DNA of 64,000 nt from Sphingomonadaceae bacterium (GTDB taxonomy: Bacteria > Pseudomonadota > Alphaproteobacteria > Sphingomonadales > Sphingomonadaceae), in contig CANJUF010000003.1 in the NCBI GenBank assembly GCA_947477745.1, positions 1-64,000 on the forward strand, written 5' to 3'. The notes under the pieces were generated by a model. That model had not been told where the DNA came from. It saw only the letters and a program-made list of their open reading frames with translations, and ran no database searches. This document shows positions 1 to 64,000 of this stretch, piece by piece. The stretch's first letter is position 1. The number at the start of each line of letters is the position of its first letter. A program made the position numbers and the translations under genes.

Positions 1-69
1 ATGCGAAAGTGGGAAATACGGCTCGATCCTGCGCATTTGCGCATCTGTCAGCCAGATCAAGTCACACAT
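1..69 (-). CDS. IS5-family transposase, N-terminal fragment at window edge
   Basis: Only the first 23 codons are in the window, too short for the ORF track. The minus strand reads MCDLIWLTDAQMRRIEPYF, the typical opening of IS5-family transposases of the type (S/C)DL(F/I)WLTDEQM..LEP(F/Y)FP. An AGGAGG-like ribosome binding site sits a few bases before the ATG. The rest of the element lies outside the window to the left. The family call rests on recalled motif similarity; the catalytic DDE residues are not visible. Confidence 0.8.
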   Translation of the reverse strand, partial: MCDLIWLTDAQMRRIEPYFPLSH

Positions 70-141
70 GGCAACGCCTCCTCGCGCCGCCATTGAATCA
101 ACTGTTCGCCTGTACCGCAAGCAATTTAATGGGTCCTGAGC
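1..141 (-). mobile_element. Terminal part of an IS5-family insertion sequence
   Basis: Upstream of the transposase start, about 70 bases of non-coding sequence lead to a likely element end. A CTAG tetranucleotide at 142-145 is the kind of target (YTAR) some IS5-family members use, so the outer end is placed at about 141. The matching inverted repeat and the second target copy would lie outside the window, so the boundary is a guess. The element ends about 65 bases before hisB and may replace or provide its promoter. Confidence 0.45.
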
Positions 142-208
142 CTAGCGAAGCGCAAGAGTCGCAAATTCGCCGATTGGCGAAGTTCCATTCAGACTCTATA
201 GCCCGGCG

Positions 209-802
209 ATGCGCACCGCACGTATTGCCCGCAAGACTCACGAAACCGATATCGTCGTCGAAGTGAACCTCGACGGGAGCGGAGCTTTCGATGTCTCTAC
301 CGGCATCGGCTTTCTCGACCATATGATCGAGCAGTTTTCGCGTCATTCGCTGATCGATGTCACTTGCCGGATCGAAGGCGACCTTCACGTGGATCAGCAC
401 CACACTACCGAGGACAGCGCGATTGCCATCGGGCAGGCAATCCTCGAGGCGCTGGGCGACAAGGCCGGGATTGGCCGCTACGGCGAAGCGCATTCCGCAA
501 TGGACGAAGCGCTAAGCCGCGTCGTGCTCGACATTTCGGGCCGCCCGTTCCTGGTCTGGCGTGCGAAATTCACGCAGGAGCGGCTTGGCGAGATGGACAC
601 CGAGTTGTTCGAGCACTGGTTCCACTCGATCGCGCAGGCCGCTGGCATCACCCTGCATGTCGAACAACTCTACGGCGAGAACAATCACCATATCTGCGAA
701 GGCATCTACAAGGGCTTTGCCAGGGCGATGCGCCAGGCGGTAAGCCTCGATCCGCGCAAAGGCGGAGCGATTCCTTCGACCAAGGGCAGGCTCGGTGGCT
801 GA
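209..802 (+). CDS. hisB: Imidazoleglycerol-phosphate dehydratase
   Basis: Converts imidazole-glycerol phosphate to imidazole-acetol phosphate in histidine synthesis; cytosolic, metal dependent. The 197-residue protein has the normal length for the monofunctional bacterial enzyme, with no fused phosphatase. It shows the family signatures GFLDHM near residue 33, [14 protein letters not shown] near 56-70 (metal-binding His pair) and [10 protein letters not shown] near 152-161 (second metal site). The start [10 protein letters not shown] matches the usual N-terminus. Its TGA overlaps the hisH start by 8 nt, which suggests translational coupling. The gene is the first of the his cluster and follows an IS end closely, so its native promoter may be altered. 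Confidence 0.97.
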
Positions 803-1424
803 AATCGTCGCGCTCGTCGATTACGGCGCGGGCAATCTCCATTCGGTCGAAAGCGCATTGCGGGCAGCGGGCGCGGGCGAGGTGACCGTCACTTCCGACC
901 CTTCGGTCGTGCGCGCGGCTGATCGCATCGTCCTGCCGGGCGTGGGCAACTTCGCCGCCTGTGCGCAGGCGCTTGGCGCGATCCCGCACCTTATCGAATC
1001 GATGGAAGAGCGCGTGCACGTTGGCGGCGCGCCGTTCCTAGGCATTTGTGTTGGCATGCAGCTGCTGGCGACGCGCGGGCTTGAGCACGGCGAGACGCCG
1101 GGACTGGGCTGGATCGCGGGGGACGTCACCCTGATCGAGCGGACCGATCCCGCCATCAAGGTTCCGCACATGGGCTGGAACGACGTGGCGATTACCCCCC
1201 ATGCTCCCGCTGGCGATCTGATCGAACCGGGAGAGGCCTATTTCCTCCACTCCTACCACTTCGCGCCTGACGATGGCCGCCACATCGCGGCTATGAGCGA
1301 TCATGGCGGCGGGCTGGTCGCTGCAGTGGCGCAAGACAACGTCGTCGGCGTGCAGTTTCACCCGGAAAAAAGCCAGAAATACGGGCTGGAGCTGCTCGCG
1401 AGATTTCTGGAGTGGCAGCCGTGA
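795..1424 (+). CDS. hisH: Imidazole glycerol phosphate synthase, glutamine amidotransferase subunit
   Basis: Hydrolyses glutamine and passes ammonia to HisF. This is a class I amidotransferase of 209 residues: nucleophile Cys85 in GICVGMQ, and His189 and Glu191 in FHPEKS complete the triad. The early [10 protein letters not shown] motif is typical of HisH. The start is GTG at 795, overlapping hisB by 8 nt. The partner gene hisF lies two genes downstream, separated by a methyltransferase and hisA. All signs are of an intact enzyme. Confidence 0.97.
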
Positions 1425-2185
1425 GCCTTGCCTATACCGTCAAGAAGAACCTGCGCCGCGCGCGCAAACTGGCTCATATCGCCGCGAGATCGGGATACCG
1501 GCCCGCCATGCGCCGCCGGATTTTCCCGGCGATAGAGCACGAGGCGATGTTCGCATCGTTCCAGTTCGATACCGTCATCGATGTCGGTGCCAATATCGGC
1601 CAGTTCGCGGTAACCGCGCATTGCGCCAATCCCAAGGCGCGCGTCTTCTGTTTCGAGCCGCTGGGAGGCTGCGTCGTGCGATTGCGCGGCCTGGCGCAGG
1701 ATTATCCGCGCCTTGTCATCTACGATCACGGTCTTGGCGCGCAGGCGGCCGAGTTCGATATCAATGTCGCGAGCAACCTTGGCTCATCCTCTATCCTTGA
1801 TTTCACCGATCTGCAGCTTGAAACCTACCCGGGCGTGACGGTGGTCGGCAAGGAAACGATCCGCGTAGAAGCGCTCGACACCATCGCTACACCCGAGATG
1901 ACCCAAGGACGAACCCTGCTCAAGATGGACGTGCAGGGTTTTGAACTCGAAGTGCTCAAGGGCGCGGTGGCGACCCTCGAAAATATCGAGGCGATCTATC
2001 TCGAAGCGAGCTTCCTGCCCCTCTACGCCGATCAGCCACTTGCCACCGAGCTCATCGTCTGGCTCGACCAGCACGGTTACGGCCTTGCCGCGATCTACAA
2101 TGTCGATAGCGGGGCGGGCACGACGCCCAGCCAGGCCGACTGTCTGTTCCTGCGCAAGCAGGAGATCGCTGGAGGACCCGCATGA
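1421..2185 (+). CDS. FkbM-family SAM-dependent methyltransferase
   Basis: A predicted class I methyltransferase of the FkbM family, which generally O-methylates sugars or other hydroxyl groups. Motif I is DTVIDVGANIGQF near residues 50-62, followed by VFCFEP, an acidic strand-2 motif that would bind the SAM ribose. The track starts at GTG 1412, but a GGAG eight bases before GTG 1421 favours the later start (254 residues), which overlaps the hisH stop by 4 nt (GTGA). Its own stop overlaps hisA by 4 nt (ATGA). It is thus locked into the histidine operon although no histidine step needs a methyltransferase. Substrate unknown. Confidence 0.85.
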   Translation: MSLAYTVKKNLRRARKLAHIAARSGYRPAMRRRIFPAIEHEAMFASFQFDTVIDVGANIGQFAVTAHCANPKARVFCFEPLGGCVVRLRGLAQDYPRLVIYDHGLGAQAAEFDINVASNLGSSSILDFTDLQLETYPGVTVVGKETIRVEALDTIATPEMTQGRTLLKMDVQGFELEVLKGAVATLENIEAIYLEASFLPLYADQPLATELIVWLDQHGYGLAAIYNVDSGAGTTPSQADCLFLRKQEIAGGPA

Positions 2186-2910
2186 TCGTTTTTCCGGCCA
2201 TCGACCTCAAGCAGGGGCAGGTCGTGCGCCTCGCCGAAGGCGACATGGACCGCGCCACCGTTTATGGCGACGATCCTGCCGCGCAGGCGCTGCTGTTCGC
2301 CGAGGCGGGCGCGCAGTTCCTCCATGTCGTCGATCTCGACGGCTCCTTTGCGGGCGGTGCGCGCAATCGCGAGGCGGTCGAGGCGATCCTCGGCGCCTTT
2401 CCCGGCCATGTTCAGCTTGGCGGCGGCATCCGCACGCCCGAAGCCGTGGCCGGCTGGTTCGAGCTTGGCGTGAGCCGCGTCGTCATGGGTACGGCGGCGC
2501 TGAAGGATCCGCAGTTCGTCAAGGAGATGGCGCGCCACTGGCCGGGCGGCATCGTCGTCGCCGTCGATGCACGCGACGGCATGGTCGCGACCGAAGGCTG
2601 GGCCGAATTGTCCGACGTGCCGGTGATCGATCTTGCCCGCCGCTTCGAGGACGCGGGCGTCGCCAGCCTGTTGTTCACCGATATCGGCCGCGACGGCATG
2701 CTCAAGGGCTGTAATGTGCAGGCGACGGTCGATCTCGCCACCCAAAGTTCGCTGCCGGTGATCGCCAGCGGCGGAGTGAAGGGGCTGGACGATATCCGCA
2801 TGCTGGCGCTCAACGCGCACCTCGGCATCGAGGGAGTGATTACCGGACGCGCGCTTTATGACGGGCGGCTCGACCTAGCAGCGGCGATCCAGATGGCGGG
2901 CAAGGACTGA
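2182..2910 (+). CDS. hisA: ProFAR isomerase (phosphoribosylformimino-AICAR ribotide isomerase)
   Basis: Amadori isomerase, fourth step of histidine synthesis, a (beta-alpha)8 barrel of 242 residues. The first half carries [14 protein letters not shown] with the general base Asp8, and GGGIRTPE; the second half carries [21 protein letters not shown] with the second catalytic Asp, and IASGGV, the phosphate-binding Gly repeats of the two half barrels. ATGA overlap with the preceding methyltransferase gene and one-base overlap (TGATG) with hisF indicate one transcript and coupled translation. Confidence 0.97.
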
Positions 2911-3671
2911 TGACCGTCCGTGTTCGCGTCATCCCCTGCCTCGACGTCGCCAATGGCCGCGTGGTCAAGGGCGTGAACTTCGTTGATCTCAAGGACGCGG
3001 GCGATCCGGTCGAACAGGCGCGTGCCTATGACTTGGCGGGCGCGGATGAGCTGTGCTTCCTCGACATTACCGCCAGCCACGAAGCGCGCGGCACCCTGCT
3101 CGACATAGTCACCCGCACGGCAGAGGTTTGCTTCATGCCGCTGACTGTCGGCGGCGGGGTGCGAACGGTGGCGGATGCGCGCGCGCTGCTGCTGGCGGGC
3201 GCGGACAAGGTGGCGGTGAACTCGGCCGCCGTCGCGCGGCCCGAAGTGGTGGCCGACATTGCCGGCAGGATGGGCAGCCAGTGCGTGGTCGCCTCGATCG
3301 ACGCGCGGCGGGTCGGCGATGGCCGCTGGGAAATCTTCACTCACGGCGGGCGCAAGCAGACCGGGATCGACGCAGTCGAGCACGCGGTTAAGCTTGCCCG
3401 GCTGGGGGCGGGAGAACTGCTTGTCACTTCGATGGACGGCGACGGTACCCAAGCGGGATACGACCTTGAACTCACCCGCGCAATTGCCGATGCCGTTTCG
3501 GTGCCGGTGGTGGCAAGCGGCGGCGTCGGCACGCTCGATCACCTCGTCGAAGGCGTGACCAAGGGGCATGCGAGCGCGGTGCTGGCCGCTTCGATCTTCC
3601 ACTTCGGCACCCATTCTATTGCCGATGCACACGCCGCCCTGCGCGCAGCGGGCCTACCGGCGCGCGGCTGA
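2910..3671 (+). CDS. hisF: Imidazole glycerol phosphate synthase, cyclase subunit
   Basis: Uses ammonia from HisH to close the imidazole ring, giving IGP and AICAR. The 253-residue (beta-alpha)8 barrel begins with [19 protein letters not shown], containing catalytic Asp11, and holds LTVGGGVRT and VASIDARR with the second catalytic Asp near residue 130. The C-terminal phosphate site is [10 protein letters not shown]. The start codon overlaps the hisA stop by one base. It ends the tightly coupled part of the his operon; a small hairpin follows. Confidence 0.97.
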
Positions 3672-3673
3672 TC

Positions 3674-3689
3674 CTCCGACCTGTCGGGA
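3674..3689 (+). terminator. Possible weak terminator hairpin after hisF
   Basis: CCGAC and GTCGG form a perfect 5-bp stem with a 2-base loop just after the hisF stop, extendable with mismatches. There is no clear U-tract, so termination may be weak or factor dependent. Confidence 0.3.
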
Positions 3690-3815
3690 TACCTTACAAA
3701 TTGGTGACGAGACCCGAGAGCGTTAACCTTCGCAAGCATCACCCATGCGTAAATAGTGCAGTATGGCACAAACATTGCATTAACCTTCGCGAACGCAATT
3801 CAGGGGTGGAATTTC
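3690..3815 (+). promoter_or_regulatory. AT-richer upstream region with an 11-bp direct repeat
   Basis: The 11-mer TTAACCTTCGC occurs at 3723-3733 and again at 3780-3790, 57 bases apart, before the PEP-CTERM gene. TTAACC resembles the half site recognised by the alphaproteobacterial regulator CtrA, but the full TTAA-N7-TTAA form is absent. GGGGTGGA before the ATG is the likely ribosome binding site. A regulatory role is inference. Confidence 0.35.
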
Positions 3816-4001
3816 ATGCGTTTTATCAAGGCCGCACTGGCCGGATCGATGGTTTTATTGATGACCGTCGTTCCGGCGTTGGCGGCTGTGGCCAGCCGAT
3901 CCGAAGTTCCCGAGCCCGACACAATCGCGCTGCTTTCGCTGGCAGCGGCGGGGATCATTCTGGGTCGCCGCTGGTCAGCACGCAGGCCGCCCAAGGATTG
4001 A
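3816..4001 (+). CDS. Small PEP-CTERM sorting-domain protein
   Basis: A 61-residue predicted exported protein. The track start at 3756 is less likely than the ATG at 3816, which follows a GGGGTGGA site and begins MRFIKAALAG. Residues 1-23 form a signal peptide (basic N-region, hydrophobic core, ALAA). Residues about 30-54 form the tripartite PEP-CTERM signal: VPEPD, a hydrophobic stretch LLSLAAAGIILG, and a basic end RRWSARR. Such tails are cut by exosortase at the inner membrane. Almost no mature sequence remains between the signals, about ten residues, so it may be a minimal sorting substrate. No exosortase gene is in the window. Confidence 0.7.
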   Translation: MRFIKAALAGSMVLLMTVVPALAAVASRSEVPEPDTIALLSLAAAGIILGRRWSARRPPKD

Positions 4002-4034
4002 CGGCTGGCACGTCTCGCCGCATGGCTGCGCGCG

Positions 4035-4358
4035 ATGAGCCAGCCGGGAACCCTCGAACGCCTTGAGGCGACCATTGCCGCGCGCCGCGGCGCCGATCCC
4101 GATTCGAGCTATGTGGCCAGGCTCGAAGCCAAGGGCCTTGGCAAGATCGCGCAGAAGCTGGGCGAGGAAGCAACCGAGGCGGTAATCGCGGCACTGTCGG
4201 GCGACGAGGCTGACCTTGTCGGCGAAGCGGCCGACGTGCTGTTTCACCTCCTCGTGCTGCTAGGGCACAAAGGCGTTCCGCTTGCCCAGGTGCTCGCCGA
4301 GCTTGAGCGCCGCGAAGGCACATCCGGCCTTGACGAGAAAGCATCGCGGCAGGGCTGA
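4035..4358 (+). CDS. hisE: Phosphoribosyl-ATP pyrophosphohydrolase
   Basis: Hydrolyses PR-ATP to PR-AMP, the second step of histidine synthesis. The 107-residue all-helical protein carries [16 protein letters not shown] near residues 35-50 and [14 protein letters not shown] near 62-75, the acidic metal-binding motifs of the MazG-like HisE fold. It is monofunctional (not fused to HisI). It lies 33 bases after the PEP-CTERM gene and 24 before hinT, a pairing common in alphaproteobacteria. Confidence 0.95.
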
Positions 4359-4382
4359 CCAAGCAAGAGGTATCCACGAGCC

Positions 4383-4760
4383 ATGCCAATCGATCCGCGC
4401 GCGCCTTACGACGACCAGAACATCTTCGCGAAAATCCTGCGCGGCGAAATCCCGTGCAACAAGGTCTATGAGGATGACGCCGCGCTCGCCTTTCACGATA
4501 TCCGCCCGCAGGCGCCGGTCCATGTGCTGGTCATCCCCAAGGGACCTTACGTCAGCTGGGACGATTTTACAGCAAAGGCTGGAGACGGCGAGATCGCAGC
4601 CTTCATGCGCGCAGTCGGCCATGTCACGCGGCAACTGGAACTGGACGGGCCGGGATATCGCCTCATGGTCAACATGGGCACCAACGGTCATCAGGAAGTG
4701 CCGCATCTGCATGTCCACATTTTCGGCGGACGCCAGTTCTTCCATATGATCGCAGATTGA
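4383..4760 (+). CDS. hinT: HIT-family purine nucleoside phosphoramidase (HinT-like)
   Basis: A 125-residue histidine-triad protein. The triad HLHVHIFGG lies near residues 108-116; the strand IFAKILRGEIPCNKVYEDD at the N-terminus is the usual HinT opening. Family members hydrolyse adenosine phosphoramidates and acyl-adenylates; the cellular role is not certain. It probably shares a transcript with hisE, 24 bases upstream. Confidence 0.92.
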   Translation: MPIDPRAPYDDQNIFAKILRGEIPCNKVYEDDAALAFHDIRPQAPVHVLVIPKGPYVSWDDFTAKAGDGEIAAFMRAVGHVTRQLELDGPGYRLMVNMGTNGHQEVPHLHVHIFGGRQFFHMIAD

Positions 4761-4860
4761 GTCGGGGCGTGGCTGACGCGCGATGAACTGCTTATCGCGG
4801 TTGTTAGAATAAGAACGCCGCGCCTTTAACCATCGGCTCATCCCGTCTAGAAGCGGCGCG

Positions 4861-5319
4861 ATGACCGCCCACCCGGTTCCCCCTGGCGGCCGCTTCGATG
4901 GCCCACTGCATCGCTTTGCCGTGCGCGTCTACGCCGAGGACACCGACGCCACCGGGCGCGTCTATCACGGGGCTTACCTGCGCTGGTTCGAGCGCGCTCG
5001 CACCGATATTCTCGAGCTCCTGGGCATCGATCAGCGCGCCGCGATCGAGGTGGGAGAGGGCTACTATGTCGTCTCGGATGTGGCGCTGCGGTATTTCGCA
5101 CCGGCCTTGCTGGGGGATTCGGTGCTGATCGAAACCAGCTGCGATGAAACGCGGGTGGCCAGCGCGCGGATGAGCCAGGTCGCCCTGATAGACGGGACGA
5201 GGCTGTGCGAGGCCAAGGTCCGGGTCGGCTTCGTCGGCCCTGACGGCAGGGCAAAGGCGCAGCCACTAGCTTGGCGCGAATCCTTCAAAACCATCGTTTC
5301 CGGCAGGGAAAATTTATAA
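4861..5319 (+). CDS. ybgC: Tol-Pal-associated acyl-CoA thioesterase YbgC
   Basis: A hotdog-fold thioesterase of 152 residues that acts on acyl-CoA or acyl-ACP and is linked to phospholipid metabolism at the envelope. The active-site region EDTDATGRVYHGAYLRWFERAR near residues 26-47 holds the catalytic Asp of the 4-hydroxybenzoyl-CoA thioesterase family. Its TAA is followed immediately by the tolQ ATG, as in most proteobacterial tol-pal operons. A 100-bp gap before it probably holds the operon promoter. Confidence 0.93.
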   Translation: MTAHPVPPGGRFDGPLHRFAVRVYAEDTDATGRVYHGAYLRWFERARTDILELLGIDQRAAIEVGEGYYVVSDVALRYFAPALLGDSVLIETSCDETRVASARMSQVALIDGTRLCEAKVRVGFVGPDGRAKAQPLAWRESFKTIVSGRENL

Positions 5320-6026
5320 ATGTCCTCGATTGCAATCCTAGCGCAGGCCGCAGCCGCCGCGCCGCAGCGGCTCAACCCGATCAAGCTGTTCCTCGATGCC
5401 GATGTGGTCGTGCAGGTGGTGATGGTGGGGCTGCTGCTCGCGGCTGTCTGGACCTGGGCCATCATCGTCGGATTTTCGCTGCGCATGGGCAGCGTGCGGC
5501 GCAATTGCGACAAGTTCGAGCGGCAGTTCTGGAAGGTCAGCAACCTTGCGAGCCTGCGCGAAGACAGCGATGCCAAGCGCACCGCTTCGGGCCGAGTTGC
5601 GCTGGCAGGGATCGATGAGTGGCAACGCTCTGTTTCCGTGGCTGGATTCAACGTCGATGGCGCCAGCCAGCGGGTCGGCTCGGCGCTCGACGCCGCGGTG
5701 GCCGAGGAAGCCGATACGCTTTCCTCGCGGCTCAATTTCCTCGCAACGACCGGTGCGGTCGCGCCGTTTATCGGCCTGTTCGGCACCGTCTGGGGGATCA
5801 TGAACAGCTTTTTCCAGATCGGCCAGCAACAGAACAGCTCGCTTGCAGTGGTCGCGCCGGGCATTTCCGAGGCGCTGTTCGCCACCGCGCTGGGCCTGTT
5901 TGCGGCGATCCCGGCGGTCATCGCTTACAACCGCTTTTCGCACGGCGTGAACCATTTCGAAGCGCGGCTCCAGCGCTTCGCTGATCGTTTCCATTCGTTA
6001 ATTTCTTCCCGGCTGGAGCAGCGCTG

Positions 6027-6027
<1 letters not shown>
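5320..6027 (+). CDS. tolQ: Tol-Pal system inner-membrane proton channel subunit TolQ
   Basis: MotA/TolQ/ExbB family, 235 residues. TolQ and TolR form the proton channel that energises TolA for outer-membrane constriction during division. Three membrane segments are visible: about residues 28-50 (VVMVGLLLAAVWTWAIIVGF), about 140-165 (FLATTGAVAPFIGLFGTVWG) and about 185-205 (ISEALFATALGLFAAIPAVI). The second and third segments carry the conserved small/Thr motifs of the channel. Its TGA overlaps the tolR ATG by one base. Confidence 0.96.
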
Positions 6028-6527
<500 letters not shown>

Positions 6528-6536
6528 GCTGAAAGC

Positions 6537-7508
6537 ATGACAGGTTCCGCGCTGACCAAGGAGGAAGGCTGGGGGCTGGCGATTTCGATTGCCGGTCATG
6601 CCGCGCTGCTGGCCGTGCTGCTGCTGCGCCCGGCTTCGAACAATGTCGTGATCCCGCCGGAGCGTGTCGAGGTGACGATAAGCGAGGACGTCGGCCTCAA
6701 ATCCGCCTCGCCCAATCCGAAAGCGCAGGCGGCTCCCGATGAAGTACCCGAGATCGGCGAGGCCGCTCCCGCTCCTCAGCCCGGGTCTGTGCCGCTTCCG
6801 CCGCCGCCGGCGCCGCGCGTGATCGAACCGCCAAGACCGCCCGCGCCGCGCCCGGTGGCAAAGCCGGAGCCGAAAAAGCCTGAGCCGAGAAAGATCGAGG
6901 TGAGGAAGCCTGCGCTGCGCAAACCGCCGGTCCGCGAGCCGGTAAAGCCGCGCGCTGCACCGCCGCGTCCCGCTCCGCCCAAAACCAGCGCGATCGACCG
7001 GATCTCCCGCACTTCTAGCGCTTCCAGCAAGCCTTCGGCCAAGCCGTCAACGGCCGCCGCGGCTCCAAATCGCGCCGCCACGCCGCCCAAGAAAGCAGGC
7101 GGAAGCCGCTTTGCCGAGGCTTTCAGGCAAGGCACCCCGGGTGCGACCAGCCCATCGGGCAGCGGCGCGCCTGCCGCGACCATCGGTCCACAGCAGGTTT
7201 CCGCGCTCAATGCCGCGATCGGGCGGCAACTGAAGCCGCACTGGCGGGGCAAGGCTCCCGAAGGCGCGGAAGCGGAACTTCTCGCGACCAAGGTGCGTTT
7301 CCGCCTCAACCGCGATGGCACTCTGGCCGGAGAGCCGCAGGTAGTGGCGACCACGGGCCAGACCGACGCTAATCAGCCGCAGGTCGCCCGTCATCAGGAG
7401 CAGGCGGTGCGCGCGGTGAAGCTTGCCGCGCCGTTCGACTTGCCCGAGGCACTCTATGACGGCTGGAAAGTCGTGACGACCAACTTCGACAGGAAACTAT
7501 CGCAATGA
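6537..7508 (+). CDS. tolA: Tol-Pal system protein TolA (energy transducer)
   Basis: A 323-residue TolA/TonB-like protein: one N-terminal membrane helix (about residues 12-30, GLAISIAGHAALLAVLLL), a long Pro/Lys/Arg/Ala-rich periplasmic spacer (about 60-220) and a folded C-terminal domain (about 225-323) that contacts TolB and Pal. The spacer is proline rich (KPEPKKPEPRK) rather than the Ala-Lys helix of enterobacterial TolA, as is common in sphingomonads. Identification depends strongly on the position between tolR and tolB. Its stop overlaps tolB by 4 nt. Confidence 0.92.
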   Translation: MTGSALTKEEGWGLAISIAGHAALLAVLLLRPASNNVVIPPERVEVTISEDVGLKSASPNPKAQAAPDEVPEIGEAAPAPQPGSVPLPPPPAPRVIEPPRPPAPRPVAKPEPKKPEPRKIEVRKPALRKPPVREPVKPRAAPPRPAPPKTSAIDRISRTSSASSKPSAKPSTAAAAPNRAATPPKKAGGSRFAEAFRQGTPGATSPSGSGAPAATIGPQQVSALNAAIGRQLKPHWRGKAPEGAEAELLATKVRFRLNRDGTLAGEPQVVATTGQTDANQPQVARHQEQAVRAVKLAAPFDLPEALYDGWKVVTTNFDRKLSQ

Positions 7509-8875
7509 AGACGACGAACCTGTTGGCATTTGCCTTTGCGCTGGTGGCACTGCCTGCCTTCGCGCAGACCCCCGCAGCGCCTGCCGAGCCAGCTCCGCCG
7601 GTATCCGAAGGGATCGAAGTCACCGTATCGGACGATGCCGAATGGCAGGACCTGGGCGTGGCCATCACCACTTTCGCGACCGATCAGGACGTACCGACAC
7701 GCGCCAGCGCCGGCTCGACCGCGCAGATCGGAAGGCAGATGTCCGAGATCATCGCCGCCAACCTGCGCAACAATGGCCTGTTCAAGCCTTCGGGACCGCA
7801 GGGATTGCCGCAGCCGGGCTATGCGCAAGTGCCCAGCCCGGACTATCCGGTGTGGCAGGGACGCAGCGCCGATATGCTGGTGCAGGGTTATGTCCGCGCC
7901 GCTCCAGACGGCAATCTGACGGTTGGCTGCTACCTTTTCGACGTCGCGCTTTCGCAGCAACTCGCCAAGGCGGGCTGGGACGTTTCGCCGGGCGACTGGC
8001 GGCGCGCCGCCCACAAATGCGCCGATATGGTCTATTCGCGCCTGTCGGGCGAAAGCCCGTTCTTCGACAGCAAGGTCGCTTATATCGCCGAGACCGGGCC
8101 TAAGGACCGCCGGGTCAAGCGCCTCGCGATCATGGATTCGGACGGCGCCAACCACAGCTACATCACCAGCGGTCAGGCGACCGCGCTGACTCCGCGCTAT
8201 TCGCCCGATTACAGCGAGATCCTCTACCTTTCGTATCTCAATGGATCGCCGAGCATCTACGTCTACAATGTCGCCAGCGGCCGCCAGCGGCTGGTGACGC
8301 GCAGCATCAATCCCACGTTTGCGCCGCGCTGGTCACCCGATGGCAGGTCGATCCTCTATTCCATGGCGATCGGCGGCAATACCGACATCTACCGCATTTC
8401 GGCGAACGGCGGAGAAAGCCAGCGGCTCACCAATGCGCCGGGTATCGACATCGGCGGAAGCTATTCGCCCGATGGCAGCCGCATCGTGTTCGAAAGCGAC
8501 CGGTCCGGCTCGCAGCAGGTCTACGTGATGAACGCCGACGGATCAGACCAGCGGCGCATCAGCTTTGCCGGAGGGCGCGCCGCAACACCCGAATGGAGCC
8601 CGCGCGGCGATCAGATCGCCTTTACCCACATCGGCGGCAATTTCCGCATCGCGGTGATGAGCCCATCTGGCGGCGGCATGCGTTTCCTGACCGACAGCTG
8701 GCAGGATGAAGCGCCGACATGGTCGCCTAACGGGCGCATCGTCCAGTTCTTCCGCACGGCGCGTGGCAGCGGCGCGACCAGCATCTGGCAAGTCGACCTA
8801 ACAGGACGAAACGAGCGCCGCCTGCCCACGCCGGTCGGCGCGTCCGATCCGGCTTGGGGACCGGTGCGGCCATGA
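7505..8875 (+). CDS. tolB: Tol-Pal system periplasmic beta-propeller TolB
   Basis: A periplasmic protein of 456 residues that binds Pal and TolA. A cleavable signal peptide (MKTTNLLAFAFALVALPAFAQ) is followed by a Pro/Ala linker, the alpha/beta domain and a six-bladed propeller whose repeats are visible as FAPRWSPDGRSILY, GSYSPDGSRIVF, TPEWSPRGDQIAF and APTWSPNGRIVQF. ATGA overlap with tolA shows coupling. Length is slightly above the E. coli protein. Confidence 0.96.
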   Translation: MKTTNLLAFAFALVALPAFAQTPAAPAEPAPPVSEGIEVTVSDDAEWQDLGVAITTFATDQDVPTRASAGSTAQIGRQMSEIIAANLRNNGLFKPSGPQGLPQPGYAQVPSPDYPVWQGRSADMLVQGYVRAAPDGNLTVGCYLFDVALSQQLAKAGWDVSPGDWRRAAHKCADMVYSRLSGESPFFDSKVAYIAETGPKDRRVKRLAIMDSDGANHSYITSGQATALTPRYSPDYSEILYLSYLNGSPSIYVYNVASGRQRLVTRSINPTFAPRWSPDGRSILYSMAIGGNTDIYRISANGGESQRLTNAPGIDIGGSYSPDGSRIVFESDRSGSQQVYVMNADGSDQRRISFAGGRAATPEWSPRGDQIAFTHIGGNFRIAVMSPSGGGMRFLTDSWQDEAPTWSPNGRIVQFFRTARGSGATSIWQVDLTGRNERRLPTPVGASDPAWGPVRP

Positions 8876-8918
8876 AGAGTTATTGAGGCAGAGTGACCGA
8901 ATTCGGAAGGAGAATGCC

Positions 8919-9431
8919 ATGCGCAACCCTACACATATCAAGACCAGCCTGTTGCTGCTCGCCGGATCGCTTGCGCTGTCCGCATGTGCCTCGAAAGCAC
9001 CCAAGCAATTGCCGCCCGATCCGGTGCCGGTGACGACGAATAACGGCTCTTCCTTAAGCGCCACTCCTGGCAGCCAGGCCGATTTCGTCGCCAGGATGAT
9101 GGGCGATGACACGATCTACTTCGATACTGACCGTTTTAACATCGATTCGGCCGATGCCGCCGCGCTGGGCAAGCAGGCGGCATGGCTCGGCCAGTATGCG
9201 TCCAAGCGGATCACAATCGAAGGCCATGCCGACGAGCGCGGAACCCGCGAATACAACCTTGCGCTGGGCGAGCGGCGCGCCAATGCCGCCAAGAACCACA
9301 TGGTGAGCCTCGGCATCGATCCGGGCCGGATCAGCACGGTCAGCTATGGTAAGGAACGGCCGATCGCGCTGGGCTCGGACGAAGCGGCCTGGGCGCAGAA
9401 TCGCCGCGCCGTGACCGTGACTCTGGATTAA
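8919..9431 (+). CDS. pal: Peptidoglycan-associated lipoprotein Pal
   Basis: An outer-membrane lipoprotein that binds peptidoglycan and TolB. The track begins at 8883, but a GGAAGGAG site seven bases before ATG 8919 gives a 170-residue protein with a clean lipoprotein signal: MRNPTHIKTSLLLLAGSLALSAC, with lipobox LSAC. The OmpA-like domain follows (IYFDTDRFNID; ITIEGHADERGTREYNLALG; GRISTVSYGKERP), including the Asp and Arg that bind diaminopimelate. It closes the tol-pal operon. Confidence 0.96.
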   Translation: MRNPTHIKTSLLLLAGSLALSACASKAPKQLPPDPVPVTTNNGSSLSATPGSQADFVARMMGDDTIYFDTDRFNIDSADAAALGKQAAWLGQYASKRITIEGHADERGTREYNLALGERRANAAKNHMVSLGIDPGRISTVSYGKERPIALGSDEAAWAQNRRAVTVTLD

Positions 9432-9622
9432 TTGATCGAGAGGATCGAAGCCCCCGTCGCCGCGATACTGGCGGGGGCGGACATGGCAGATTGCGCACGC
9501 AGCGAGGCGGGCGCGAATTCGACTCGCGCCGATCCGGGGCCAAACAGGACGAGAGCGGACATCATCAGCACCGAAAACGCCGCCGAAACTGCCAGTCTGT
9601 CGCTCACTTCGTTCACCTTCAT
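9428..9622 (-). CDS. Small predicted single-pass membrane protein
   Basis: A 64-residue open frame convergent with pal (4-nt overlap). The N-terminus MKVNEVSDRLAVSAAFSVLMM is followed by a hydrophobic stretch to about residue 28, then an Ala/Ser-rich tail. The opposite frame 9432-9641 has no comparable features. The ribosome binding site is poor, so it may not be expressed. A palindrome lies upstream in the divergent spacer. Function unknown. Confidence 0.45.
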   Translation of the reverse strand: MKVNEVSDRLAVSAAFSVLMMSALVLFGPGSARVEFAPASLRAQSAMSAPASIAATGASILSIN

Positions 9623-9664
9623 GCTTGATGCGGGGCCTTAGTGCCCAGCCCGATAAGCTAAGCG

Positions 9665-9679
9665 AGGTTAATATAACCT
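9665..9679. promoter_or_regulatory. AGGTTA-ATA-TAACCT palindrome in divergent spacer
   Basis: A perfect 6-bp inverted repeat with a 3-base centre in the AT-rich 170-bp spacer between the small minus-strand ORF and the J-domain gene. It could be an operator or simply part of a promoter; no regulator is adjacent. Confidence 0.3.
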
Positions 9680-9793
9680 TGCTGCGGAGATATTGCAATG
9701 CAGCAATAGCGGATTTCGCTGAATATGCGGTGAATTCGCATCTTCCGCCAAACATGGTTGCATTCGCGGCGGGCGAGGGACAGACGGGACACC

Positions 9794-10327
9794 ATGAGCA
9801 CAGGCCGCCGATCAATGGACTGGGGTTTTCCCCGCTGGCGCGGCTATGGCACCGGCCAGGAGGCCGCACAGGTGCGTCTGTGCGACCGGGTCGGCTGCAG
9901 CGAGCGAGGCGATTGCCCCGCGCCCAAATCGCCTAACAGTCCGGAACGCTGGTATTTCTGCCAGTCGCACGCCGCCGAATACAACCGGGGCTGGGACTAT
10001 TTTGCCGGGCTCGACGCCGAGGAGGCTGCCGAGCGCGAGGCTGCTGAACGCGCCGAGAGCGCCGGCTTCCGCGAATCGGCGCATTATGGCTGGGCGGGTT
10101 CGGGCGATGGATCGCGCAGCCGCGACGAGATGCGTGCGCTCGACCTGCTTGGGCTTGAACCCGATGCGCCGTTCGAGGAAGTCAAGAAGGCGTGGCGGTC
10201 CAAGGCCAAGGAAGTCCATCCCGACGTGCGCCCCGGCGATGCCGAGGCGGCGCAGGCATTCCAGGCGTTGCAACTGGCTTACGAGGTGCTGCGCGCGGCG
10301 GAAGAACGCCGCGAGTGGAAGGGCTAG
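9794..10327 (+). CDS. J-domain (DnaJ-like) molecular chaperone
   Basis: A 177-residue protein with a C-terminal J domain (about residues 115-175) containing the HPD signature in KEVHPDVRPGD, needed to stimulate DnaK ATPase. The N-terminal half has CDRVGC, CPAPKS and WYFCQSHAAEYN, a Cys/His set typical of a sphingomonad/rhizobial J-protein group. Start 9794 (MSTGRRS) is preferred to the track's 9758 because homologues begin near there, though the ribosome site is weak. Its stop overlaps the convergent transporter gene by 4 nt. Confidence 0.85.
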   Translation: MSTGRRSMDWGFPRWRGYGTGQEAAQVRLCDRVGCSERGDCPAPKSPNSPERWYFCQSHAAEYNRGWDYFAGLDAEEAAEREAAERAESAGFRESAHYGWAGSGDGSRSRDEMRALDLLGLEPDAPFEEVKKAWRSKAKEVHPDVRPGDAEAAQAFQALQLAYEVLRAAEERREWKG

Positions 10328-11733
10328 AGCAGCGCCGCCACTGCCCAGACCACGGCGATAATCAGGAATGCTCCCACCACATCAAGCACCAGCCCCGCGC
10401 CCACCATGCTTGCAAGGCGGATGCGTCCGGTCGACCAGGCGATCGCATTTGGACCGGTTCCCGCCGGAAGCATAAAGCCCCAGCTTGCGGCGATGGCGGC
10501 GGGCATGGCGAGCAGCAGCGGCTCCACCCCCAGCGCCGCGATCAGCGCGGCAACTACCGGGATGATAGCGCTTGCCGTGGCCACGTTACTGGCAAATTCG
10601 GTCACGACGATCACCATGCCCACGATTGCGAGCGCGATCACGATCAGTGGCATGGCCGAGAGCGGCAGCAGCGATTGGCCGAGCCACGCGGCGAGCCCCG
10701 AAGCGCCCATGCCCGAGGCGAGCGCCAAGCCGCCGCCGAACATCATGATCACTCCCCAGGGGGCGTTGTTGGCTTCCTGCCAGTTGAGAAGCGGCCTGCC
10801 GGTGCCGTCGGGTATCAGGAACAGCGCCAGCCCCGCAACGACCGCGACGGTGCCGTCGGTCAGCGAATCGGGCGGAAGCAGCGGCTCTAGCAAGGGCGTC
10901 GCCAGCCACAGCACGAACGTGGCGACCACGAGCGGGATCAGCCGGCGCTCCGGGCTGGTCAGCGGTCCGCCGCTGGCCACCGCCACGCGCGCCGCGCCGA
11001 TATCGACCGCATGCCTGGACAGGTGCTGGAAGCGCCCGATGATGTAGGCGGCGAGCGGAATGCCCAGCAGCACCATCGGAATGCCAAAGGCGCTCCACTG
11101 GGCAAAGGTGATGCGCAGGCCCAGCATCTTGTCGAGCAGCCCGACGGCAATGGCATTGGTCGGCGAACCGACGATCGTGCCGAGACCGCCGATCGAGGCG
11201 GCAAAGGCAATGCCGATGGGCAGCGCGCCCGACAGACCGTCGCGCTCGTCCTCGGCGATGCCGCACCCGGCCATGACCGCGATTGCCATCGGCATCATGA
11301 TCAGCGCCGCCGAGGTGTTTGAGATGCCCATCGACAGGATGCCGGTGGTCATCATGAAGGCGAGCAGGAGCCGGCCAGATCCGCCCTTGCTGCCCACCCT
11401 GTCGAGGATCACGACGGCGAGCCGCCGGTGCAGACCCGTCCTTTCGATGGCGATGGCGATGAACGCGCCGCCAAGGATCAGGAACAGGATCGGCGAAAAA
11501 TAGGAAGCCGCAGTGTCCTTGGCGGGCATCACCCCGGCAAACGGCAGCACCAGAAAGGGCAGCAGCGCGGTAGCGGTGAGCGGAATCGCCTCGGTCATCC
11601 ACCAGGCCGCCATCCACACCACCAGCCCGGCGACGATCCACGCCTGCTGGGCCATCCCGCCGGGGGCGGGCAGCACGAGCGTCAGCCCGAAGCCGACCAA
11701 GCCGGCGATCAGGCCGATACGCTGAGCTGTCAT
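10324..11733 (-). CDS. DASS (SLC13) family sodium:carboxylate transporter
   Basis: A 469-residue membrane protein with about 11-12 hydrophobic segments. It carries family hallmarks: WWMTEAIPLTATALLPFLV near residues 43-61, the first SNT-type motif GISNTSAALIMMPMAIAV, GSPTNAIAVG, and the second-repeat FASNVATASAIIPVVAAL plus LPAGTGPNAI. These Ser-Asn-Thr hairpins bind sodium and the dicarboxylate in VcINDY. Substrate (succinate, malate, or other) cannot be fixed. It follows infC by 25 bases on the same strand. Confidence 0.9.
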   Translation of the reverse strand: MTAQRIGLIAGLVGFGLTLVLPAPGGMAQQAWIVAGLVVWMAAWWMTEAIPLTATALLPFLVLPFAGVMPAKDTAASYFSPILFLILGGAFIAIAIERTGLHRRLAVVILDRVGSKGGSGRLLLAFMMTTGILSMGISNTSAALIMMPMAIAVMAGCGIAEDERDGLSGALPIGIAFAASIGGLGTIVGSPTNAIAVGLLDKMLGLRITFAQWSAFGIPMVLLGIPLAAYIIGRFQHLSRHAVDIGAARVAVASGGPLTSPERRLIPLVVATFVLWLATPLLEPLLPPDSLTDGTVAVVAGLALFLIPDGTGRPLLNWQEANNAPWGVIMMFGGGLALASGMGASGLAAWLGQSLLPLSAMPLIVIALAIVGMVIVVTEFASNVATASAIIPVVAALIAALGVEPLLLAMPAAIAASWGFMLPAGTGPNAIAWSTGRIRLASMVGAGLVLDVVGAFLIIAVVWAVAALL

Positions 11734-11758
11734 TTTTGCTGCCCCCCGGTGCGACGTG

Positions 11759-12301
11759 CTATTTTGGCGCCAGCACCATCAGCATCTGGCGGCCTTCCAT
11801 GCGCGGATAGGCTTCGATCTTGGCCACTTCCTCGACATCGGTCTGAACCCGGCGCAGCAGGTTCATGCCAAGCTCCTGATGCGAAAGCTCGCGCCCGCGG
11901 AACCGCAGGGTGACTTTCACCTTGTCGCCATTGCCGATGAACTTGTGAACGTTGCGCATCTTCACGTCGTAATCGTGCGTGTCGATGTTTGGCCGCATCT
12001 TCACTTCCTTGATGTCCTGCGTCTTTTGCGTCTTGCGCTGGACGTTAGCCTTTTTCTGCGCTTCGTAGCGGAACTTGCCGACATCGAGGAACTTGCAGAC
12101 CGGCGGGTCGGCATTGGGCGAGACTTCGACAAGGTCCAGACCGAGGCCGGCAGCCTGTTCGATCGCCTCCTTGGTGTACATTACGCCGATGTTTTCGCCG
12201 GTCTCATCGATGACGCGGACCTTGTCGGCCTGAATCATCTCATTGTATCGAGGCCCGCTCTTGACGGGCGGCGCCATCGAGCGCCGTGGTGGGGGTGCTA
12301 T
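11759..12301 (-). CDS. infC: Translation initiation factor IF-3 (probable ATA start)
   Basis: IF-3 binds the 30S subunit and checks start-codon/initiator-tRNA pairing. Signatures: [19 protein letters not shown] at the N-terminus, [13 protein letters not shown], then the linker [24 protein letters not shown] and the C-domain. The first ATG (12277) has no ribosome site. Reading upstream, the frame stays open and an ATA codon at 12301-12299 lies seven bases after GGAG (12312-12309), giving [16 protein letters not shown] (180 residues). IF-3 genes often use AUU, AUC or AUA starts so that IF-3 represses its own synthesis. Start choice is inference; the gene identity is firm. Confidence 0.93.
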
Positions 12302-12312
12302 ATGCGTTCTCC
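12299..12312 (-). promoter_or_regulatory. infC ribosome binding site and rare ATA start
   Basis: On the minus strand GGAG, a 7-base spacer AACGCAT, then ATA in frame with IF-3. The spacing is optimal, while the downstream ATG lacks any Shine-Dalgarno match. This fits the known IF-3 autoregulation through non-canonical starts. Confidence 0.55.
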
Positions 12313-12444
12313 AGTGCAGTTCATGCCAATTTCCTGTTCGCGCCGGTCAGTCGAACCGGCAGGTGGGCGCGTATCTACTTTGAATCGATGCCGCGCGCAA
12401 AGCGCCAATTCGCACAGATGCGGTTAATTGGTAGATAGCGCTGC

Positions 12445-13137
12445 TCAAGCGGCCTCGCGCCACAGCGGCAGGCGCACCATCCGGTCATTCAGCGCGATGA
12501 GCGCATCGACTCGCTGGGCAGGTTGCATGGCCCCGACTATCGCAGGGTCCGCAGCATTCATTCCGCCGGTCAGCGCGCCGAAAGCGGGCAAGACCAGGCG
12601 CGGCGGCTGTTCGGCGCTTTCGGCCATGACGGCGCAGGGACGGACAATCCGGCGGCCGCGTGCGTTGATCTGGATTTTCGGGTGATAATGGCCGGAAATC
12701 TCCGGCCCGCCGGGAAGCGCTGCGGCGCAGTGGCGCAGTACTGCTCCGCCAAGGCGCACTTCATCGACCACGCCCTGTCCCGATGCTTCGAGCCGTGCGG
12801 CGTCGTGATTGCCTACGATCCAGGTCCATTCCACCGCTCGGGTCAACGCATCGAGCATGCCGCGCGCGTGCGGCTCAAGCCTGCCGACACCGGCATCGTC
12901 ATGGAAGCTGTCCCCCAGCGCATAGACCCGCCGCGCCCCCGTGCGCCGGATGACCCCGGCAAGGCGGGCGAGGGTTTCGCGGCTGTCGTAAGGCGGCAGC
13001 ATCTGTCCGGTCTTTGCGAAAAAACTCGCCTTTTCGAGATGCAGGTCGGCGACCAGCACGGCGTCCATGCGCGGCCAGTATAGCGCGCGCTCCGCGCTGA
13101 GCGCCATCTGCTCACCAAAGAACGAAAAGGGAACCAT
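12445..13137 (-). CDS. pdeM: Ligase-associated DNA damage response endonuclease PdeM
   Basis: A calcineurin-like metallophosphoesterase of 230 residues. Metal-binding motifs in order: DLHLEKASFFA (about residue 31), GDSFHDD (about 75), GNHD (about 113) and GHYHPKIQ (about 151). PdeM normally sits with a DNA ligase, an exonuclease-like protein and the helicase Lhr in a repair cluster; none of these partners is next to it here. It is divergent from hemF and lies upstream of infC on the same strand. Confidence 0.9.
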   Translation of the reverse strand: MVPFSFFGEQMALSAERALYWPRMDAVLVADLHLEKASFFAKTGQMLPPYDSRETLARLAGVIRRTGARRVYALGDSFHDDAGVGRLEPHARGMLDALTRAVEWTWIVGNHDAARLEASGQGVVDEVRLGGAVLRHCAAALPGGPEISGHYHPKIQINARGRRIVRPCAVMAESAEQPPRLVLPAFGALTGGMNAADPAIVGAMQPAQRVDALIALNDRMVRLPLWREAA

Positions 13138-13271
13138 GGCTCATCCTTGCCGCAGCCAGCCGCCTTGCGCAAGATCAATGCGACGAGCAGGCACGGAGAG
13201 GAAAGGCGCGCGAAGCGATGCGCGAAGTCTTGCGCATTGCCCCGCGTTCCTTCACCGATGAAAGAGCAGCC

Positions 13272-14147
13272 ATGACCGACTGGAATCCCTTCACCGCCCG
13301 CGCGCAGCACTGGTTCGAAAGCCTGCGCGATTCGATCTGCGCCGAGTTCGAGGCAATCGAGCGCGAGGCGGGCAGCGACGCCAGCTTCGAATATACCCCC
13401 TGGCAGCGCTCGGCCGTCGATGAAGTCGACGGCGCAGGCGGAGGGGAAACCGGGGGCGGCACGCGCGGGCTGATCAAGGGCAAAGTGTTCGAAAAGGCCG
13501 GCGTAAACGTTTCCACCGTGCACGGCGCCTTGTCGAAGGACTTTGCAGGCTCGGTCAATGGGGCGTCGGCGGACAACCGCGCATTTTCTGCCACCGGGAT
13601 CAGCCTTGTTGCGCACATGGCCAACCCGCACGTTCCGGCCGTCCACATGAACACGCGCTTCCTTACCACCACCAAGGCATGGTTCGGCGGCGGCGCGGAC
13701 CTCAACCCGCCGCTTCCCTACGATGAGGATACCGCCGAGTTTCATGCAGCGTTCAAGGCGGCGTGCGACGCTCACGGCGCCGATTATTACGAGCGCTTCA
13801 AGGCCTGGGCCAACGAATATTTCTATATCCCCCACCGCAAGGTGCATCGCGGTGTCGGCGGTATCTTCTACGATCACCTCGAATGTGCCGACGAGGCGGC
13901 ATGGGAAGCGAACTTCGCTTTCACCAAGGCGGTGGGCGAAGTTTTTCTGGCCGTGTTCCCGCGACTTGTGCGCCGCCGCATGGGCATGAGCTTCACGCCC
14001 GCCGAAAAGGCGCAGCAGCTCGAATGGCGCGGGCGCTATGCCGAATTCAACCTCGTCTACGATCGCGGCACCGCCTTCGGCCTCAAGACCGGCGGCAATG
14101 TCGACGCGATCCTGATGAGCTTGCCGCCCGAGGCGACCTGGACCTGA
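13272..14147 (+). CDS. hemF: Oxygen-dependent coproporphyrinogen III oxidase
   Basis: Oxidatively decarboxylates coproporphyrinogen III to protoporphyrinogen IX in aerobic haem synthesis. The protein (291 residues from ATG 13272; the track start at 13218 adds 18 atypical residues) holds WFESLRD at the N-terminus, VSTVHGALS, PHVPAVHMNTRFL, WFGGGADLNPPLPY and the C-terminal signature FNLVYDRGTAFGLKTGGN...LMSLPP. All are expected positions. A short gap separates it from a tandem SnoaL-like pair. Confidence 0.96.
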   Translation: MTDWNPFTARAQHWFESLRDSICAEFEAIEREAGSDASFEYTPWQRSAVDEVDGAGGGETGGGTRGLIKGKVFEKAGVNVSTVHGALSKDFAGSVNGASADNRAFSATGISLVAHMANPHVPAVHMNTRFLTTTKAWFGGGADLNPPLPYDEDTAEFHAAFKAACDAHGADYYERFKAWANEYFYIPHRKVHRGVGGIFYDHLECADEAAWEANFAFTKAVGEVFLAVFPRLVRRRMGMSFTPAEKAQQLEWRGRYAEFNLVYDRGTAFGLKTGGNVDAILMSLPPEATWT

Positions 14148-14183
14148 CCAACAAGACAAATAACAACGAGAGGACGATAAGAA

Positions 14184-14645
14184 ATGGCAGAAATGAGCGA
14201 TATCGAGCGGCTTGTCGCGCTTGAGGAGATCCGGCTGCTCAAGGCCCGGCGCGACCAGGCGATCGATACCAAGAACTGGGAGCTCTATCACTCGCTCCAC
14301 GCCCCGCATCACGTTTCGCACAACGAGGGACTACCGCGCTGGGAAGGCCCCGATGCGATGATCGCGGGCACCAAGGCGAGCCTTGAGGGCAAGGTCAGCT
14401 CGCACCATTCGCACACGCCCGACATCGTGTTCGAATCGCCCACCAAGGCCAAGGGCATCTGGGGAATGGAAGACCTGATCTTCGACGAGAAGACCAAGGA
14501 CCTGCTGCTTCACGGCTTCGGCTTTTATCACGAGGAATACGAGAAGGTGGACGGCGTCTGGAAGTTCGTCTGGCGCCAGCTCCGCCGGACTTTCGTGCTG
14601 ACGCGGGAAGCGGGCAACCTGCCCGGGCAAACGGCCGCGCGATGA
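14184..14645 (+). CDS. SnoaL/NTF2-like protein (first of tandem pair)
   Basis: A 153-residue cone-fold protein: MSDIERLVALEEIRLLKARRDQ then acidic/aromatic strands ending in KFVWRQLRRTFVLTREAG. NTF2-like proteins of this kind act as small hydratases, isomerases or ligand-binding proteins; no specific activity can be read here. It is clearly a paralogue of the next gene (shared HHSHTP-(D/E)-IVFES, GMED, LLLHGFGFYHE, WRQLRRT), suggesting a recent duplication. Good ribosome site region (ACGAGAGGACG). The two overlap by 4 nt. Confidence 0.8.
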   Translation: MAEMSDIERLVALEEIRLLKARRDQAIDTKNWELYHSLHAPHHVSHNEGLPRWEGPDAMIAGTKASLEGKVSSHHSHTPDIVFESPTKAKGIWGMEDLIFDEKTKDLLLHGFGFYHEEYEKVDGVWKFVWRQLRRTFVLTREAGNLPGQTAAR

Positions 14646-15070
14646 CCGGCATGACCGACATCGAGCGCATGGTCGCGCTGGAGGAAATCTTCCGGCTCAA
14701 GGGCAGGCGCGACCGCGCGCTCGATACCAGGGACTGGGAAACCTACATCGCGCTGCACGTCCCCGATCACGTTTCCGAAAACGAAGGCGAGCAGCCGCGC
14801 AGCGGCGCAAGGGGCAATGCGCTATGGGTCGCGAAAACCCTCGAAGGGGTGCAGACCGTCCATCACAGCCACACCCCCGAGATCGTGTTTGAAAGCGCCT
14901 CCCAGGCGCGCGGGGTGTGGGGCATGGAAGACATCCTTGTGGACGAGGCCAGCAAGCGGCTGCTGCTCCACGGCTTTGGCTTCTACCACGAGCGCTACGA
15001 AAAGCGCGGCGGCGAGTGGCTGTTCTGCTGGCGGCAGTTGCGGCGTACGCTGGTGTTCGATTATCGGTAA
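14642..15070 (+). CDS. SnoaL/NTF2-like protein (second of tandem pair)
   Basis: A 142-residue paralogue of the preceding gene, roughly half identical by eye: TDIERMVALEEIFRLKGRRDRALDT, VHHSHTPEIVFESAS, LLLHGFGFYHERYEK, WRQLRRTLVF. The conserved His-Ser-His and Phe-Tyr-His residues would line the cone pocket. ATGA overlap with its partner implies coupled synthesis, so a heteromer is possible. Substrate unknown. Confidence 0.8.
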   Translation: MTGMTDIERMVALEEIFRLKGRRDRALDTRDWETYIALHVPDHVSENEGEQPRSGARGNALWVAKTLEGVQTVHHSHTPEIVFESASQARGVWGMEDILVDEASKRLLLHGFGFYHERYEKRGGEWLFCWRQLRRTLVFDYR

Positions 15071-15071
15071 A

Positions 15072-15099
15072 GCGCAGGCAAAGTTTGCTGTGCCTGCGC
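15072..15099 (+). terminator. Terminator-like hairpin after SnoaL pair
   Basis: GCGCAGGCA and TGCCTGCGC form a perfect 9-bp GC-rich stem with a 10-base loop directly after the stop. No U-tract follows. Confidence 0.5.
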
Positions 15100-15243
15100 G
15101 CAAGTGCTCCGCAAATGGTTAACCCCGGTCAATCCCGATGATTTCCCGGATTTTAACGATCTGGCCTTAATTGCCCTCACTCGAAGGTCTTGACGCGCTG
15201 CAGGGGCGCGTTCCGACATTGAATTCGCGTAGGAGCAAACCGA
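15100..15243 (+). promoter_or_regulatory. Upstream region of the beta-rich protein gene
   Basis: An AT-richer 144-bp spacer containing GGTTAACC (palindromic) and TTTTAACG/CCTTAATT stretches; a TAGGAG site lies just before the ATG at 15244. It probably holds the promoter. No defined operator is recognised. Confidence 0.35.
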
Positions 15244-16005
15244 ATGGCCCGCCTTTACATCAATCCCGGTAACACGACTTACGGGCCGGTTCCCGGCGGT
15301 GAACTGACCGAGATCGTCGGTTCGAACCAGGCCGAACGCGTATGGCTGGCGCCGAACGCCAACGCCATTCTCGATCCCTCATTCGTGCGCGGAAACGATG
15401 GCATCGTGGTGCTGGGTCTGGCGAGCAACTATTCGATCGCTGCGACCGTGGCGGGCATCACCATCACGTCCAGCAATGGCGCCAATATCCGCATTCCGGC
15501 GTTCGGTGCGGGCGGTGGCCTGAAGATCGATTTCAACAACGGCACGTTCAACCTCGGCACCGATGACAGCGGCGTCACCTTCCAGCTTACCGGCACAGCC
15601 GGCGTGCAGGAAATAGGCAACTCGGCGTCAGTGATCGGCGGCGGTGGCACAGGCGGCACCGGCACCAACTTCTCGCTCGACATCGGCACTCCCGGCGTCG
15701 CGCGTGTGGTGGATGCCGGCACCGCCAATTTCGCCTTCACTGACGATTCGGAAGCCACCACCAACGTTCGCATTACCCACATGACCAACGGCGACCACAT
15801 CACGGTCGGCAACGCGGCCGCGAGCGATTACAACTTCCAGCGCGATTTCGGCGACATCAACGATCTGGTGATCACCTATACCGATCCGGTAACCGGCGCG
15901 ACCAACATGATCGTGATCGATGACGTCCTGCCCGATTCCGGCGCGGTGAGCACGCTGGCCGCCGCTACGACCGCGATCGGTTACAACTTCATGACCTTTG
16001 CCTGA
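15244..16005 (+). CDS. Predicted secreted beta-rich protein, RTX-flank-like
   Basis: A 253-residue protein rich in Gly, Ala, Thr, Asn and Asp with no Cys and one Lys, and without an N-terminal signal peptide. Two modules are visible. Residues about 45-130 (VVLGLASNYSIAATVAGITI ... LKIDFNNGTFNLG ... VTFQLTGTAGVQ) and about 145-240 (GDHITVGNAAASDYNF ... DLVITYTDPVTGATNMIVID) resemble beta segments found beside Ca-binding RTX repeats in type I secreted proteins. The GGxGxDxxx repeats themselves are absent. Its own promoter region is AT-rich. It could be a secreted surface protein; no function is assigned. Confidence 0.65.
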   Translation: MARLYINPGNTTYGPVPGGELTEIVGSNQAERVWLAPNANAILDPSFVRGNDGIVVLGLASNYSIAATVAGITITSSNGANIRIPAFGAGGGLKIDFNNGTFNLGTDDSGVTFQLTGTAGVQEIGNSASVIGGGGTGGTGTNFSLDIGTPGVARVVDAGTANFAFTDDSEATTNVRITHMTNGDHITVGNAAASDYNFQRDFGDINDLVITYTDPVTGATNMIVIDDVLPDSGAVSTLAAATTAIGYNFMTFA

Positions 16006-16007
16006 GG

Positions 16008-16505
16008 TCAGATTCCAAGCCGCGCCTTGATCGCATAGACCTGGTCTTCCCGGTCGCGGCGCGGGGAGGGGCCATCGCCTTCCTTGGGCATATGGCGTCC
16101 GGCGTCCGACCGGGTCCATTCGCGCACCGCCCAGCGCTCGGCCACGGCCCAGCGCCCGCCGCGCTTCTCGAAATGATCGATATAGCGAAAACCCGACGTG
16201 AAATTGCGGCGGGGATCGTCGGACGGCGAACCCCAGTGAACCGCTGTGCCGTAAGTTTCGCTCACTGCGACATCGCCTTTGCCCTCGACGAAATGGTTGC
16301 CGATCAGGTGCATGGTGCCGTCGAAATTGCGCAGCGCGCCTGATACCCATTCGATGAATTGCTCGACCGGTCCTGAAAAGCCGGTGTGGTGATCGATCCC
16401 GCCGGGATGATAGACCGAGCGCACCAGTTCCATGTCGAGCCGGTCGATGCCCCGGCAATAGCGCAGCACCGTCTCGTGGATTTGCCTGCGATCCGTCTCG
16501 TCCAT
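16008..16505 (-). CDS. SnoaL/NTF2-like protein
   Basis: 165 residues from ATG 16505, which follows GGGAGAGG; the track start 16622 reads into the rsh promoter and is rejected. MDETDRRQIHETVLRYCRGIDRLDMELVRSVYHPGGIDHH is the common opening of the catabolic SnoaL_4-type proteins (one Tyr-Cys-Arg-Gly-x-Asp-Arg-x-Asp helix and a His-His pocket). Later WAVAERWAVREWTRSD continues the cone. Divergent from rsh. Usual role would be a small dehydratase or isomerase; unknown here. Confidence 0.8.
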   Translation of the reverse strand: MDETDRRQIHETVLRYCRGIDRLDMELVRSVYHPGGIDHHTGFSGPVEQFIEWVSGALRNFDGTMHLIGNHFVEGKGDVAVSETYGTAVHWGSPSDDPRRNFTSGFRYIDHFEKRGGRWAVAERWAVREWTRSDAGRHMPKEGDGPSPRRDREDQVYAIKARLGI

Positions 16506-16587
16506 GTGCCTCTCCCGCGTGATAGCTTTCGGCGGGCTTACCTTTCCCATTGCATCGCAGCAAATTGATCCGCACATCCTGCGCACA

Positions 16588-18678
16588 ATGTTGCGGCAAT
16601 ACGAACTGGTAGAGCGGGTCAAGGCCTACGACGAGGACGCCGACGAGGCGGTGCTCAACCGCGCCTACGTTTTCACCGTGCAGAAGCATGGCAGCCAGAA
16701 GCGCGCTTCGGGCGATCCCTATTTCAGCCATCCGATCGAGGTAGCTGGCCTGATGACCGAGCTCAAGCTCGATCAGGAGACGATCGTTACCGCGCTGCTT
16801 CACGATACTGTCGAGGATACGCTCGCTACCATCGAGGAGATCGAGGAGAAATTCGGCGGCGAGATCGCTCGGTTGGTCGATGGGGTGACCAAGCTCTCGA
16901 AAATCGAAACGCTGACCGAGAACGAGCGCGCGGCCGAGAACCTGCGCAAGCTGCTGCTGGCGATGAGCGAGGACATTCGCGTGCTGCTCGTCAAGCTGGC
17001 TGACCGGCTGCACAACATGCGCACGCTGCACTACATCCGCAGCGCCGAAAAGCGGCAACGGATCGCGCGCGAGACTATGGATATCTTCGCGCCGCTCGCC
17101 GAGCGCGTGGGCATGTACGAATACATGCGCGAAATGCAGCTTCTCGCCTTCGAGCAGCTGGAACCCGAAGCCTATGGCACGATCACCGGGCGGCTCGCCC
17201 AGATCCGCACTCAGGAAGGCGGGCAGGTCGACGCCATCGCGCTCAACATCAAGCAGGCGCTGGCCGAAGCGGGCCTCAAGGTCGAGGTCTGGGGGCGCGA
17301 AAAACATCCCTATTCGATCTGGCGCAAGATGACCGAGCGCCACGTCACCTTCGAGCAGATCACCGATATCATGGCGTTCCGCGTGCTGACCGAAAGCCCG
17401 GAGGACTGCTACAAGGCACTGGGCGTGCTGCACCAGAACTGGCAGATGATCCCGGGCCGCTTCAAGGACTACATCTCGACCCCCAAGGCCAACGGCTATC
17501 GCTCGCTGCACACCGCGCTGATCTTCCAGAACTCGATGCGCGTCGAGGTGCAGATCCGCACGCGCGACATGCACCGTACCAACGAATATGGGCTGGCGGC
17601 GCACTGGGCCTACAAGCAGGGCGACCGGCCCGATGGCCAAGTTGGCTGGCTGCGCGACCTGATCGAAATCGTCGATGCCAGCAACGATGCCGAGGAACTG
17701 CTCGAACACACGCGCCTCGCGATTTATCAGGACCGCATATTCGCCTTTACCCCCAAGGGCGCGCTTCACCAGTTGCCCAAGGGTTCGACCGCGGTTGATT
17801 TCGCCTATGCGGTCCATACCGACCTCGGCAATTCGGCGGTCGGCGCAAAGATCAACGGCCGTCACATGCCGCTGCGCACCCAGCTTGCGAATGGCGACGT
17901 GGTCGAGATCATCAAGGGCAAGTCGGCGACGCCGCGGCTAGAGTGGCTGGGCTTCGTCGTCACCGGCAGGGCGCGCGCGGCGGTGCGCCGCTCTGTGCGC
18001 GACAAGGAGCGACAGGAGATTGCCGCGCTCGGCTCCAAGCTGTTCGAGGATATCGCCGCCCGCCTCCCGGCAAGGATTGGCCGCAAGGCGATCAATGCCG
18101 CGTTGACCCGCCTCGGCATGGAGGAGGAAGAAGACCTGATGTTCGCGATCGGCTCGGCCAAGCTGCCCGACCGCGAGGTTATGGAAGCGCTGGTTCCCGG
18201 CAGCACGGCGGCGTTCGACGATGACGAGGAATGGGCGCGCAGCGAGCAGACCATCTCGATCCGCGGGCTGACGGCGGGAATGGGCTTCGAGCTTGCCGAT
18301 TGCTGCCACCCGGTGCCCGGAGACCGTATCGTCGGGCTGCGCCGCAAGGGCGAAAAGGTAGAGGTGCACACCATCGATTGCCTCAATCTGGCCGACGGGG
18401 TCGACAGCGACTGGCTCGACCTTTCGTGGGGCGAGCGCTCGACGGGTGCAGTCGGGCGGCTGCGCGTGGTGCTTTACAACCGGACCGGCACGCTTGCCGA
18501 ACTCACCCGCATCTTTGCCGCCAGCCACGCCAATGTGATCAACCTGGAAATGATCCAGCGAGACCAGAATTTCGGCACCTTCGAAGTCGATCTCGAAGTG
18601 CTCGACGTCGCCCATCTGGCGCGGATCACCGCTTCGCTGCGCGCCAGCGACGCCGTGGCGGAGGCCGAACGCATATAG
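16588..18678 (+). CDS. rsh: Bifunctional (p)ppGpp synthetase/hydrolase (Rsh)
   Basis: Makes and degrades ppGpp in the stringent response. The 696-residue protein (start ATG 16588; the track start 16504 overlaps the divergent gene) has an HD hydrolase domain with His48 and His72-Asp73 in LLHDTVEDT, a synthetase domain with GRFKDYISTPKANGYRSLHT near residues 290-310, a TGS domain (IFAFTPKGALHQLPKGSTAVDFAYAVH), and a C-terminal ACT domain (RLRVVLYNRTGTLAELTRIF). Retained HD residues argue for a bifunctional enzyme, the usual sole long Rsh of alphaproteobacteria. Confidence 0.95.
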   Translation: MLRQYELVERVKAYDEDADEAVLNRAYVFTVQKHGSQKRASGDPYFSHPIEVAGLMTELKLDQETIVTALLHDTVEDTLATIEEIEEKFGGEIARLVDGVTKLSKIETLTENERAAENLRKLLLAMSEDIRVLLVKLADRLHNMRTLHYIRSAEKRQRIARETMDIFAPLAERVGMYEYMREMQLLAFEQLEPEAYGTITGRLAQIRTQEGGQVDAIALNIKQALAEAGLKVEVWGREKHPYSIWRKMTERHVTFEQITDIMAFRVLTESPEDCYKALGVLHQNWQMIPGRFKDYISTPKANGYRSLHTALIFQNSMRVEVQIRTRDMHRTNEYGLAAHWAYKQGDRPDGQVGWLRDLIEIVDASNDAEELLEHTRLAIYQDRIFAFTPKGALHQLPKGSTAVDFAYAVHTDLGNSAVGAKINGRHMPLRTQLANGDVVEIIKGKSATPRLEWLGFVVTGRARAAVRRSVRDKERQEIAALGSKLFEDIAARLPARIGRKAINAALTRLGMEEEEDLMFAIGSAKLPDREVMEALVPGSTAAFDDDEEWARSEQTISIRGLTAGMGFELADCCHPVPGDRIVGLRRKGEKVEVHTIDCLNLADGVDSDWLDLSWGERSTGAVGRLRVVLYNRTGTLAELTRIFAASHANVINLEMIQRDQNFGTFEVDLEVLDVAHLARITASLRASDAVAEAERI

Positions 18679-18760
18679 CTCGCCGATGCGATTGGATTTG
18701 CCCAATCAGGCGGTTTGGATCACACTGCCTTATCCTGCGTGAGCTAGGAAGGAGAGGTCC

Positions 18761-19822
18761 ATGAGCTATCTGCGCAACTGCTGGTATGTCGCGTGCATGT
18801 CGAGCGAACTGGCGGACGGACCGCTGGCCCGCACGATCCTTGACGAAAAGCTGGTGCTGTTCCGGGGCGAAAATGGCGAGGCGGCTATTCTCCAGGACCG
18901 CTGCCCGCACCGTTTCGTGCGGCTTTCGAGCGGCAAGGTTGCCGGCGATGCGATCGAGTGCCCCTATCACGGGCTGCGCTTCGACGGTGCCGGAAAATGC
19001 GTCCACCAGCCGTTTGAAGAGGGCGAACCAGCGCCGCACAACCGGGTGCGGTCATGGCCGGTGGTCGAAAAGGGCGGACTGGTCTGGCTCTGGGCCGGCG
19101 AGGCAGAGAGCGCCGATCCCGCGCTGATCCCGGCCTCGTTTGATCTGCTCGACGATCCCGAGCTCAAGACCGTCCACGGCTATCTGCGCATCGCGGGCAA
19201 TTACCAGCTCATCAACGATAACCTGCTCGACTTGTCGCATGTCGATTTCATTCATCCCGCTGCGCGGCTGCCCGAAGGATATGAAACCTATCGCAACAAA
19301 GTCGAACAGCGGGGCGATCAGGTGATCCACTGGCTGTGGAAGCCGGGTTCGACGCCCAATTTCATCCAGGCGGCATTGCGCGATTCGACTTCGGTCAAGG
19401 CCGATGTGTTCTCGCACCTGGAATGGAACGCGCCCGCGCTGATGATGCTGCGCACGGGCTTGCAAGACCCAGGCGAGCCCGAGGGCAGCGATCTCAACCT
19501 GCCTTCAGCGCAGATCCTGACCCCCGAGACCGAAACCAGCACGCATTACTTCTGGACCGTGAGCCGCGAGCGCAAGAAAGACGACACCTCTATCGACGAG
19601 CTGTACGTAAAGGCGTTGACTCACATCTTCTCGACGCAGGACGGACCGATGGTCGAGCAGGCGCAGGAAGCCATGGGCGAAGAGATCGACCTGTTCGCGC
19701 ATCACCCGGTGATCCTCAGCTCCGACGCGGCAGCGGTGCGCGCACGCCGCATCCTGCAAAAGCTGATCCGCGAGGAGCAGGGCCATAGCTCGCCAGCGCC
19801 GGGGAAGATCGCGGCGGCCTAA
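18761..19822 (+). CDS. Rieske non-haem iron oxygenase (VanA/O-demethylase-type)
   Basis: A 353-residue oxygenase of the vanillate-demethylase/toluenesulfonate-oxygenase group. The Rieske centre is Cys48-x-His50 (DRCPHR) and Cys67-x2-His70 (CPYHGLRF); the mononuclear iron motif is DLSHVDFIH, near residues 157-165 (DxxHxxxxH). AAGGAGAGG precedes ATG 18761. Such enzymes demethylate methoxyarenes or hydroxylate aromatic/terpenoid rings and need a separate ferredoxin reductase, not found nearby. It precedes an enoyl-CoA hydratase and acyl-CoA ligase, consistent with the entry of a catabolic route. Substrate unknown. Confidence 0.88.
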   Translation: MSYLRNCWYVACMSSELADGPLARTILDEKLVLFRGENGEAAILQDRCPHRFVRLSSGKVAGDAIECPYHGLRFDGAGKCVHQPFEEGEPAPHNRVRSWPVVEKGGLVWLWAGEAESADPALIPASFDLLDDPELKTVHGYLRIAGNYQLINDNLLDLSHVDFIHPAARLPEGYETYRNKVEQRGDQVIHWLWKPGSTPNFIQAALRDSTSVKADVFSHLEWNAPALMMLRTGLQDPGEPEGSDLNLPSAQILTPETETSTHYFWTVSRERKKDDTSIDELYVKALTHIFSTQDGPMVEQAQEAMGEEIDLFAHHPVILSSDAAAVRARRILQKLIREEQGHSSPAPGKIAAA

Positions 19823-20109
19823 ACCTCGAGTAGCAGCGTGACCTCATCGCCTTCGCCCAGGCCCTCGGCCTTGCGCACTGCCGCCTTTACGGGGAGCATC
19901 CAGCCTGCCTCGCGCGAGGGGAAAACCGAGGTTTGCCAGCTGGTCTCTCCGATTGTTGCCATAACCCTCAGTGAACCGAAGCCGCGCGAGAGGCCTTCGA
20001 GCCGCCGCATCAGTGCGGTCGCCGATAGCGCATCTCCAGCCTCGCCGGAAATCGTCACAAAGTGCCACGTTGCCTTGTCGCCGCCGGTCCAGCGCCAAAG
20101 CCGTGTCAC
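19819..20109 (-). CDS. DUF1905 domain protein
   Basis: A 96-residue protein if GTG 20109 is the start (the track extends to 20283 through unlikely sequence that overlaps the next gene). TRLWRWTGGDKATWHFVTI, then GFGSLRVMATIGETSWQTSVFPS and WMLPVKAAVRKAEGLGEGDEVTL are the small beta-barrel DUF1905 pattern. Function in this family is unknown. Convergent with the Rieske gene (4-nt overlap). Confidence 0.75.
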   Translation of the reverse strand: MTRLWRWTGGDKATWHFVTISGEAGDALSATALMRRLEGLSRGFGSLRVMATIGETSWQTSVFPSREAGWMLPVKAAVRKAEGLGEGDEVTLLLEV

Positions 20110-20255
20110 GCAAGTGATGCGCTCTGTGATTGTCGTTCTCCTCAGCCCTATGGCAAGCGCGATTGCCACGCCGCGCCCTGCCTGCGCAAGCATGCTCCGC
20201 CTTGCTCCGCGCGCGCATCTCGGCCATTCGGTGCGACACGGGATAGGAGAGCCAG

Positions 20256-21059
20256 GTGAGCGCAGCCGACACGACAGACACAATCGTACTCATCGAACGC
20301 GATTGCGCGGTGGCCACGCTCACACTCAATCGCCCGGATCGCTTGAATGCGCTCAACAATGCGCTGCTCACTGGCCTGCGCGATGCGATGCAGGAACTGG
20401 CGGGCGATGACAGCGTCCATGCCGTAATCGTCACCGGGGCAGGGCGGGCGTTCTGCGCCGGGGCCGACCTTTCCGACATGTCGCAGGTCAACACCAGGGA
20501 CCTCAACGATCCCTCGCGCGCGCAGACCCGCAGCGTGTTCGACGATCTCGAGGAAGCGTTCGAAAGCTTTCCCAAGTCGCTGATTGCTGCGGTCAACGGT
20601 CTTGGTGTCGGCTTTGGTTTCACCTTGCTGGGGTACTGCGATCACGTGTTCCTCGCCGAAGGGGCGCGGCTACGCACGCCGTTCAGCCAGCTTGGCCTGT
20701 GCCCCGAAGCGTCGGCCAGCTACACCTTTCCAATGCGCATGGGCTGGGCCGAGGCAAGCCGGGCGCTGCTGATGGGCGAATGGTTCACGGCGCAGGATGT
20801 GGTCGCATCGGGGCTGGGGCAAGAGGTCGTTGCGCTTGACGCGCTGCTTGAAACCGCCCGCGCGTTTGCCCGCAAATACGAACAGTGCCCGCTGCAATCC
20901 TTGAAGGCCACCAAGGCGCTGATGCTCGCCGCGCACCTGCCGCATATTCGCAAGGCGCGCGAGGCGGAGAACGCCAAGATGCGCGAACTGCTGGGGACGC
21001 CGGCGAACAAGCAGGCGCTGGCAGATTTCGCCAGCCGTCAGGGCAAGGGGAGGACGTGA
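20256..21059 (+). CDS. Enoyl-CoA hydratase/isomerase family protein
   Basis: A 267-residue crotonase-fold protein starting at GTG 20256 after a GGAG site. The oxyanion-hole motif is GRAFCAGADLSDMS near residues 62-75, and the second is LGVGFGFTLLGYCDHVF near 113-130. The canonical catalytic Glu pair of hydratases is not clearly present (LCPEASASYTFPMRMG has one Glu near 148), so isomerase or other crotonase chemistry is possible. Three bases separate its stop from the acyl-CoA ligase. Confidence 0.85.
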   Translation: MSAADTTDTIVLIERDCAVATLTLNRPDRLNALNNALLTGLRDAMQELAGDDSVHAVIVTGAGRAFCAGADLSDMSQVNTRDLNDPSRAQTRSVFDDLEEAFESFPKSLIAAVNGLGVGFGFTLLGYCDHVFLAEGARLRTPFSQLGLCPEASASYTFPMRMGWAEASRALLMGEWFTAQDVVASGLGQEVVALDALLETARAFARKYEQCPLQSLKATKALMLAAHLPHIRKAREAENAKMRELLGTPANKQALADFASRQGKGRT

Positions 21060-21061
21060 CC

Positions 21062-22510
21062 ATGGAAGCGCTGCACTATCCGATCACGCCTTCGCAAATG
21101 GTGGCGCAAGCGCTCAGCCATAACCTCGAGCGCCCGGTGATCATGCTCGAGGACGGCTCGGTGCTGACCGCGCGCGATATCCGCGATTCGATCAGCCGCT
21201 ATTCGCAGCTGTTCCTCTCGCTCAACCCGAGGCCGCAGCGGGCCGCGCTCTTGTCGAAGAACCGGCCCGAAGTGCCCGGCGTGTCAAATTCGTTTCGCTT
21301 TGCCAATATCATATCGACCTCACTCCATCCGATGGGATCGGTTGAGGACTATCTCTATTCGATCGAGCACGCCCGGATCGACACGCTGGTCTACGACGAT
21401 TCCTTCGAGGACACGGTGCGCGAACTGAAGGCCCGCGCGCCGGGGCTGCGCAACCTGTTCGCGATCGGCAAGGCAGGGATCGGTTCGTCGCTTAGCGAAA
21501 TGGCGAGCCGTTTCGAGCCGGGACCGCTGGTCGGGCGCGCCGGGCCGCCCGACGAAGTGACCGGCGTCGTGTTCACCGGCGGCACCACCGGCAAGCCCAA
21601 GGGCGTGATGAGTACAAATGCTTCGATCGCCATGGCCGCCAACGTGCTGCTTTCGGAGTTCGAGTGGCCCAAGGAAGTGCGCCACCTCGTTTGCTCGCCG
21701 TTGAGCCATGCGGGCGCTTCGGTGCTTACCCCGATCCTGATCATGGGCGGCTCGATGTTCGTGCTGCCCGCGTTCGATCCTGTCTCGTTCATGGAGGCCA
21801 TCGAAAAGCACCGCATCACCACGACGCTGATGGTGCCGACCATGGTGCTGGCGCTGATTGACCATCCGCGCTTTTCCGAGTTCGATCTCTCCAGCCTCGA
21901 ATCGATCTATTATGGCGCATCGGCCTTCCCTCCATCGCGGTTGCGTGAAGCAATCGAGAAACTGGGTCCGATCTTTTTCCAGTTCTACGGCCAGTCCGAA
22001 GCGCCGCTATGCATCACGGTGCTCAAGAAGGGCGAGCATCTGGTCGACGATCCGCTGCGGCTGGCAAGCTGCGGCAGGCCCCATCCGTTCGTATCAGTGG
22101 CATTGCTCGATGACGATGGCAACGAAGTGCTCGATGGAGAGCCGGGAGAGATTTGCGTGCGCGGGCCGCAGGTGATGGCCGGATACCTCGACAGGCCGGA
22201 GGAAACTGCCGAGGCCTTCAAATTCGGCTGGCTGCACACCGGCGATGTCGCCGTGCGCAATCCCGACGGGTTCCTGCGCATCGTCGACCGCAAGAAAGAC
22301 ATGATCGTCTCGGGCGGGTTCAACGTGTTCGCGCGCGAGGTCGAGAATGTCATCGCCGCTCACCCTGGCGTCGCGCAGGTCGCGGTGATCGGGGTGCCGC
22401 ACGAGAAATGGGGCGAGGCGGTTACCGCGATTGTTGTCGCCGCCGATGGCATGGTGCCCGATTCTGCCGATCTGATCGCGATGGTCCGCGAGGAGAAGGG
22501 GCCGGTCTAG
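21062..22510 (+). CDS. Acyl-CoA ligase, truncated by in-frame amber stop
   Basis: An AMP-forming acyl-CoA synthetase (ANL superfamily). The frame from ATG 21062 gives 482 residues with A3 FTGGTTGKPKGVMS near 177-190, A5 FYGQSEAP, A7 HTGDVAVRN and A8 DRKKDMIVSGGFNVFAREVE. The frame stops at TAG (22508-22510) just before the C-terminal A10 region that supplies the catalytic lysine. In-frame sequence after TAG encodes the missing end (see next entry). The second ligase of this window (51322-52863) reads YQAPK where this one reads V-stop-APK, so a CAG-to-TAG change is likely. Adenylation would probably be lost. Confidence 0.85.
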   Translation: MEALHYPITPSQMVAQALSHNLERPVIMLEDGSVLTARDIRDSISRYSQLFLSLNPRPQRAALLSKNRPEVPGVSNSFRFANIISTSLHPMGSVEDYLYSIEHARIDTLVYDDSFEDTVRELKARAPGLRNLFAIGKAGIGSSLSEMASRFEPGPLVGRAGPPDEVTGVVFTGGTTGKPKGVMSTNASIAMAANVLLSEFEWPKEVRHLVCSPLSHAGASVLTPILIMGGSMFVLPAFDPVSFMEAIEKHRITTTLMVPTMVLALIDHPRFSEFDLSSLESIYYGASAFPPSRLREAIEKLGPIFFQFYGQSEAPLCITVLKKGEHLVDDPLRLASCGRPHPFVSVALLDDDGNEVLDGEPGEICVRGPQVMAGYLDRPEETAEAFKFGWLHTGDVAVRNPDGFLRIVDRKKDMIVSGGFNVFAREVENVIAAHPGVAQVAVIGVPHEKWGEAVTAIVVAADGMVPDSADLIAMVREEKGPV

Positions 22511-22606
22511 GCCCCCAAAGTAGTGCATTTCGTCGATGCCATTCCGCTCTCGCCAGTCGGCAAGCCCGACAAGAAAGCGCTGAGGGTACAGTTTTCCGGC
22601 GGTTAA
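22508..22606 (+). pseudogene. Amber codon and orphaned C-terminal tail of acyl-CoA ligase
   Basis: After TAG, 31 codons continue in the same frame to TAA (22604-22606): APKVVHFVDAI, then PLSPVGKPDKKALR, the A10 motif with the catalytic Lys. Restored length would be 514 residues, matching the 513-515 residues of the paralogue. The reading supports a nonsense mutation rather than a frameshift; readthrough or sequencing error cannot be excluded. Confidence 0.8.
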
Positions 22607-22615
22607 ATGCGCCGA

Positions 22616-22731
22616 CTGCCCCTCCCGTTCACGGGAGGGGCAGTGAGACTTGGCGGCAGCGCCGCCTAGTCGCAGCGGGGTGGGCCTGTCGGCCCATTCC
22701 CACCCCCAACCCCTCCCGCAAGCGGGAGGGG
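22616..22731. repeat. Palindromic intergenic repeat with two strong hairpins
   Basis: CTGCCCCTCCCG/CGGGAGGGGCAG is a perfect 12-bp stem with a 4-base loop (22616-22643); TGGGCC/GGCCCA lies in the middle; CCCCTCCCGC/GCGGGAGGGG is a perfect 10-bp stem with a 2-base loop (22710-22731). It separates the convergent ligase and transporter genes and probably acts as a bidirectional terminator. Sequence of this style is a frequent interspersed element of sphingomonads as I recall it. Confidence 0.7.
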
Positions 22732-22733
22732 AG

Positions 22734-23708
22734 TCAATGCGCATCCCTCGCCAGTCTCGCCGCGATCCACGCGCAGACGAACATCTGCAACTGGTGGAAG
22801 ATCATCAGCGGCAGCACCACCATGCCGACCTGCGCCGGGGCGAACAGCGCGCCGGCCATCGGCACGCCGGTGACGAGGCTCTTCTGCGATCCGCAGAACA
22901 GCAGCACGATGAAGTCCTTGCGGGGCATGGCCATCGCGCGAGATAGCGCGAACATGGTGAGCATCACCACGCCGAGAATCGCGGCACTCAGAGCCAGCAA
23001 CACGGCAAGGTCGGGTGCATCGACGCGCGACCAGATTCCGCCGACCACTGCCGCGCTGAAAGCGGAATAGACCACCAGCAAGATCGACCCGCGATCGACC
23101 GGCATCAACAGCTTCTTGTTGCGCTCGACAAACCCGCCGATCCACGGACGCAGCACATGGCCCGCGACGAAGGGCAGCAGCAGTTGCACGGTGACAGTCT
23201 CGACCGCCTGCCAGTCGAACCCGTCATGCGCCTTGCCGGTGGTCATCAGCAGTCCGACGAGCAGCGGCGTGAGCAATATGCCGAGCAGGTTGGACAACGA
23301 CGCGCTGCATACCGCCGCCGCGACATTGCCGCGCGCGACGCTGACCAGCGCGATCGAGCTCTGCACAGTCGATGACAGCAGCGTCAGGAACAGCAGGCCC
23401 GAAACCAGCAGCGGATCGATCCAGCCGCTAACCAGCCATGCCGTGGCAAGGCCCAAGGCAGGGAACAGGGCATATGTGGTGCCCAAAGTCGCAAGATGCA
23501 GCCGCCAGTTGCCGAGGCCCTGCAGGATTGCCTCGCGCGACAGCTTTGCGCCGTGGAGGAAGAACAGCAGCACGATGGCCACCTTGGACAGCAGCCAGAA
23601 CAGATCGCCCGCTGCCCCGCGCGCCGGCAGCAGCGATGCGACCACGACCGCCAAGGTAAGCCAGACGAGGAACGGATCGATCTTCGGGATGAAGCGGGCA
23701 AAGGGCAT
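22734..23708 (-). CDS. BASS-like transporter (bile acid:sodium symporter superfamily)
   Basis: A 324-residue membrane protein from ATG 23708, which follows AGAGGACC; the longer track frame runs into the divergent gene. About nine to ten hydrophobic helices are visible, opening with PKIDPFLVWLTLAVVVASLLP and carrying FLHGAKLSREA, LLSSTVQSSIALVSVARGNVAAAV and FCGSQKSLVTGVPMA, the core crossing motifs of the SBF-like (Rch1/YfeH) branch. Family members move organic anions or calcium-linked substrates. Position in a catabolic region suggests uptake of a carboxylate, but this is inference. Confidence 0.85.
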   Translation of the reverse strand: MPFARFIPKIDPFLVWLTLAVVVASLLPARGAAGDLFWLLSKVAIVLLFFLHGAKLSREAILQGLGNWRLHLATLGTTYALFPALGLATAWLVSGWIDPLLVSGLLFLTLLSSTVQSSIALVSVARGNVAAAVCSASLSNLLGILLTPLLVGLLMTTGKAHDGFDWQAVETVTVQLLLPFVAGHVLRPWIGGFVERNKKLLMPVDRGSILLVVYSAFSAAVVGGIWSRVDAPDLAVLLALSAAILGVVMLTMFALSRAMAMPRKDFIVLLFCGSQKSLVTGVPMAGALFAPAQVGMVVLPLMIFHQLQMFVCAWIAARLARDAH

Positions 23709-23808
23709 CGCAGGTCCTCTGCCCGCAATTGCGTCCGCGATCAAATCTGGTCCACGGCGCAGCGCCGGGTTATGCATCGGCATAAGCAGCGAGAGGGACA
23801 GCACCGAA

Positions 23809-24912
23809 ATGGCAGATGCAGACATTCGCACTGGGCGCAGGGTGGCTTTCCATGCGCCCGGCCAGCCGCTCGAACTGCGCAGCGTCGATATCCCCGCTCC
23901 TGAGCCGGGCGGCGTGCTGCTGCGGGTCGTGATAGCCGGGGTGTGCGGCACCGACGCGCACCGGCTCAATGGCGACATTCCCGCTCCCAAAGCGCCAGTC
24001 GCATTCGGACACGAAGGCATTGGTCGGATCGAAGCGCTGGGCGAGCGGGTCATTGCCGATAGCGGCGGTGAGCCTGTCGCCGTCGGCGATCTGGTCTATT
24101 TCTCGCCGTCCAGGATCGACGGCTTTCCGGTCGCGGGCAGCGCAACGCCGGGGGACGACAATGCGCCCTGGCCGGTCTCCGCCGACCGGCCAAGCGTTGC
24201 GAGCTATCAGGACTGGGCGTGGCTGGCGAAAGGCGTGGGCTTCTTCCGCATCCCCGAAGGAACAAGGCCCGAGGCGGTGATCGCGTTTGGCTGTGCGATG
24301 CCGACCGCGATCGGCGGCATGACCCGGCTGGGCGGGGTGAAGCCAGGTCAGACCGTGGTGGTGCAGGGCTGCGGGCCGGTGGGGCTTTCGGCGACGCTGC
24401 TCGCCGCGCTCGACGGTCCGGACCAGCTTATCGTCATCGGTGCGCCTGACGGGCGCTTGCGCGTGGCCGAGAGGCTGGGCGCGACCACAGTTCTGCCGCT
24501 CGAAACCACCACGCGCGAGGAGCGTGCGGCGAAGATCGCGGAGCTGACCGGCGGGCGCATGGCCGACGTGGTGATCGAGGCGACCGGCAAGATCGAAGCC
24601 TTTGATGAGGGCATGTCGCTGCTTGCGGCAGAGGGGCGTTTTCTCGTGCTTGGCATCTACTCGGGGCCGCCCATGGCGGAACTGAACGTGGTCAGGATGG
24701 TGAACTTCAGCCAGCAGATTATCGGCAATCTGGGGCCGGCGCGCATCGAAGACCTGAAAACTGTCGTCGAGCTTGCCCGCGACCACGGCGAACGGCTGGG
24801 CTTTGCCGATCTGGTCACGCACCGATTTCCGCTGGCGCGCACTGACGAGGCGATCAGGGCGGTCGGCTCGGGCGCGGCGATCAAGGCGGTGGTGCTGCCC
24901 GAGACGGGTTAG
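23809..24912 (+). CDS. Zinc-binding medium-chain alcohol dehydrogenase
   Basis: A 367-residue MDR-family oxidoreductase from ATG 23809, after GAGAGGGACA. Catalytic zinc ligands are Cys46 (GVCGTDAH) and His68-Glu69 (FGHEGIGRIEALG). The Rossmann motif is VVQGCGPVGLSATLLA near residue 180. The lobe that normally binds structural zinc through four cysteines is replaced by SRIDGFPVAGSATPGDD, so structural zinc is probably absent, as in some threonine/sorbitol-type and phn-type members. It starts divergently from the BASS transporter. Substrate unknown. Confidence 0.87.
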   Translation: MADADIRTGRRVAFHAPGQPLELRSVDIPAPEPGGVLLRVVIAGVCGTDAHRLNGDIPAPKAPVAFGHEGIGRIEALGERVIADSGGEPVAVGDLVYFSPSRIDGFPVAGSATPGDDNAPWPVSADRPSVASYQDWAWLAKGVGFFRIPEGTRPEAVIAFGCAMPTAIGGMTRLGGVKPGQTVVVQGCGPVGLSATLLAALDGPDQLIVIGAPDGRLRVAERLGATTVLPLETTTREERAAKIAELTGGRMADVVIEATGKIEAFDEGMSLLAAEGRFLVLGIYSGPPMAELNVVRMVNFSQQIIGNLGPARIEDLKTVVELARDHGERLGFADLVTHRFPLARTDEAIRAVGSGAAIKAVVLPETG

Positions 24913-24914
24913 AA

Positions 24915-24961
24915 GCATCGCGCGGAAAAGTGGGAACCGGTTTTCCGCATCAAGCGATGCG
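24915..24961. repeat. Interspersed palindromic repeat (GGAAAAGTGGGAACCGGTTTTCC type)
   Basis: Nested inverted repeats: outer GCATCGC/GCGATGC and inner GGAAAA/TTTTCC around a GTGGGAACCGG centre. This resembles a recurrent intergenic element of alphaproteobacteria. It lies between the convergent dehydrogenase and SDR genes and may end transcription from both sides. Confidence 0.7.
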
Positions 24962-24972
24962 GCAAAAAAATG

Positions 24973-25755
24973 TCACGCCAGAGTTACCCCGCCATCCACC
25001 GGCAAGACTACACCGTTGATATAGGCTGCAGCTGGCGAAAGCAGGAACAGCACGGCGTGGGCCATATCCTCGGGATAGCCGAGACGGCCAACCGGGACGC
25101 GGGCGGCGAGATCCTGCATCGCGGGGCTTGCCAGCATGGGTTCTATACGTGGCGTAATGGTGATCCCCGGCGCCACCGCATTGACGCGCGGCATGCCGCC
25201 CAGCCGCGTCGCCATATGGCGGGTGAGGCCTGCAATCGCGGCCTTGGCGGCGGGATAGAAGGCCGAGACGGTCTTGCCGCTGCCTTGCAGGTTGCCGGCA
25301 ATCGAACTGATGTTGACCAGGCTCGCTGCAACGCCAACGCAATGCGACAGCCAGCTTTTGGCAACCGTCTCCATGCTGCCGACGGCTTCGAGCAGGCGAT
25401 CGGCGAATGGACCTTGCGAAACGCTGCGCGGGCCTGCGTTGTTGACGAGATAGTGGCACGGTCCGAGCGATAGCGTCTCGCGCCACGCACGCTCGACTTG
25501 CTGCCTATCGAAAACGTCGACGATGACGGCAATCGCCTTGCCGCCTGCCGCCGCGATCTCGTCGACCGTCGCCACTGCGCCGGGGCCGTCGATATCCCAC
25601 ACCGCGACCGTAAGCCCCGCCTTGGCCGCACCGATCGCCGTCGCCTTGCCGATGCCGCTCGCCGCTCCGGTGACGCAGACCATCTCTCCAGGCGCGAAGC
25701 CCAGCGCGCCCATATCGTAGAGCGGGCCGTGCTTTGGTCCCGTGTAGCCTGTCAT
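24973..25755 (-). CDS. Short-chain dehydrogenase/reductase
   Basis: A classical SDR of 260 residues and the last gene of the long minus-strand array. The cofactor motif is TGAASGIG near residue 30, LVNNAG near 104, the catalytic Ser in NISSIAG near 149 and Tyr-x3-Lys in FYPAAK near 167-171. Asp after the second strand (VWDID) favours NAD. It lies 9 bases after the UGSC-family gene, so it is probably co-transcribed. It would oxidise a hydroxyl or reduce a ketone of the pathway substrate. Confidence 0.9.
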   Translation of the reverse strand: MTGYTGPKHGPLYDMGALGFAPGEMVCVTGAASGIGKATAIGAAKAGLTVAVWDIDGPGAVATVDEIAAAGGKAIAVIVDVFDRQQVERAWRETLSLGPCHYLVNNAGPRSVSQGPFADRLLEAVGSMETVAKSWLSHCVGVAASLVNISSIAGNLQGSGKTVSAFYPAAKAAIAGLTRHMATRLGGMPRVNAVAPGITITPRIEPMLASPAMQDLAARVPVGRLGYPEDMAHAVLFLLSPAAAYINGVVLPVDGGVTLA

Positions 25756-25764
25756 GCCCCCGTG

Positions 25765-27528
25765 TCAGCCCGCCGCGATCTTGCGCGTCACCGAATGGGT
25801 TCCGCCAAAGCAGTACTGCGAGCGGCCCGCCGAGGCGCCAACGACGAAATATTCGAAGCAGTCGGCGCTTGGCATCACCGAAACCATGGTTTCAGGAGCG
25901 TCTTCCAGCCACGACAGTTCCGGGTGCGCTACATGGAAGCCGTTGTAATCCTTGTTGAGCATGACATCGCGGAAGGTCATACGGGTGCGGCGATGGACGG
26001 CCTCGGCAATGTCCTTCGGCCCCCAGCCGGCCTTGGCGAAGACGGCGGCGTGATCCGGCGCCAGCAGCATCAGGTTGGAGAAGGTGCCGTGGAAGGGATA
26101 GCCTGCCGAGAGCGGCGCGTTGGTCTTGACCAGCCACACGCCGTGCGAAGGAGCGCCGCAGGTGTTGGCGGTCAGCGTCGCCAGCGTTTCGACCAGCGCT
26201 TCGGGATCGGTGTTCTTGAAATCGAAGAATTCGGTCATCCCATAAGGCACGTTGACGGTGACGGTCGAATCCTCGGGCGCGAAACCCTGCTGCACCCGCC
26301 AGCTTTCCCACGGGGTGAGGTCCTCGTTCTCGGCGACGCAGGCCGAAAACTTCATCGGCGTGCCGATGGTGTCCATGTCCGAGATGCCCGGATAGGAGAG
26401 GCCGACGTTCATCATCACCAGCCGCAGGGTGCGGCCGATGGCGACATTGACCTGGCTGATCGAGCCGGGGCCCAAGGCGCAGATGCCGCGGTTCATGCCG
26501 ATCTCGTCGGCAATCGCGCCCGAAACCAGCACGATCGGTGCCTGCGGCCCGGTAGACATCGCCCAGGTGCGCAGTCCCATCGAGGGATCGAGTATGCACT
26601 CCATCATCGCCATGATCACCGGCATGGCCTCGGGGCGGCATCCGGCCATGACCGCGTTGGCGGCGATCTTGCGCACCGTGCCCACGCCCATGCCGGGAGC
26701 GAACAGGCCGACTACATCGCTGCCGTCGCGACCCGAAGCGGCGATCATCGCCTCGACCTTGTCGTGCGTTGGCGGGATCAGCGGCAGGCCGTCGCTCCAG
26801 CCGGTCTGGACAAAACGGGTCTGCATGGCATCGAAAGCATCGAGCAGGTCGGCCCCCTTGAACACCAGTTCAGGCGCTGCGTCGCGCACGATCTGGTCGA
26901 ACTGGGGCAGCACTTCGAGGATCGGGCGGTCGACCGTCAGCGCCTCGATCGCCTCGTCGAGCGAATCGGCGACCATCTGGCGGATTTCCTGCGCCGTCTT
27001 GTTCGAGAAACAGTGCGGCACGATGAGCGGGACAGCCTCCGGAACACCGAAGGTCTTGGTCGAAAAGCGCGAATCCTCGTCGAAGATCGCGGCGGTATAA
27101 GCGATCGCGGGAATGCCGCGCCGTTCCAGCTCGCACAGGTCGCGCATCAGCCAGGCGGTACAACTGCCGCAATCGGCAGTGGTGCAGATGGCCACATCCG
27201 CCTCGCGCTCGAGCATGTCGAGCTGACCCGGCGAAAGGAAGCGGTTCACGCCGCCCTGTTCGCCGATCACATCGATGAAGCTGAGGCCGATGAAACGCTG
27301 CGAGAGCAGGTCGCGCGCGGCATCGAGCGCATGCGTGCCGTTCTGCTTGCCGTTCCAGTAGAGCGCCACGCGCTTGCCATTGAGGTCGGCGGGGCGCTTC
27401 GCGGGCGGATCGCGCATCGCATCGTCGAGATCGGCCTGCGATTCGGCGACAGGATTGACGATGGTCAGCGTGGCTTGGGTCTGGTTGCCCGGACTCCTGG
27501 CTTCGGCATCGATGCTTGCGGTCGCCAT
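25765..27528 (-). CDS. UGSC-family (CGSC-motif) protein with large C-terminal domain
   Basis: 587 residues from ATG 27528 (GGGAG upstream); the track start 27567 adds unlikely residues. The N-terminal part (about 45-200) matches the UGSC (seleno)protein family: GKRVALYWNGKQNG, then TTADCGSCTAW with Cys120-Gly-Ser-Cys123 in place of Sec-Gly-Ser-Cys. A further region of nearly 400 residues follows (VFKGADLLDAFDAMQTRFVQ ... SDGLPLIPPTHDKV ... VMAGCRPEAMPVIMAMM) that I do not recognise beyond this family. Function of UGSC proteins is not established; a redox or thiol-transfer role is inference from the motif. It is co-directional with a NifU-like gene. Confidence 0.75.
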   Translation of the reverse strand: MATASIDAEARSPGNQTQATLTIVNPVAESQADLDDAMRDPPAKRPADLNGKRVALYWNGKQNGTHALDAARDLLSQRFIGLSFIDVIGEQGGVNRFLSPGQLDMLEREADVAICTTADCGSCTAWLMRDLCELERRGIPAIAYTAAIFDEDSRFSTKTFGVPEAVPLIVPHCFSNKTAQEIRQMVADSLDEAIEALTVDRPILEVLPQFDQIVRDAAPELVFKGADLLDAFDAMQTRFVQTGWSDGLPLIPPTHDKVEAMIAASGRDGSDVVGLFAPGMGVGTVRKIAANAVMAGCRPEAMPVIMAMMECILDPSMGLRTWAMSTGPQAPIVLVSGAIADEIGMNRGICALGPGSISQVNVAIGRTLRLVMMNVGLSYPGISDMDTIGTPMKFSACVAENEDLTPWESWRVQQGFAPEDSTVTVNVPYGMTEFFDFKNTDPEALVETLATLTANTCGAPSHGVWLVKTNAPLSAGYPFHGTFSNLMLLAPDHAAVFAKAGWGPKDIAEAVHRRTRMTFRDVMLNKDYNGFHVAHPELSWLEDAPETMVSVMPSADCFEYFVVGASAGRSQYCFGGTHSVTRKIAAG

Positions 27529-27553
27529 TATGTTCGTCTCCCGTGTGACAGCG

Positions 27554-27790
27554 TCAGGCCGGCACAATCTCCAGCGTGACTTCAGGCGCCTTGCGCGCCA
27601 GCCATGCGCGCATCATCGCTTCGAGTTCGGCCTGAGGCAAGGTGCAGACGCCGTCATCGCAGTCTGCCACGTCGCCGGGCCGATAGGCAAGCGTGATCGT
27701 CGCCGCGGTTTCCTCGATCAGTTCGATCGCACCGCCATCGCTCGCGGCGATGCGGGCGAAACTGGCGAGAAGCTGCTGGGCGATCGGCAC
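27554..27790 (-). CDS. Small NifU C-terminal-domain-like protein
   Basis: A 78-residue protein, DGGAIELIEETAATITLAYRPG ... VCTLPQAELEAMMRAWLARKAPEVTLEIVP. The beta-alpha pattern follows the NifU/Nfu iron-sulfur scaffold domain, but the usual CxxC is replaced by Cys44-x4-Cys49 (CDDGVC), so cluster binding may be altered or lost. It lies between the UGSC gene (25 bases) and the isochorismatase-fold gene (4 bases). A partner role for the CGSC protein is a guess from position. Confidence 0.6.
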   Translation of the reverse strand: MPIAQQLLASFARIAASDGGAIELIEETAATITLAYRPGDVADCDDGVCTLPQAELEAMMRAWLARKAPEVTLEIVPA

Positions 27791-27794
27791 GCCT

Positions 27795-28418
27795 TTAGCC
27801 CGGCCATGCGCTGACGATATCGTCCACCGTCGACAGCGTGGTGATGAACGACAGGGTGTTGCGGATCACGGGCTGGGCATATTCGCTGGGGAAGCCCGAA
27901 ACCGCATCGCGCGGGATGATGACGGTGTAATTGTTGTTCACCGCCTCGATCGACAGGCCAAGGATCGCGACATTGAGCGAGACGCCCGCGACGATCACGG
28001 TGTCGATGCCCTTGTTGCGCAGGCGGCGGTCAAGCTGGTTGTCGGCCATCGGATGCAGTCCGTGGACGCGCACCGATAGCAGATCGCCTTCTTGCCAGAC
28101 TTCGGGGCAGGGGGTGTCGCCATCGGGATTGTGGGATGGACGGTCTGCCGAGGGGCCTGCGCCGCCGGTGTAGAGCCGGCAGTTCGTGCCCGCGCCATAG
28201 CGGGTGGGCGACGTGTCGGCGAGACAATGCACCACCGGCGCGCCATGCGCCCGCGCGGCCTCGGCCAGCTTCGCGCAGTTGGCGATCACGCCCACTTCCG
28301 CCGCGCCCGATGCCAGCGGGCTGCCCGCGGCTAGATCGCCGATGATGCCGCGCTGCACTTCGGACAGCAGCAGGGCGACCTTGCCCTGCTTGAGCAGCGG
28401 TGCGATATCGAATGCCAT
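27795..28418 (-). CDS. Isochorismatase-fold protein with degenerate catalytic triad
   Basis: A 207-residue cysteine-hydrolase-fold protein. The three catalytic positions appear changed: Asp is Glu20 (LLSEVQRG), the Lys region reads LLSVRVHG (Arg117) and the nucleophile Cys in the GVxxxxCV motif is Ala151 (GVSLNVAILG). True isochorismatases can lack the Cys, but the loss of all three is unusual. Fold identity comes from VALLLSEVQRGI, HGAPVVHCLAD, NKGIDTVIVAGVSLNV and IPRDAVSG. It could be a binding or structural subunit. Tightly packed with neighbours. Confidence 0.78.
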   Translation of the reverse strand: MAFDIAPLLKQGKVALLLSEVQRGIIGDLAAGSPLASGAAEVGVIANCAKLAEAARAHGAPVVHCLADTSPTRYGAGTNCRLYTGGAGPSADRPSHNPDGDTPCPEVWQEGDLLSVRVHGLHPMADNQLDRRLRNKGIDTVIVAGVSLNVAILGLSIEAVNNNYTVIIPRDAVSGFPSEYAQPVIRNTLSFITTLSTVDDIVSAWPG

Positions 28419-28444
28419 TGTCGTTTCTCTCCCGTGAAATCCGT

Positions 28445-29296
28445 TTATTCGAACAGCGCGAAGTAGCGCGTTTCGAGGCTTATGCGCGGCACTGGCTGCG
28501 GCTGCGTTTCGTCGGCAATCGCGACATGCAGGGTTTTGAAATCATCGCCAAGCGCGGAATCGAAACCGATGAATACCAGCAGTTCCTGCGGCGTCATGTC
28601 GGGGAAATACCACCAGTCATGGCGCGGACTGAAACGGGCCCCGCTCGACTGGTAGATCAAGTCGCGCTCGGCCGTCTTCATGTGATATTCGATGGGCACC
28701 ATGTCGCCGGGCTTGACCGTGCGCCCGTCGCACATCGCCAACGGAAAATCCTGCGGCGGCGGGCTCAGCACCTGCCAGCACTGATACATGACATAGCGGC
28801 TGAACGGCGCGGGCAGGGCCCCGTTGAGCTCGAGCGTTTCCTTGAGCTGCACCTCGGATTCGCGCGTATCATAATCGACATGCGGCCAGCCTGCGGGGGT
28901 CATCGCCTTGTCGTTGCGCAGCGCCGGGCTGTAGCGCACCGTAGAGGCGTGAAGCGGCAGCACTTCGCGCGCCTCGCTCAATCGCAGGATCAGCGGGATC
29001 GTCTCGGCCCAATAAGAGCGCAGGGCATCGGACTGGGTGAGCAGGCCCGGCGGCGCCATGAGCTCGTCGAGCCGGTTAACGACGGTCGCGCTGGGATGCG
29101 CGACCAGCTCGAAGCCCTCGCAATGCAGCGAAGGCACCTGACCGGCGGCCCGGCCATTGCGGAAGCGGGTACAGCGCTTGTCGAACACCTCGTCGCCCAG
29201 AATCCGCGCGGTGAACTCGACATGCAGCATGTCGAGATCGCCGCGCAGATAAGGAAGCGTGGCGGTAAGGTCTTGCCGGTTAACCTCTGCGTCCAT
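28445..29296 (-). CDS. CmcJ/NvfI-family (AsaB-like) oxidoreductase
   Basis: 283 residues from ATG 29296, preceded by AAGGAGG. The track start 29416 reads into the neighbouring BVMO. The family signature is visible: HASTVRYSP, then WPHVDYDTRESEV and RYVMYQCWQVLSPPPQDFPLAMCDGR, and near the end FPDMTPQELLVFIGFDSAL. Relatives (CmcJ, GA4 desaturase, AsaB, NvfI) are 2-oxoglutarate/iron dependent hydroxylases, desaturases or O-methylation partners. The VDYD and later His (RHDWWYF) may bind iron; this is inference. It lies between BVMO and isochorismatase-like genes. Confidence 0.75.
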   Translation of the reverse strand: MDAEVNRQDLTATLPYLRGDLDMLHVEFTARILGDEVFDKRCTRFRNGRAAGQVPSLHCEGFELVAHPSATVVNRLDELMAPPGLLTQSDALRSYWAETIPLILRLSEAREVLPLHASTVRYSPALRNDKAMTPAGWPHVDYDTRESEVQLKETLELNGALPAPFSRYVMYQCWQVLSPPPQDFPLAMCDGRTVKPGDMVPIEYHMKTAERDLIYQSSGARFSPRHDWWYFPDMTPQELLVFIGFDSALGDDFKTLHVAIADETQPQPVPRISLETRYFALFE

Positions 29297-29322
29297 CACA
29301 ACCTCCTTGGCCGACAAAGCGT

Positions 29323-31284
29323 TCAGCCGACTACCAGGTCCTTGCCGAACGTCGGTTGCAGCGCCGGGTCGGTGTGCGGCGGCAATTCCGCCGCCGGGTT
29401 GTTCAGCCAGCGCCACATCCGCCGGTAATCGACCGGTCCATTGACCGACGAGCGGTTGCCGTTCTGGTAGTAGCTGTTCGCCCGCTTATCGAGGTAGACC
29501 ATCCCCTTTTCCGATTCGTCGAGGATGTCGGCGAACTTCCAGTAGGCTTGCTCGGTAACCTCGACGCTGTGCTGGCCGTTCTCGATCAGTCCGGCGATGG
29601 CGCGCACGGCGAACTGCGCGGTGATCTCCAGCAGGTCGACCACGGTGAAGCCGCCGAAGTTGTTCGAATTTGGACCGTAGCACATGAACAGGTTGGGGAA
29701 TTGCGGCACCATGGCGCCGAGATAGGCGCGCGGGCCGTCCTTCTCCCAGATCTTCTCGATGCGTTCGCCGCCGCGCCCGCGCACTTCCATCGGCCAGAGA
29801 TATTCGTTCGCCTTGAAGCCCGTAGCGAACAGGATGACGTCGACTTCGTATTCCTTGCCGCCGGCGACGATGCCCTTGGGCGTGATCCGCTCGATGTGAT
29901 CGCTGACCAGTTCCACATCGCCGCGCGCCAGGGCGTCGAGCACGCTCTCGTTGGTGTCGACTCGAATCGGGCGCGAGGCCATTGGCGGGAAGTTGGGGAT
30001 CATCTGCGGGATCAGATCCGGGCGCGAGGCCAACTTGCGCTCGACAAAGGCGACGCAGGCATCGCGCAGCATCTTGTTGATCGGGCTGACGGCATGGGGA
30101 TCGTCGAAGTCCGGATCGACCTTGAGCGCTCCCGAACCACCCGGTGCGACCAGCGCCGCGACGCGGAAACGCACGAAATTGCTGTGGAACGGGAAGTTGC
30201 GATCGAGCCAGAGCGACTGCTCGGGCAGCGGCTTGAGATAGGTAAGATCCTCGTAGAGCCAGTTCGCCTGCCGCTGGAACATGAAGGTCTGCGCCGCCAG
30301 CCTGCCGATTACGGGCGCGGTCTGGTAACCAGAGGCGCCAGAGCCGACGATGGCGACGCGCTTGCCCGTAAGGTCGTATCCTTCGGGCCACTCGGCGCTG
30401 TGGCAGGCAAGGCCCTCGAAGCTGTCGAGGCCCTCGATCTGGGGCATCTGCGGGCGCGAGAGGAAGCCGACGCACGAGATAACTGCGTTGAACTGCGCCG
30501 TCTCCGCGCCGTTCGGCCCCTGGGTTCCCAGGGTCCAGAGCTTGGCGGCGTCGTCCCAGGTCATCTGCAGGACTTCGGTGTTGAACTGGATGTTGTCCCG
30601 AATCTCGAAATTGTCGGCGATCCAGTTGAAATATTTCTGGTTTTCGTCGCGGGGGCAATAGCCCCAAGGGAACGGATAGTCATATCCGAACAGGTGGGTG
30701 TAGCCTCGGCTCGGGGTATCTACGCGTGCGCCGGGATAGCGGTTCTCGTACCACGATCCGCCGACACTGGGGTTCTTTTCGAACACCACGAAGGCAATCC
30801 CCGCGCGCTTGAGCTGAACCGCAGCGTTGAGGCCGGAGATGCCGGTGCCGATGACTGCGACCTTGAAGTCCCGCGCCGCTTCGGGAGCCTTTCCAGCCTT
30901 CCAGTTCACGCCGCGAGCCCATGGATCGAGCGCGGTTTCTTCCTGCCAGATCGGGAAATCCTCCTCGGGAATATCCCGGCCTGCGGTCAGCGAAAGTGCG
31001 GTGCGCATGCGCTCCTTCGGACCCAGATCGAGTTCGCCAGCGCCGCTGTCGCGATACTTCTTTAGGAAGTCGGCGGCCATCTGCCGGATGCGCTTTTCGT
31101 GCTCCGGGTCAGCCAGTTCGCTGCCGACGGTGAATTTGCCCGCGGAACCGGGGACCATTTCCTTGATGCTCTCGTCGCCAGTCAGTTGATAGAGCAGCCC
31201 GCGAAGCACCATCGGCGAGGCATGCTGCATCGCGTCTTCGATGGTTTCGTCACTGGCGGAAAGAAGCTCGGTTCTTGTGGTCAT
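29323..31284 (-). CDS. Flavin-containing Baeyer-Villiger monooxygenase (HAPMO-like)
   Basis: 653 residues from ATG 31284 (ACAGGA upstream). FAD-binding GxGxxG is VIGTGISGLNAA at about 144-155; the Baeyer-Villiger fingerprint FxGxxxHxxxWP is FEGLACHSAEWP (289-300); the second Rossmann motif is VAIVGSGASGYQ. WYENRYPGARVD is typical. An extra N-terminal domain of about 130 residues, as in 4-hydroxyacetophenone monooxygenase, precedes the FAD domain. The enzyme inserts oxygen next to a ketone to form an ester or lactone. Ketone substrate unknown. Confidence 0.9.
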   Translation of the reverse strand: MTTRTELLSASDETIEDAMQHASPMVLRGLLYQLTGDESIKEMVPGSAGKFTVGSELADPEHEKRIRQMAADFLKKYRDSGAGELDLGPKERMRTALSLTAGRDIPEEDFPIWQEETALDPWARGVNWKAGKAPEAARDFKVAVIGTGISGLNAAVQLKRAGIAFVVFEKNPSVGGSWYENRYPGARVDTPSRGYTHLFGYDYPFPWGYCPRDENQKYFNWIADNFEIRDNIQFNTEVLQMTWDDAAKLWTLGTQGPNGAETAQFNAVISCVGFLSRPQMPQIEGLDSFEGLACHSAEWPEGYDLTGKRVAIVGSGASGYQTAPVIGRLAAQTFMFQRQANWLYEDLTYLKPLPEQSLWLDRNFPFHSNFVRFRVAALVAPGGSGALKVDPDFDDPHAVSPINKMLRDACVAFVERKLASRPDLIPQMIPNFPPMASRPIRVDTNESVLDALARGDVELVSDHIERITPKGIVAGGKEYEVDVILFATGFKANEYLWPMEVRGRGGERIEKIWEKDGPRAYLGAMVPQFPNLFMCYGPNSNNFGGFTVVDLLEITAQFAVRAIAGLIENGQHSVEVTEQAYWKFADILDESEKGMVYLDKRANSYYQNGNRSSVNGPVDYRRMWRWLNNPAAELPPHTDPALQPTFGKDLVVG

Positions 31285-31386
31285 TGGTATCCTGTCCCTT
31301 GGTTCTTGATCAGACTTTACAGAAAATGCGGGCGAGGGACAGGGATTGCGGACTGTCACGCGCACGCGCGGTTGCGGTGCTACCGG

Positions 31387-32772
31387 CTACTCCTTCTTGA
31401 GCGGCCGCAGCGGTGTCGAGAGCGACTGCTGGAGCCACGTGCCCTCGTCGGCAAGGATTGCCGCCTGCCGCTTCACCTGCCGGTGCAGCAGCCGCAGCAG
31501 GGCTTCGTCATGCTCCGGGCCGGCTTCGGCGATGAACGCGACCAGCATTTCGCTCGCCTCGCCTTCCGAGTCCGGCCGCCGCCCGATGAGATCGGCGGTT
31601 TCACGGACATATTCGCTCGCGAAGGTCTCGCGCACGCCCTCCGCGCGGCGCAGATAGCGCAGCGCCAGCCGGATCTTGTCCTTGCGGTACGCGGCGAACT
31701 CATCGTCCGTTCCGAGCGATTGCACCATCGTGTCGAGCGCTTCGAGCGAGTTGCAATAGCGCGTGCTGACCGGCGCAGGCAGCGCGTATGGCTCCAGCGC
31801 AATGCCCATCGATTCAGCGATGCCCTCAAGCGCGTCCTTCAAGGAGATCGCGTGCCAGATCAGGTATTCGTGATAGTCTTCCTGATCCTTCGGCCTGGCC
31901 AGGTCATCGGCGATCTGGAGCGGCGTGAACAGCGAGAAGGCGATGTGCTGGAAGCGAACATGGTCGATATTGATCGGCCGGCTGCCGCGCGCCTCGCAGA
32001 GTTTGTAGAACCCCTCGGGATCGTCGAACCCTTCGACGCGCTCGCGCGAGCGCAGCGCAGAAAAGTCGGTATGCCGGTCGCCCACGCTGACCAGCTCGAA
32101 ATCGAGCATCGCGGTCAGCTCGTTCCCCTCGAAGATGAACTGCCCCGCATCCATGGCGATTACGCAAGGCGGATCGAGCGACTCTGGCACATTGCGGTCG
32201 AGCCACTTGCGCACGAACTCGATGTCAGGAGAGGGCAGCCGCTCGCCGGTGAGGTAAACCCCTTCGGCGTCGCGGTAGGCGGAAAGCGTGGTTTCCTTCG
32301 GACCGGCCGGCATGGCAGCGCCTGCGGCAATGATCAGCGCGGGATCGAGCTCGTGGATCTTGCGCATCTGGTCGGCAAGCTGTTCGCGCAGCTGCGTGCG
32401 GTCTGCTTCGCTGGCGGCGGTCGACAAGTTGGGACGGCCCGGCACGAGGTCCATGACCATCGCGGGAACCTCTTCGATGAAGCCATAGAGATGCGGCACC
32501 TTGATGCCGTTCTCCTCGAACACCTTGTGCACGCGCGCTTCGTAGGCCAGCGGCCGCGCCGGCCAACGCCCGCCGCGCGCGCCGCGCACATAAAGGCTCA
32601 CCCGTCCCTTCGCGCTTTGCGCATCGACGAACCAGGCAGGGCGCCAGCGTCCTTCGCGGCGCAGCGACTGAACCGGCCCGATCTCGCGCTCGATCCATGC
32701 GCGCACAATGCCGTCGTCGGCCTGATCGACCAGACCTCGGGGCATCGACATTTCGACTTGGGGTTCGCTCAT
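31387..32772 (-). CDS. Atypical aminoglycoside-phosphotransferase-fold kinase (first)
   Basis: A 461-residue APH/ACAD10-type kinase-like protein. It has the nucleotide-binding lobe (GRWRPAWFVDA; ARVHKVFEENGIKVPHLYGFI) and LDFELVSVGDRHTDFSAL, matching the DFG-like Asp in the metal loop. The catalytic HGDxxxxN motif reads AMDAGQFIF: Asp is kept, His is Ala and the Asn is gone. It is a paralogue of the next gene and shares an extra C-terminal region of about 120 residues. Positioned with acyl-CoA dehydrogenases, it may phosphorylate a hydroxyacyl-CoA; that is inference. Confidence 0.78.
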   Translation of the reverse strand: MSEPQVEMSMPRGLVDQADDGIVRAWIEREIGPVQSLRREGRWRPAWFVDAQSAKGRVSLYVRGARGGRWPARPLAYEARVHKVFEENGIKVPHLYGFIEEVPAMVMDLVPGRPNLSTAASEADRTQLREQLADQMRKIHELDPALIIAAGAAMPAGPKETTLSAYRDAEGVYLTGERLPSPDIEFVRKWLDRNVPESLDPPCVIAMDAGQFIFEGNELTAMLDFELVSVGDRHTDFSALRSRERVEGFDDPEGFYKLCEARGSRPINIDHVRFQHIAFSLFTPLQIADDLARPKDQEDYHEYLIWHAISLKDALEGIAESMGIALEPYALPAPVSTRYCNSLEALDTMVQSLGTDDEFAAYRKDKIRLALRYLRRAEGVRETFASEYVRETADLIGRRPDSEGEASEMLVAFIAEAGPEHDEALLRLLHRQVKRQAAILADEGTWLQQSLSTPLRPLKKE

Positions 32773-32794
32773 CTGTGCGCCTTCCGCATGCCGA

Positions 32795-34147
32795 TCAGAT
32801 CGGGATCAGCAGTTCGGTGAGCCCCTTGATGTAGTAGGAGCCGGGCACCGCGATGAGGTATCCCTGACGGCAGCAACGGGCGTGAAGCACGCGTAGCAGG
32901 TCTTCGTCCCGCTCGCTGTCCGATGCCATGACCAAATCCTCAAGTAGCAGGTCTGCTTCGCCGGTTGACCCGACCGGCTTGCCCAGAAGCCGTTCGGCGT
33001 CCGCCAGATAGGCATGGTCGAACGCTTCGCCATACTTGCTCAGCATGTCGAGATGATCGGCGATGCTGCGCTCAACGCGGCGGTGATAAGCGCCGATTTC
33101 GTCAGCCGCCGGATCGGCGTCTAGCGCGGCCTTGAGCGCGAAGATTGCCTCGCTGGAGTTAGTGGCCGCTGGCTCGGGCATATCGGGCATCGTCAGCGCC
33201 AGCCCCATGCATTCGCCGATCGCCTCAAGTGCCTGCTTGAGCTCCCAGATCACCCAGCTCTGGTATTCGACATAGTCGGCATTGGGCGAAGGCGCGGCAA
33301 GGAAGCGCTCCATGCAGATCGCCGAGGCCAGCGCGCCCGAAAGCGAGAAGGCGGCGGTGTGGAACCTTACCTTCTCCAAATCGACCTTGCGCCCCGAAGT
33401 TTGCTCGTAAAGCTTGTAGAAATCAGGCAGATGGCCGAGGTCTTCCCACTGGCCCCTGATCCGCATCGCGGCGAGGTCCATCATCGGATCGCTCAGCGCA
33501 GACAGTTCGAAATCCATCATCGCGGTGAGCCGGTCGTCTTCGTACAGGAATTGCCCAGCGTCGCAGGCGATAACGCGGGCAGGCTCGCTGGCGGGCGGCG
33601 CGTTGCGCATCACCCATTGCGCGGCAAACTCCAGCCCCGGATCGCTTCGTGTGCGCTGCTGCGCGTAGTTATCGTAGAAATCCTGGAACAGCGACAGGGT
33701 TACGGCGCGCGGCTCTTGCGGCAGGGACAGCCCGGCCTCGGCGAAGGGCTGCGGATCGAGCGCGTGCATTGCAGTCATCTGCTCGGCGAGTTGTCGCAGC
33801 ACGGACTGGCGGTGCGCTTCGTTCTGGCTGGTGCCAAGGTTGGGCGCACCGCTGACCTTGGCCATGACAGTGCCGGGCAATTCGTCGATGAAGCCGTAGA
33901 CCTGGGCCACGCGCACACCGCCCTTTTCGAGCAGCTCGTGGATCGCGTGCTCGCGGCGCAAGCCGTAAGGAAGGAAGCTCTCGGTGCGTTCGCCGCGAAC
34001 ATAGCATTGCAGCGCCTCGCCGCCGCGCTCGGCATCGACGAACCAGGCCGGGCGCCAGCGCCCTTGCCGTTCGATCCGGGTTACGCGGGCACCGAGGTTC
34101 TTTTCGAACCAGCGGGCGATCGCGGCTTCGCTCTCCTCGTCGGTCAA
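32795..34147 (-). CDS. Atypical aminoglycoside-phosphotransferase-fold kinase (second)
   Basis: About 450 residues if TTG 34147 is the start, which follows GGGAGAGG by four bases; the track start 34264 overlaps the acyl-CoA dehydrogenase. Shares with the preceding entry GRWRPAWFVDAERGG, VYGFIDELPGTVMAKVSGAPNLGTS, CDAGQFLYEDDRLTAMMDFELSALSDPMMDLAAMR. As there, Asp is kept but the flanking His and the Asn are replaced (CDAGQFL). The conserved pattern in both copies argues for a distinct subfamily rather than decay. They lie in tandem, 22 bases apart. Confidence 0.8.
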   Translation of the reverse strand: MTDEESEAAIARWFEKNLGARVTRIERQGRWRPAWFVDAERGGEALQCYVRGERTESFLPYGLRREHAIHELLEKGGVRVAQVYGFIDELPGTVMAKVSGAPNLGTSQNEAHRQSVLRQLAEQMTAMHALDPQPFAEAGLSLPQEPRAVTLSLFQDFYDNYAQQRTRSDPGLEFAAQWVMRNAPPASEPARVIACDAGQFLYEDDRLTAMMDFELSALSDPMMDLAAMRIRGQWEDLGHLPDFYKLYEQTSGRKVDLEKVRFHTAAFSLSGALASAICMERFLAAPSPNADYVEYQSWVIWELKQALEAIGECMGLALTMPDMPEPAATNSSEAIFALKAALDADPAADEIGAYHRRVERSIADHLDMLSKYGEAFDHAYLADAERLLGKPVGSTGEADLLLEDLVMASDSERDEDLLRVLHARCCRQGYLIAVPGSYYIKGLTELLIPI

Positions 34148-34166
34148 CCAGCCTCTCCCGGCTTGC

Positions 34167-35417
34167 TCAGGCGCGCTTCGGCCCTTTGGGTACTTCGCGG
34201 AACGGCACGCCCTTGTCACCCGAAGCCTCGCGCGGCATGCCGAGGATACGCTCGGCCACGACATTGCGCGAAATTTCGGTGGTGCCGCCGCCGATGCAGG
34301 AAATCTGGCGCATCAGGAAGTTCATGCCGACCGCATCGGTCGCGGCTTCCTCCTCCTCGTCCCAGACGCTGGCATTGGACCCTGCGAGTTCGAAGGCAAT
34401 GGTCGAGCGGCGCACGCTGGCGACGCCGCGGAACAGACGGTCGATTGCCGACATGTCCTTGTTGGCCTTGGTCGCCGCATCGGCAATGCGGCCCTGCAAA
34501 GCGCGGGTGACGACGCCGAGTTCGCGGTGTTCGCCAATCAGTTCGCGCGCCGACGGATCGTCGATCTTGCCCGATTTGCGGGCAATGGCGACGGGCGAAT
34601 CCTCGTGACCGGCGCTTTGGCTCAACCCTGAAGGGTAGGTGACGTAGGGCGAGTTGTGCCCCATGCGCTCGTGGAACATCCAGCGGGTGCCAATCGTCCA
34701 GCCGCCGTCGACGTCGCCAACTCGGTCGCTGTCGGGAATGCGAACGTCAGTGAAGAATTCCTGACAAGCCTCTGATTCGCCGTTCAAACGCACGATGCGC
34801 TGGATCTCGACGCCTTCGGCGCGCAGCGGAACGAGGAACACGGTCATGCCCTGGTGCTTGGGCACATCCCAGTTGGTGCGCGCCAGGATGATCCCCCAGT
34901 CGGCCCACCATGCGCGCGAGGTCCACACCTTCGAACCGTTGAGGATCCAGTGATCGCCTTCGCGCACCGCCGCAGTAGTGATGCCAGCAACGTCGGAGCC
35001 GCCGCCGGGCTCGGAAAGAAGCTGCACCCAGACTTCGTCGCCCTTGAGGATCGCGGGCAAATGCGCGGCCTTCTGCTCGGCGGTGCAAAATTCGAGGATC
35101 GTCGAGGCACAGGGATTGAAGGTCGGGACGGCAAAGCGCGAAGGGTATTCGTGTCCCGCAAGTTCCTCGTTGAACGCGCGGTTATGCTCGGGAGACAGGC
35201 CAAGCCCGCCATATTCCTTCGGCATGCAGATCCCGGCAAATCCGCCGTCGAAGATCTTGCGCTGCAAGGCGCGGTCGCGGGCGACGGCGACAAGCTCCTC
35301 CTCGTCGTCCTTGCAATGCTGGGTGCGGTCCCATGGCTGGAGCGGACCGAGATTGGCCTTGATCCATTCGCGTGCCCGAAGCCGGAACTCTTCCACCGGT
35401 TCCATACCCGTGCTCAT
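34167..35417 (-). CDS. Acyl-CoA dehydrogenase (large subunit type)
   Basis: A 416-residue FAD-dependent acyl-CoA dehydrogenase from ATG 35417 (GGAG upstream). Motifs: PKEYGGLGLSPEHNRAFNEE, WVQLLSEPGGGSDVAGITT (FAD/substrate site), WILNGSKVWTSRA and IGGGTTEISRNVVAERILGMP at the C-terminus. It overlaps the following acyl-CoA dehydrogenase by 4 nt (ATGA). Such pairs in actinobacterial and sphingomonad catabolism form alpha2beta2 heterotetramers acting on ring or side-chain CoA thioesters. Heteromer formation is inferred from the overlap. Confidence 0.92.
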   Translation of the reverse strand: MSTGMEPVEEFRLRAREWIKANLGPLQPWDRTQHCKDDEEELVAVARDRALQRKIFDGGFAGICMPKEYGGLGLSPEHNRAFNEELAGHEYPSRFAVPTFNPCASTILEFCTAEQKAAHLPAILKGDEVWVQLLSEPGGGSDVAGITTAAVREGDHWILNGSKVWTSRAWWADWGIILARTNWDVPKHQGMTVFLVPLRAEGVEIQRIVRLNGESEACQEFFTDVRIPDSDRVGDVDGGWTIGTRWMFHERMGHNSPYVTYPSGLSQSAGHEDSPVAIARKSGKIDDPSARELIGEHRELGVVTRALQGRIADAATKANKDMSAIDRLFRGVASVRRSTIAFELAGSNASVWDEEEEAATDAVGMNFLMRQISCIGGGTTEISRNVVAERILGMPREASGDKGVPFREVPKGPKRA

Positions 35418-36550
35418 GCCGCCATCTCCTTGTCGATCTGCATTTGTGCGAGCCACCGGCGATGGTCGCCCGGGGTGCCATAAAGGAGGCGGTTGAGCGT
35501 GACCCGCCTCAGGAAGAAGTGGAGATCATGCTCGTAAGTCACGCCAATACCGCCATGAATTTGCACACAGTCCTGCGCCAGTTCGACCCCGTGCTCGCCA
35601 ATATAGGCCTTGGCGGAGCTGACCGTTTCGGCAGCGCGCGAGGTGCCGTCGGCAAGCGCGTCGGCGGCGGAATCGCACACTGCGTGGCTCGCTTCGAGCC
35701 ATGACTTCATGTCGGCGAAGCGGTGCTTGAGCGCCTGGTAGGAGGCAAGTGCGCGCCCGAAAGTGAAGCGTTCGAATGCCCAGTCGGTGGTCATCGCGAA
35801 GGCCGATTCCATCGCGCCGACCGATTCGGCGCAAAGCATGACACAGGCGTTGCGCACCTGCTCGGTCATCTGCGCCTCGGCTTGACCGAATGCGCCGACC
35901 AGGGCTGATGCCGGGACCCGCACCGCATCGAAAGTCACCGCGCCGAACTTGCGCGAGACATCTATCGCCTTCAGGTTCTTGATGGAGACGCCGGACGTTG
36001 AGGCGGGAACCAGCACCTGCGTGGTACCGCTGTCGCTGCGCCCGGAAACGAGGAAGTACGTGGCCTGCCCAGCCGATTCGACCGGCTTCACAGCGCCCTG
36101 AATGACGAGTTCCTCGCCGTCGCGGGTGATGGTCACGGTGGCCTCGCCGGACTGCTGCCACGGCGCAAAGCCCAGACAAACCGAGGCAATCGCGCTGCTC
36201 GTCATGATCGCTTCGAGCGCATCGGCATGGGCCTCTCCGCCCACATCGGAAAGCGCGCTTGCAACGACATTGCAATCGACCAGCGGGCCGGGTGCTGAGT
36301 GCCGGCCGAATTCATAGGCGATCAGCGAGAGATCGACGATCCCGCGCCCGCTGACGCTGCCGCCGCCCATGTCTTCGCTGACCAAGGGCATGATCCAGCC
36401 GAGCTCCGCGCCGCCGGTCCAGTATGCCGGTTCAAAACCCGCCGCGCTGTCGCGGTTCTTGCGCTGGCGATCCAGCGGAACATGATCGGCGAGGTACCGC
36501 GCGGTGGTGTCGCGCAGCAACTGCTGGTCCGAGGTCAGCTCATGCCACAT
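35414..36550 (-). CDS. Acyl-CoA dehydrogenase (small subunit type)
   Basis: A 378-residue acyl-CoA dehydrogenase. Visible features: WHELTSDQQLLRDTTARYLADHVP, LGWIMPLVSEDMGGGSV, RFTFGRALASYQALKHRFADM (FAD-binding Arg/Gln) and QDCVQIHGGIGVTYEHDLHFFLRR. It lacks a complete strong FAD loop WxLNGxKxW and has the shorter beta domain of subunits in heteromeric ACADs. First ACAD translated; overlaps the downstream ACAD start by 4 nt. The HpcH-type lyase gene lies 82 bases upstream. Confidence 0.9.
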   Translation of the reverse strand: MWHELTSDQQLLRDTTARYLADHVPLDRQRKNRDSAAGFEPAYWTGGAELGWIMPLVSEDMGGGSVSGRGIVDLSLIAYEFGRHSAPGPLVDCNVVASALSDVGGEAHADALEAIMTSSAIASVCLGFAPWQQSGEATVTITRDGEELVIQGAVKPVESAGQATYFLVSGRSDSGTTQVLVPASTSGVSIKNLKAIDVSRKFGAVTFDAVRVPASALVGAFGQAEAQMTEQVRNACVMLCAESVGAMESAFAMTTDWAFERFTFGRALASYQALKHRFADMKSWLEASHAVCDSAADALADGTSRAAETVSSAKAYIGEHGVELAQDCVQIHGGIGVTYEHDLHFFLRRVTLNRLLYGTPGDHRRWLAQMQIDKEMAA

Positions 36551-36632
36551 CCGTTTTGCCTCTCCATTGGGCTATTTATCGAGTCGATACTGCATGGCAC
36601 AGGCGCGGTGCTCGCGCCAGCCGGTCTGATGG

Positions 36633-37475
36633 TCATAGCCCCGCGCGCGCCAGGGTACGCTGTGCCTGCTTGAGGTGCGGCGCATCGATCATCTGCCCGT
36701 CGATCGAGAGCACGCCGGCGTCGGGCGAAGCGGCGAAGGCATCGACGATAGCCTGTGCGTGGGCGACGACTTCGGGTGAAGGCGTAAAGGCGGCATTGAT
36801 CACAGGCACCTGCGCGGGGTGGATCGCCATCATCCCGGTGAACCCATCGGCTGCGGCCCGTTCGGCATAGCGGCGCAGCGCGTCGAGGTCCTTGAAATCG
36901 GGGCTGATCGTCTCGATCGCTTCCACGCCCGCGGCATGGGCGGCAAACAGGGTCATCGAGCGTGCGAGTTCGAGCGGCGGCGTGAAGGTTCCGTCCTCGT
37001 TCCTTGCCCGGGTCGCGCCGATCGCGGCAGGCAGGTCTTCCGCCCCCCAGGTCAGTCCGCAGATGCGCGGGCTGGCGCCGGCATATTCACCGAGGCGGAA
37101 CATCGCCAGCGGGGTTTCGGTGACCAGCGGGAACACGGCGCAGTCCGCATCGCCGATAAGAGCTTCAAGCTCGCGTATCGAGGCAAGTCCTTCTGCCTTG
37201 GGCAGGCAGATGCCGTCGGGCTTGTGCGGCATCACCGCGGCAAGATCATCCTGCGCCATGTCGCCCTGCAGCGGGTTGATCCGCACGAACAGCTTCACCG
37301 TGGTACGCGCGCGGTCTAGGAACTGGGCAATCGCCTCGCGCGCCATGTCCTTGTGCGCCGCCGAAACCGAATCCTCCAGATCGAGTATCAGCGCATCCGC
37401 GCCCGATCCAAGCGCCTTTTCCATGCGCTCGGGCCGGTCTCCGGGGACGAACAGCATCGAGACCAATCGCATCAT
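36633..37475 (-). CDS. HpcH/HpaI-family CoA ester lyase (CitE-like)
   Basis: A 280-residue TIM-barrel lyase from ATG 37475 (AAGGAA upstream; the track start 37823 enters the TetR gene). MRLVSMLFVPGDRPERMEKALGSGADALILDLEDSV is the CitE/malyl-CoA lyase opening; VRINPL, GICLPKAEG, FPLVTETPLAM and TWGAEDL are the metal/substrate motifs, and MMAIHPAQVPVINAAF ends the barrel. It cleaves or forms C-C bonds of 3-hydroxyacyl-CoA such as malyl- or citramalyl-CoA. First gene of the minus array, divergent from TetR. Confidence 0.9.
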   Translation of the reverse strand: MMRLVSMLFVPGDRPERMEKALGSGADALILDLEDSVSAAHKDMAREAIAQFLDRARTTVKLFVRINPLQGDMAQDDLAAVMPHKPDGICLPKAEGLASIRELEALIGDADCAVFPLVTETPLAMFRLGEYAGASPRICGLTWGAEDLPAAIGATRARNEDGTFTPPLELARSMTLFAAHAAGVEAIETISPDFKDLDALRRYAERAAADGFTGMMAIHPAQVPVINAAFTPSPEVVAHAQAIVDAFAASPDAGVLSIDGQMIDAPHLKQAQRTLARAGL

Positions 37476-37492
37476 TGCCGGTTTATTCCTTG

Positions 37493-37530
37493 GTTTGTGC
37501 CTGATCGCGCGTGCGTTGCGCGCGACAAAC
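37493..37530. promoter_or_regulatory. Nested inverted repeat between lyase and TetR genes
   Basis: In the 108-bp divergent spacer, TCGCGCG (37505-37511) and CGCGCGA (37519-37525) form a perfect 7-bp repeat, flanked by GTTTGT and ACAAAC. A good candidate operator for the adjacent TetR regulator, but the GC-rich core could also form by chance. Confidence 0.45.
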
Positions 37531-37583
37531 GGGCATACAGCCGATGTTTCGCGAGAGTGCAACCGATCAAGGAGGGGACCTGG

Positions 37584-38261
37584 ATGAGCGCTCGTCAGTC
37601 CGGCTACGCGCTGCGGCGCAAACGATCGAGCGGGGCCGATGCCGCGTCGGGCGAACGCGCCCAGGAAACCCGCGGCGCAATCATCGCGGCGGCGCGCGAG
37701 GTGCTGCTGAAGAAAGGCTATGCCGCGACCCGGGTGGAAGACATTATCCAGCGGGCGGGCATCTCGCGCCCGACTTTCTACCGCCATTTCAAGGACAAGT
37801 TCGAGGTCGCCAAGGCCTATCACGCACTATCGGGCGATGCGACGTTGGGGCCGTGGGGCGATCTTGCCCATGTCGACATGAGCGACCTCGCGGCGATCCG
37901 GCGGTGGATGGAAGTGCTGCTCGAAACCTTCGCGGCGCGGCGCGACGAGCTGGTCGTCTGGTCGGAAATGAGCGCGATCGAGCCCAATTACCTGATGCGC
38001 GTGCCGCGCCAGATCCCGGCTCTGATTGAAGTGCTGGCTGCGAACATCCCGGCCTTCGCCCGCGCGCAGGCGCAGGCGCCGAGCGGTGAGCGCGAACCCG
38101 GTCCGGTATGGGCCGAATCCTATTTGCTGCTCGAACACCTGTCCTATTATTGCACCTGGCTGGCGCTGGGAAAGCACGTCATCTCGAAGGAGCAATCGGT
38201 CGATTATTTCTGCGAGCGCTTGCACCGCTTTGCCGGACGGTATGGGGGTAAAGCGGGTTGA
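37584..38261 (+). CDS. TetR-family transcriptional regulator
   Basis: A 225-residue repressor from ATG 37584, preceded by AAGGAGGGG. The helix-turn-helix TRGAIIAAAREVLLKKGYAATRVEDIIQRAGISRPTFYRHFKDKFEV spans about residues 29-75, the classical TetR DNA-binding domain; the rest is the ligand domain. A basic leader of 25 residues precedes it. It is divergent from the catabolic array and probably controls it in response to a pathway CoA ester or acid. Confidence 0.92.
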   Translation: MSARQSGYALRRKRSSGADAASGERAQETRGAIIAAAREVLLKKGYAATRVEDIIQRAGISRPTFYRHFKDKFEVAKAYHALSGDATLGPWGDLAHVDMSDLAAIRRWMEVLLETFAARRDELVVWSEMSAIEPNYLMRVPRQIPALIEVLAANIPAFARAQAQAPSGEREPGPVWAESYLLLEHLSYYCTWLALGKHVISKEQSVDYFCERLHRFAGRYGGKAG

Positions 38262-38296
38262 ACCAATCTCCGCTCGTCCTAAGCGCAGTCGAGGGG

Positions 38297-38325
38297 CGTG
38301 TCTCGACTTCGCTCGACACGAGCGG
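38297..38325. repeat. Short intergenic repeat (GTGTCTCGACTTCGCTCGACAC type)
   Basis: CGTGTC/GACACG flank TCGA-rich arms, forming a hairpin between the convergent tetR and molybdopterin genes. Very similar short elements are scattered through sphingomonad genomes, by recall. It likely ends transcription of both genes. Confidence 0.6.
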
Positions 38326-38332
38326 GCAAAAT

Positions 38333-40492
38333 TCAAACGGCCTCCACAGTCACCTGAAAGCCGTCGACAAGGACGTTGCCCGAAACCTGTTCCCAGTCTT
38401 CGGGCCGCGATGAGGCGATCGCGTTGATGTTGACGCCGGGCAGGGCATTGGCGCGCTGCCACCCGCCCTTGTGGCCGAAGCCGTGAGGATAGCAGACCGA
38501 GCCGGGGACGACCTCCTCGGTTACTTCGAGCAGCACCTCCAGCGAACCCGTCGGCGTGCTGACCCGCACGGTCTGGCCGTTCGAAAGACCGCGTGCCTTT
38601 GCATCGGCGGGGTGCATCAGCAGGCTGGGAACTTCGCTGCGCACCAGCCTATCGACATTGTGCATCCATGAGTTGAGCGAGCCGAGCTTGCGCCGCCCGA
38701 ACATCAGCAGCATGCCATGGCTGCGCGCAGGTTCGGCCAGCAGGCGGGCGATCTCGCCTTCGGTGACATCGTGCCATAGCCGCACCTTGCGGTTCTGCGT
38801 CCACACGCGCGACCAGCTTCCGGCAGGATCGAAGCGGTCTGCCGTCCGCGCACCCGAAGGATGCTGGCTACGAAGCTTGGCAACGGTCAGGCCGTCCGGA
38901 TTCTCGCCGAACTGGTCACCGAACGGGCCGATCCGCAGCATCCTGTCGGCCACTTCCATCAGCTCGGGCGCTTCATTGGCGCGTGCATCGGGGTCGGAGA
39001 ACAGCGCGGGCAGGCCCATCTTCGCCAGAATATCATTGTAGATATCGAACTCGTGGCGCGCATCGCCCTGCGGTTCGACCACGGCGGGGCTGAACTGCAC
39101 CCAGGGCCGCGGCGCATTGCGGACCCAATAATCGGTCAGGTCCTCGCGCTCGAGGAAGGTCAGGCTCGGCAGTACGTAATGTGCGTGGCGGGTGGTCTCG
39201 TTGACGTAGAAATCGATGCCGACGAGCAGGTCCAGCTCCTCGAGCGCGTCGGCAGTTGTCTCGCCGTCGGGATAGGCGAGCACGGGATTGCCCGAATCGA
39301 CGAACAGCGCGCGCATTTGCCCTTCTCCAGGCGTGGTGATCTCCGCCGCCAGCGATCCGCCCGGCGTCGAGCCGAGCACCAAGGGCAGGTTGCCTATGCG
39401 CGAACGTGCGCTGCCATAGCGCGCATGCATCGGCGGCTCGCCCGCCTTGCCGATCGGGGCAAGGCCGGTCATCCAGCCGCCATCGACGCCGAATTTGCCG
39501 GCAATCACGTTGAGGCTCTCGATCAGCAAGTTGACCAGCGTGCCGAACCGCCCGCGATTGGTGCCGACCCGGCCATAGCAGGCGGCGCGCGGCGTAACTG
39601 CGAACCGCTCGGCCAGCGCGCGGATCTGGTCAGCGGCAATGCCGCAGTGGCTTTCGGCAAGCTCGGGGGTGATCGGGCGAAGCGCGTCGCGCAACTGCTG
39701 CCATCCGGTGGTGCGCTGTTCCAGCACTTCGCGCGCTTCCAGCCCCTGGGCAAAGATGTGCTGGATCATAGCCGCGACCAGCCATGCGTCGCTGTCGGGC
39801 AGGACGGCGAGGTGTTCATAGCGCCGCGCGGTCTCGGTGCGGCGCGGGTCGATCACCACCACGCCTCCGCTCGCCGCAATCCGGTCAAGCGTGCGCAGGA
39901 AGCGTGGCTCGGCGATCAGCGACATGTGCGAGACCAGCGGATTGGCCCCGATCATGATGAGTAAATCGCAGCGCTCGATGTCGGGGAAGGTCCAGTCGGT
40001 GCCGCTGCCGAACACCAGCTCCTGCGCCAGGTTTTTCGCGCCGGTATCGATCTGCACCGCGTTGAAATTCTTGTGCCCGCCCAGCGCCTTGAGGAACAGC
40101 GCGCCGTAAGTCGAATGCAGCGTGGCGAACGAGGCGGGATTGCCCTTATACGAGCCGATCGCCTGGCCGCCGTGCTGGTCGATGATCGCTTGCAGCCGCG
40201 CGGCGATGTCGCCCAGCGCCTCGTCCCACGAGACCGGCACGAACTCGCCCGGCCCGCCGACCCGCTTGAGCGGCGTGAGCACCCGGTCGGGATCATAAGT
40301 GACCGCGGCGAACGATGTGCCCTTGATGCAGACATGGCCCTCGGACACCGGATGCTCGCGGTCCGGCTCGATGCGCTCGATCCTGCCATGGCTGACATGC
40401 GCGATCATGCCGCACTGCGCCTCGCACAGACGGCAATAGGTGCGGTGCTTGCCGTCCGCGCCGGCGACGTCTGAAAATGTGTCCTGTCCCAT
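38333..40492 (-). CDS. Molybdopterin-dependent oxidoreductase (DMSO reductase superfamily)
   Basis: 719 residues from ATG 40492. An N-terminal [4Fe-4S] site is Cys20-x2-Cys23-x3-Cys27-x27-Cys55 (CRLCEAQCGMI; GHVCIKG). Bis-MGD-binding segments follow: GSYKGNPASFATLHST, CDLLIMIGANPLVSH, IDPRRTETARRYEH and RALFVDSGNPVLAYPD; the C-terminal cap is MLLMFGRRKLGSLNSWMHN. No Tat signal is visible, so it is cytosolic. It is a stand-alone catalytic subunit with no electron-transfer partner nearby. Such enzymes can hydroxylate, dehydrogenate or hydrate; the Mo ligand is not identifiable. Confidence 0.85.
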   Translation of the reverse strand: MGQDTFSDVAGADGKHRTYCRLCEAQCGMIAHVSHGRIERIEPDREHPVSEGHVCIKGTSFAAVTYDPDRVLTPLKRVGGPGEFVPVSWDEALGDIAARLQAIIDQHGGQAIGSYKGNPASFATLHSTYGALFLKALGGHKNFNAVQIDTGAKNLAQELVFGSGTDWTFPDIERCDLLIMIGANPLVSHMSLIAEPRFLRTLDRIAASGGVVVIDPRRTETARRYEHLAVLPDSDAWLVAAMIQHIFAQGLEAREVLEQRTTGWQQLRDALRPITPELAESHCGIAADQIRALAERFAVTPRAACYGRVGTNRGRFGTLVNLLIESLNVIAGKFGVDGGWMTGLAPIGKAGEPPMHARYGSARSRIGNLPLVLGSTPGGSLAAEITTPGEGQMRALFVDSGNPVLAYPDGETTADALEELDLLVGIDFYVNETTRHAHYVLPSLTFLEREDLTDYWVRNAPRPWVQFSPAVVEPQGDARHEFDIYNDILAKMGLPALFSDPDARANEAPELMEVADRMLRIGPFGDQFGENPDGLTVAKLRSQHPSGARTADRFDPAGSWSRVWTQNRKVRLWHDVTEGEIARLLAEPARSHGMLLMFGRRKLGSLNSWMHNVDRLVRSEVPSLLMHPADAKARGLSNGQTVRVSTPTGSLEVLLEVTEEVVPGSVCYPHGFGHKGGWQRANALPGVNINAIASSRPEDWEQVSGNVLVDGFQVTVEAV

Positions 40493-40601
40493 GCGCGCCA
40501 TCCTGTCGCGTTTGCCGGGCGCGGTCAATTTGTCTCGGCCGCGATGGACAAGGCGTCGCGCGCCATTACAGTCGCCGAAAAATTGGAGAGGACGACCGCC
40601 G

Positions 40602-41882
40602 ATGACCACCGATCCCGTGCGGCAGCTTGCCGCTGAGCGCCCGACGATGTTCGATCACCGCTTTGCCGGGATGAAGCCCTTGTTCGAGGTGGCCGAGAGG
40701 ATCCACGGCGTAGAGGCGATATCCAACGTCTACCTCATCAACACGGGCGACGGCGACATTCAGATCAATGCAGGCATGGGCTTCGAAGCGCCGACCATCC
40801 GCGAGCAGCTTGCGCCTTATCGCAAGGGCCCGCTGCCCTACATGATCCTGACGCAGGGCCACGTCGATCACGTTGGCGGGGTTTTGCAGCTGCGCGAGCC
40901 TGAAACGAGGCTGGTGGCGCAGGAAAACAACGCGGAATGCCAGAAGGATGACGAGCGCATCATGGTCGCGCGCAATCGCCAGTCGCAGATCTGGTTTCCC
41001 GCGACGAACAAGATCAACTCCGAGCTTCAGGAAAAGGTCGAGTTCGTGGTGCAGGACCGCCCCACGCCCGACATCACCTTCGAGGACCGGATGGAAATCG
41101 ACCACGGCGGCGTTAAGCTCGAGCTGCTATCGGTACCCGGCGGCGAGACGATCGATTCGGCCGCGATCCACGTGGTCGGGCGCGGCATTGTGTTTACCGG
41201 CAACCAGTTCGGCCCGCTGTTTCCGCACTTTCCCAACTTGAATACAATCCGGGGCGACAAGTACCGTTACTGGGAGGCCTATCTTTCTTCGCTGCGGCGG
41301 GTGAGGGCACTCGAACCGGAAATCCTCGTTACCGGGCATTTCCTGCCGATTGTCGGCAAGGAACTTATCCGCACGTGCCTCGACCGGCTCCACGATGCGG
41401 TGAGCTACATCCACCAGCAGACGCTAGAAGGGATGAACGCGGGCAAGGATATTTTCCAGCTGATGCGCGAGGTTACGCTGCCCGATCAACTCTTTGTCGG
41501 CCAGGCATACGGCAAGATCAGCTTCTGCGTTCGCACCGTGTGGGAGCAGTACATGGGCTGGTTCCAGGGCCTGCGCACCAGCGAACTGCTTTCGGTCCAG
41601 CCGCACCACGTCGCGGGCGAGCTGGCGCAGATGGCAGGCGTCGATGCCGTGATCGCGCGCGCGCGGGCAACGCTGGAGAAAGGCGATCCCGAGCGCGCCA
41701 TGGCGCTGGTCGAAGCGGCGCTCGCCGCCGAACCCGCCAATCGCACAGCGCTCGACCTTTCGGTAGCGGTGCACGAGGCGCTGCTGGCCGGGCCGCACGG
41801 TGCCGAGAACTTTTGGTACGCCGGTTGGTTACGGCACCAGATCGCCGCCAACAAGGCCGGCAAAGTGGGAGGGAAGGACTGA
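40602..41882 (+). CDS. Metallo-beta-lactamase-fold protein, alkyl-sulfatase-like
   Basis: 426 residues from ATG 40602 (TTGGAGAGGAC upstream). The metal motif reads TQGHVDHVGGV (Gln85-x-His87-x-Asp89-His90), so the first His of HxHxDH is Gln. A SdsA1-type C-terminal part is recognisable: LEPEILVTGHFLPIVGKELIR, AVSYIHQQTLEGMNAGKD, YGKISFCVRTVWEQYMGWF, and dimer-domain repeats near the end. Other metal positions also look altered (FTGNQFG). It may be an altered sulfatase or a related hydrolase. It overlaps the sulfotransferase by one base. Confidence 0.8.
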   Translation: MTTDPVRQLAAERPTMFDHRFAGMKPLFEVAERIHGVEAISNVYLINTGDGDIQINAGMGFEAPTIREQLAPYRKGPLPYMILTQGHVDHVGGVLQLREPETRLVAQENNAECQKDDERIMVARNRQSQIWFPATNKINSELQEKVEFVVQDRPTPDITFEDRMEIDHGGVKLELLSVPGGETIDSAAIHVVGRGIVFTGNQFGPLFPHFPNLNTIRGDKYRYWEAYLSSLRRVRALEPEILVTGHFLPIVGKELIRTCLDRLHDAVSYIHQQTLEGMNAGKDIFQLMREVTLPDQLFVGQAYGKISFCVRTVWEQYMGWFQGLRTSELLSVQPHHVAGELAQMAGVDAVIARARATLEKGDPERAMALVEAALAAEPANRTALDLSVAVHEALLAGPHGAENFWYAGWLRHQIAANKAGKVGGKD

Positions 41883-43138
41883 TGGTCGAGCACATACGGA
41901 TTACGGACCTTGCCCAGCCACAGATCAATGAAATGCTGGCCGAGGGCATCGCCTGGATGGAGGACAATCCGGTCGATCTCAGCGTGGAGGGCGTGCTCAC
42001 CACCGCCAGGCTGAACACCAATCTGGATGATTTCGGACCGGACGATTTCCGCATTCGACTAGGCCGGCTGATCGCCGAATGGAACGCGGACAATCTGCTG
42101 CAGATCAGCCGCGTGATCCTTCGCGATATGGCGGTGCGGCATGCCTCGAACCGGCTGCTGGCGCAGGACTATCGCAAGCGCCATCCCGACTACGCGCGGG
42201 AAAAGATCGAGCGGCCGATCATCGTCGTCGGATTGCCGCGCTCGGGCACCACGCATCTGCTCAACCTGCTCGCCTCGGACAGCCGGCTGCGTTCGCTGCC
42301 CTTGTGGGAAGTCAACGAGCCGCTGCCCAATCCTAACGAGCCGCCACGCGAAGACGGCCTCGATCCGCGCTGGGTGCGCTGCAACGAGCAGTGGGAGATG
42401 GCGAGGGCAAGTTCGCCGCTGACCGCGGCCATGCATCCGATGGAGCCAGATCATTTCCACGAGGACCTGGAACTTATGTGCCCCGATTTCGCCTCGTACA
42501 ATTATGAATGGATGAGCCGCGTTCCCGGCTGGCGCGATGCCTATTACGCCGAGGACCAGACCCCGCATTACCGCTTCCAGAAGGAAATGCTGCAGATCAT
42601 GCAGCATGCCGCCGGGGAATCGCGCCCGAAACGCTGGGTCAACAAGTGCCCGCAGCACCTCGAGCAGCTTCGCGTGCTCAAGGAAGTCTATCCCGACGCC
42701 AATGTGGTCATCACGTACCGCGATCCGGTTGACGCGATTCAATCCGCCGCGACGATGATGGGCTACGGCGAGCGCATGCGCTATCCCAGCATCGATACCA
42801 AGGGCCTGGTGGAGTACTGGTCGGACCGGGTCGATCGCCTGTTGCGCGCCTGCGTGCGTGACCGCGATGTCTGGCCCGAGGAACAGCGCGTCGACGTGCC
42901 GTTCGAGGCGTTCATGGCCGATCCGATGCATTTCGTGCGCGCGGTACACGCCAAGGCCGGCATGGAAACCACGCCGCAAAGCGTGGCCGAGATGGAGCAC
43001 TTCGTCGAAACCCACCCGCGCGGCAGGTTCGGGCAGGTGGTCTATGATCTCGAAGGCGATTTCGGGATCAGCCGCGAGAAACTGCGCGAGCGGTTCGGCT
43101 ATTATTTCGATGCGTTCCCGCAGGTCACGGTCAAGTAG
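41882..43138 (+). CDS. Sulfotransferase-family protein
   Basis: A 418-residue protein whose middle part is a PAPS-dependent sulfotransferase fold. The 5'-phosphosulfate loop is GLPRSGTTHLLNLL (about 117-130) and the 3'-phosphate motif is VVITYRDPVDAIQSAATM near residues 279-297. A helical N-terminal 100 residues and C-terminal region complete it. ATG 41882 overlaps the MBL gene stop (TGATG), which suggests the two act on the same molecule. Co-location of a sulfatase-like and a sulfotransferase-like gene is unusual. Confidence 0.86.
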   Translation: MVEHIRITDLAQPQINEMLAEGIAWMEDNPVDLSVEGVLTTARLNTNLDDFGPDDFRIRLGRLIAEWNADNLLQISRVILRDMAVRHASNRLLAQDYRKRHPDYAREKIERPIIVVGLPRSGTTHLLNLLASDSRLRSLPLWEVNEPLPNPNEPPREDGLDPRWVRCNEQWEMARASSPLTAAMHPMEPDHFHEDLELMCPDFASYNYEWMSRVPGWRDAYYAEDQTPHYRFQKEMLQIMQHAAGESRPKRWVNKCPQHLEQLRVLKEVYPDANVVITYRDPVDAIQSAATMMGYGERMRYPSIDTKGLVEYWSDRVDRLLRACVRDRDVWPEEQRVDVPFEAFMADPMHFVRAVHAKAGMETTPQSVAEMEHFVETHPRGRFGQVVYDLEGDFGISREKLRERFGYYFDAFPQVTVK

Positions 43139-43153
43139 CCGCGGCTCCGTCCT

Positions 43154-44281
43154 TTACGCATCGAGCAGTTCGCGAACCCCTGCGCGCCCTTCGACGCCAA
43201 GCCGGGCATAGATGCGGCGCGCATATTCGCGGTACGTCGAGGCTGACAGGCCGATCGACTTCGCGATCGCGTCCCCGCTCCCCAGGTTGCACATCGATAC
43301 CGCGACCTGCTGCTCGCGCGGCGAGAGCGCGAAGCCAGCAACCCGCTTGAGGCGGCGCAAGCGGCGCGGGATCAGGCGCTGCAGGCTGACGACTGCTTCG
43401 CCCGATCCGGTTCGCAAATGGGCGATGATCTTGAAGCGTCCCCAGCGGGTCGTCACTTCCAGGCTGGGCGGCAGCCGGTTGAGGCCCTCGCTCGCCTGGT
43501 CGAGCCGGCTTGCCGCTTCCAGAACCTGCAGCGGAGCGAGATCGTGTCCGATGCGCGGCAGCGGCTCCGCAGCGGACCTGAGCTGATAGAGCATGAAAAC
43601 CGCGCGCGGCGATGCGCTGCACACAGTTCCGTCGCCGCCGACCAGGACGATCTCGATCTCGCCGTCGGGACCGCAAACCTCGGCCGAGGATAGCGCGGCA
43701 TGGCTGTCGATTGCGTGGAGGAAGTGCGCCCGCAACGATAGCACTGCCGCGATCTCGCGGCGGGTATAGGCCCGGCTGCCCGGTTCGCGGCCCAGGGTGA
43801 GGATCGAACTCGCGCGGCCGCGAGCGTCGCGGATCGGGAAATCGAGATTGTTGCCGATCCCGTAGGCAGCAAAGATGATATTCTTCAGCGCCGAACGGTC
43901 CCACCCGGGCATGGCCGTAAATCGGCGCCAGCCGCCAAACTCGTCGGCCGAATGGAGCATCTTGTCGAGCGAGGGCGCGAGCGGGTCGGCGGCCAGGCGC
44001 GGGGACAGCGCGGTGTATTCATCGATAGCCGGCGCGATCAGGTCGCGGTCATAGGTGTCGCACGGCATGCCGTCGGCGTCGGCCCAAATGAAGGTGCGGG
44101 TGCGTGTCGGCACCACCTCTTCCAGCGCATCGACCATCGCGGCAATCGCCATGCGATCGGGCAGGCCCATCGCCGCAATGTGGCGCACATGCTGTACCGC
44201 AGCCGAAAGGCCCATGGCATCGCCCCCGATTGATGCGGCGACTCCCAGAAAAGTCGTCACCGTCCGCAGCCATGCCGACAA
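43154..44281 (-). CDS. LuxR-family transcriptional regulator
   Basis: About 375 residues. The C-terminal LuxR/GerE helix-turn-helix is FALSPREQQVAVSMCNLGSGDAIAKSIGLSASTYREYARRIYARLG. The N-terminal 290 residues are an uncharacterised sensing region. The track begins at TTG 44293; a GGAGGG six to seven bases before TTG 44281 makes that start more plausible, and ATG 44215 is a third option. Divergent from a secreted-protein gene by 81 bases. Signal unknown. Confidence 0.82.
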   Translation of the reverse strand: MSAWLRTVTTFLGVAASIGGDAMGLSAAVQHVRHIAAMGLPDRMAIAAMVDALEEVVPTRTRTFIWADADGMPCDTYDRDLIAPAIDEYTALSPRLAADPLAPSLDKMLHSADEFGGWRRFTAMPGWDRSALKNIIFAAYGIGNNLDFPIRDARGRASSILTLGREPGSRAYTRREIAAVLSLRAHFLHAIDSHAALSSAEVCGPDGEIEIVLVGGDGTVCSASPRAVFMLYQLRSAAEPLPRIGHDLAPLQVLEAASRLDQASEGLNRLPPSLEVTTRWGRFKIIAHLRTGSGEAVVSLQRLIPRRLRRLKRVAGFALSPREQQVAVSMCNLGSGDAIAKSIGLSASTYREYARRIYARLGVEGRAGVRELLDA

Positions 44282-44362
44282 AATTCCCTCCAAATGGCAA
44301 CTGTATCAAGCGGAAATTTGCATTAGCGCTCGTCCGCAAGTGAACAGCAGGGGCAAGGCAGG

Positions 44363-45454
44363 ATGGCCAGATCGATCGCGTTTGCAGCAGTACTGTCGGG
44401 ACTGGCATTAGCGCTGATCCACCCGGCGCTGGCGCAGAATGGTCGCCCGCCGCCGCCCACGTCGACCTCAACGCGTCCGCCGCCTATCAAGCTGGAACAG
44501 CCCACGTCCACCGCCACCCAGGCGCCGATCAAGATAGGCAAACCCGCGCCAACGCCGACTCCAACCCCGAAGCCGGTTGGGGCCGAAGGGTTGAAGGGCG
44601 TCGACATCAACAAGATGATCGACGCCGCGCTGAAGATGCCGATGCAGCCGTCGGTCTATCAGTGGGAGGCGGGGCAGGGGACGGTGCAGCTTCAGCCCGC
44701 CGCCACTCACCTGTGCGTTCTTACCGGCGTTTCAGGCAATTTCCGGGGGGCAGGCGAGCGCGTCGAACTGAACATGGACATGGCGGCTGCGGGCGGGCCG
44801 CGATATGTGCTGAGGGGAAGCAGCGGGCAGGGCCAATTGCGCGCACACGCGGTCTGCGTGCGCAAGGATCGCTTCACGCCGGCCATTACAGCCGACAACT
44901 CCAGGATCATGCATTCAGCCCAGCCGCTGATGATTCATTTTGGTTGCAGCACTGCCCGCAAAGCCTTCACCAAGCTCGGGCCTGACTACGGCTATTTCGT
45001 TCGCGAGTTCGGTGGCAAGTTCGACGGGCTGGGCGACTTCGTTCGTACTTCTGGAAATTCGCTCTATGTGTCGGCCTGCGCCGGCTATGCCGCCGGATCG
45101 GCAAGCGCGATCCATATGATCGAAAGCGGCCCGGTAAAGTATCTCGGGCCGACCGGTCGTACGACCGATGATCGCGTGGCTCGGTTTTACGCCACGCTCG
45201 ACAATCCTGCGCCCGGCAAGGCGAACATCACGCCGGTATCGCTGGCGACACCTGACAGGATGTTGGTCCCTGTATCTCAGGCGTTGTGCGGCCTTGCCGA
45301 AGTCGGCGGGCGCTTCAACGGCTATGGCGAAGCAGCCGAGATCGTGATGACAACCTTCAATGGCGAGCTCTACTGGAAGGCGCAGATCAGCAATGGTCTG
45401 GCGGGAAGCGGTGTGACCATGGCGGTGCGCTGCATCGCACGGGACCAGCGATAG
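44363..45454 (+). CDS. Secreted protein of three repeated Cys-paired modules
   Basis: 363 residues. A signal peptide (MARSIAFAAVLSGLALALIHPALAQ) is followed by a Pro/Thr-rich linker (about 27-72). Then three related beta modules appear: LCVLTGVSGNFRGAGERVEL ... HAVCVRKDRF; GCSTARKAFTKLGPDYGYFVREFGGKFDGLGD ... SACAGY; and LCGLAEVGGRFNGYGEAAEIVM ... VRCIARD. Each has a G(R/K/N)FxGxG core and one Cys pair likely forming a disulfide. No known domain is recognised. It is divergent from the LuxR gene and may be under its control. Confidence 0.72.
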   Translation: MARSIAFAAVLSGLALALIHPALAQNGRPPPPTSTSTRPPPIKLEQPTSTATQAPIKIGKPAPTPTPTPKPVGAEGLKGVDINKMIDAALKMPMQPSVYQWEAGQGTVQLQPAATHLCVLTGVSGNFRGAGERVELNMDMAAAGGPRYVLRGSSGQGQLRAHAVCVRKDRFTPAITADNSRIMHSAQPLMIHFGCSTARKAFTKLGPDYGYFVREFGGKFDGLGDFVRTSGNSLYVSACAGYAAGSASAIHMIESGPVKYLGPTGRTTDDRVARFYATLDNPAPGKANITPVSLATPDRMLVPVSQALCGLAEVGGRFNGYGEAAEIVMTTFNGELYWKAQISNGLAGSGVTMAVRCIARDQR

Positions 45455-45478
45455 CCGCTTGCCGCTAACGCCGCCCGA

Positions 45479-46486
45479 TCAGTCGACGTCTTCGAGCACT
45501 TCCGCGCGGAACACTTCGCCGATCTTCTTGCCGTCCTCGAAGTAGCCAAGACCATAGTCGCCCTGGATGGTCGAGCGGATCGTGTGGCGCTCGTATTTCG
45601 GGTCGCAGCCTTCAACCGCGTGAAGCATGCGGTGATTGTCCCAGATCAGCATGTCGGTCGGCGACCAGTCGTGCCAGTAGGCGCTGGTGCCGTGCCCCAT
45701 GGCGTTGATCTGCTGGCAGACATCGTCGAGCAGCTTGTCGCCCTCGGGGTCTTCGTGGTGCTCGAGGCCCCAGGCCATCCATGATCCGACGTGGATCACC
45801 TTTTCGCCGGTCTCGCGGGTCCAGACAGCGGGGTGCATCGCGCGCGGGAAGATCGCCACTTCCTTGAGCAGTTGCACCGCCATCGGCATGTCGCCGCTCG
45901 CCATCTCGAAATTGACGCCGTAGCGCATCCGCGAAAGCCGGGTGTCGAGCGTGTAGATGACGTTGATTCCTTCGATCCGATCTCGCAGTTCTGCCGGGAA
46001 CTGGCGATAGCATTCGATGCCGTCCATGAAACCGGTACGGCCCTTTTCGGGTGGCACGACGGCGCAGCGCAGCACGCCCGCATAGTTCAGCTCGTCGTTG
46101 TAGCAATGGTCGAAGTGCCACGGCGAATAGCGGGTCAGCACCTCGCCATCGATGCGCACCAGCCCGCCCGAATAATCGCCCTCGTTATCGTTGGGGTCAT
46201 AATGCATGTCGATCACGCCATCGGCATCGTCGCCGGTTTCCGCGTCGCGCGGCGTGGTCTTGGTAGGATGGTCCTTGAGCGGGCCGAACACCTTGCTGAG
46301 TGCGACCTGCATCTTGGCGGTGGGCTCCATGTCCTTGAACACGAGCAGCCCGCGCTGCTTGAACAGCTCGCGCAATTGCTGGCACTGCGCTTCGTCCTTG
46401 AAGGTGTCCCAGCTGACGCCGCGCACGTTCGAGCCAAAGCTGAGATCGCCGCGAAGCGGTTCCACAGTGAACTGAGCCATGTGCAT
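45479..46486 (-). CDS. TauD/TfdA-family 2-oxoglutarate/iron dioxygenase
   Basis: 335 residues. Iron-binding facial triad: His124 and Asp126 (WHFDHCYND) and His289 (WDNHRMLHAVEG); Arg304 in HTIRSTIQG fits the 2-oxoglutarate salt bridge. The start ATG 46486 and a second ATG at 46480 both follow GGAG. Family members cleave taurine, phenoxy acids or hydroxylate alkyl groups. It lies downstream of an SDR on the same strand with an inverted repeat between them. Substrate unknown. Confidence 0.9.
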   Translation of the reverse strand: MHMAQFTVEPLRGDLSFGSNVRGVSWDTFKDEAQCQQLRELFKQRGLLVFKDMEPTAKMQVALSKVFGPLKDHPTKTTPRDAETGDDADGVIDMHYDPNDNEGDYSGGLVRIDGEVLTRYSPWHFDHCYNDELNYAGVLRCAVVPPEKGRTGFMDGIECYRQFPAELRDRIEGINVIYTLDTRLSRMRYGVNFEMASGDMPMAVQLLKEVAIFPRAMHPAVWTRETGEKVIHVGSWMAWGLEHHEDPEGDKLLDDVCQQINAMGHGTSAYWHDWSPTDMLIWDNHRMLHAVEGCDPKYERHTIRSTIQGDYGLGYFEDGKKIGEVFRAEVLEDVD

Positions 46487-46493
46487 TCTGCTC

Positions 46494-46516
46494 CCGCATA
46501 GCTTTTCGATATGCGG
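46494..46516. promoter_or_regulatory. CCGCATA/TATGCGG inverted repeat upstream of TauD-like gene
   Basis: A perfect 7-bp inverted repeat with a 9-base AT-rich centre just before the TauD-like start. It could be an operator or an SDR terminator (a stem with no U-tract). No assignment is possible. Confidence 0.35.
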
Positions 46517-46587
46517 TCAAATATCGCACTGCGCGGCCTGGCTGTCCATAGCGGTATCGGTGAGAGCCAGCGCCATTGCCCGCAGGG

Positions 46588-47355
46588 TCAATGGAAGCAC
46601 CTGCCGCCATCGACCGCGAGCGCGGAACCGGTGACATAGGAGCTTTCGTCGCTGGTCAGGAACAGGATCGCATTGGCGATCTCGGTTGGATCGGCAACCC
46701 GCTTGAGCGCATATTGCTGGACGAAGGGCGCGTCGGACGGGTTCGCGTAATCCTTGAAGGTGAACGAGGCCATCGGTGTGTTGGTGACGCCGGGCGCGAC
46801 CGCGTTGGCGCGCACGCCGTAGCCCGCGCCTTCGACCGCGAGGTTTTTGGTGAAGGCGATCAGCCCGCCCTTTGTGGCGCAGTAGGCGGTATTGTTGGGC
46901 GCATTCGGCAGGATGCCTTGCCCCGAGGCGATGTTGACCACGGTGCCGCCGCCCGCCGCCTGCATCAGCGGCAGCGCCGCCTTGCAGATCATGATCGGCG
47001 CTTCGAAGTTGATCGCGGAAACCTTGCGGAAGAAGGCAAGGTCCATCTCCACGAGTGGTTTCGCGGTGCCGAGCCCGGCGCAGTTCACCACCCCGTCGAG
47101 CCCGCCCATCGCGCTCGCCGCCTGCTCGACCATCGCGCCGACGTTCTCGACATCGGTCAGGTCATAGGGAAAGGCGTGCGCGCCCAGCGCCGAGGCAATT
47201 TGGTCTAAGCCTTCAGCATTGGCGTCGACCAGCGCCAGCTTTGCGCCCTTGGCCGCGAACAGTTCTGCCGTGGCCCTGCCGATGCCCGATGCCGCGCCGG
47301 TTATCAAAATGCGGCGACCCGCAAGCCGCTGGTCGGTGTTGCCCTGTGTTGTCAT
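46588..47355 (-). CDS. Short-chain dehydrogenase/reductase
   Basis: 255 residues from ATG 47355, after a GGGAGAGACAAGAGCC leader. Classical SDR motifs: LITGAASGIGRATAELF near residue 18, VVNCAGLG (altered NNAG), the catalytic Ser in NIASGQGI and Tyr-x3-Lys in YCATK. Strand-2 Asp (LVDAN) suggests NAD. Divergent from the BVMO-Rieske pair with 110 bases between. Probably oxidises an alcohol made by the adjacent oxygenases, by position only. Confidence 0.9.
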   Translation of the reverse strand: MTTQGNTDQRLAGRRILITGAASGIGRATAELFAAKGAKLALVDANAEGLDQIASALGAHAFPYDLTDVENVGAMVEQAASAMGGLDGVVNCAGLGTAKPLVEMDLAFFRKVSAINFEAPIMICKAALPLMQAAGGGTVVNIASGQGILPNAPNNTAYCATKGGLIAFTKNLAVEGAGYGVRANAVAPGVTNTPMASFTFKDYANPSDAPFVQQYALKRVADPTEIANAILFLTSDESSYVTGSALAVDGGRCFH

Positions 47356-47405
47356 GGCTCTTGTCTCTCCCGGTTTAATTATCGAATGTGCATTTGTAAT
47401 TGGAA

Positions 47406-47419
47406 ATCCCCGCGGGGAT
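47406..47419. promoter_or_regulatory. ATCCCCGCGGGGAT palindrome in divergent promoter
   Basis: A perfect 14-bp palindrome in the 110-bp spacer between the minus-strand SDR-TauD pair and the plus-strand BVMO-Rieske pair. Position suits an operator serving both directions. The regulator is not identified. Confidence 0.4.
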
Positions 47420-47465
47420 AGGCCAGATTGCGCAAAATTTGCCGAAGCGGGAATGAGGATCTGTC

Positions 47466-49274
47466 GTGAGCTCAATCAGCGGCGAAACGCCCGAAATCGA
47501 CCTCGACGCGCTGACCCGCAAGTATGAGGAAGAGCGCGCCAAGCGCCTGCGGGCCGAGGGGCTCGGCCAATACCGGGAAGCGAAGGGCGAGTTCGCCCGC
47601 TTCGCGCAGGATCCCAATTCTGACCCTGACTTCGCGCGCGATCCGGTGCGGCGAGATGCCAATGTGCTGATTATCGGCGGCGGCTTTGGCGGATTGCTCG
47701 CTGCCGCGCATGTGCGCAGGGAAGGCGTGGAGGACATCGTCATTGTCGACCGCGCCGGGGATTTCGGCGGCACCTGGTACTGGAACCGCTATCCCGGCGT
47801 GCGCTGCGACGTGGAAGCCTATGTATATGTGCCGTTGCTGGAGGAAACCGGTTTCGTTCCCAGCGAGAAATACGCCAAGGGCGCTGAAATCCAGCACCAG
47901 TGCCGCCTGATCGGCGAGCATTTCGATCTTTATCGCGGCGCGCTGTTCCGGACATCGATCGAAACGCTCGATTGGGACGAGGCCCGCCAGCGCTGGATCG
48001 TCAGGACCGACCGGGGCGACGAGATCGCCGCGAAATTCATCGTTTCGGCGACCGGGCATTATTCCAGCCTCAAACTGCCTGGCATTCCCGGAATCGAGCA
48101 ATTCGCAGGACCAAGCTTTCATACCAGCCGCTGGGACTACCGCGTTACCGGCGGCGACGCTGACGGCGAATTGACGGGCCTTGCCGGAAAGCGCGTGGGC
48201 GTGATCGGCACCGGCTCGACCGGCATCCAGTGCGTGCCGCCATTGGCCGAGTGGGCGGAGCAGCTTTACGTGTTCCAGCGCACGCCTTGCTCTATCGACG
48301 TGCGCGGTAACCGCCCCACCGATGTCGAGTGGTTCACTTCGCAAAGTCCCGGATGGTGGCAGGAGCGGGTTGAGAACTTCACCAACTGGACCTCGGGCAT
48401 CCAGAAGGGCGAGGATCTGATCGCCGATAGCTGGACCAACCTGCTCGGCGAGCCGACGGCGGTCGCCGGCGGCGTGGTCGGCGAGGTCGATCCGGCCGAA
48501 ATGCTGCGCGCCGAACTGCTCAAGATGGAAAAGGTGCGGCAGCGCGTCGATACCATCGTCGAGGACAAGGCCGCAGCCGAAGCGCTCAAGCCCTGGTATC
48601 ACTATTTCTGCAAGCGCCCTGGTTTCAGCGACGATTACCTGCAAACCTTCAACCGGCCGAACGTCACCCTGGTCGATACGGGCGGGCAGGGGGTGGAGCG
48701 AATTACCGCGAGCGGAGTGGTGGTCGGCGGCACTGAATATCCGGTCGATGTCCTTGTCTTCGCCACCGGGTTCGAATTCATGACCAGCTATACGCGCGAG
48801 GCCGGCTTCGCCATCACCGGCAGGAACGGGTTGTCGCTTGACGAGCACTGGTCGCACGGCGCCCACACGCTGTGGGGCATGCAAACGCGCGGCTTTCCCA
48901 ACTTCTTCCTGATGAGCCTGCTGCAATCGGGCGTCTCGATCAATTACATGCACATTGCGGACGCGCAGACGCGCTATATCGCGTCGGTGATCGGGCATTG
49001 CCTGAGGGAACATGTTGCCACCGTGGGACCGACCGCCGAGGCCGAGGACGCCTGGGTTGAGCGGATCGTATCGCTGAGCGGTGCGCGCAAGGCCTTCCTG
49101 CAAGCCTGCACCCCGGGCTATTTCAACCAGGAAGGCCAGCCCCAGCCCGAGTTCGAGCTCAACATTCCCTTCGGCGGCGGCCCGCACGAATATCTCGATC
49201 TGGTGCGCGCCGCCCGCGAAGGCGGGTTTGTGGACGTGCTGGAATTCACTCAGCCAGCCAGGACAGGAGAATGA
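47466..49274 (+). CDS. Flavin-containing Baeyer-Villiger monooxygenase
   Basis: 602 residues starting at GTG 47466. FAD motif LIIGGGFGGLLAA (68-80), FGGTWYWNRYPGVRCDVEAYVY, Baeyer-Villiger fingerprint FAGPSFHTSRWD (213-224) and NADPH motif VIGTGSTGIQCVPPLAEWAEQLYVFQRTP at about 246 are all present. The cyclohexanone/steroid-monooxygenase-type length differs from the other BVMO of this window, which has a longer N-terminal domain. A Rieske oxygenase start overlaps by proximity (next entry), so the two are probably co-translated. Confidence 0.92.
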   Translation: MSSISGETPEIDLDALTRKYEEERAKRLRAEGLGQYREAKGEFARFAQDPNSDPDFARDPVRRDANVLIIGGGFGGLLAAAHVRREGVEDIVIVDRAGDFGGTWYWNRYPGVRCDVEAYVYVPLLEETGFVPSEKYAKGAEIQHQCRLIGEHFDLYRGALFRTSIETLDWDEARQRWIVRTDRGDEIAAKFIVSATGHYSSLKLPGIPGIEQFAGPSFHTSRWDYRVTGGDADGELTGLAGKRVGVIGTGSTGIQCVPPLAEWAEQLYVFQRTPCSIDVRGNRPTDVEWFTSQSPGWWQERVENFTNWTSGIQKGEDLIADSWTNLLGEPTAVAGGVVGEVDPAEMLRAELLKMEKVRQRVDTIVEDKAAAEALKPWYHYFCKRPGFSDDYLQTFNRPNVTLVDTGGQGVERITASGVVVGGTEYPVDVLVFATGFEFMTSYTREAGFAITGRNGLSLDEHWSHGAHTLWGMQTRGFPNFFLMSLLQSGVSINYMHIADAQTRYIASVIGHCLREHVATVGPTAEAEDAWVERIVSLSGARKAFLQACTPGYFNQEGQPQPEFELNIPFGGGPHEYLDLVRAAREGGFVDVLEFTQPARTGE

Positions 49275-49276
49275 TC

Positions 49277-50725
49277 ATGACCAAGCCGGCCTTTCCCGTC
49301 GAAGAAGTGCGCGACGACCTGATCCCGCTCGCCGACTATCTCGATCGAGATTTTGCGGCGCTGGAGGCGAGGAACCTTTGGCCCAAGGTCTGGCAACAAG
49401 CGTGTCGGCTCGAGGAGATCGAGAAGGTCGGCGATTTCGTAGTCTATGAAATCCTCGATGATTCGATTCTGGTCGTGCGCACCGGCGAAGGCGAGGCGGA
49501 TATTGCCGCCATGCACAACGTCTGCCCGCATCGCGGCACCTTGCTGGCCGAGGGCACTGGCCATGTGCGCGAATTCCTCTGCCCGTTCCACGGCTGGCGC
49601 TTCGGCCTCGACGGCGAAAATTTGGAAGTGGTGGACAGGGGCGATTGGGGCAATTGCCTTGCCGATGCCGACACCAACCTGAGCCGTATCCAGCATGGCG
49701 TATGGGGCGGCTGGGTGTGGATCAACATGGACCCCGATTGCCAGCCGCTTGCCGAATTCCTCGAGCCGATGGCTTCGCGCTGCGGTCTGCATGAGTTCGA
49801 GAAGCTGCGCCTCGCCTGGTACAAGACCACCACGGTCGAGGCCAACTGGAAGACCACCATGGAAGCGTTCATGGAGTTCTACCATGTCCAGACCACGCAC
49901 CGGCAGATGCTCACCTATACCCGTGACTATTCGACCAGCCGGGGCATGGGGCGGCATGGCTGGATGAGCTACGAATTCGACACCGGCTTGCCGGTCGGCC
50001 GTTCCGAGCGGCTCGAACCGAAGGAAGTCGCTGATTTCCGAGAATATCTTTACGAATATGGCCGCCAGTTCAAGGAAGACCTCGGCACCATGCAGACCGA
50101 GCGCGGGTTCCAGGCAATCCAGAGGCTGCGAGAACTTCCCGCCGATACTCCGCCCGAGGAAGTGCTCGCGCAGTGGGGCGCGAATATCTACACCGCCGCG
50201 ATCGAGAGCGGGGCGGGCTGGCCCGAGGGCATCACCCCCGAATACATGGCCGAGACCGGCTTTGATTGGGCAGTGTTTCCCAACACCGTGTTTCTCCATC
50301 CCGCGATCGAATCGGTGCTGTGGTATCGCTTCCGCCCGCATCCTGACGACTTCGAAAAGACCGTAATGGACACCTATTCGCTCGAGCGCTTTGCTCCCGG
50401 CGAACAGCCTGAATGGGAGCATCAGGTTTTCGCGCGTCCCGAAGACGGCGATTATCCGCTTATCTACCGGCAGGATTTCGAGAACATACCCAGGGTCCAG
50501 AAGGGCATGAAGTCGAGCGGATTCAGGGCGGCGCGGACCAATCCCTATCAAGAACGCGCAATCGCCAATTTCCACCGCCGCCTGCGCGAGTTCCTGATCG
50601 ATCCGCACGCGGGCGACAACCTGAAGGCCGAGAGCCGATTGCCGCCGCCCGACAAGTGCAGCGGCGATCTCGATCCGGCGATCGACCGCGTGAAGGAAAC
50701 GTCAACCGATCAGGGCATGCAATGA
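49277..50725 (+). CDS. Rieske aromatic-ring-hydroxylating oxygenase alpha subunit
   Basis: 482 residues from ATG 49277 (seven bases after GGAG; ATG 49271 is too close to it). Rieske ligands are Cys83-x-His85 (NVCPHRG) and Cys102-x2-His105 (LCPFHGWRF); the catalytic iron motif is MEFYHVQTTH, with Glu200, His203 and His208 in ExxHxxxxH form. Larger than VanA types and similar to three-component ring-hydroxylating alpha subunits. No beta subunit or reductase is next to it. Sits immediately after a BVMO. Confidence 0.9.
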   Translation: MTKPAFPVEEVRDDLIPLADYLDRDFAALEARNLWPKVWQQACRLEEIEKVGDFVVYEILDDSILVVRTGEGEADIAAMHNVCPHRGTLLAEGTGHVREFLCPFHGWRFGLDGENLEVVDRGDWGNCLADADTNLSRIQHGVWGGWVWINMDPDCQPLAEFLEPMASRCGLHEFEKLRLAWYKTTTVEANWKTTMEAFMEFYHVQTTHRQMLTYTRDYSTSRGMGRHGWMSYEFDTGLPVGRSERLEPKEVADFREYLYEYGRQFKEDLGTMQTERGFQAIQRLRELPADTPPEEVLAQWGANIYTAAIESGAGWPEGITPEYMAETGFDWAVFPNTVFLHPAIESVLWYRFRPHPDDFEKTVMDTYSLERFAPGEQPEWEHQVFARPEDGDYPLIYRQDFENIPRVQKGMKSSGFRAARTNPYQERAIANFHRRLREFLIDPHAGDNLKAESRLPPPDKCSGDLDPAIDRVKETSTDQGMQ

Positions 50726-50738
50726 CGACCTGAACGGG

Positions 50739-51041
50739 TCAGGGACTCTCGGGATCGGAATCGTGCCCGTGGCCATTTTCATGTCCCAGTCCGATATCCT
50801 TGAAGTGCCCGTAACCGTTGCCGTTGCCCGGCTTTTCGCCATCGGCATTGGGTAGCCCCTGCGATTTGTCGGAAGCAGATGATGTCGGTAGGTTCTTGGC
50901 GCTGACCTGTATCGCGGCGTCCGTGGGCCGAACATCCCGCACAGCATTCGCGCCCGACTGATTGTCCTTGGCCAGAGTTGCTGATCCGGCGAAGAACACC
51001 GCCGCACCAGCGGCGATCTTTAGTGTCGATGTGAAGTTCAT
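50739..51041 (-). CDS. Small secreted Gly/His/Asn/Asp-rich protein
   Basis: About 100 residues from ATG 51041, preceded by GGAGGTTTCG. A signal peptide (MNFTSTLKIAAGAAVFFAGSATLAK) is followed by a polar region and a C-terminal low-complexity tail NGYGHFKDIGLGHENGHGHDSD that could bind metal. Convergent with the Rieske gene (13-base gap). No family is recognised. Codon use looks like the neighbours. Confidence 0.6.
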   Translation of the reverse strand: MNFTSTLKIAAGAAVFFAGSATLAKDNQSGANAVRDVRPTDAAIQVSAKNLPTSSASDKSQGLPNADGEKPGNGNGYGHFKDIGLGHENGHGHDSDPESP

Positions 51042-51321
51042 CGAAACCTCCATTTCAAATGTGCAGCACTCGACAGCCTTCTGGAATCGTCACGATCCCA
51101 GAAGCTATCTCGCTCCCCGAAATGATCTGTATTCACGGCCGAGATCGAGCCAGGGCCGTTACACTTTGTTTACCCGTGGTAACTACCGAATTACCGGGCA
51201 TGGTTATTTTGATCTTAAGGACGAATAAAGCAATCGTTAGGCCCTTAGGCGCAGCGGCGCCGAACCCGCGCCGAAAACGTTCAGCCGGGAGGCGTTCGAT
51301 TTTCGGGACGGGTGGTTCAGG
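51042..51321. other. Intergenic region without a clear gene
   Basis: About 280 bases between the small secreted protein (leftward) and the end of the minus-strand acyl-CoA ligase. It includes the AT-rich stretch GTTACACTTTGTTTACCCGTGGTAAC with GTTAC/GTAAC arms and a likely promoter for the small secreted gene. The forward frames here are not convincing. Confidence 0.4.
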
Positions 51322-52863
51322 TCAGCTCGCGAATTTCGCGCGCAGCGCCTTCTTGTCCGGCTTGCCCACCGGCGTCTGCGGGATGGCATCGACGAAATCG
51401 ACCGACTTGGGCGCCTGATACGAACCCTTGGCTTGTGCCACCATGGTAATCAGTTCGTCGCCTGGAACCTCCTGTCCCGGCTTGGCGACGACGACCGCCT
51501 TGACCGCTTCCCCCCACCTTGCATCGGGCACGCCGATCACCGCGACTTCGGCGACGGCGGGATGCTGCGCGATCACCATCTCGACCTCGCGCGGATAGAT
51601 GTTGAAGCCCCCCGATACGATCATGTCCTTCACCCGGTCGACGATGCGCAGGAAGCCGTCGGGATCGCGCACCGCGACATCGCCGGTGTGCAGCCATCCG
51701 CCCTTGAACACCTCCTTGTTCAGCTCCTCGTCGAGATAGCCGTTCATGACAAGCGGGCCTTGAGCGACGATCTCACCCGGCTCGCCGTCGGGCACTTCGT
51801 TGCCATCGGCATCGTGCAGTTCGAGCCGGACATAGGGGCACGGCAGACCGCAACTCGCGAGGCGGCGCATGTCGTTCACGTCATGATCGCCCTTGCGGAA
51901 GTAGGTCAGCACCATCGGCGCTTCGGCCTGGCCATAGAACTGCGCGAACACCGGTCCGATCCGCTCGATGGCCTCTTTCAGGCGCACCGGGTTCATCAGC
52001 GAGGCGCCGTAGAAGATAGTCTCGAGGCTGGAGAGATCGAATTCGTCCATGCGCGGGTGATCGAGCAGCGCATAGATCATCGTCGGCACCAGCATCATGC
52101 AGTTGATTTTGTAATCCTGGATGCATTGCAGAACCTGCAGGGGATCGAACTTGGGCAGGATCAGGAAAGTGCCGCCCTTGAGCAGCGCGGGCATGAACAT
52201 GGTGCCGCCGGCGTGAGTCAGCGGCGCGCACGACAGAATATGCGGCTGGAGCGGCCATTCCCATTCGGACTGGATGATCATCGCGCATTGCTGGCCGCTG
52301 CGCGCGGCGCTGGGGATCGCCTTGGGTTTGCCGGTGGTGCCGCCGGAGTATGAACGGCGGCCGATATAGTCGCCGTCGATCACCGGGGGCACGAGTTTCT
52401 TCGGCTCGAACGATGCCGCGAGCTCGCGAATATCGGGCGCAATTGTGCTCGGTCCGACTGACAGCAGCGTGATCCCCGGCTCCTCGCGCTTGATATCGGC
52501 GGCGGCTTTCTCGAAACGCTCTGCCTCGAAAATAAGCACATCGACACCGGCATCGCGCACGATGGTAAGCTGGTCCGCCAGCGAGCTCATCGCGTGGATC
52601 GGCACCATCAGCGAGGGGATCATCGACGTCGCGTGGCCGATGTGCAGTGTTTCGGGCAGGTTTGAAGCCAGCATCGAGACGCAGCTATTGCTCGTTACAC
52701 CTACGCTTTGCAGCGCCTGCATGAAACGGCTGGTCTCGTCGCGCATGTCGCGCACCGAAAGCGTCGGTCCGTCAAGCTGGCGCAGCAACGGCAGGTCGGG
52801 ATAATTGTTGAGCGCATTGGCCAGAACGTCCGCGCCGTAGAGCGGGCGGTGCAGGTCGGTCAT
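51322..52863 (-). CDS. Acyl-CoA ligase (AMP-forming)
   Basis: 513 residues from ATG 52863; TTG 52869 is an alternative closer to GGGAGAG. ANL-superfamily motifs: A3 YSGGTTGKPKAIPS, A5 YGQAEAP, A7 HTGDVAVRD, A8 RVKDMIVSGGFNIYPREVE and an intact A10 TPVGKPDKKALR with the catalytic Lys. It is a close relative of the amber-interrupted ligase at 21 kb and may substitute for it. It activates a carboxylic acid for CoA-dependent degradation. Confidence 0.93.
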   Translation of the reverse strand: MTDLHRPLYGADVLANALNNYPDLPLLRQLDGPTLSVRDMRDETSRFMQALQSVGVTSNSCVSMLASNLPETLHIGHATSMIPSLMVPIHAMSSLADQLTIVRDAGVDVLIFEAERFEKAAADIKREEPGITLLSVGPSTIAPDIRELAASFEPKKLVPPVIDGDYIGRRSYSGGTTGKPKAIPSAARSGQQCAMIIQSEWEWPLQPHILSCAPLTHAGGTMFMPALLKGGTFLILPKFDPLQVLQCIQDYKINCMMLVPTMIYALLDHPRMDEFDLSSLETIFYGASLMNPVRLKEAIERIGPVFAQFYGQAEAPMVLTYFRKGDHDVNDMRRLASCGLPCPYVRLELHDADGNEVPDGEPGEIVAQGPLVMNGYLDEELNKEVFKGGWLHTGDVAVRDPDGFLRIVDRVKDMIVSGGFNIYPREVEMVIAQHPAVAEVAVIGVPDARWGEAVKAVVVAKPGQEVPGDELITMVAQAKGSYQAPKSVDFVDAIPQTPVGKPDKKALRAKFAS

Positions 52864-52894
52864 GGTCAATGTTCTCTCCCTTCGATCTGTTCTT

Positions 52895-52964
52895 CGTCAT
52901 TCCAGTTTAAGCCGGAATCCAGCTATTGTCTTTGCTTGTGGACCCCGGCCTTCGCCGGGGCGGC
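52895..52964. repeat. Interspersed repeat of the CGTCATTCC...GGACCCCGGCC type
   Basis: CGTCATTCC and GCCGGAATCCAGC arms, then GGACCCCGGCCTTCGCCGGGG with a CCCCGGC/GCCGGGG hairpin. It looks like a degenerate copy of the common alphaproteobacterial intergenic palindrome. It lies upstream of the acyl-CoA ligase and directly after a truncated BCKDH gene. Confidence 0.6.
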
Positions 52965-52983
52965 GCCCAATTTCAAGGCAAAC

Positions 52984-53178
52984 TTAATTGGCGAAAATCA
53001 GCGCGGGAAGCTCACGGATCGCGGCGGGGTCGGCAGCCTCGTCGGGTCGGGGAATCGCGTCGGGCTCGGGAATATCGAGCCACGAATAGTCGACCGCGTC
53101 GCCGGGCCGGTAAGGCGGCTCGGGCACGTGAAGCGATAGGTTCGGCCGGTTTGCGCCCGGCTGCTGTCGGGGCATCAT
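52984..53178 (-). pseudogene. Truncated 5' remnant of branched-chain 2-oxoacid dehydrogenase E1-alpha
   Basis: 64 codons from ATG 53178 (GAGGGAA upstream). PGANRPNLSLHVPEPPYRPG then DAVDYSWLDIPEPDAIPRPDE matches the start of BCKDH E1-alpha (about 410-430 residues) as I recall it. The frame then departs (ALIFAN-stop) and meets an interspersed repeat, so the remaining enzyme is missing. The recognition is from memory of the family opening; a short functional protein cannot be ruled out. Confidence 0.5.
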
Positions 53179-53240
53179 TTCCCTCGCGCGGCGTGACTGC
53201 ATCAACGATCCGCGACACTACGCGGTTCCGCGTCCGAGTG

Positions 53241-54248
53241 CTAGGCGGTCAACCGTGCAGCCCAATCGGCGATCCGCTCGAAGCTGGCGTGGCGCGAAGG
53301 GAAGATAAACAGGTTGTGACCTGTGTCCTCGGGCCGGAAAATCTCAAGCGAGGGACAGGCGGAAAATTGCGCGTGCAGCGCCTCGCCAGCATCGACGAAA
53401 TCGTGAGTGCCGGTGACGACGAGGATCGGCACATCGATCGCGGCGCTGGGCCGGTCGCTGGCTCCGGGAAACATCGAGAACAGGCCCGGCTGGGTGAGCA
53501 GCGGCGCACCCGCTGCGCGCAGTGTGAGCTTGCCGTCAGGGTCGGCATTATCGGTATGAAACGAGGGGCTGCCCTGGCCGCGCCCGCGCCGCTTGTCACG
53601 GCCGGCTTGCGCATCGATCCGCGCGGTTCCGAAGCGCTCGCGCGCAAGTTCGGGCAAGTAGGCGCGCAGCCATTCGGGATCACGCGCCTTGTCCACGGCA
53701 TCGGCAGGCAGGACGTCTGGCAGGCCGCCCGAGCCGTATCCCAGCAGCACCAGGCCGGAAAAGACCCCGCCCGTTCCCTGCATCTCGATCGTCACCACCG
53801 CGCCCATCGAATGGCCGCAACCCAGCGCGACCAGATCGGGCAGGGGATCGAGGCCGGGCACGAGACTGCCTTCGCGCAGGCCCGTTAGTACAGCTGTTGC
53901 AGCCTTTGAATGCGTCTCGGCGAGGAAATCCAGCGTCACAGCCCACAGGTCGTCTGGTTCGCCGGAGCTGCCTATGCCGGGATGATCGGCCAGCACGACG
54001 ATGAAGCCGCGCCGTGCCAATGCCTCGGCCATGCTGAAGCGGCGGTCGGCCTCATCACCCAGGTCGAAGTAGGAAAGATTCATGTACCCGCCCGGCAGGC
54101 AGTAAAACACGGCCCGGGGCGAGGGTGCGTCCTCGGTCGGCAGAACCACTCGCAGACCGACAAGCAGCGCCTCGCCCGGCCGGATTTCGCCAGCCGGGAC
54201 GGTGCAATCGAAGCGGCGTATGACGCTTTGCGCGGTACTCGTTTCCAT
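53241..54248 (-). CDS. Alpha/beta hydrolase
   Basis: 335 residues. Nucleophile elbow GCGHSMGAV (Ser near 146), acid in VVTGTHDFVD (Asp near 283) and His in EDTGHNLFIF (about 311) form the expected triad. An early HGG-like oxyanion element is replaced by CLPGGYMNLSY. It could be an esterase, lactonase or C-C hydrolase acting on the product of the neighbouring BVMO. It lies 18 bases after the amidohydrolase gene on the same strand. Confidence 0.88.
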   Translation of the reverse strand: METSTAQSVIRRFDCTVPAGEIRPGEALLVGLRVVLPTEDAPSPRAVFYCLPGGYMNLSYFDLGDEADRRFSMAEALARRGFIVVLADHPGIGSSGEPDDLWAVTLDFLAETHSKAATAVLTGLREGSLVPGLDPLPDLVALGCGHSMGAVVTIEMQGTGGVFSGLVLLGYGSGGLPDVLPADAVDKARDPEWLRAYLPELARERFGTARIDAQAGRDKRRGRGQGSPSFHTDNADPDGKLTLRAAGAPLLTQPGLFSMFPGASDRPSAAIDVPILVVTGTHDFVDAGEALHAQFSACPSLEIFRPEDTGHNLFIFPSRHASFERIADWAARLTA

Positions 54249-54266
54249 GTGCCGGACGTAGTGCGT

Positions 54267-55388
54267 TCAGCCTCCGCCGAACAGACGCAGTCCATTGCCG
54301 CCAAGGATCTTCATGCGGTCCTCGCCGTGGATGTTGGCTGCGGTGAACTGCTTGTCGATATGATCGATCGAGTTCGGCCACGAAGTTGCCGGGTGAGGGA
54401 AATCGGTCGACCACATCAGCGAATCTGGGCCGAAATATTCGTAAGCAACCTTGAGACCATGCGGCTCGTACATGAAGGTCGCACCCATCTGGCGCTTGAA
54501 ATATTCGCTCGGCAGCATCGAGAGCTGCGGGAACTTGTAGTGGCCCTGGATGATGCGCCCGTCGAGGATGACGTCGAACAGGAACGGCAGCCAGCCCAGG
54601 CCGGGCTCGACGAACACGACCTTGAGCTTGGTGAAGCGCTCGAGCGTTCCGGGAAGAATCCACAGGCTGATAGTCTCTGCCATCTGGAACGGCGGCATGC
54701 CCAGTGCGACGGCGCGCTGTTCGGTCGGATCGCGCTTGATCAGGTCCATATACTGGTTGTTGGTGTCGAGGTGGTTGAGCACGGTGATGCCGATTTCCGA
54801 GCATGCGCCCCACAGCTTGTCATAGTGCGTATCGAAATAGTCCTTGAGGCCGACCTCGCTGGGGAAGGGCGGCAGCTGAATGCAGCGCGCGCCGCGGGCC
54901 GCCAGGCGCTCGACTTCCTTGACCGACCAGTCGATGTCGAACGGCAGCATCTGGTATGCGGTCCACAGCCGGTCGGTATCCACCGAGGCGAAATCGGCCA
55001 TGGCGTCGTTGTAGCCCGAGAGGATTTCCTTCCAGTCATCCCCGCAATAGTGCGGCGAGCAGACCTTGGCCGCGCCGACTTCGGGAAAGATCACTTCCGA
55101 CCAGACGCCGTCCTTGTCCATCGACTTGAGCTTTTCGTTGGGATCGAAATGGCCGGGATCGGACCAGGCGACCTCGTCGAACATGTCGTTGATGTTGGGT
55201 TCCCATCCACCGCGCGCCTTGACGCCGTCGGCCTTGAACTGGCGGTTGGCGTTGACATAGATCTCGCGCAGCCGCTCGGGCAGGCGGGCTGTCACCCATT
55301 CATCGGTGAAGAACACGTGGCTGTCGACGGAAACAAGCTTTTCAGGAAGCTCGATCTTGCTGCGATCAATCGAGGTCTGGACGTTCAT
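54267..55388 (-). CDS. Amidohydrolase-family protein (ACMSD-like)
   Basis: 373 residues, metal-dependent TIM barrel of the Amidohydro_2 (ACMSD/decarboxylase) type. The N-terminal metal motif is VSVDSHVFF: His24 is present but the second His of DxHxH is Phe26. Other features: CIQLPPFPSEVGLKDYF, FVEPGLGWLPFLFD and STDFPHPATSWP with the metal Asp. Possible roles include decarboxylase, hydratase or hydrolase of a ring-cleavage product. An AAGGGAAAATCC leader precedes ATG. Confidence 0.83.
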   Translation of the reverse strand: MNVQTSIDRSKIELPEKLVSVDSHVFFTDEWVTARLPERLREIYVNANRQFKADGVKARGGWEPNINDMFDEVAWSDPGHFDPNEKLKSMDKDGVWSEVIFPEVGAAKVCSPHYCGDDWKEILSGYNDAMADFASVDTDRLWTAYQMLPFDIDWSVKEVERLAARGARCIQLPPFPSEVGLKDYFDTHYDKLWGACSEIGITVLNHLDTNNQYMDLIKRDPTEQRAVALGMPPFQMAETISLWILPGTLERFTKLKVVFVEPGLGWLPFLFDVILDGRIIQGHYKFPQLSMLPSEYFKRQMGATFMYEPHGLKVAYEYFGPDSLMWSTDFPHPATSWPNSIDHIDKQFTAANIHGEDRMKILGGNGLRLFGGG

Positions 55389-55424
55389 GGATTTTCCCTT
55401 CAGATGGAATAGCTTATTGAAATG

Positions 55425-56588
55425 TCAGTCTTTCGCGAAGATCACCGCGCCATTGCCGGAAGAGAACAGCACCAGTTCGGCATCCTTGCGCTGGTTGGAC
55501 GCGACACCGCGGAGCTGGCGTACGCCTTCGGTCACCATGTTGAGCCCGTGGATATAGGCCTCGCCGATCAGACCGCCGTTGGTGTTAAGCGGCAGTTCGC
55601 CGTCGAGTGCGATCGCGCCGGACTTGACGAAATCGAGCGCCTCGCCCGGTCCGCAAAACCCGAATGCCTCAAGCTGCCGCACCACTTCGGGTGAAAACGC
55701 ATCGTAAAGCAGCGCCACGTCGATATCCTTCGGCCCGACGCCCGCCGCCTCGAACACGCGGCGCGCCGAGTTCACCGTCTGCTGAGTGACCATCGGATCA
55801 TCGGTGTAATAAGGCGTCAGCGGCTCGACATTATAGGGTATCGAAGCCGCCGAACCGAGTATGCGCACGTGCTCGCCTTTCAGGTCGCGTGCGCGCTCGC
55901 GGCTGGTGACGAGCAGCGCCACGCCGCCATCGCTCTCCTGGCAGCAGTCGAACAAGCGCAGTACCGGATCCGCGATCCATTTCGAGTTCTGATGGTCGTC
56001 GAGCGTGATCGGTTTGCCGTAGAACCGCGCCAGCGGATTGGTGGCCGCATAGGCGCGCTGCTGGACGACGAGGTGGCCCAGATCTGCGTTGGTCACGCCG
56101 TACTTGGCCATATAGCGCTGGAAGCCCAGCGCCGAGCATGCTCCGGGAAACTGCAGCCCGTAGGGGATGCCCCAGATCGTATAGGTCATGTCATTGATGC
56201 GGCTGCCCTTGGGCGTGCTGTTGGGTTGGCCAAAGCGATATTCCGACCGCTCGTTCATCGCCCGCCAGATCACCACCGTGCTCGCCGCGCCCGAGGCGAC
56301 AGCGGCGCAGGCATGATGGATCGTCATGGCGGAGCCGCCACCGCCCATTGGCAGGCGGACCGAATATTTCAGGTCCTCGATGCCGAGAGCGCGCATCAGC
56401 GAGACTTCGTCGTTGTTGTCGATGGTATAGGTAACGATCCCGTCGATGTCTTTGGCGGTCAGGCCGGCATCGTCGAGCGCGGCGAGAATAGCATCGCAAA
56501 CGAGGCGAAGTTCACTGCGGCCCGAATCGGTCGAAAACTCGGTCTGGCCGATGCCGGCGATGGCGCATTGGGTCATCAGGTTGGTCAT
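55425..56588 (-). CDS. Thiolase-superfamily protein without nucleophile Cys (Ltp2-type)
   Basis: 387 residues of the SCP2-thiolase-like/lipid-transfer family. Thiolase landmarks: DGIVTYTIDNND, PMGGGGSAMTIHHACAAVASG, YDAFSPEVVRQLEAFGF and LPLNTNGGLIGEAYIHG. The position of the active-site Cys reads Gly/Ser, as in Ltp2-type aldolases that split side chains from CoA esters with a DUF35 partner. Its ATG overlaps the DUF35 gene stop by 4 nt, so both are probably made together. Aldolase activity is inferred from this arrangement. Confidence 0.85.
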   Translation of the reverse strand: MTNLMTQCAIAGIGQTEFSTDSGRSELRLVCDAILAALDDAGLTAKDIDGIVTYTIDNNDEVSLMRALGIEDLKYSVRLPMGGGGSAMTIHHACAAVASGAASTVVIWRAMNERSEYRFGQPNSTPKGSRINDMTYTIWGIPYGLQFPGACSALGFQRYMAKYGVTNADLGHLVVQQRAYAATNPLARFYGKPITLDDHQNSKWIADPVLRLFDCCQESDGGVALLVTSRERARDLKGEHVRILGSAASIPYNVEPLTPYYTDDPMVTQQTVNSARRVFEAAGVGPKDIDVALLYDAFSPEVVRQLEAFGFCGPGEALDFVKSGAIALDGELPLNTNGGLIGEAYIHGLNMVTEGVRQLRGVASNQRKDAELVLFSSGNGAVIFAKD

Positions 56589-57016
56589 GCCGCGCCTGCC
56601 TTTCCGGCGAGCCGGAATACCGGCAGGCTCTTGCCGCTGGCGGTCTTCTCGAAATCGACGACCACGGGCGCGTCATTCACAAGCTCTTCCAGAGTGGCAT
56701 CGACGATGTTGGTGATCAGGCGAATGCCGCCTTCTTCAAGATCGACGAGCGCCACGATCGGCGGCTCGTCGAAGCCGATCGGCGGCGGGTAGGACACGCG
56801 CATGAAGCTGTAGATCGTGCCGCGCCCCGACATCGGTGTTGGCACCCGTTCAGCCGAGTGACACTCAGGGCAGATCGGACGAGGCGGATGGTGCATCGCG
56901 CCGCAATTGCCGCATTTCTGGATCGAGAGCCGCCCTTCGGCGGCCTCGTCCCAGAACCAGTCGGTGTTGCGGGTCGACATCGGGTCGAGCCGCTTCGATT
57001 GACGTTGCTGGTTCAT
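56585..57016 (-). CDS. DUF35/OB-fold zinc-ribbon acyl-CoA-associated protein
   Basis: 143 residues from ATG 57016 (M at 56980 possible). A rubredoxin-like zinc ribbon Cys35-x2-Cys38 ... Cys49-x2-Cys52 (CGNCGAMHHPPRPICPEC) is followed by an OB fold (GTIYSFMRVSYPPPIGF; PPIVALVDLEEGGIRLITNIVD). DUF35 proteins bind and aid thiolase-like aldolases (ChsH2-Ltp2). It overlaps the thiolase gene by 4 nt and the CoA-transferase gene by 4 nt. Confidence 0.9.
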   Translation of the reverse strand: MNQQRQSKRLDPMSTRNTDWFWDEAAEGRLSIQKCGNCGAMHHPPRPICPECHSAERVPTPMSGRGTIYSFMRVSYPPPIGFDEPPIVALVDLEEGGIRLITNIVDATLEELVNDAPVVVDFEKTASGKSLPVFRLAGKAGAA

Positions 57017-59577
57017 TTGCCGGTTACCGGAGTTTGCGAGGCAGGCGCGGTGGCGCTTTCGGCGACGCTCTTTTCCTCGGCCTGCTTGTATCCCATGAAC
57101 TTGCGCGGTCCCATGATGAGCGGCTCGCCGGGATTCCAGACGGCGGCGATATTCTCCTCGTGCAACTCGTCGATCTTCTGGTCCGAATAGCCCAGTTCGC
57201 GAAGCACCTCGCGGGTGCATTCGCCAACCACCAGCGGCGGCCGCTGGATAGTGGCGGGTGTGTCCGAAAAATCGAAGGCGAGACCCATCTGCTCGAACTT
57301 GCCGACCAGTTCGTGCTGGTAGCCGACAGTCCACTGGCGGCGGCGGAAGTCGGCATTTTCGTGGATGTGACGTCCGAATTCGGGATTGCTGATCTCGGCC
57401 GGGACGCCCGCTCCGTCTAGCGCGGCGAACCATTCGGAGGCCGGCTTTGCGAGGAATTTCTCCTGCAACTTGGCTCGAAGCGCCTTGTCATTGGCGAGGC
57501 GCGATTTCGCATCGGCGAACCTCGCCTCGTCAAGCGCTGCAATCTGCACCACGCCCTTGAGCGCCTGCCAGTGCGCATCGTTGGCGACGACCAGCGCCAA
57601 CCAGCCGTCCGCCGTCTCGTAGAGGCTGTCCATGGCCGCCATGCCGCGCTGGTCGCCGTCGAGCCGGGGCCGGTCGAAGCCTGAGCCGTCGGGCCGGGCC
57701 AGAACGTGCGAGACATTGAGCAACTGCGCATAGACGATCGCAGTGGACACGAACTGGCCCTCGCCGGTCCGCGCCTTGTGATAGAGCGCCTGCATGATCG
57801 CCACAGCCGAGAGGAAGCCGTTGCCGGTATCGCCGAACGAGGTGAGCGACCACAGCGGCTTGCCGCCATCGGCCATGCCGCCATCCTCATACTGCACGCC
57901 TGCAAGGCACGCGCCGGTCTGGTCGTTACCCGGAAGCTTTTCGCGCGGGCCGCGTTCATGGCCGCGGGTGTGGCAGTAGATCAAGTCTGGCTTGATCGCC
58001 TTGAGGCTGTCGTAATCGACGCCGAGCCGCACTGCTGCATCATAGCGCATATTGTGCTGGACCACGTCGGCGGTCTTCACCAGGTCGCGCAGCACTTCCA
58101 TCGCGCGCGGGTCCTTCAGGTTGAGCGCGACCGAGCGTTTGCCCCGGTTCGAGGTGTAGGCGATGTGGTTCTTGTGCCAGTAGGTGTCATAGAAGGCGTT
58201 GACCTTGATGACGTCGGCGCCAAGATCGGCGAGCACCTGGCAGCCGAACGGCCCGGCGATGGCGAGGCCAAGATCGAGCACGCGAATGCCCGCCAGTGGT
58301 GCCTTGAGCGAGCCGGTCCCGCCGGTGGGCGCAGGGCGCGCCTTAAGCGCGTGCGCCTCGGCCTTGACCTCAGCGGTGTGCTGTCCGGCGGCGGGGGCAG
58401 GCCCGCCAGCCTCGCCTTGCGTCTTTTCCATTTCAAGCACGCGGCCGACCTGCCGGATCGGGCCGTATTCGGGATCGACGATCTCGCGCACGCAGCCATC
58501 GGCCAGCATGATCTGATCGGCGAGCGCGGCTTCGGGCGAGCGCGCTTCCTGCATCGGAACGTCGGCGGCGGCGGCGGCCGAAAGCCAGTCGTCGCAGCCG
58601 AACTTCGCCATGCGTTCGGTCAGGATCGGCTGGTAATGGCCGATCACCCAAGCCTCATCGACACCGGAGCCGAAGCGGTTGGGATCGTTCATCACCGATA
58701 GATCGGGATTGTGCTCGATCACATCGCCTTCCGAGGCTTCGATAATGAAACGCGGATTAGGCACCCAGGCGTGGATCCAGCGCCCGTCCTTGCATTCGAA
58801 GTGGCCCTTGGGGGTGCGCGAGCAATTGATCCAGGTGTTGAAGTCTTCCGCGTTCGGGTTTTCGGCGCGCTGCCAGGCCATCAGGGCAGCGGCACACGCC
58901 CCCTGGAACAGGCTGGTTTCGACATGCTGGCCGCGCCCGGTGGACTCGCGCGCGACGAGCGCAGCCTCGATTCCGCAGGTCAGCGCATAGAACGCGCCCA
59001 TTGACGGGGCGGGCATGGCAGTAGTCATCGGGCCTTCGCGCGGCGGACCTTGCAGCCAGTTCCACGGCGCTTCGAAGCCTTCGAGCGGATCGTCACCGCC
59101 CGACATGTGGATGTTGCCGGTTTCGGGCCAGCCGCGATGCTCCCAGTTGAGGCCGGAGCGCGCCGCGACGAGGAGATCGTAGCCGGGGCGCTGGGCATCC
59201 TTGGTGTCGCTGCCCCAAGCGGTGACGCTCGCGTAGACAAGGCGCGGGTTGAGCTTGCTGAGCGCTGCGAAATCGATGCCAAGCCGCTCGGTGGTGCCCG
59301 GCGAGAAGCTCTCGATGAGAATGTCGGCATGAGTCGCGAGCGTCAGGAAAGTGTCAAGATCGTCCGCGTCCTTGAGATCAAGGACCGCGCTGCGCTTGCC
59401 GCGCTGCCAGGTGCGATAGCCCAGCCGGGTGCGGTCATTGTCGCGGAACGGATCGCCGCCCGGCGGTTCGATCTTGACGACATCGGCGCCATTGTCGGCG
59501 AGCATCATCCCTGCCATCGGCCCGGATATGCCCCATGAAAGGTCGAGCACCTTCAAGCCTTGCAGTGCGCCTGCCAT
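57013..59577 (-). CDS. Fused double CaiB/BaiF (class III) CoA-transferase
   Basis: 854 residues from ATG 59577 (GGAGAGGGACG upstream). Two family III CoA-transferase domains are joined head to tail: about 1-400 (LKVLDLSWGISGPMAGMMLADNGADVVKIE) and about 425-840 (IRVLDLGLAIAGPFGCQVLADLGADVIKVN). In the second the catalytic Asp motif GDTGNG is intact; in the first the matching site reads PAPSMG, so Asp is lost. The protein may use one active domain and one regulatory or structural domain. It heads the operon with DUF35 and thiolase genes. It transfers CoA to a pathway acid. Confidence 0.88.
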   Translation of the reverse strand: MAGALQGLKVLDLSWGISGPMAGMMLADNGADVVKIEPPGGDPFRDNDRTRLGYRTWQRGKRSAVLDLKDADDLDTFLTLATHADILIESFSPGTTERLGIDFAALSKLNPRLVYASVTAWGSDTKDAQRPGYDLLVAARSGLNWEHRGWPETGNIHMSGGDDPLEGFEAPWNWLQGPPREGPMTTAMPAPSMGAFYALTCGIEAALVARESTGRGQHVETSLFQGACAAALMAWQRAENPNAEDFNTWINCSRTPKGHFECKDGRWIHAWVPNPRFIIEASEGDVIEHNPDLSVMNDPNRFGSGVDEAWVIGHYQPILTERMAKFGCDDWLSAAAAADVPMQEARSPEAALADQIMLADGCVREIVDPEYGPIRQVGRVLEMEKTQGEAGGPAPAAGQHTAEVKAEAHALKARPAPTGGTGSLKAPLAGIRVLDLGLAIAGPFGCQVLADLGADVIKVNAFYDTYWHKNHIAYTSNRGKRSVALNLKDPRAMEVLRDLVKTADVVQHNMRYDAAVRLGVDYDSLKAIKPDLIYCHTRGHERGPREKLPGNDQTGACLAGVQYEDGGMADGGKPLWSLTSFGDTGNGFLSAVAIMQALYHKARTGEGQFVSTAIVYAQLLNVSHVLARPDGSGFDRPRLDGDQRGMAAMDSLYETADGWLALVVANDAHWQALKGVVQIAALDEARFADAKSRLANDKALRAKLQEKFLAKPASEWFAALDGAGVPAEISNPEFGRHIHENADFRRRQWTVGYQHELVGKFEQMGLAFDFSDTPATIQRPPLVVGECTREVLRELGYSDQKIDELHEENIAAVWNPGEPLIMGPRKFMGYKQAEEKSVAESATAPASQTPVTGK

Positions 59578-59636
59578 CGTCCCTCTCCTCGATCTGCTTG
59601 GCCGGATCACGTACGCTCACGTCCGACTCGATTAGG

Positions 59637-59653
59637 TGTTACACTATGTAACA
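59637..59653. promoter_or_regulatory. TGTTAC-ACTAT-GTAACA operator-like palindrome
   Basis: A perfect 6-bp inverted repeat (TGTTAC/GTAACA) with a 5-base centre in the 162-bp spacer between the minus-strand CoA-transferase operon and a plus-strand SDR. The form matches TetR-family operators. The likely regulator is not adjacent. Confidence 0.5.
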
Positions 59654-59739
59654 TTTAAGGAGCTACACCAAGCCGGATCGTTTTGCAATGGCCATCCGCG
59701 CGCGGCGCGCTAGGGTGAGCAAAAGGGAGGGTTTTCAGC

Positions 59740-60495
59740 ATGATTCACTATGGTCTCGACGGCAGGGCAGCACTCGTCACCGGCGCGGGCAGCGGTATCG
59801 GCCGGGCCTCCGCCCTGGCATTTGCGCGTTCGGGAGCGAGCGTCATGGTCAGCGACGTCAACGAGGCGGGCGGCGCTGAAACCGTCGCCTTGATCGATGC
59901 GGCAGGAGGCACGGCGCGGTTCCAGCGCTGCGATGTCGGCAATGGCGACGATATCGCCGCGCTGGTCGATGCGACGGTCGCCGCGTTCGGCAGGCTCGAC
60001 TGCGCATTCAACAATGCCGGAATCAACAGCCTCGCCGCCGACGAATACGAAGACGCGGTGTGGGAGCGCGCGATCGCGGTCAACCTGTCGGGGGTGATGC
60101 GCTGCATGCGGGAAGAAGCGCGCGTGATGCTGGCTGCGGGCGGCGGCGCAATCGTCAACACCGCTTCGATCAACGGGCTGGTCGGCAATCCGGCGCAGCC
60201 AGCCTATTCTGCCGCCAAGCACGGCGTCGTCGGCCTCACGCGCCACGGCGCGCTGCGCTGGGCGAAGCAGGGGATCAGGGTTAACGCCGTTTGCCCCGGC
60301 GTGATCGAAACGGGGATGACCGCGCCGCTCTTTGCAGACGAGGGAATGCGCAAGGTGGTCGACAGCATGACGCCGATGGGCAGAAGCGGCAAAGCGGATG
60401 AAATTGCCGAGGCGGTGGTGTGGCTGTGCAGCGACGCGGCGAGCTTCGTCACCGGGCACCCGATGGTAATCGACGGCGGGGCGGTGGCGATTTGA
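59740..60495 (+). CDS. Short-chain dehydrogenase/reductase
   Basis: 251 residues, start ATG 59740 after an AGGGAGGGTTTTCAGC leader. Motifs: LVTGAGSGIGRASALAF, FNNAGINS, catalytic Ser in NTASINGL and Tyr-x3-Lys in YSAAK; strand-2 Asp in VSDVNE suggests NAD(H). Convergent with a SnoaL-like gene. Divergent from the CoA-transferase operon, possibly sharing its operator. Probably acts on a hydroxyacyl or cyclic alcohol intermediate, by context only. Confidence 0.92.
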   Translation: MIHYGLDGRAALVTGAGSGIGRASALAFARSGASVMVSDVNEAGGAETVALIDAAGGTARFQRCDVGNGDDIAALVDATVAAFGRLDCAFNNAGINSLAADEYEDAVWERAIAVNLSGVMRCMREEARVMLAAGGGAIVNTASINGLVGNPAQPAYSAAKHGVVGLTRHGALRWAKQGIRVNAVCPGVIETGMTAPLFADEGMRKVVDSMTPMGRSGKADEIAEAVVWLCSDAASFVTGHPMVIDGGAVAI

Positions 60496-60517
60496 CGGTG
60501 TAGATTAATAGCGCGGA

Positions 60518-61054
60518 CTAGCCCGCCGCACCCCGATCAAGCGCGCCGCCAAGCAGGGATGACGAAAAATCGTTTGGTGAACGCTGGCCTTTCGCCTGAA
60601 GGTCCAGGAGCAGGTCGTCTGACTGCTTCTCGCCCATGGGAACGATCTGGCCCCAGTCGACGATAACTTCGCGGGTAAGGATTCGCCATTCGCCCCCACG
60701 TTCCTCGAAGAGGTCGGCGTAACGTCCATTGGCGAGAAGTATCTTTTCGGCGCCACCCTCCATCCGGACGTGGCGCGCGAAGTAGTACGTTTCGACCGCG
60801 GCCTGGTTTCCCTCGAAGCGGATCAGCGACTGCCCGAGCAGATGCGACGAAGCGCTGTCTCTAGCCAGCAAGCCCATCACCCAGTCGGTAAACTCGGCAG
60901 GAGTGCCGCCGAAATGAGCGTGGCGGTCATAGCCGTCCGGCCAGTAGGCGCCTTCGATCAGCGTCCGCTCCATCCGGTCAATGCCGCGTGCGTAAGAGGC
61001 CATTACGTCGCGGATCGCTGCCTCATCGAGCAACCTCTTCAATCGGGGGTCCAT
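60518..61054 (-). CDS. SnoaL/NTF2-like protein
   Basis: 178 residues from ATG 61054 (AGGAA upstream; the track start 61321 is inside the next gene). MDPRLKRLLDEAAIRDVMASYARGIDRMERTLIEGAYWPDGYDRHAHF is the usual opening with RGIDR and a His pocket. HVRMEGGAEKILLANGRYADLFEERGGEWRI completes the cone strands. The C-terminal 30 residues are extra. Follows the oxidoreductase gene closely (9 bases). Function not known. Confidence 0.82.
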   Translation of the reverse strand: MDPRLKRLLDEAAIRDVMASYARGIDRMERTLIEGAYWPDGYDRHAHFGGTPAEFTDWVMGLLARDSASSHLLGQSLIRFEGNQAAVETYYFARHVRMEGGAEKILLANGRYADLFEERGGEWRILTREVIVDWGQIVPMGEKQSDDLLLDLQAKGQRSPNDFSSSLLGGALDRGAAG

Positions 61055-61062
61055 GATTGTTC

Positions 61063-61962
61063 CTACTGAACGATGTCGGTCGGCGGATCGTCCACCGTGC
61101 CATAGGTAAACCCGCGCTTCATCGATTCTTCGACAAGTAAGTGGGTGAACGGGAACATCGCCTCGATATCGATGCCGCTCTGCGCGAAGACCTTGCGGAT
61201 CTGCTCGATCTGCTTGCCGGTTCCGCCCGGCTGGTGGACGCCGCGATAAAGGTGTCCCTTGGGCCGGAACGGGTCTGGCGAAATCGCGCTCTGGCGGAAC
61301 ACGTCGCTCGATCCCGAACATGTGGGCAGCAGCTTGGCCGCAGCCTCGACGTCGAGGCCCAGCTTGAACACTAGCTGCGCCTCGTCGCGGGCGGTCACGA
61401 GGTGCGCGGCATAGAACAGGTTGTTGAGCAGCTTGGCGATCTGCCCCGCGCCAAGCCCGCCCATGCGCTGGAGCATGGCGGAGGTCACTTCGAGCGCCGG
61501 CCTGATCGCTTCGAACACGGCGGGATCGTCGCAGCCGATCGGCATGGTCAGCTCGCCGTCATGCGTGCGCTGCGGACCGCCGCTGACTGGCGCATCGACG
61601 ACGTGGACGCCGAAAGGCCTGGCTGCCTCGGCAACCTTCTCACAGGTTTCTGGATAGGTCGTGCTGTGAATGACGATGACGCTGCCTGGCGCCATACCCG
61701 AGGCCATGTTCTGATCGATGCAGACATCGAGCACCTGATCGTCGGTGTCGACGATGACCAGCAGGATATCGCTAGCCGCGCCCAGCTCCGGCATGGTTGG
61801 CGCAAACACCCCGCCGCGTCCGGTAAACTCCTCGATCACCTCATGTCGGCGAGCGTAGAAGGCGAAGGGCCATCCCTGTTCGATGTAGAGGCGGGCCATC
61901 GGCTGCCCCTGATCGCCGAGCCCGACCATGCCGATGCGGCGAAGCTGGTTGACGCTGGTCAT
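61063..61962 (-). CDS. NAD(P)-dependent beta-hydroxyacid dehydrogenase
   Basis: 299 residues of the 3-hydroxyisobutyrate/6-phosphogluconate dehydrogenase family. The Rossmann motif is IGMVGLGDQGQPMARL near residue 11, the substrate motif is DAPVSGGPQRTHDG near 122, and the catalytic Lys in GAGQIAKLLNN (KxxxN) near 176. A GGGAGGAC leader precedes the ATG. It sits between two SnoaL/SDR groups. Substrate uncertain. Confidence 0.9.
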   Translation of the reverse strand: MTSVNQLRRIGMVGLGDQGQPMARLYIEQGWPFAFYARRHEVIEEFTGRGGVFAPTMPELGAASDILLVIVDTDDQVLDVCIDQNMASGMAPGSVIVIHSTTYPETCEKVAEAARPFGVHVVDAPVSGGPQRTHDGELTMPIGCDDPAVFEAIRPALEVTSAMLQRMGGLGAGQIAKLLNNLFYAAHLVTARDEAQLVFKLGLDVEAAAKLLPTCSGSSDVFRQSAISPDPFRPKGHLYRGVHQPGGTGKQIEQIRKVFAQSGIDIEAMFPFTHLLVEESMKRGFTYGTVDDPPTDIVQ

Positions 61963-62027
61963 GATCTTGTCCTCCCGGTGCGCAATTGAATTTACTCAAT
62001 GCAATCTAGCGCAAGGACGATCAAAGC

Positions 62028-62789
62028 CTAGTCGAAATTCGCCTGGCCGCCATCGAGCGGGATTGTCGTGCCGGTAAGATAGCCGAATTCCGGTCCGCAC
62101 AGCGCCGCGACCGCCTTGCCTATATCGGTTTCGAGGCTGCCGACCCGGCCCAGCGGGATCGACTTGACGAACTCCGCCGCTTCCTCGGGATAGGTTTCGG
62201 TCCACCACTCCAGCCCCGGCGAAAGCGCGTGCGGCGCGATGGTGAGCACGCGGATGTTTTCGGCTCCCCACTCGGAAGCCGCCGCCCGGCCGAGCACGCG
62301 GATCGCCTGCTTGACCGCACCGTAGGGGCCATAGCCTGCCATGTCCCAGCGCACCCCGGCCGAGGTCGCCATGTTGACGATCACCCCGCCGCCGCGCGCC
62401 GCCAGGTGCGGGCGGGCCAGCTTCATGAACCGGAACGTCGCGAGCGGCCCCGATTCGAAGCCTGCGGTGAACGCCTCGTCGGTCACTTCGTCGAGCGTGC
62501 CCAGCGGCACTTCCTGCGCATTGTTGACGAGGATATCGAGCCCGCCGAACGTCCTTAGGGCAGTATCGATCGCTGCTTGCATGTCCGCGGGCGATTTGAC
62601 GTCGCAGGCAACGGCAATCGCCTTTCCGCCGCGTGATGCGATCTCGGCGGCGGCCTGCTCGACCTTGGCGAGCGTGCGCCCGGCGAGCACAACCGAGGCC
62701 CCGGCCTTGCTCATAGTGCAGGCGATGCCGAAGCCCACGCCCTGGCCTGCGCCGGTGATGATCGCGGTCTTGCCGGTGAGATCAACCAT
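62028..62789 (-). CDS. Short-chain dehydrogenase/reductase
   Basis: 253 residues. TGAGQGVGFGIA is the cofactor motif (Gly-rich), LVNNAQEV is the NNAG equivalent, the catalytic Ser in NMATSAG and Tyr-x3-Lys in YGAVK. Arg in strand 2 (LAGRT) suggests NADP use. Its start overlaps the stop of the SnoaL-like gene by 8 nt. Substrate unknown. Confidence 0.92.
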   Translation of the reverse strand: MVDLTGKTAIITGAGQGVGFGIACTMSKAGASVVLAGRTLAKVEQAAAEIASRGGKAIAVACDVKSPADMQAAIDTALRTFGGLDILVNNAQEVPLGTLDEVTDEAFTAGFESGPLATFRFMKLARPHLAARGGGVIVNMATSAGVRWDMAGYGPYGAVKQAIRVLGRAAASEWGAENIRVLTIAPHALSPGLEWWTETYPEEAAEFVKSIPLGRVGSLETDIGKAVAALCGPEFGYLTGTTIPLDGGQANFD

Positions 62790-63321
62790 GGCTGGCGTCG
62801 AAGCTTATCAGGTGCCGGATGTCCTGCCGCTCTTCGGGTTTGAGGCCGCGTGTCGCGAGGTATTGCACGGTGACCTGGGTGCTCGCATCCATCGGCCCGA
62901 CGAATTCGATCAGGCGGTCGTATTCGGTGGTGACGATCTTCCATTCACCGCCGATCCGCCTGTAGCGATCCTTGTAGAGCGCGGTGCCCGTGGTCTGCGA
63001 GCGTGTGTCGGCCTGGATGAAGATATCGTAGAGATACCAGTAACCCTCAGCCTCGTCGTCGCCGGTCAGCGTGATCTCGGGCATCGATCCATAGTGCATG
63101 GCCACGGCGTCCGAATGGAAGCTGTTCTTGAGAAAGGTCATGTAGTTTTCGCGCCCGGTGAAGGTGACGCGGTAACCGCCGCCGCGAAAATCGACCGTTA
63201 CATCATCGGCGAACAGTGAATTGAGCAAGTCCCAGTTCGCGGTGTCCATGCCCCGAAAATAACGGTGCTTGAGCAGCTTGATGTCCTCGATATCGGACAG
63301 TTGTTGCAGTGTGTAAGCCAT
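62782..63321 (-). CDS. SnoaL/NTF2-like protein
   Basis: 179 residues from ATG 63321, which overlaps the previous SDR stop by one base (TGATG). LSDIEDIKLLKHRYFRGMDTANWDLLNSLFADDVTVDFRGGG and HYGSMPEITLTGDDEAEGYWYLYDIF are characteristic SnoaL_4 patterns. The track start 63336 adds five residues without support. It lies between two SDR genes and overlaps both, indicating one transcript. Confidence 0.85.
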   Translation of the reverse strand: MAYTLQQLSDIEDIKLLKHRYFRGMDTANWDLLNSLFADDVTVDFRGGGYRVTFTGRENYMTFLKNSFHSDAVAMHYGSMPEITLTGDDEAEGYWYLYDIFIQADTRSQTTGTALYKDRYRRIGGEWKIVTTEYDRLIEFVGPMDASTQVTVQYLATRGLKPEERQDIRHLISFDASHG

Positions 63322-64000
63322 CAGGGCGCCACCCAATCGCCACCATTGACGTCGAGAATCGCGCCGGTGATTTCTGAGGAATAGTCCGACAGGAAGAAGT
63401 AGATCGCCTTGGCGCAGTCTTCCTCGGGCGGGATGTGGCCCACGGGCACTTCGGATTCGCGCTGCTTGCGGAAAGCCTCACCTGCTTCGCCCATCGAGGT
63501 GAACATCGATTGGAGCGGTGCGCCCATCAGCCAGCCCATCGCAGTGGTATTGATGCGGATGCCCGAGCCAGTCAGCTCGACCGCCATGTGCCGGGTCATC
63601 TGGTTCAGCGCGCTCTTGGCCATCGCATAGCCGCCCTCGTTGGGATACGGCTTGCGCGAGGCGAGCGTCGATACGTTGACGATCGAGCCCTTGCCCTGCG
63701 CGCGCATGGTCGGCAGCACCGATTGCGTCATGCGCAGCGCGCCGGTGGCGATCACGTCAAAAGCTGTTGTAAGTTCCTCGATCGAATGATGCTCGAGCGG
63801 CTTCCAGTCCGGGTGGAAATAGGCCGAATTGACGAGGCCGTCGATGCGCCCCCACTTGTCGAGCGCGGCCTTGGCAGTCGCCTGGCAGTCCTCCATCTTC
63901 GACACATCGCAGGGCACGGCAATCGCTTCGCCGCCGTTTGCGGTGATCTCGGCGACGATGGCATCGATACGCTCCTGAGAGCGGGCGGTGACAACGACCT
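63321..64000 (-). CDS. Short-chain dehydrogenase/reductase (5' end outside window)
   Basis: The frame stays open to the right edge: VVVTARSQERIDAIVAEITANGG precedes the track's GTG start, so the first ~30 residues, including the Gly-rich motif, lie beyond the window. Visible features: LVNSAYFHPDW (altered NNAG), the catalytic Ser in NVSTLAS and Tyr-x3-Lys in YAMAK. C-terminal ITGAILDVNGGDW is usual. It overlaps the downstream SnoaL-like gene by one base. Confidence 0.88.
   Translation of the reverse strand, partial: VVVTARSQERIDAIVAEITANGGEAIAVPCDVSKMEDCQATAKAALDKWGRIDGLVNSAYFHPDWKPLEHHSIEELTTAFDVIATGALRMTQSVLPTMRAQGKGSIVNVSTLASRKPYPNEGGYAMAKSALNQMTRHMAVELTGSGIRINTTAMGWLMGAPLQSMFTSMGEAGEAFRKQRESEVPVGHIPPEEDCAKAIYFFLSDYSSEITGAILDVNGGDWVAP

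Follow-up and report, generated by a model that had tools for sequence, protein, structure and literature searches.

The window analyzed here, a 64,000-nucleotide stretch of the Sphingomonadaceae contig CANJUF010000003.1, contains a run of eleven minus-strand genes at positions 24973-37475. In the order of that strand these encode an HpcH/CitE-type lyase, two acyl-CoA dehydrogenases (ACAD2, then ACAD1), two APH-fold kinases (kinase 2, then kinase 1), a Baeyer-Villiger monooxygenase (BVMO), a CmcJ-type oxidoreductase, an isochorismatase-fold protein, a NifU-like protein, a UGSC-family protein and a short-chain dehydrogenase (SDR). Successive genes are separated by 82, -4, 19, 22, 102, 26, 26, 4, 25 and 51 bp, the negative value being the four bases ATGA (35414-35417) shared by ACAD2 and ACAD1. 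A TetR-family regulator (37584..38261, plus strand; PF00440, 4.1e-15) is divergent and starts 108 bp from the start of the HpcH gene; between the two, the inverted repeat TCGCGCG-N7-CGCGCGA (37505..37525) is a candidate TetR operator. A promoter scan found no promoter, and terminator-like sites were fewer than the shuffled mean. A preliminary description had reported a one-direction array of eleven genes with a divergent TetR gene, and each of these genes was recovered in its place.

That description also proposed a comparison of gene order across relatives. The order proved to be kept in two Novosphingobium MAG loci (L018 and L019), where the array genes are under purifying selection (dN/dS 0.05-0.25 against L019 or L018) and where only kinase 1 has no full-length orthologue in either locus. 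The flanking genes follow the same pattern: an SBF-like transporter (22734..23708, minus strand; PF13593, 5.5e-91) is kept by synteny in L018 and L019, and a Rieske oxygenase, an enoyl-CoA hydratase-like protein and an acyl-CoA ligase (18761..22510, plus strand) adjoin the array there too. It could be argued that unrelated catabolic genes have come to lie together here by chance, as the full array is seen in no more than three genomes, which are related and of which two are represented by MAG loci, and its parts occur elsewhere in different company. However, the order is kept at a dS of about 0.4-1.1 together with purifying selection, the gaps are short and the ACAD genes are coupled through ATGA, which makes a chance run highly improbable. 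We thus conclude with high confidence that the array is a genuine catabolic operon, common to a few Novosphingobium genomes. The same gene set had been said to match no described pathway, and indeed a literature search for it found none.

Most of the single enzymes belong to recognizable families. The HpcH/CitE-type lyase, encoded by the first gene (36633..37475, minus strand), matches PF03328 (HpcH_HpaI) at 2.7e-35; its nearest NCBIfam model is RipC, with 169.6 bits, below the cut-off of 375. The HAPMO-like BVMO (653 aa; 29323..31284, minus strand; FMO-like, 3.2e-23) contains the FxGxxxHxxxWP fingerprint (FEGLACHSAEWP) and the two GxGxxG motifs of a type I enzyme, and its PDB matches are steroid and phenylacetone monooxygenases. 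The CmcJ/NvfI-family oxidoreductase (28445..29296, minus strand) scores 169.5 bits against NF041278 (CmcJ_NvfI_EfuI), for which the cut-off is 80, and the SDR encoded by the last gene (24973..25713, minus strand; Pfam adh_short_C2, 2.5e-38) is kept in both L018 and L019. The isochorismatase-fold protein (27795..28418, minus strand; PF00857, 2.8e-21) is degenerate, as first described: judged by eye from motif context, Ser replaces the Asp and Ala the Cys of the Asp-Lys-Cys triad, whose Lys position is not placed with certainty. The SEVQRG and NVA(I/L) motifs are nevertheless retained in L018 and L019, with a dN/dS of 0.10-0.16 against these loci.

The two ACADs give domain matches of 1e-20 to 1e-23. 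For both chains the top PDB match is 6wy8, a heteromeric dehydrogenase: ACAD1 (34167..35417, minus strand) matches 6wy8_B at 7.9e-42 and is like Tcur3483, while ACAD2 (35414..36550, minus strand) matches 6wy8_A at 1.7e-22 and is like the partner subunit Tcur3481. Moreover, FHERMG in ACAD1 and NHERIG in Tcur3483 have their Glu at the same alignment position. The two overlapping genes thus encode different chains, each with its closest match in a different subunit, and on these alignments ACAD1 and ACAD2 are assigned as a predicted heteromeric pair of the Tcur3481-Tcur3483 type.

Kinase 1 (31387..32772; PF01636, 3.1e-16) and kinase 2 (32795..34147; PF01636, 4.2e-11), both on the minus strand, are 37% identical and belong to a D-x-GQF subfamily. 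The preliminary description was right to call them atypical: in alignment both keep the Asp of the HGD motif but have lost its His and Gly as well as the Asn, and the loop is two residues shorter. Their presence beside ACADs had suggested a route in which a hydroxyacyl-CoA formed through the BVMO and hydrolysis is first phosphorylated by a kinase and then loses the phosphate in an elimination by an ACAD, as in ACAD10/11 or Lva. In ACAD11 the catalytic Asp is D753, in an ADGPDEVH context, and R626, H634 and R637 form an Arg/His set near the active site (PMC12440821). The controls, genuine units of the ACAD10/11 type from elsewhere in the order (L079-L082), keep this Asp and the RIHHCMR set. At the Asp position ACAD1 has a Gly and ACAD2 a Tyr, both array ACADs lack the Arg/His set, and a search of this genome with an exact degenerate pattern found no ADGPDEVH-type motif. 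The kinases themselves number 2, 1 and 0 across the three array genomes. Kinase 2 has one orthologue, in L019 (82% identity), where kinase 1 is absent; L018 has lost both, leaving a stop-bearing relic of kinase 1, and its nine other genes are intact. The regions fetched around D-x-GQF kinases in other genomes held no ACAD, and a solved-structure search with kinase 1 found nothing. An APH kinase of a different subfamily, with an intact HGD...N, does adjoin an ACAD pair of the heteromeric type in L070-L072, and the adjacency in the array itself is real; on the residues and on the losses, however, a phosphorylation-elimination route is very unlikely here. The kinases are dispensable lineage-specific add-ons, outside the pathway core, and adjacency of an APH kinase and an ACAD alone does not mean an ACAD10/11-type pathway. 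Hence the earlier interpretation holds for the conserved catabolic array, its atypical kinases, BVMO, ACADs and CGSC protein, but not for the ACAD10/11-Lva logic.

The UGSC-family protein (587 aa; 25765..27528, minus strand) is a fusion of a UGSC domain (residues 41-205) to the domain called Unknown_1 (about 222-587), with C120-G-S-C123 in place of Sec-GSC. Its earlier assignment as a CGSC protein of this family is borne out by PF24696 (6.7e-32; 111.4 bits, cut-off 25); against NCBIfam NF041046 it scores 88 bits, below the cut-off of 125, which marks it as a divergent member. Orthologues of the fusion are 67-90% identical with an invariant CGSC, and mean column identity is 78% over the whole 587 residues, the large Unknown_1 domain included. 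Outside the window, 250 genomes of the order contained only relatives of about 30% identity. The gene directly upstream in the array (27554..27790, minus strand) encodes a small protein resembling the NifU C-terminal domain. The match to PF01106 is weak for this protein singly (E 0.18), yet across its family it holds up (8 of 17 members, best 2.2e-5), in keeping with the earlier label NifU-like; the family has an invariant CxxxxC (C44, C49), as opposed to the CxxC cluster ligands of the NifU domain. Solved-structure searches with the UGSC protein, the UGSC profile and the NifU profile found nothing.

This pair, which the preliminary description mentioned in passing, is the most widely recurring part of the array. 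Of the 19 full-length loci of the clade, which come from two phyla, 17 have a NifU-like gene immediately upstream of UGSC, and the pair turns up both in Alphaproteobacteria and in Actinomycetota, within neighbourhoods that otherwise differ but are mostly CoA-catabolic; the remainder of the array is found in L018 and L019 only. ACADs lie near the module in 8 of 14 loci, where 1.9 would be expected, and GntR/FCD regulators are local to the module. Its carriers include the culturable Sphingosinicella sp. LHD-64 and Sphingomonas formosensis.

The UGSC/Unknown_1 fusion was already noted in 2008 (PMC2398784). In 240 Alphaproteobacteria, where a single genome can have as many as eight copies of UGSC, 53 of 55 copies contain an in-frame TGA, and the two that do not are both from this genome. 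Unknown_1 is the neighbour of UGSC at 29 of 30 loci and in all 18 wider regions. Proteins of the NifU-UGSC/Unknown_1 type form one clade, always with Cys: the window protein and the 18 others aligned all have CGSC. SelA was matched in nine of 16 module-carrying genomes, at full length in 8 and in part in 1, whereas this genome has none; with CGSC and no SelA, the array protein is not a selenoprotein. The most unusual part of the array is this widely conserved pair, with Cys where nearly all relatives have Sec. Because Sec-type UGSC/Unknown_1 loci have no constant catabolic neighbours, we argue for a catabolic role mainly from the Cys clade, in which several loci are mutually syntenic and hence not independent.

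What might this pair do? In 2008 the UGSC domain was proposed to be a thioredoxin-like oxidoreductase (PMC2398784), a proposal in keeping with its UxxC motif. The AF2 model of the domain (pLDDT 93.8) has five beta/alpha repeats, a non-thioredoxin topology, and its best structural matches are flavodoxin-like, with no solved structure above a TM of about 0.5; the chance that the 2008 proposal is correct is very small. (The Unknown_1 part is modelled at low confidence, which renders a fold search with the full 587 residues uninformative.) Profile comparison points elsewhere: with hhalign, a PrdB-like profile matched UGSC with a Prob of 76.5 and an E of 2.2e-5 (1.1e-3 in reverse), Sec/Cys of the UxxC being in register, while the best of 74 controls reached 1.6e-3. 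No GRDB Pfam match was obtained in 19 members even at E 5. UGSC looks distantly related to GRDB/PrdB-type selenoproteins, through a remote match of profiles that scores differently in each direction. Tentatively, UGSC and Unknown_1 may be the two parts of an unrecognized, aerobic system of CoA-linked catabolism that is related to the Sec machinery of glycine/proline reductase, in which this clade would have exchanged Se for Cys, fused the parts and recruited a NifU-like partner. Alternatively, the pair may serve thiol redox or repair in general, acting for example on thiols or Fe-S enzymes damaged in oxygenase-heavy catabolism and catalyzing no pathway step. Its movement between unlike neighbourhoods, the frequent oxygenases nearby and its NifU-like and CxxC-type motifs would all fit; however, the high identity across the fusion, Unknown_1 included, suggests a specific enzyme, and multiple UGSC copies per genome with local regulators suggest substrate-linked roles. 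We consider a redox or repair function doubtful.

All together, we give about an even chance to the best overall explanation, in which the operon degrades a bulky, CoA-activated acid and includes a Cys-variant, two-part, GRDB-related thiol/selenol enzyme. The flanking ligase would make the CoA ester, ACAD1 and ACAD2 would act as one dehydrogenase with the catalytic Glu on ACAD1, the hydratase, SDR and HpcH lyase would shorten the chain, and the BVMO and CmcJ-type enzyme would oxygenate the skeleton. The NifU-like and UGSC/Unknown_1 proteins would be a mobile accessory enzyme, the fused Cys version of a two-part, usually Sec-dependent one. It is possible, if far from assured, that the CGSC thiol attacks or reduces a bond between carbon and a heteroatom, while the CxxxxC protein would carry a cluster or serve as the redox partner; a reductase reading of UGSC/Unknown_1 is likewise held only as a possibility. 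As to the substrate, a terpenoid or steroid-like class is a guess. The SBF-like transporter and the name of one MAG had suggested steroid or bile-acid degradation (Chol11), a possibility that was set aside, the tests supporting no specific substrate.

For UGSC there are now a partner that is almost always present (Unknown_1), a Cys clade, an operon context and a likely, distant family link to GRDB/PrdB, and its function thereby becomes testable without selenoprotein expression. Compared with known systems, the array ACADs resemble Tcur3481-Tcur3483 (6wy8) in being two different chains, each best matching one subunit, the large chain having a Glu at the HER position, but sequence similarity is low. 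With ACAD10/ACAD11 and LvaA/LvaC they share an adjacent kinase of the APH fold, whereas the catalytic Asp, the Arg/His set, the HGD and the Asn are all missing from the array proteins. The BVMO is like HAPMO-like type I enzymes in its N-terminal extension and fingerprint. The UGSC protein has the same domain and motif as the known UGSC selenoproteins and UGSC/Unknown_1 fusion (PMC2398784; PF24696), but its clade uses Cys instead of Sec, is tied to a NifU-like gene, is tight across Alphaproteobacteria and Actinomycetota and is set here in a defined operon. Finally, the Sec subunits of GRDB/PrdB (PF07355) have UxxC at a helix start after a strand, in register with UGSC in the profile alignment; unlike them, UGSC proteins have Unknown_1 as partner and come from aerobic-type catabolic neighbourhoods.

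All eleven genes of the minus-strand array were found at 24973-37475 of contig G000:C3 (genome size 3.03 Mb), in the order given in the preliminary description: HpcH, ACAD2, ACAD1, APH2, APH1, BVMO, CmcJ, isochorismatase, NifU-like, UGSC and SDR. Intergenic distances lie between -4 and 102 bp; the ACAD2 and ACAD1 genes share an ATGA overlap (35414-35417). The proposed divergent TetR gene was also confirmed: it begins 108 bp away from HpcH and is transcribed in the opposite direction, and an inverted repeat sits between the two. Rieske oxygenase, hydratase, acyl-CoA ligase and SBF-like transporter genes lie on the SDR side. More catabolic genes are present at 45479-59508, encoding TauD, SDR, a second FMO/BVMO-like protein, Rieske oxygenase, ligase, amidohydrolase, thiolase, a ChsH2-like OB protein and a double CoA-transferase.

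Scanning genome contigs with the UGSC protein as query yielded 20 loci. Gene-order comparison, proposed earlier as a check, showed that the array is kept in two Novosphingobium MAG loci (L018 and L019), but only in these of the 20. Both also retain the neighbouring genes for the Rieske oxygenase, hydratase, ligase and transporter, and dN/dS values of 0.05-0.25 across the compared array genes indicate purifying selection. Given this conserved order and selection, the array is a single inherited unit, though a rare one: a real catabolic operon of narrow distribution.

The two kinases, 37% identical, belong to a subfamily where D-x-GQF or D-x-PQF replaces HGDxxxxN; they are two residues shorter and retain the catalytic Asp. 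L019 has one kinase, and neither L018 nor L019 contains a full-length APH1 orthologue. In L018 both kinases are gone, leaving a relic on one contig, with stop codons, of 34 residues from the APH2 start and 22 from the APH1 end. The remaining nine genes are intact there, so the kinases are dispensable for the pathway, provided that this MAG contig is correct. No ACAD was found near D-x-GQF kinases in regions retrieved from other Sphingomonadales genomes (threshold 1e-8); a second kinase subfamily, with an HGDAGPGNF motif, adjoins an ACAD pair (L070-L072). A molybdopterin oxidoreductase gene adjoining the array (38333-40501) has counterparts close to D-x-GQF kinases at three further loci (L066, L068, L074). 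A second cluster of the same genome (L073:104-3529, G000:C36) holds a luciferase-like monooxygenase, a BVMO 47% identical to that of the window and, at a contig end, the first part of a kinase gene of the D-x-GQF type (44% to APH2). At L065:1177-3406, F420-biosynthesis-like genes (CofE, CofD and CofC, judged by eye) lie beside luciferase-like monooxygenases and D-x-GQF kinases.

A search with ADGPDEVH, a motif used as a lead for ACAD10/11-type enzymes, retrieved ACADs in two genomes (G154, G205), with RIHHCMR in their sequences; an HGD-type APH kinase lies nearby in 3 of 4 regions (L079-L082), which are Lva-like units in Sphingomonadales. ACAD10/11 and LvaC have in common a catalytic Asp together with an Arg/His set (PMC12440821); the window ACADs have neither. 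The suggested ACAD10/11-Lva logic, phosphorylation of a hydroxyacyl-CoA followed by elimination, is thus unsupported, since these ACADs carry neither ADGPDEVH nor RIHHCMR. Their best solved-structure match is 6wy8 (ACAD1, chain Tcur3483, 7.9e-42; ACAD2, chain Tcur3481, 1.7e-22), and ACAD11 matches ACAD2 weakly. On sequence grounds, the kinase-based pathway is largely excluded.

The part worth follow-up is the conserved Cys-type UGSC/Unknown_1 (U1)-NifU module. Full-length UGSC fusions occur in 19 loci. In 17 of these the NifU-like gene lies directly upstream of UGSC on the same strand; in L034 it is nearby on the other strand, and L032, from a species that also carries L034, has none. Module loci span Alphaproteobacteria and Actinomycetota, and outside L018/L019 their other neighbours differ from the array. 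UGSC identity is 67-90%, that of the NifU-like partner down to about 30-77%. GntR/FCD-type regulators of one family (two members typed) occur in 12 loci. Of 14 loci that lack the array, 8 contain ACADs (1.9 expected), though several of these have neighbourhoods in common. A second UGSC/U1 pair of the genome (L011, G000:C31:29629-31009) is split, Cys-type and near acyl-CoA ligases, without a NifU-like gene.

Among 240 Alphaproteobacteria genomes, 21 carry UGSC (55 copies); 53 copies have one in-frame TGA, and both TGA-less copies belong to G000. SelA was found in G120 and G163, whose UGSC carry TGA, and is absent from G000 and from G193 and G046, whose UGSC are Cys-type. CGSC is present in all 19 aligned members of the NifU-linked clade; SelA is matched in 9 of 16 module-carrying genomes (one match partial), and the module is still CGSC. 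This clade forms one group in the U1 tree (19/19; SH-like support 0.81, midpoint root), where some "fused" labels may stem from read-through of a TGA stop.

In 29 of 30 loci, U1 is no more than about 1.5 kb away from UGSC, and it accompanies UGSC in 18/18 wider regions, encoded separately or fused. The fusion was already described in 2008 (PMC2398784); a limited literature search returned no report of the near-constant pairing. That study also proposed a thioredoxin fold, which the predicted UGSC domain (pLDDT 93.8) does not resemble: the model is built of five beta/alpha repeats and places CGSC at a helix start, and its best structural matches are flavodoxin-like (TM about 0.5). PrdB-like UPxC proteins were collected (L083-L102), most with in-frame TGA; such proteins match GRDB in 23 of the 240 genomes, often several per genome. 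When UGSC was compared as a profile with PrdB-like proteins scoring above the PF07355 cut-off, the E-values were 2.2e-5 in one direction and 1.1e-3 in the other, with UxxC in register (best control 1.6e-3 among 74 comparisons); no module member matched PF07355 directly. The similarity is suggestive, short of proof, of a relationship between UGSC and GRDB/PrdB-type proteins. The NifU-like CxxxxC protein could transfer electrons or carry a cluster. In GrdB and PrdB, Sec attacks the carbon-nitrogen bond alpha to a carbonyl; because that chemistry is established, the most natural guess is that UGSC/U1 would, by analogy, perform a thiol-based reductive cleavage.
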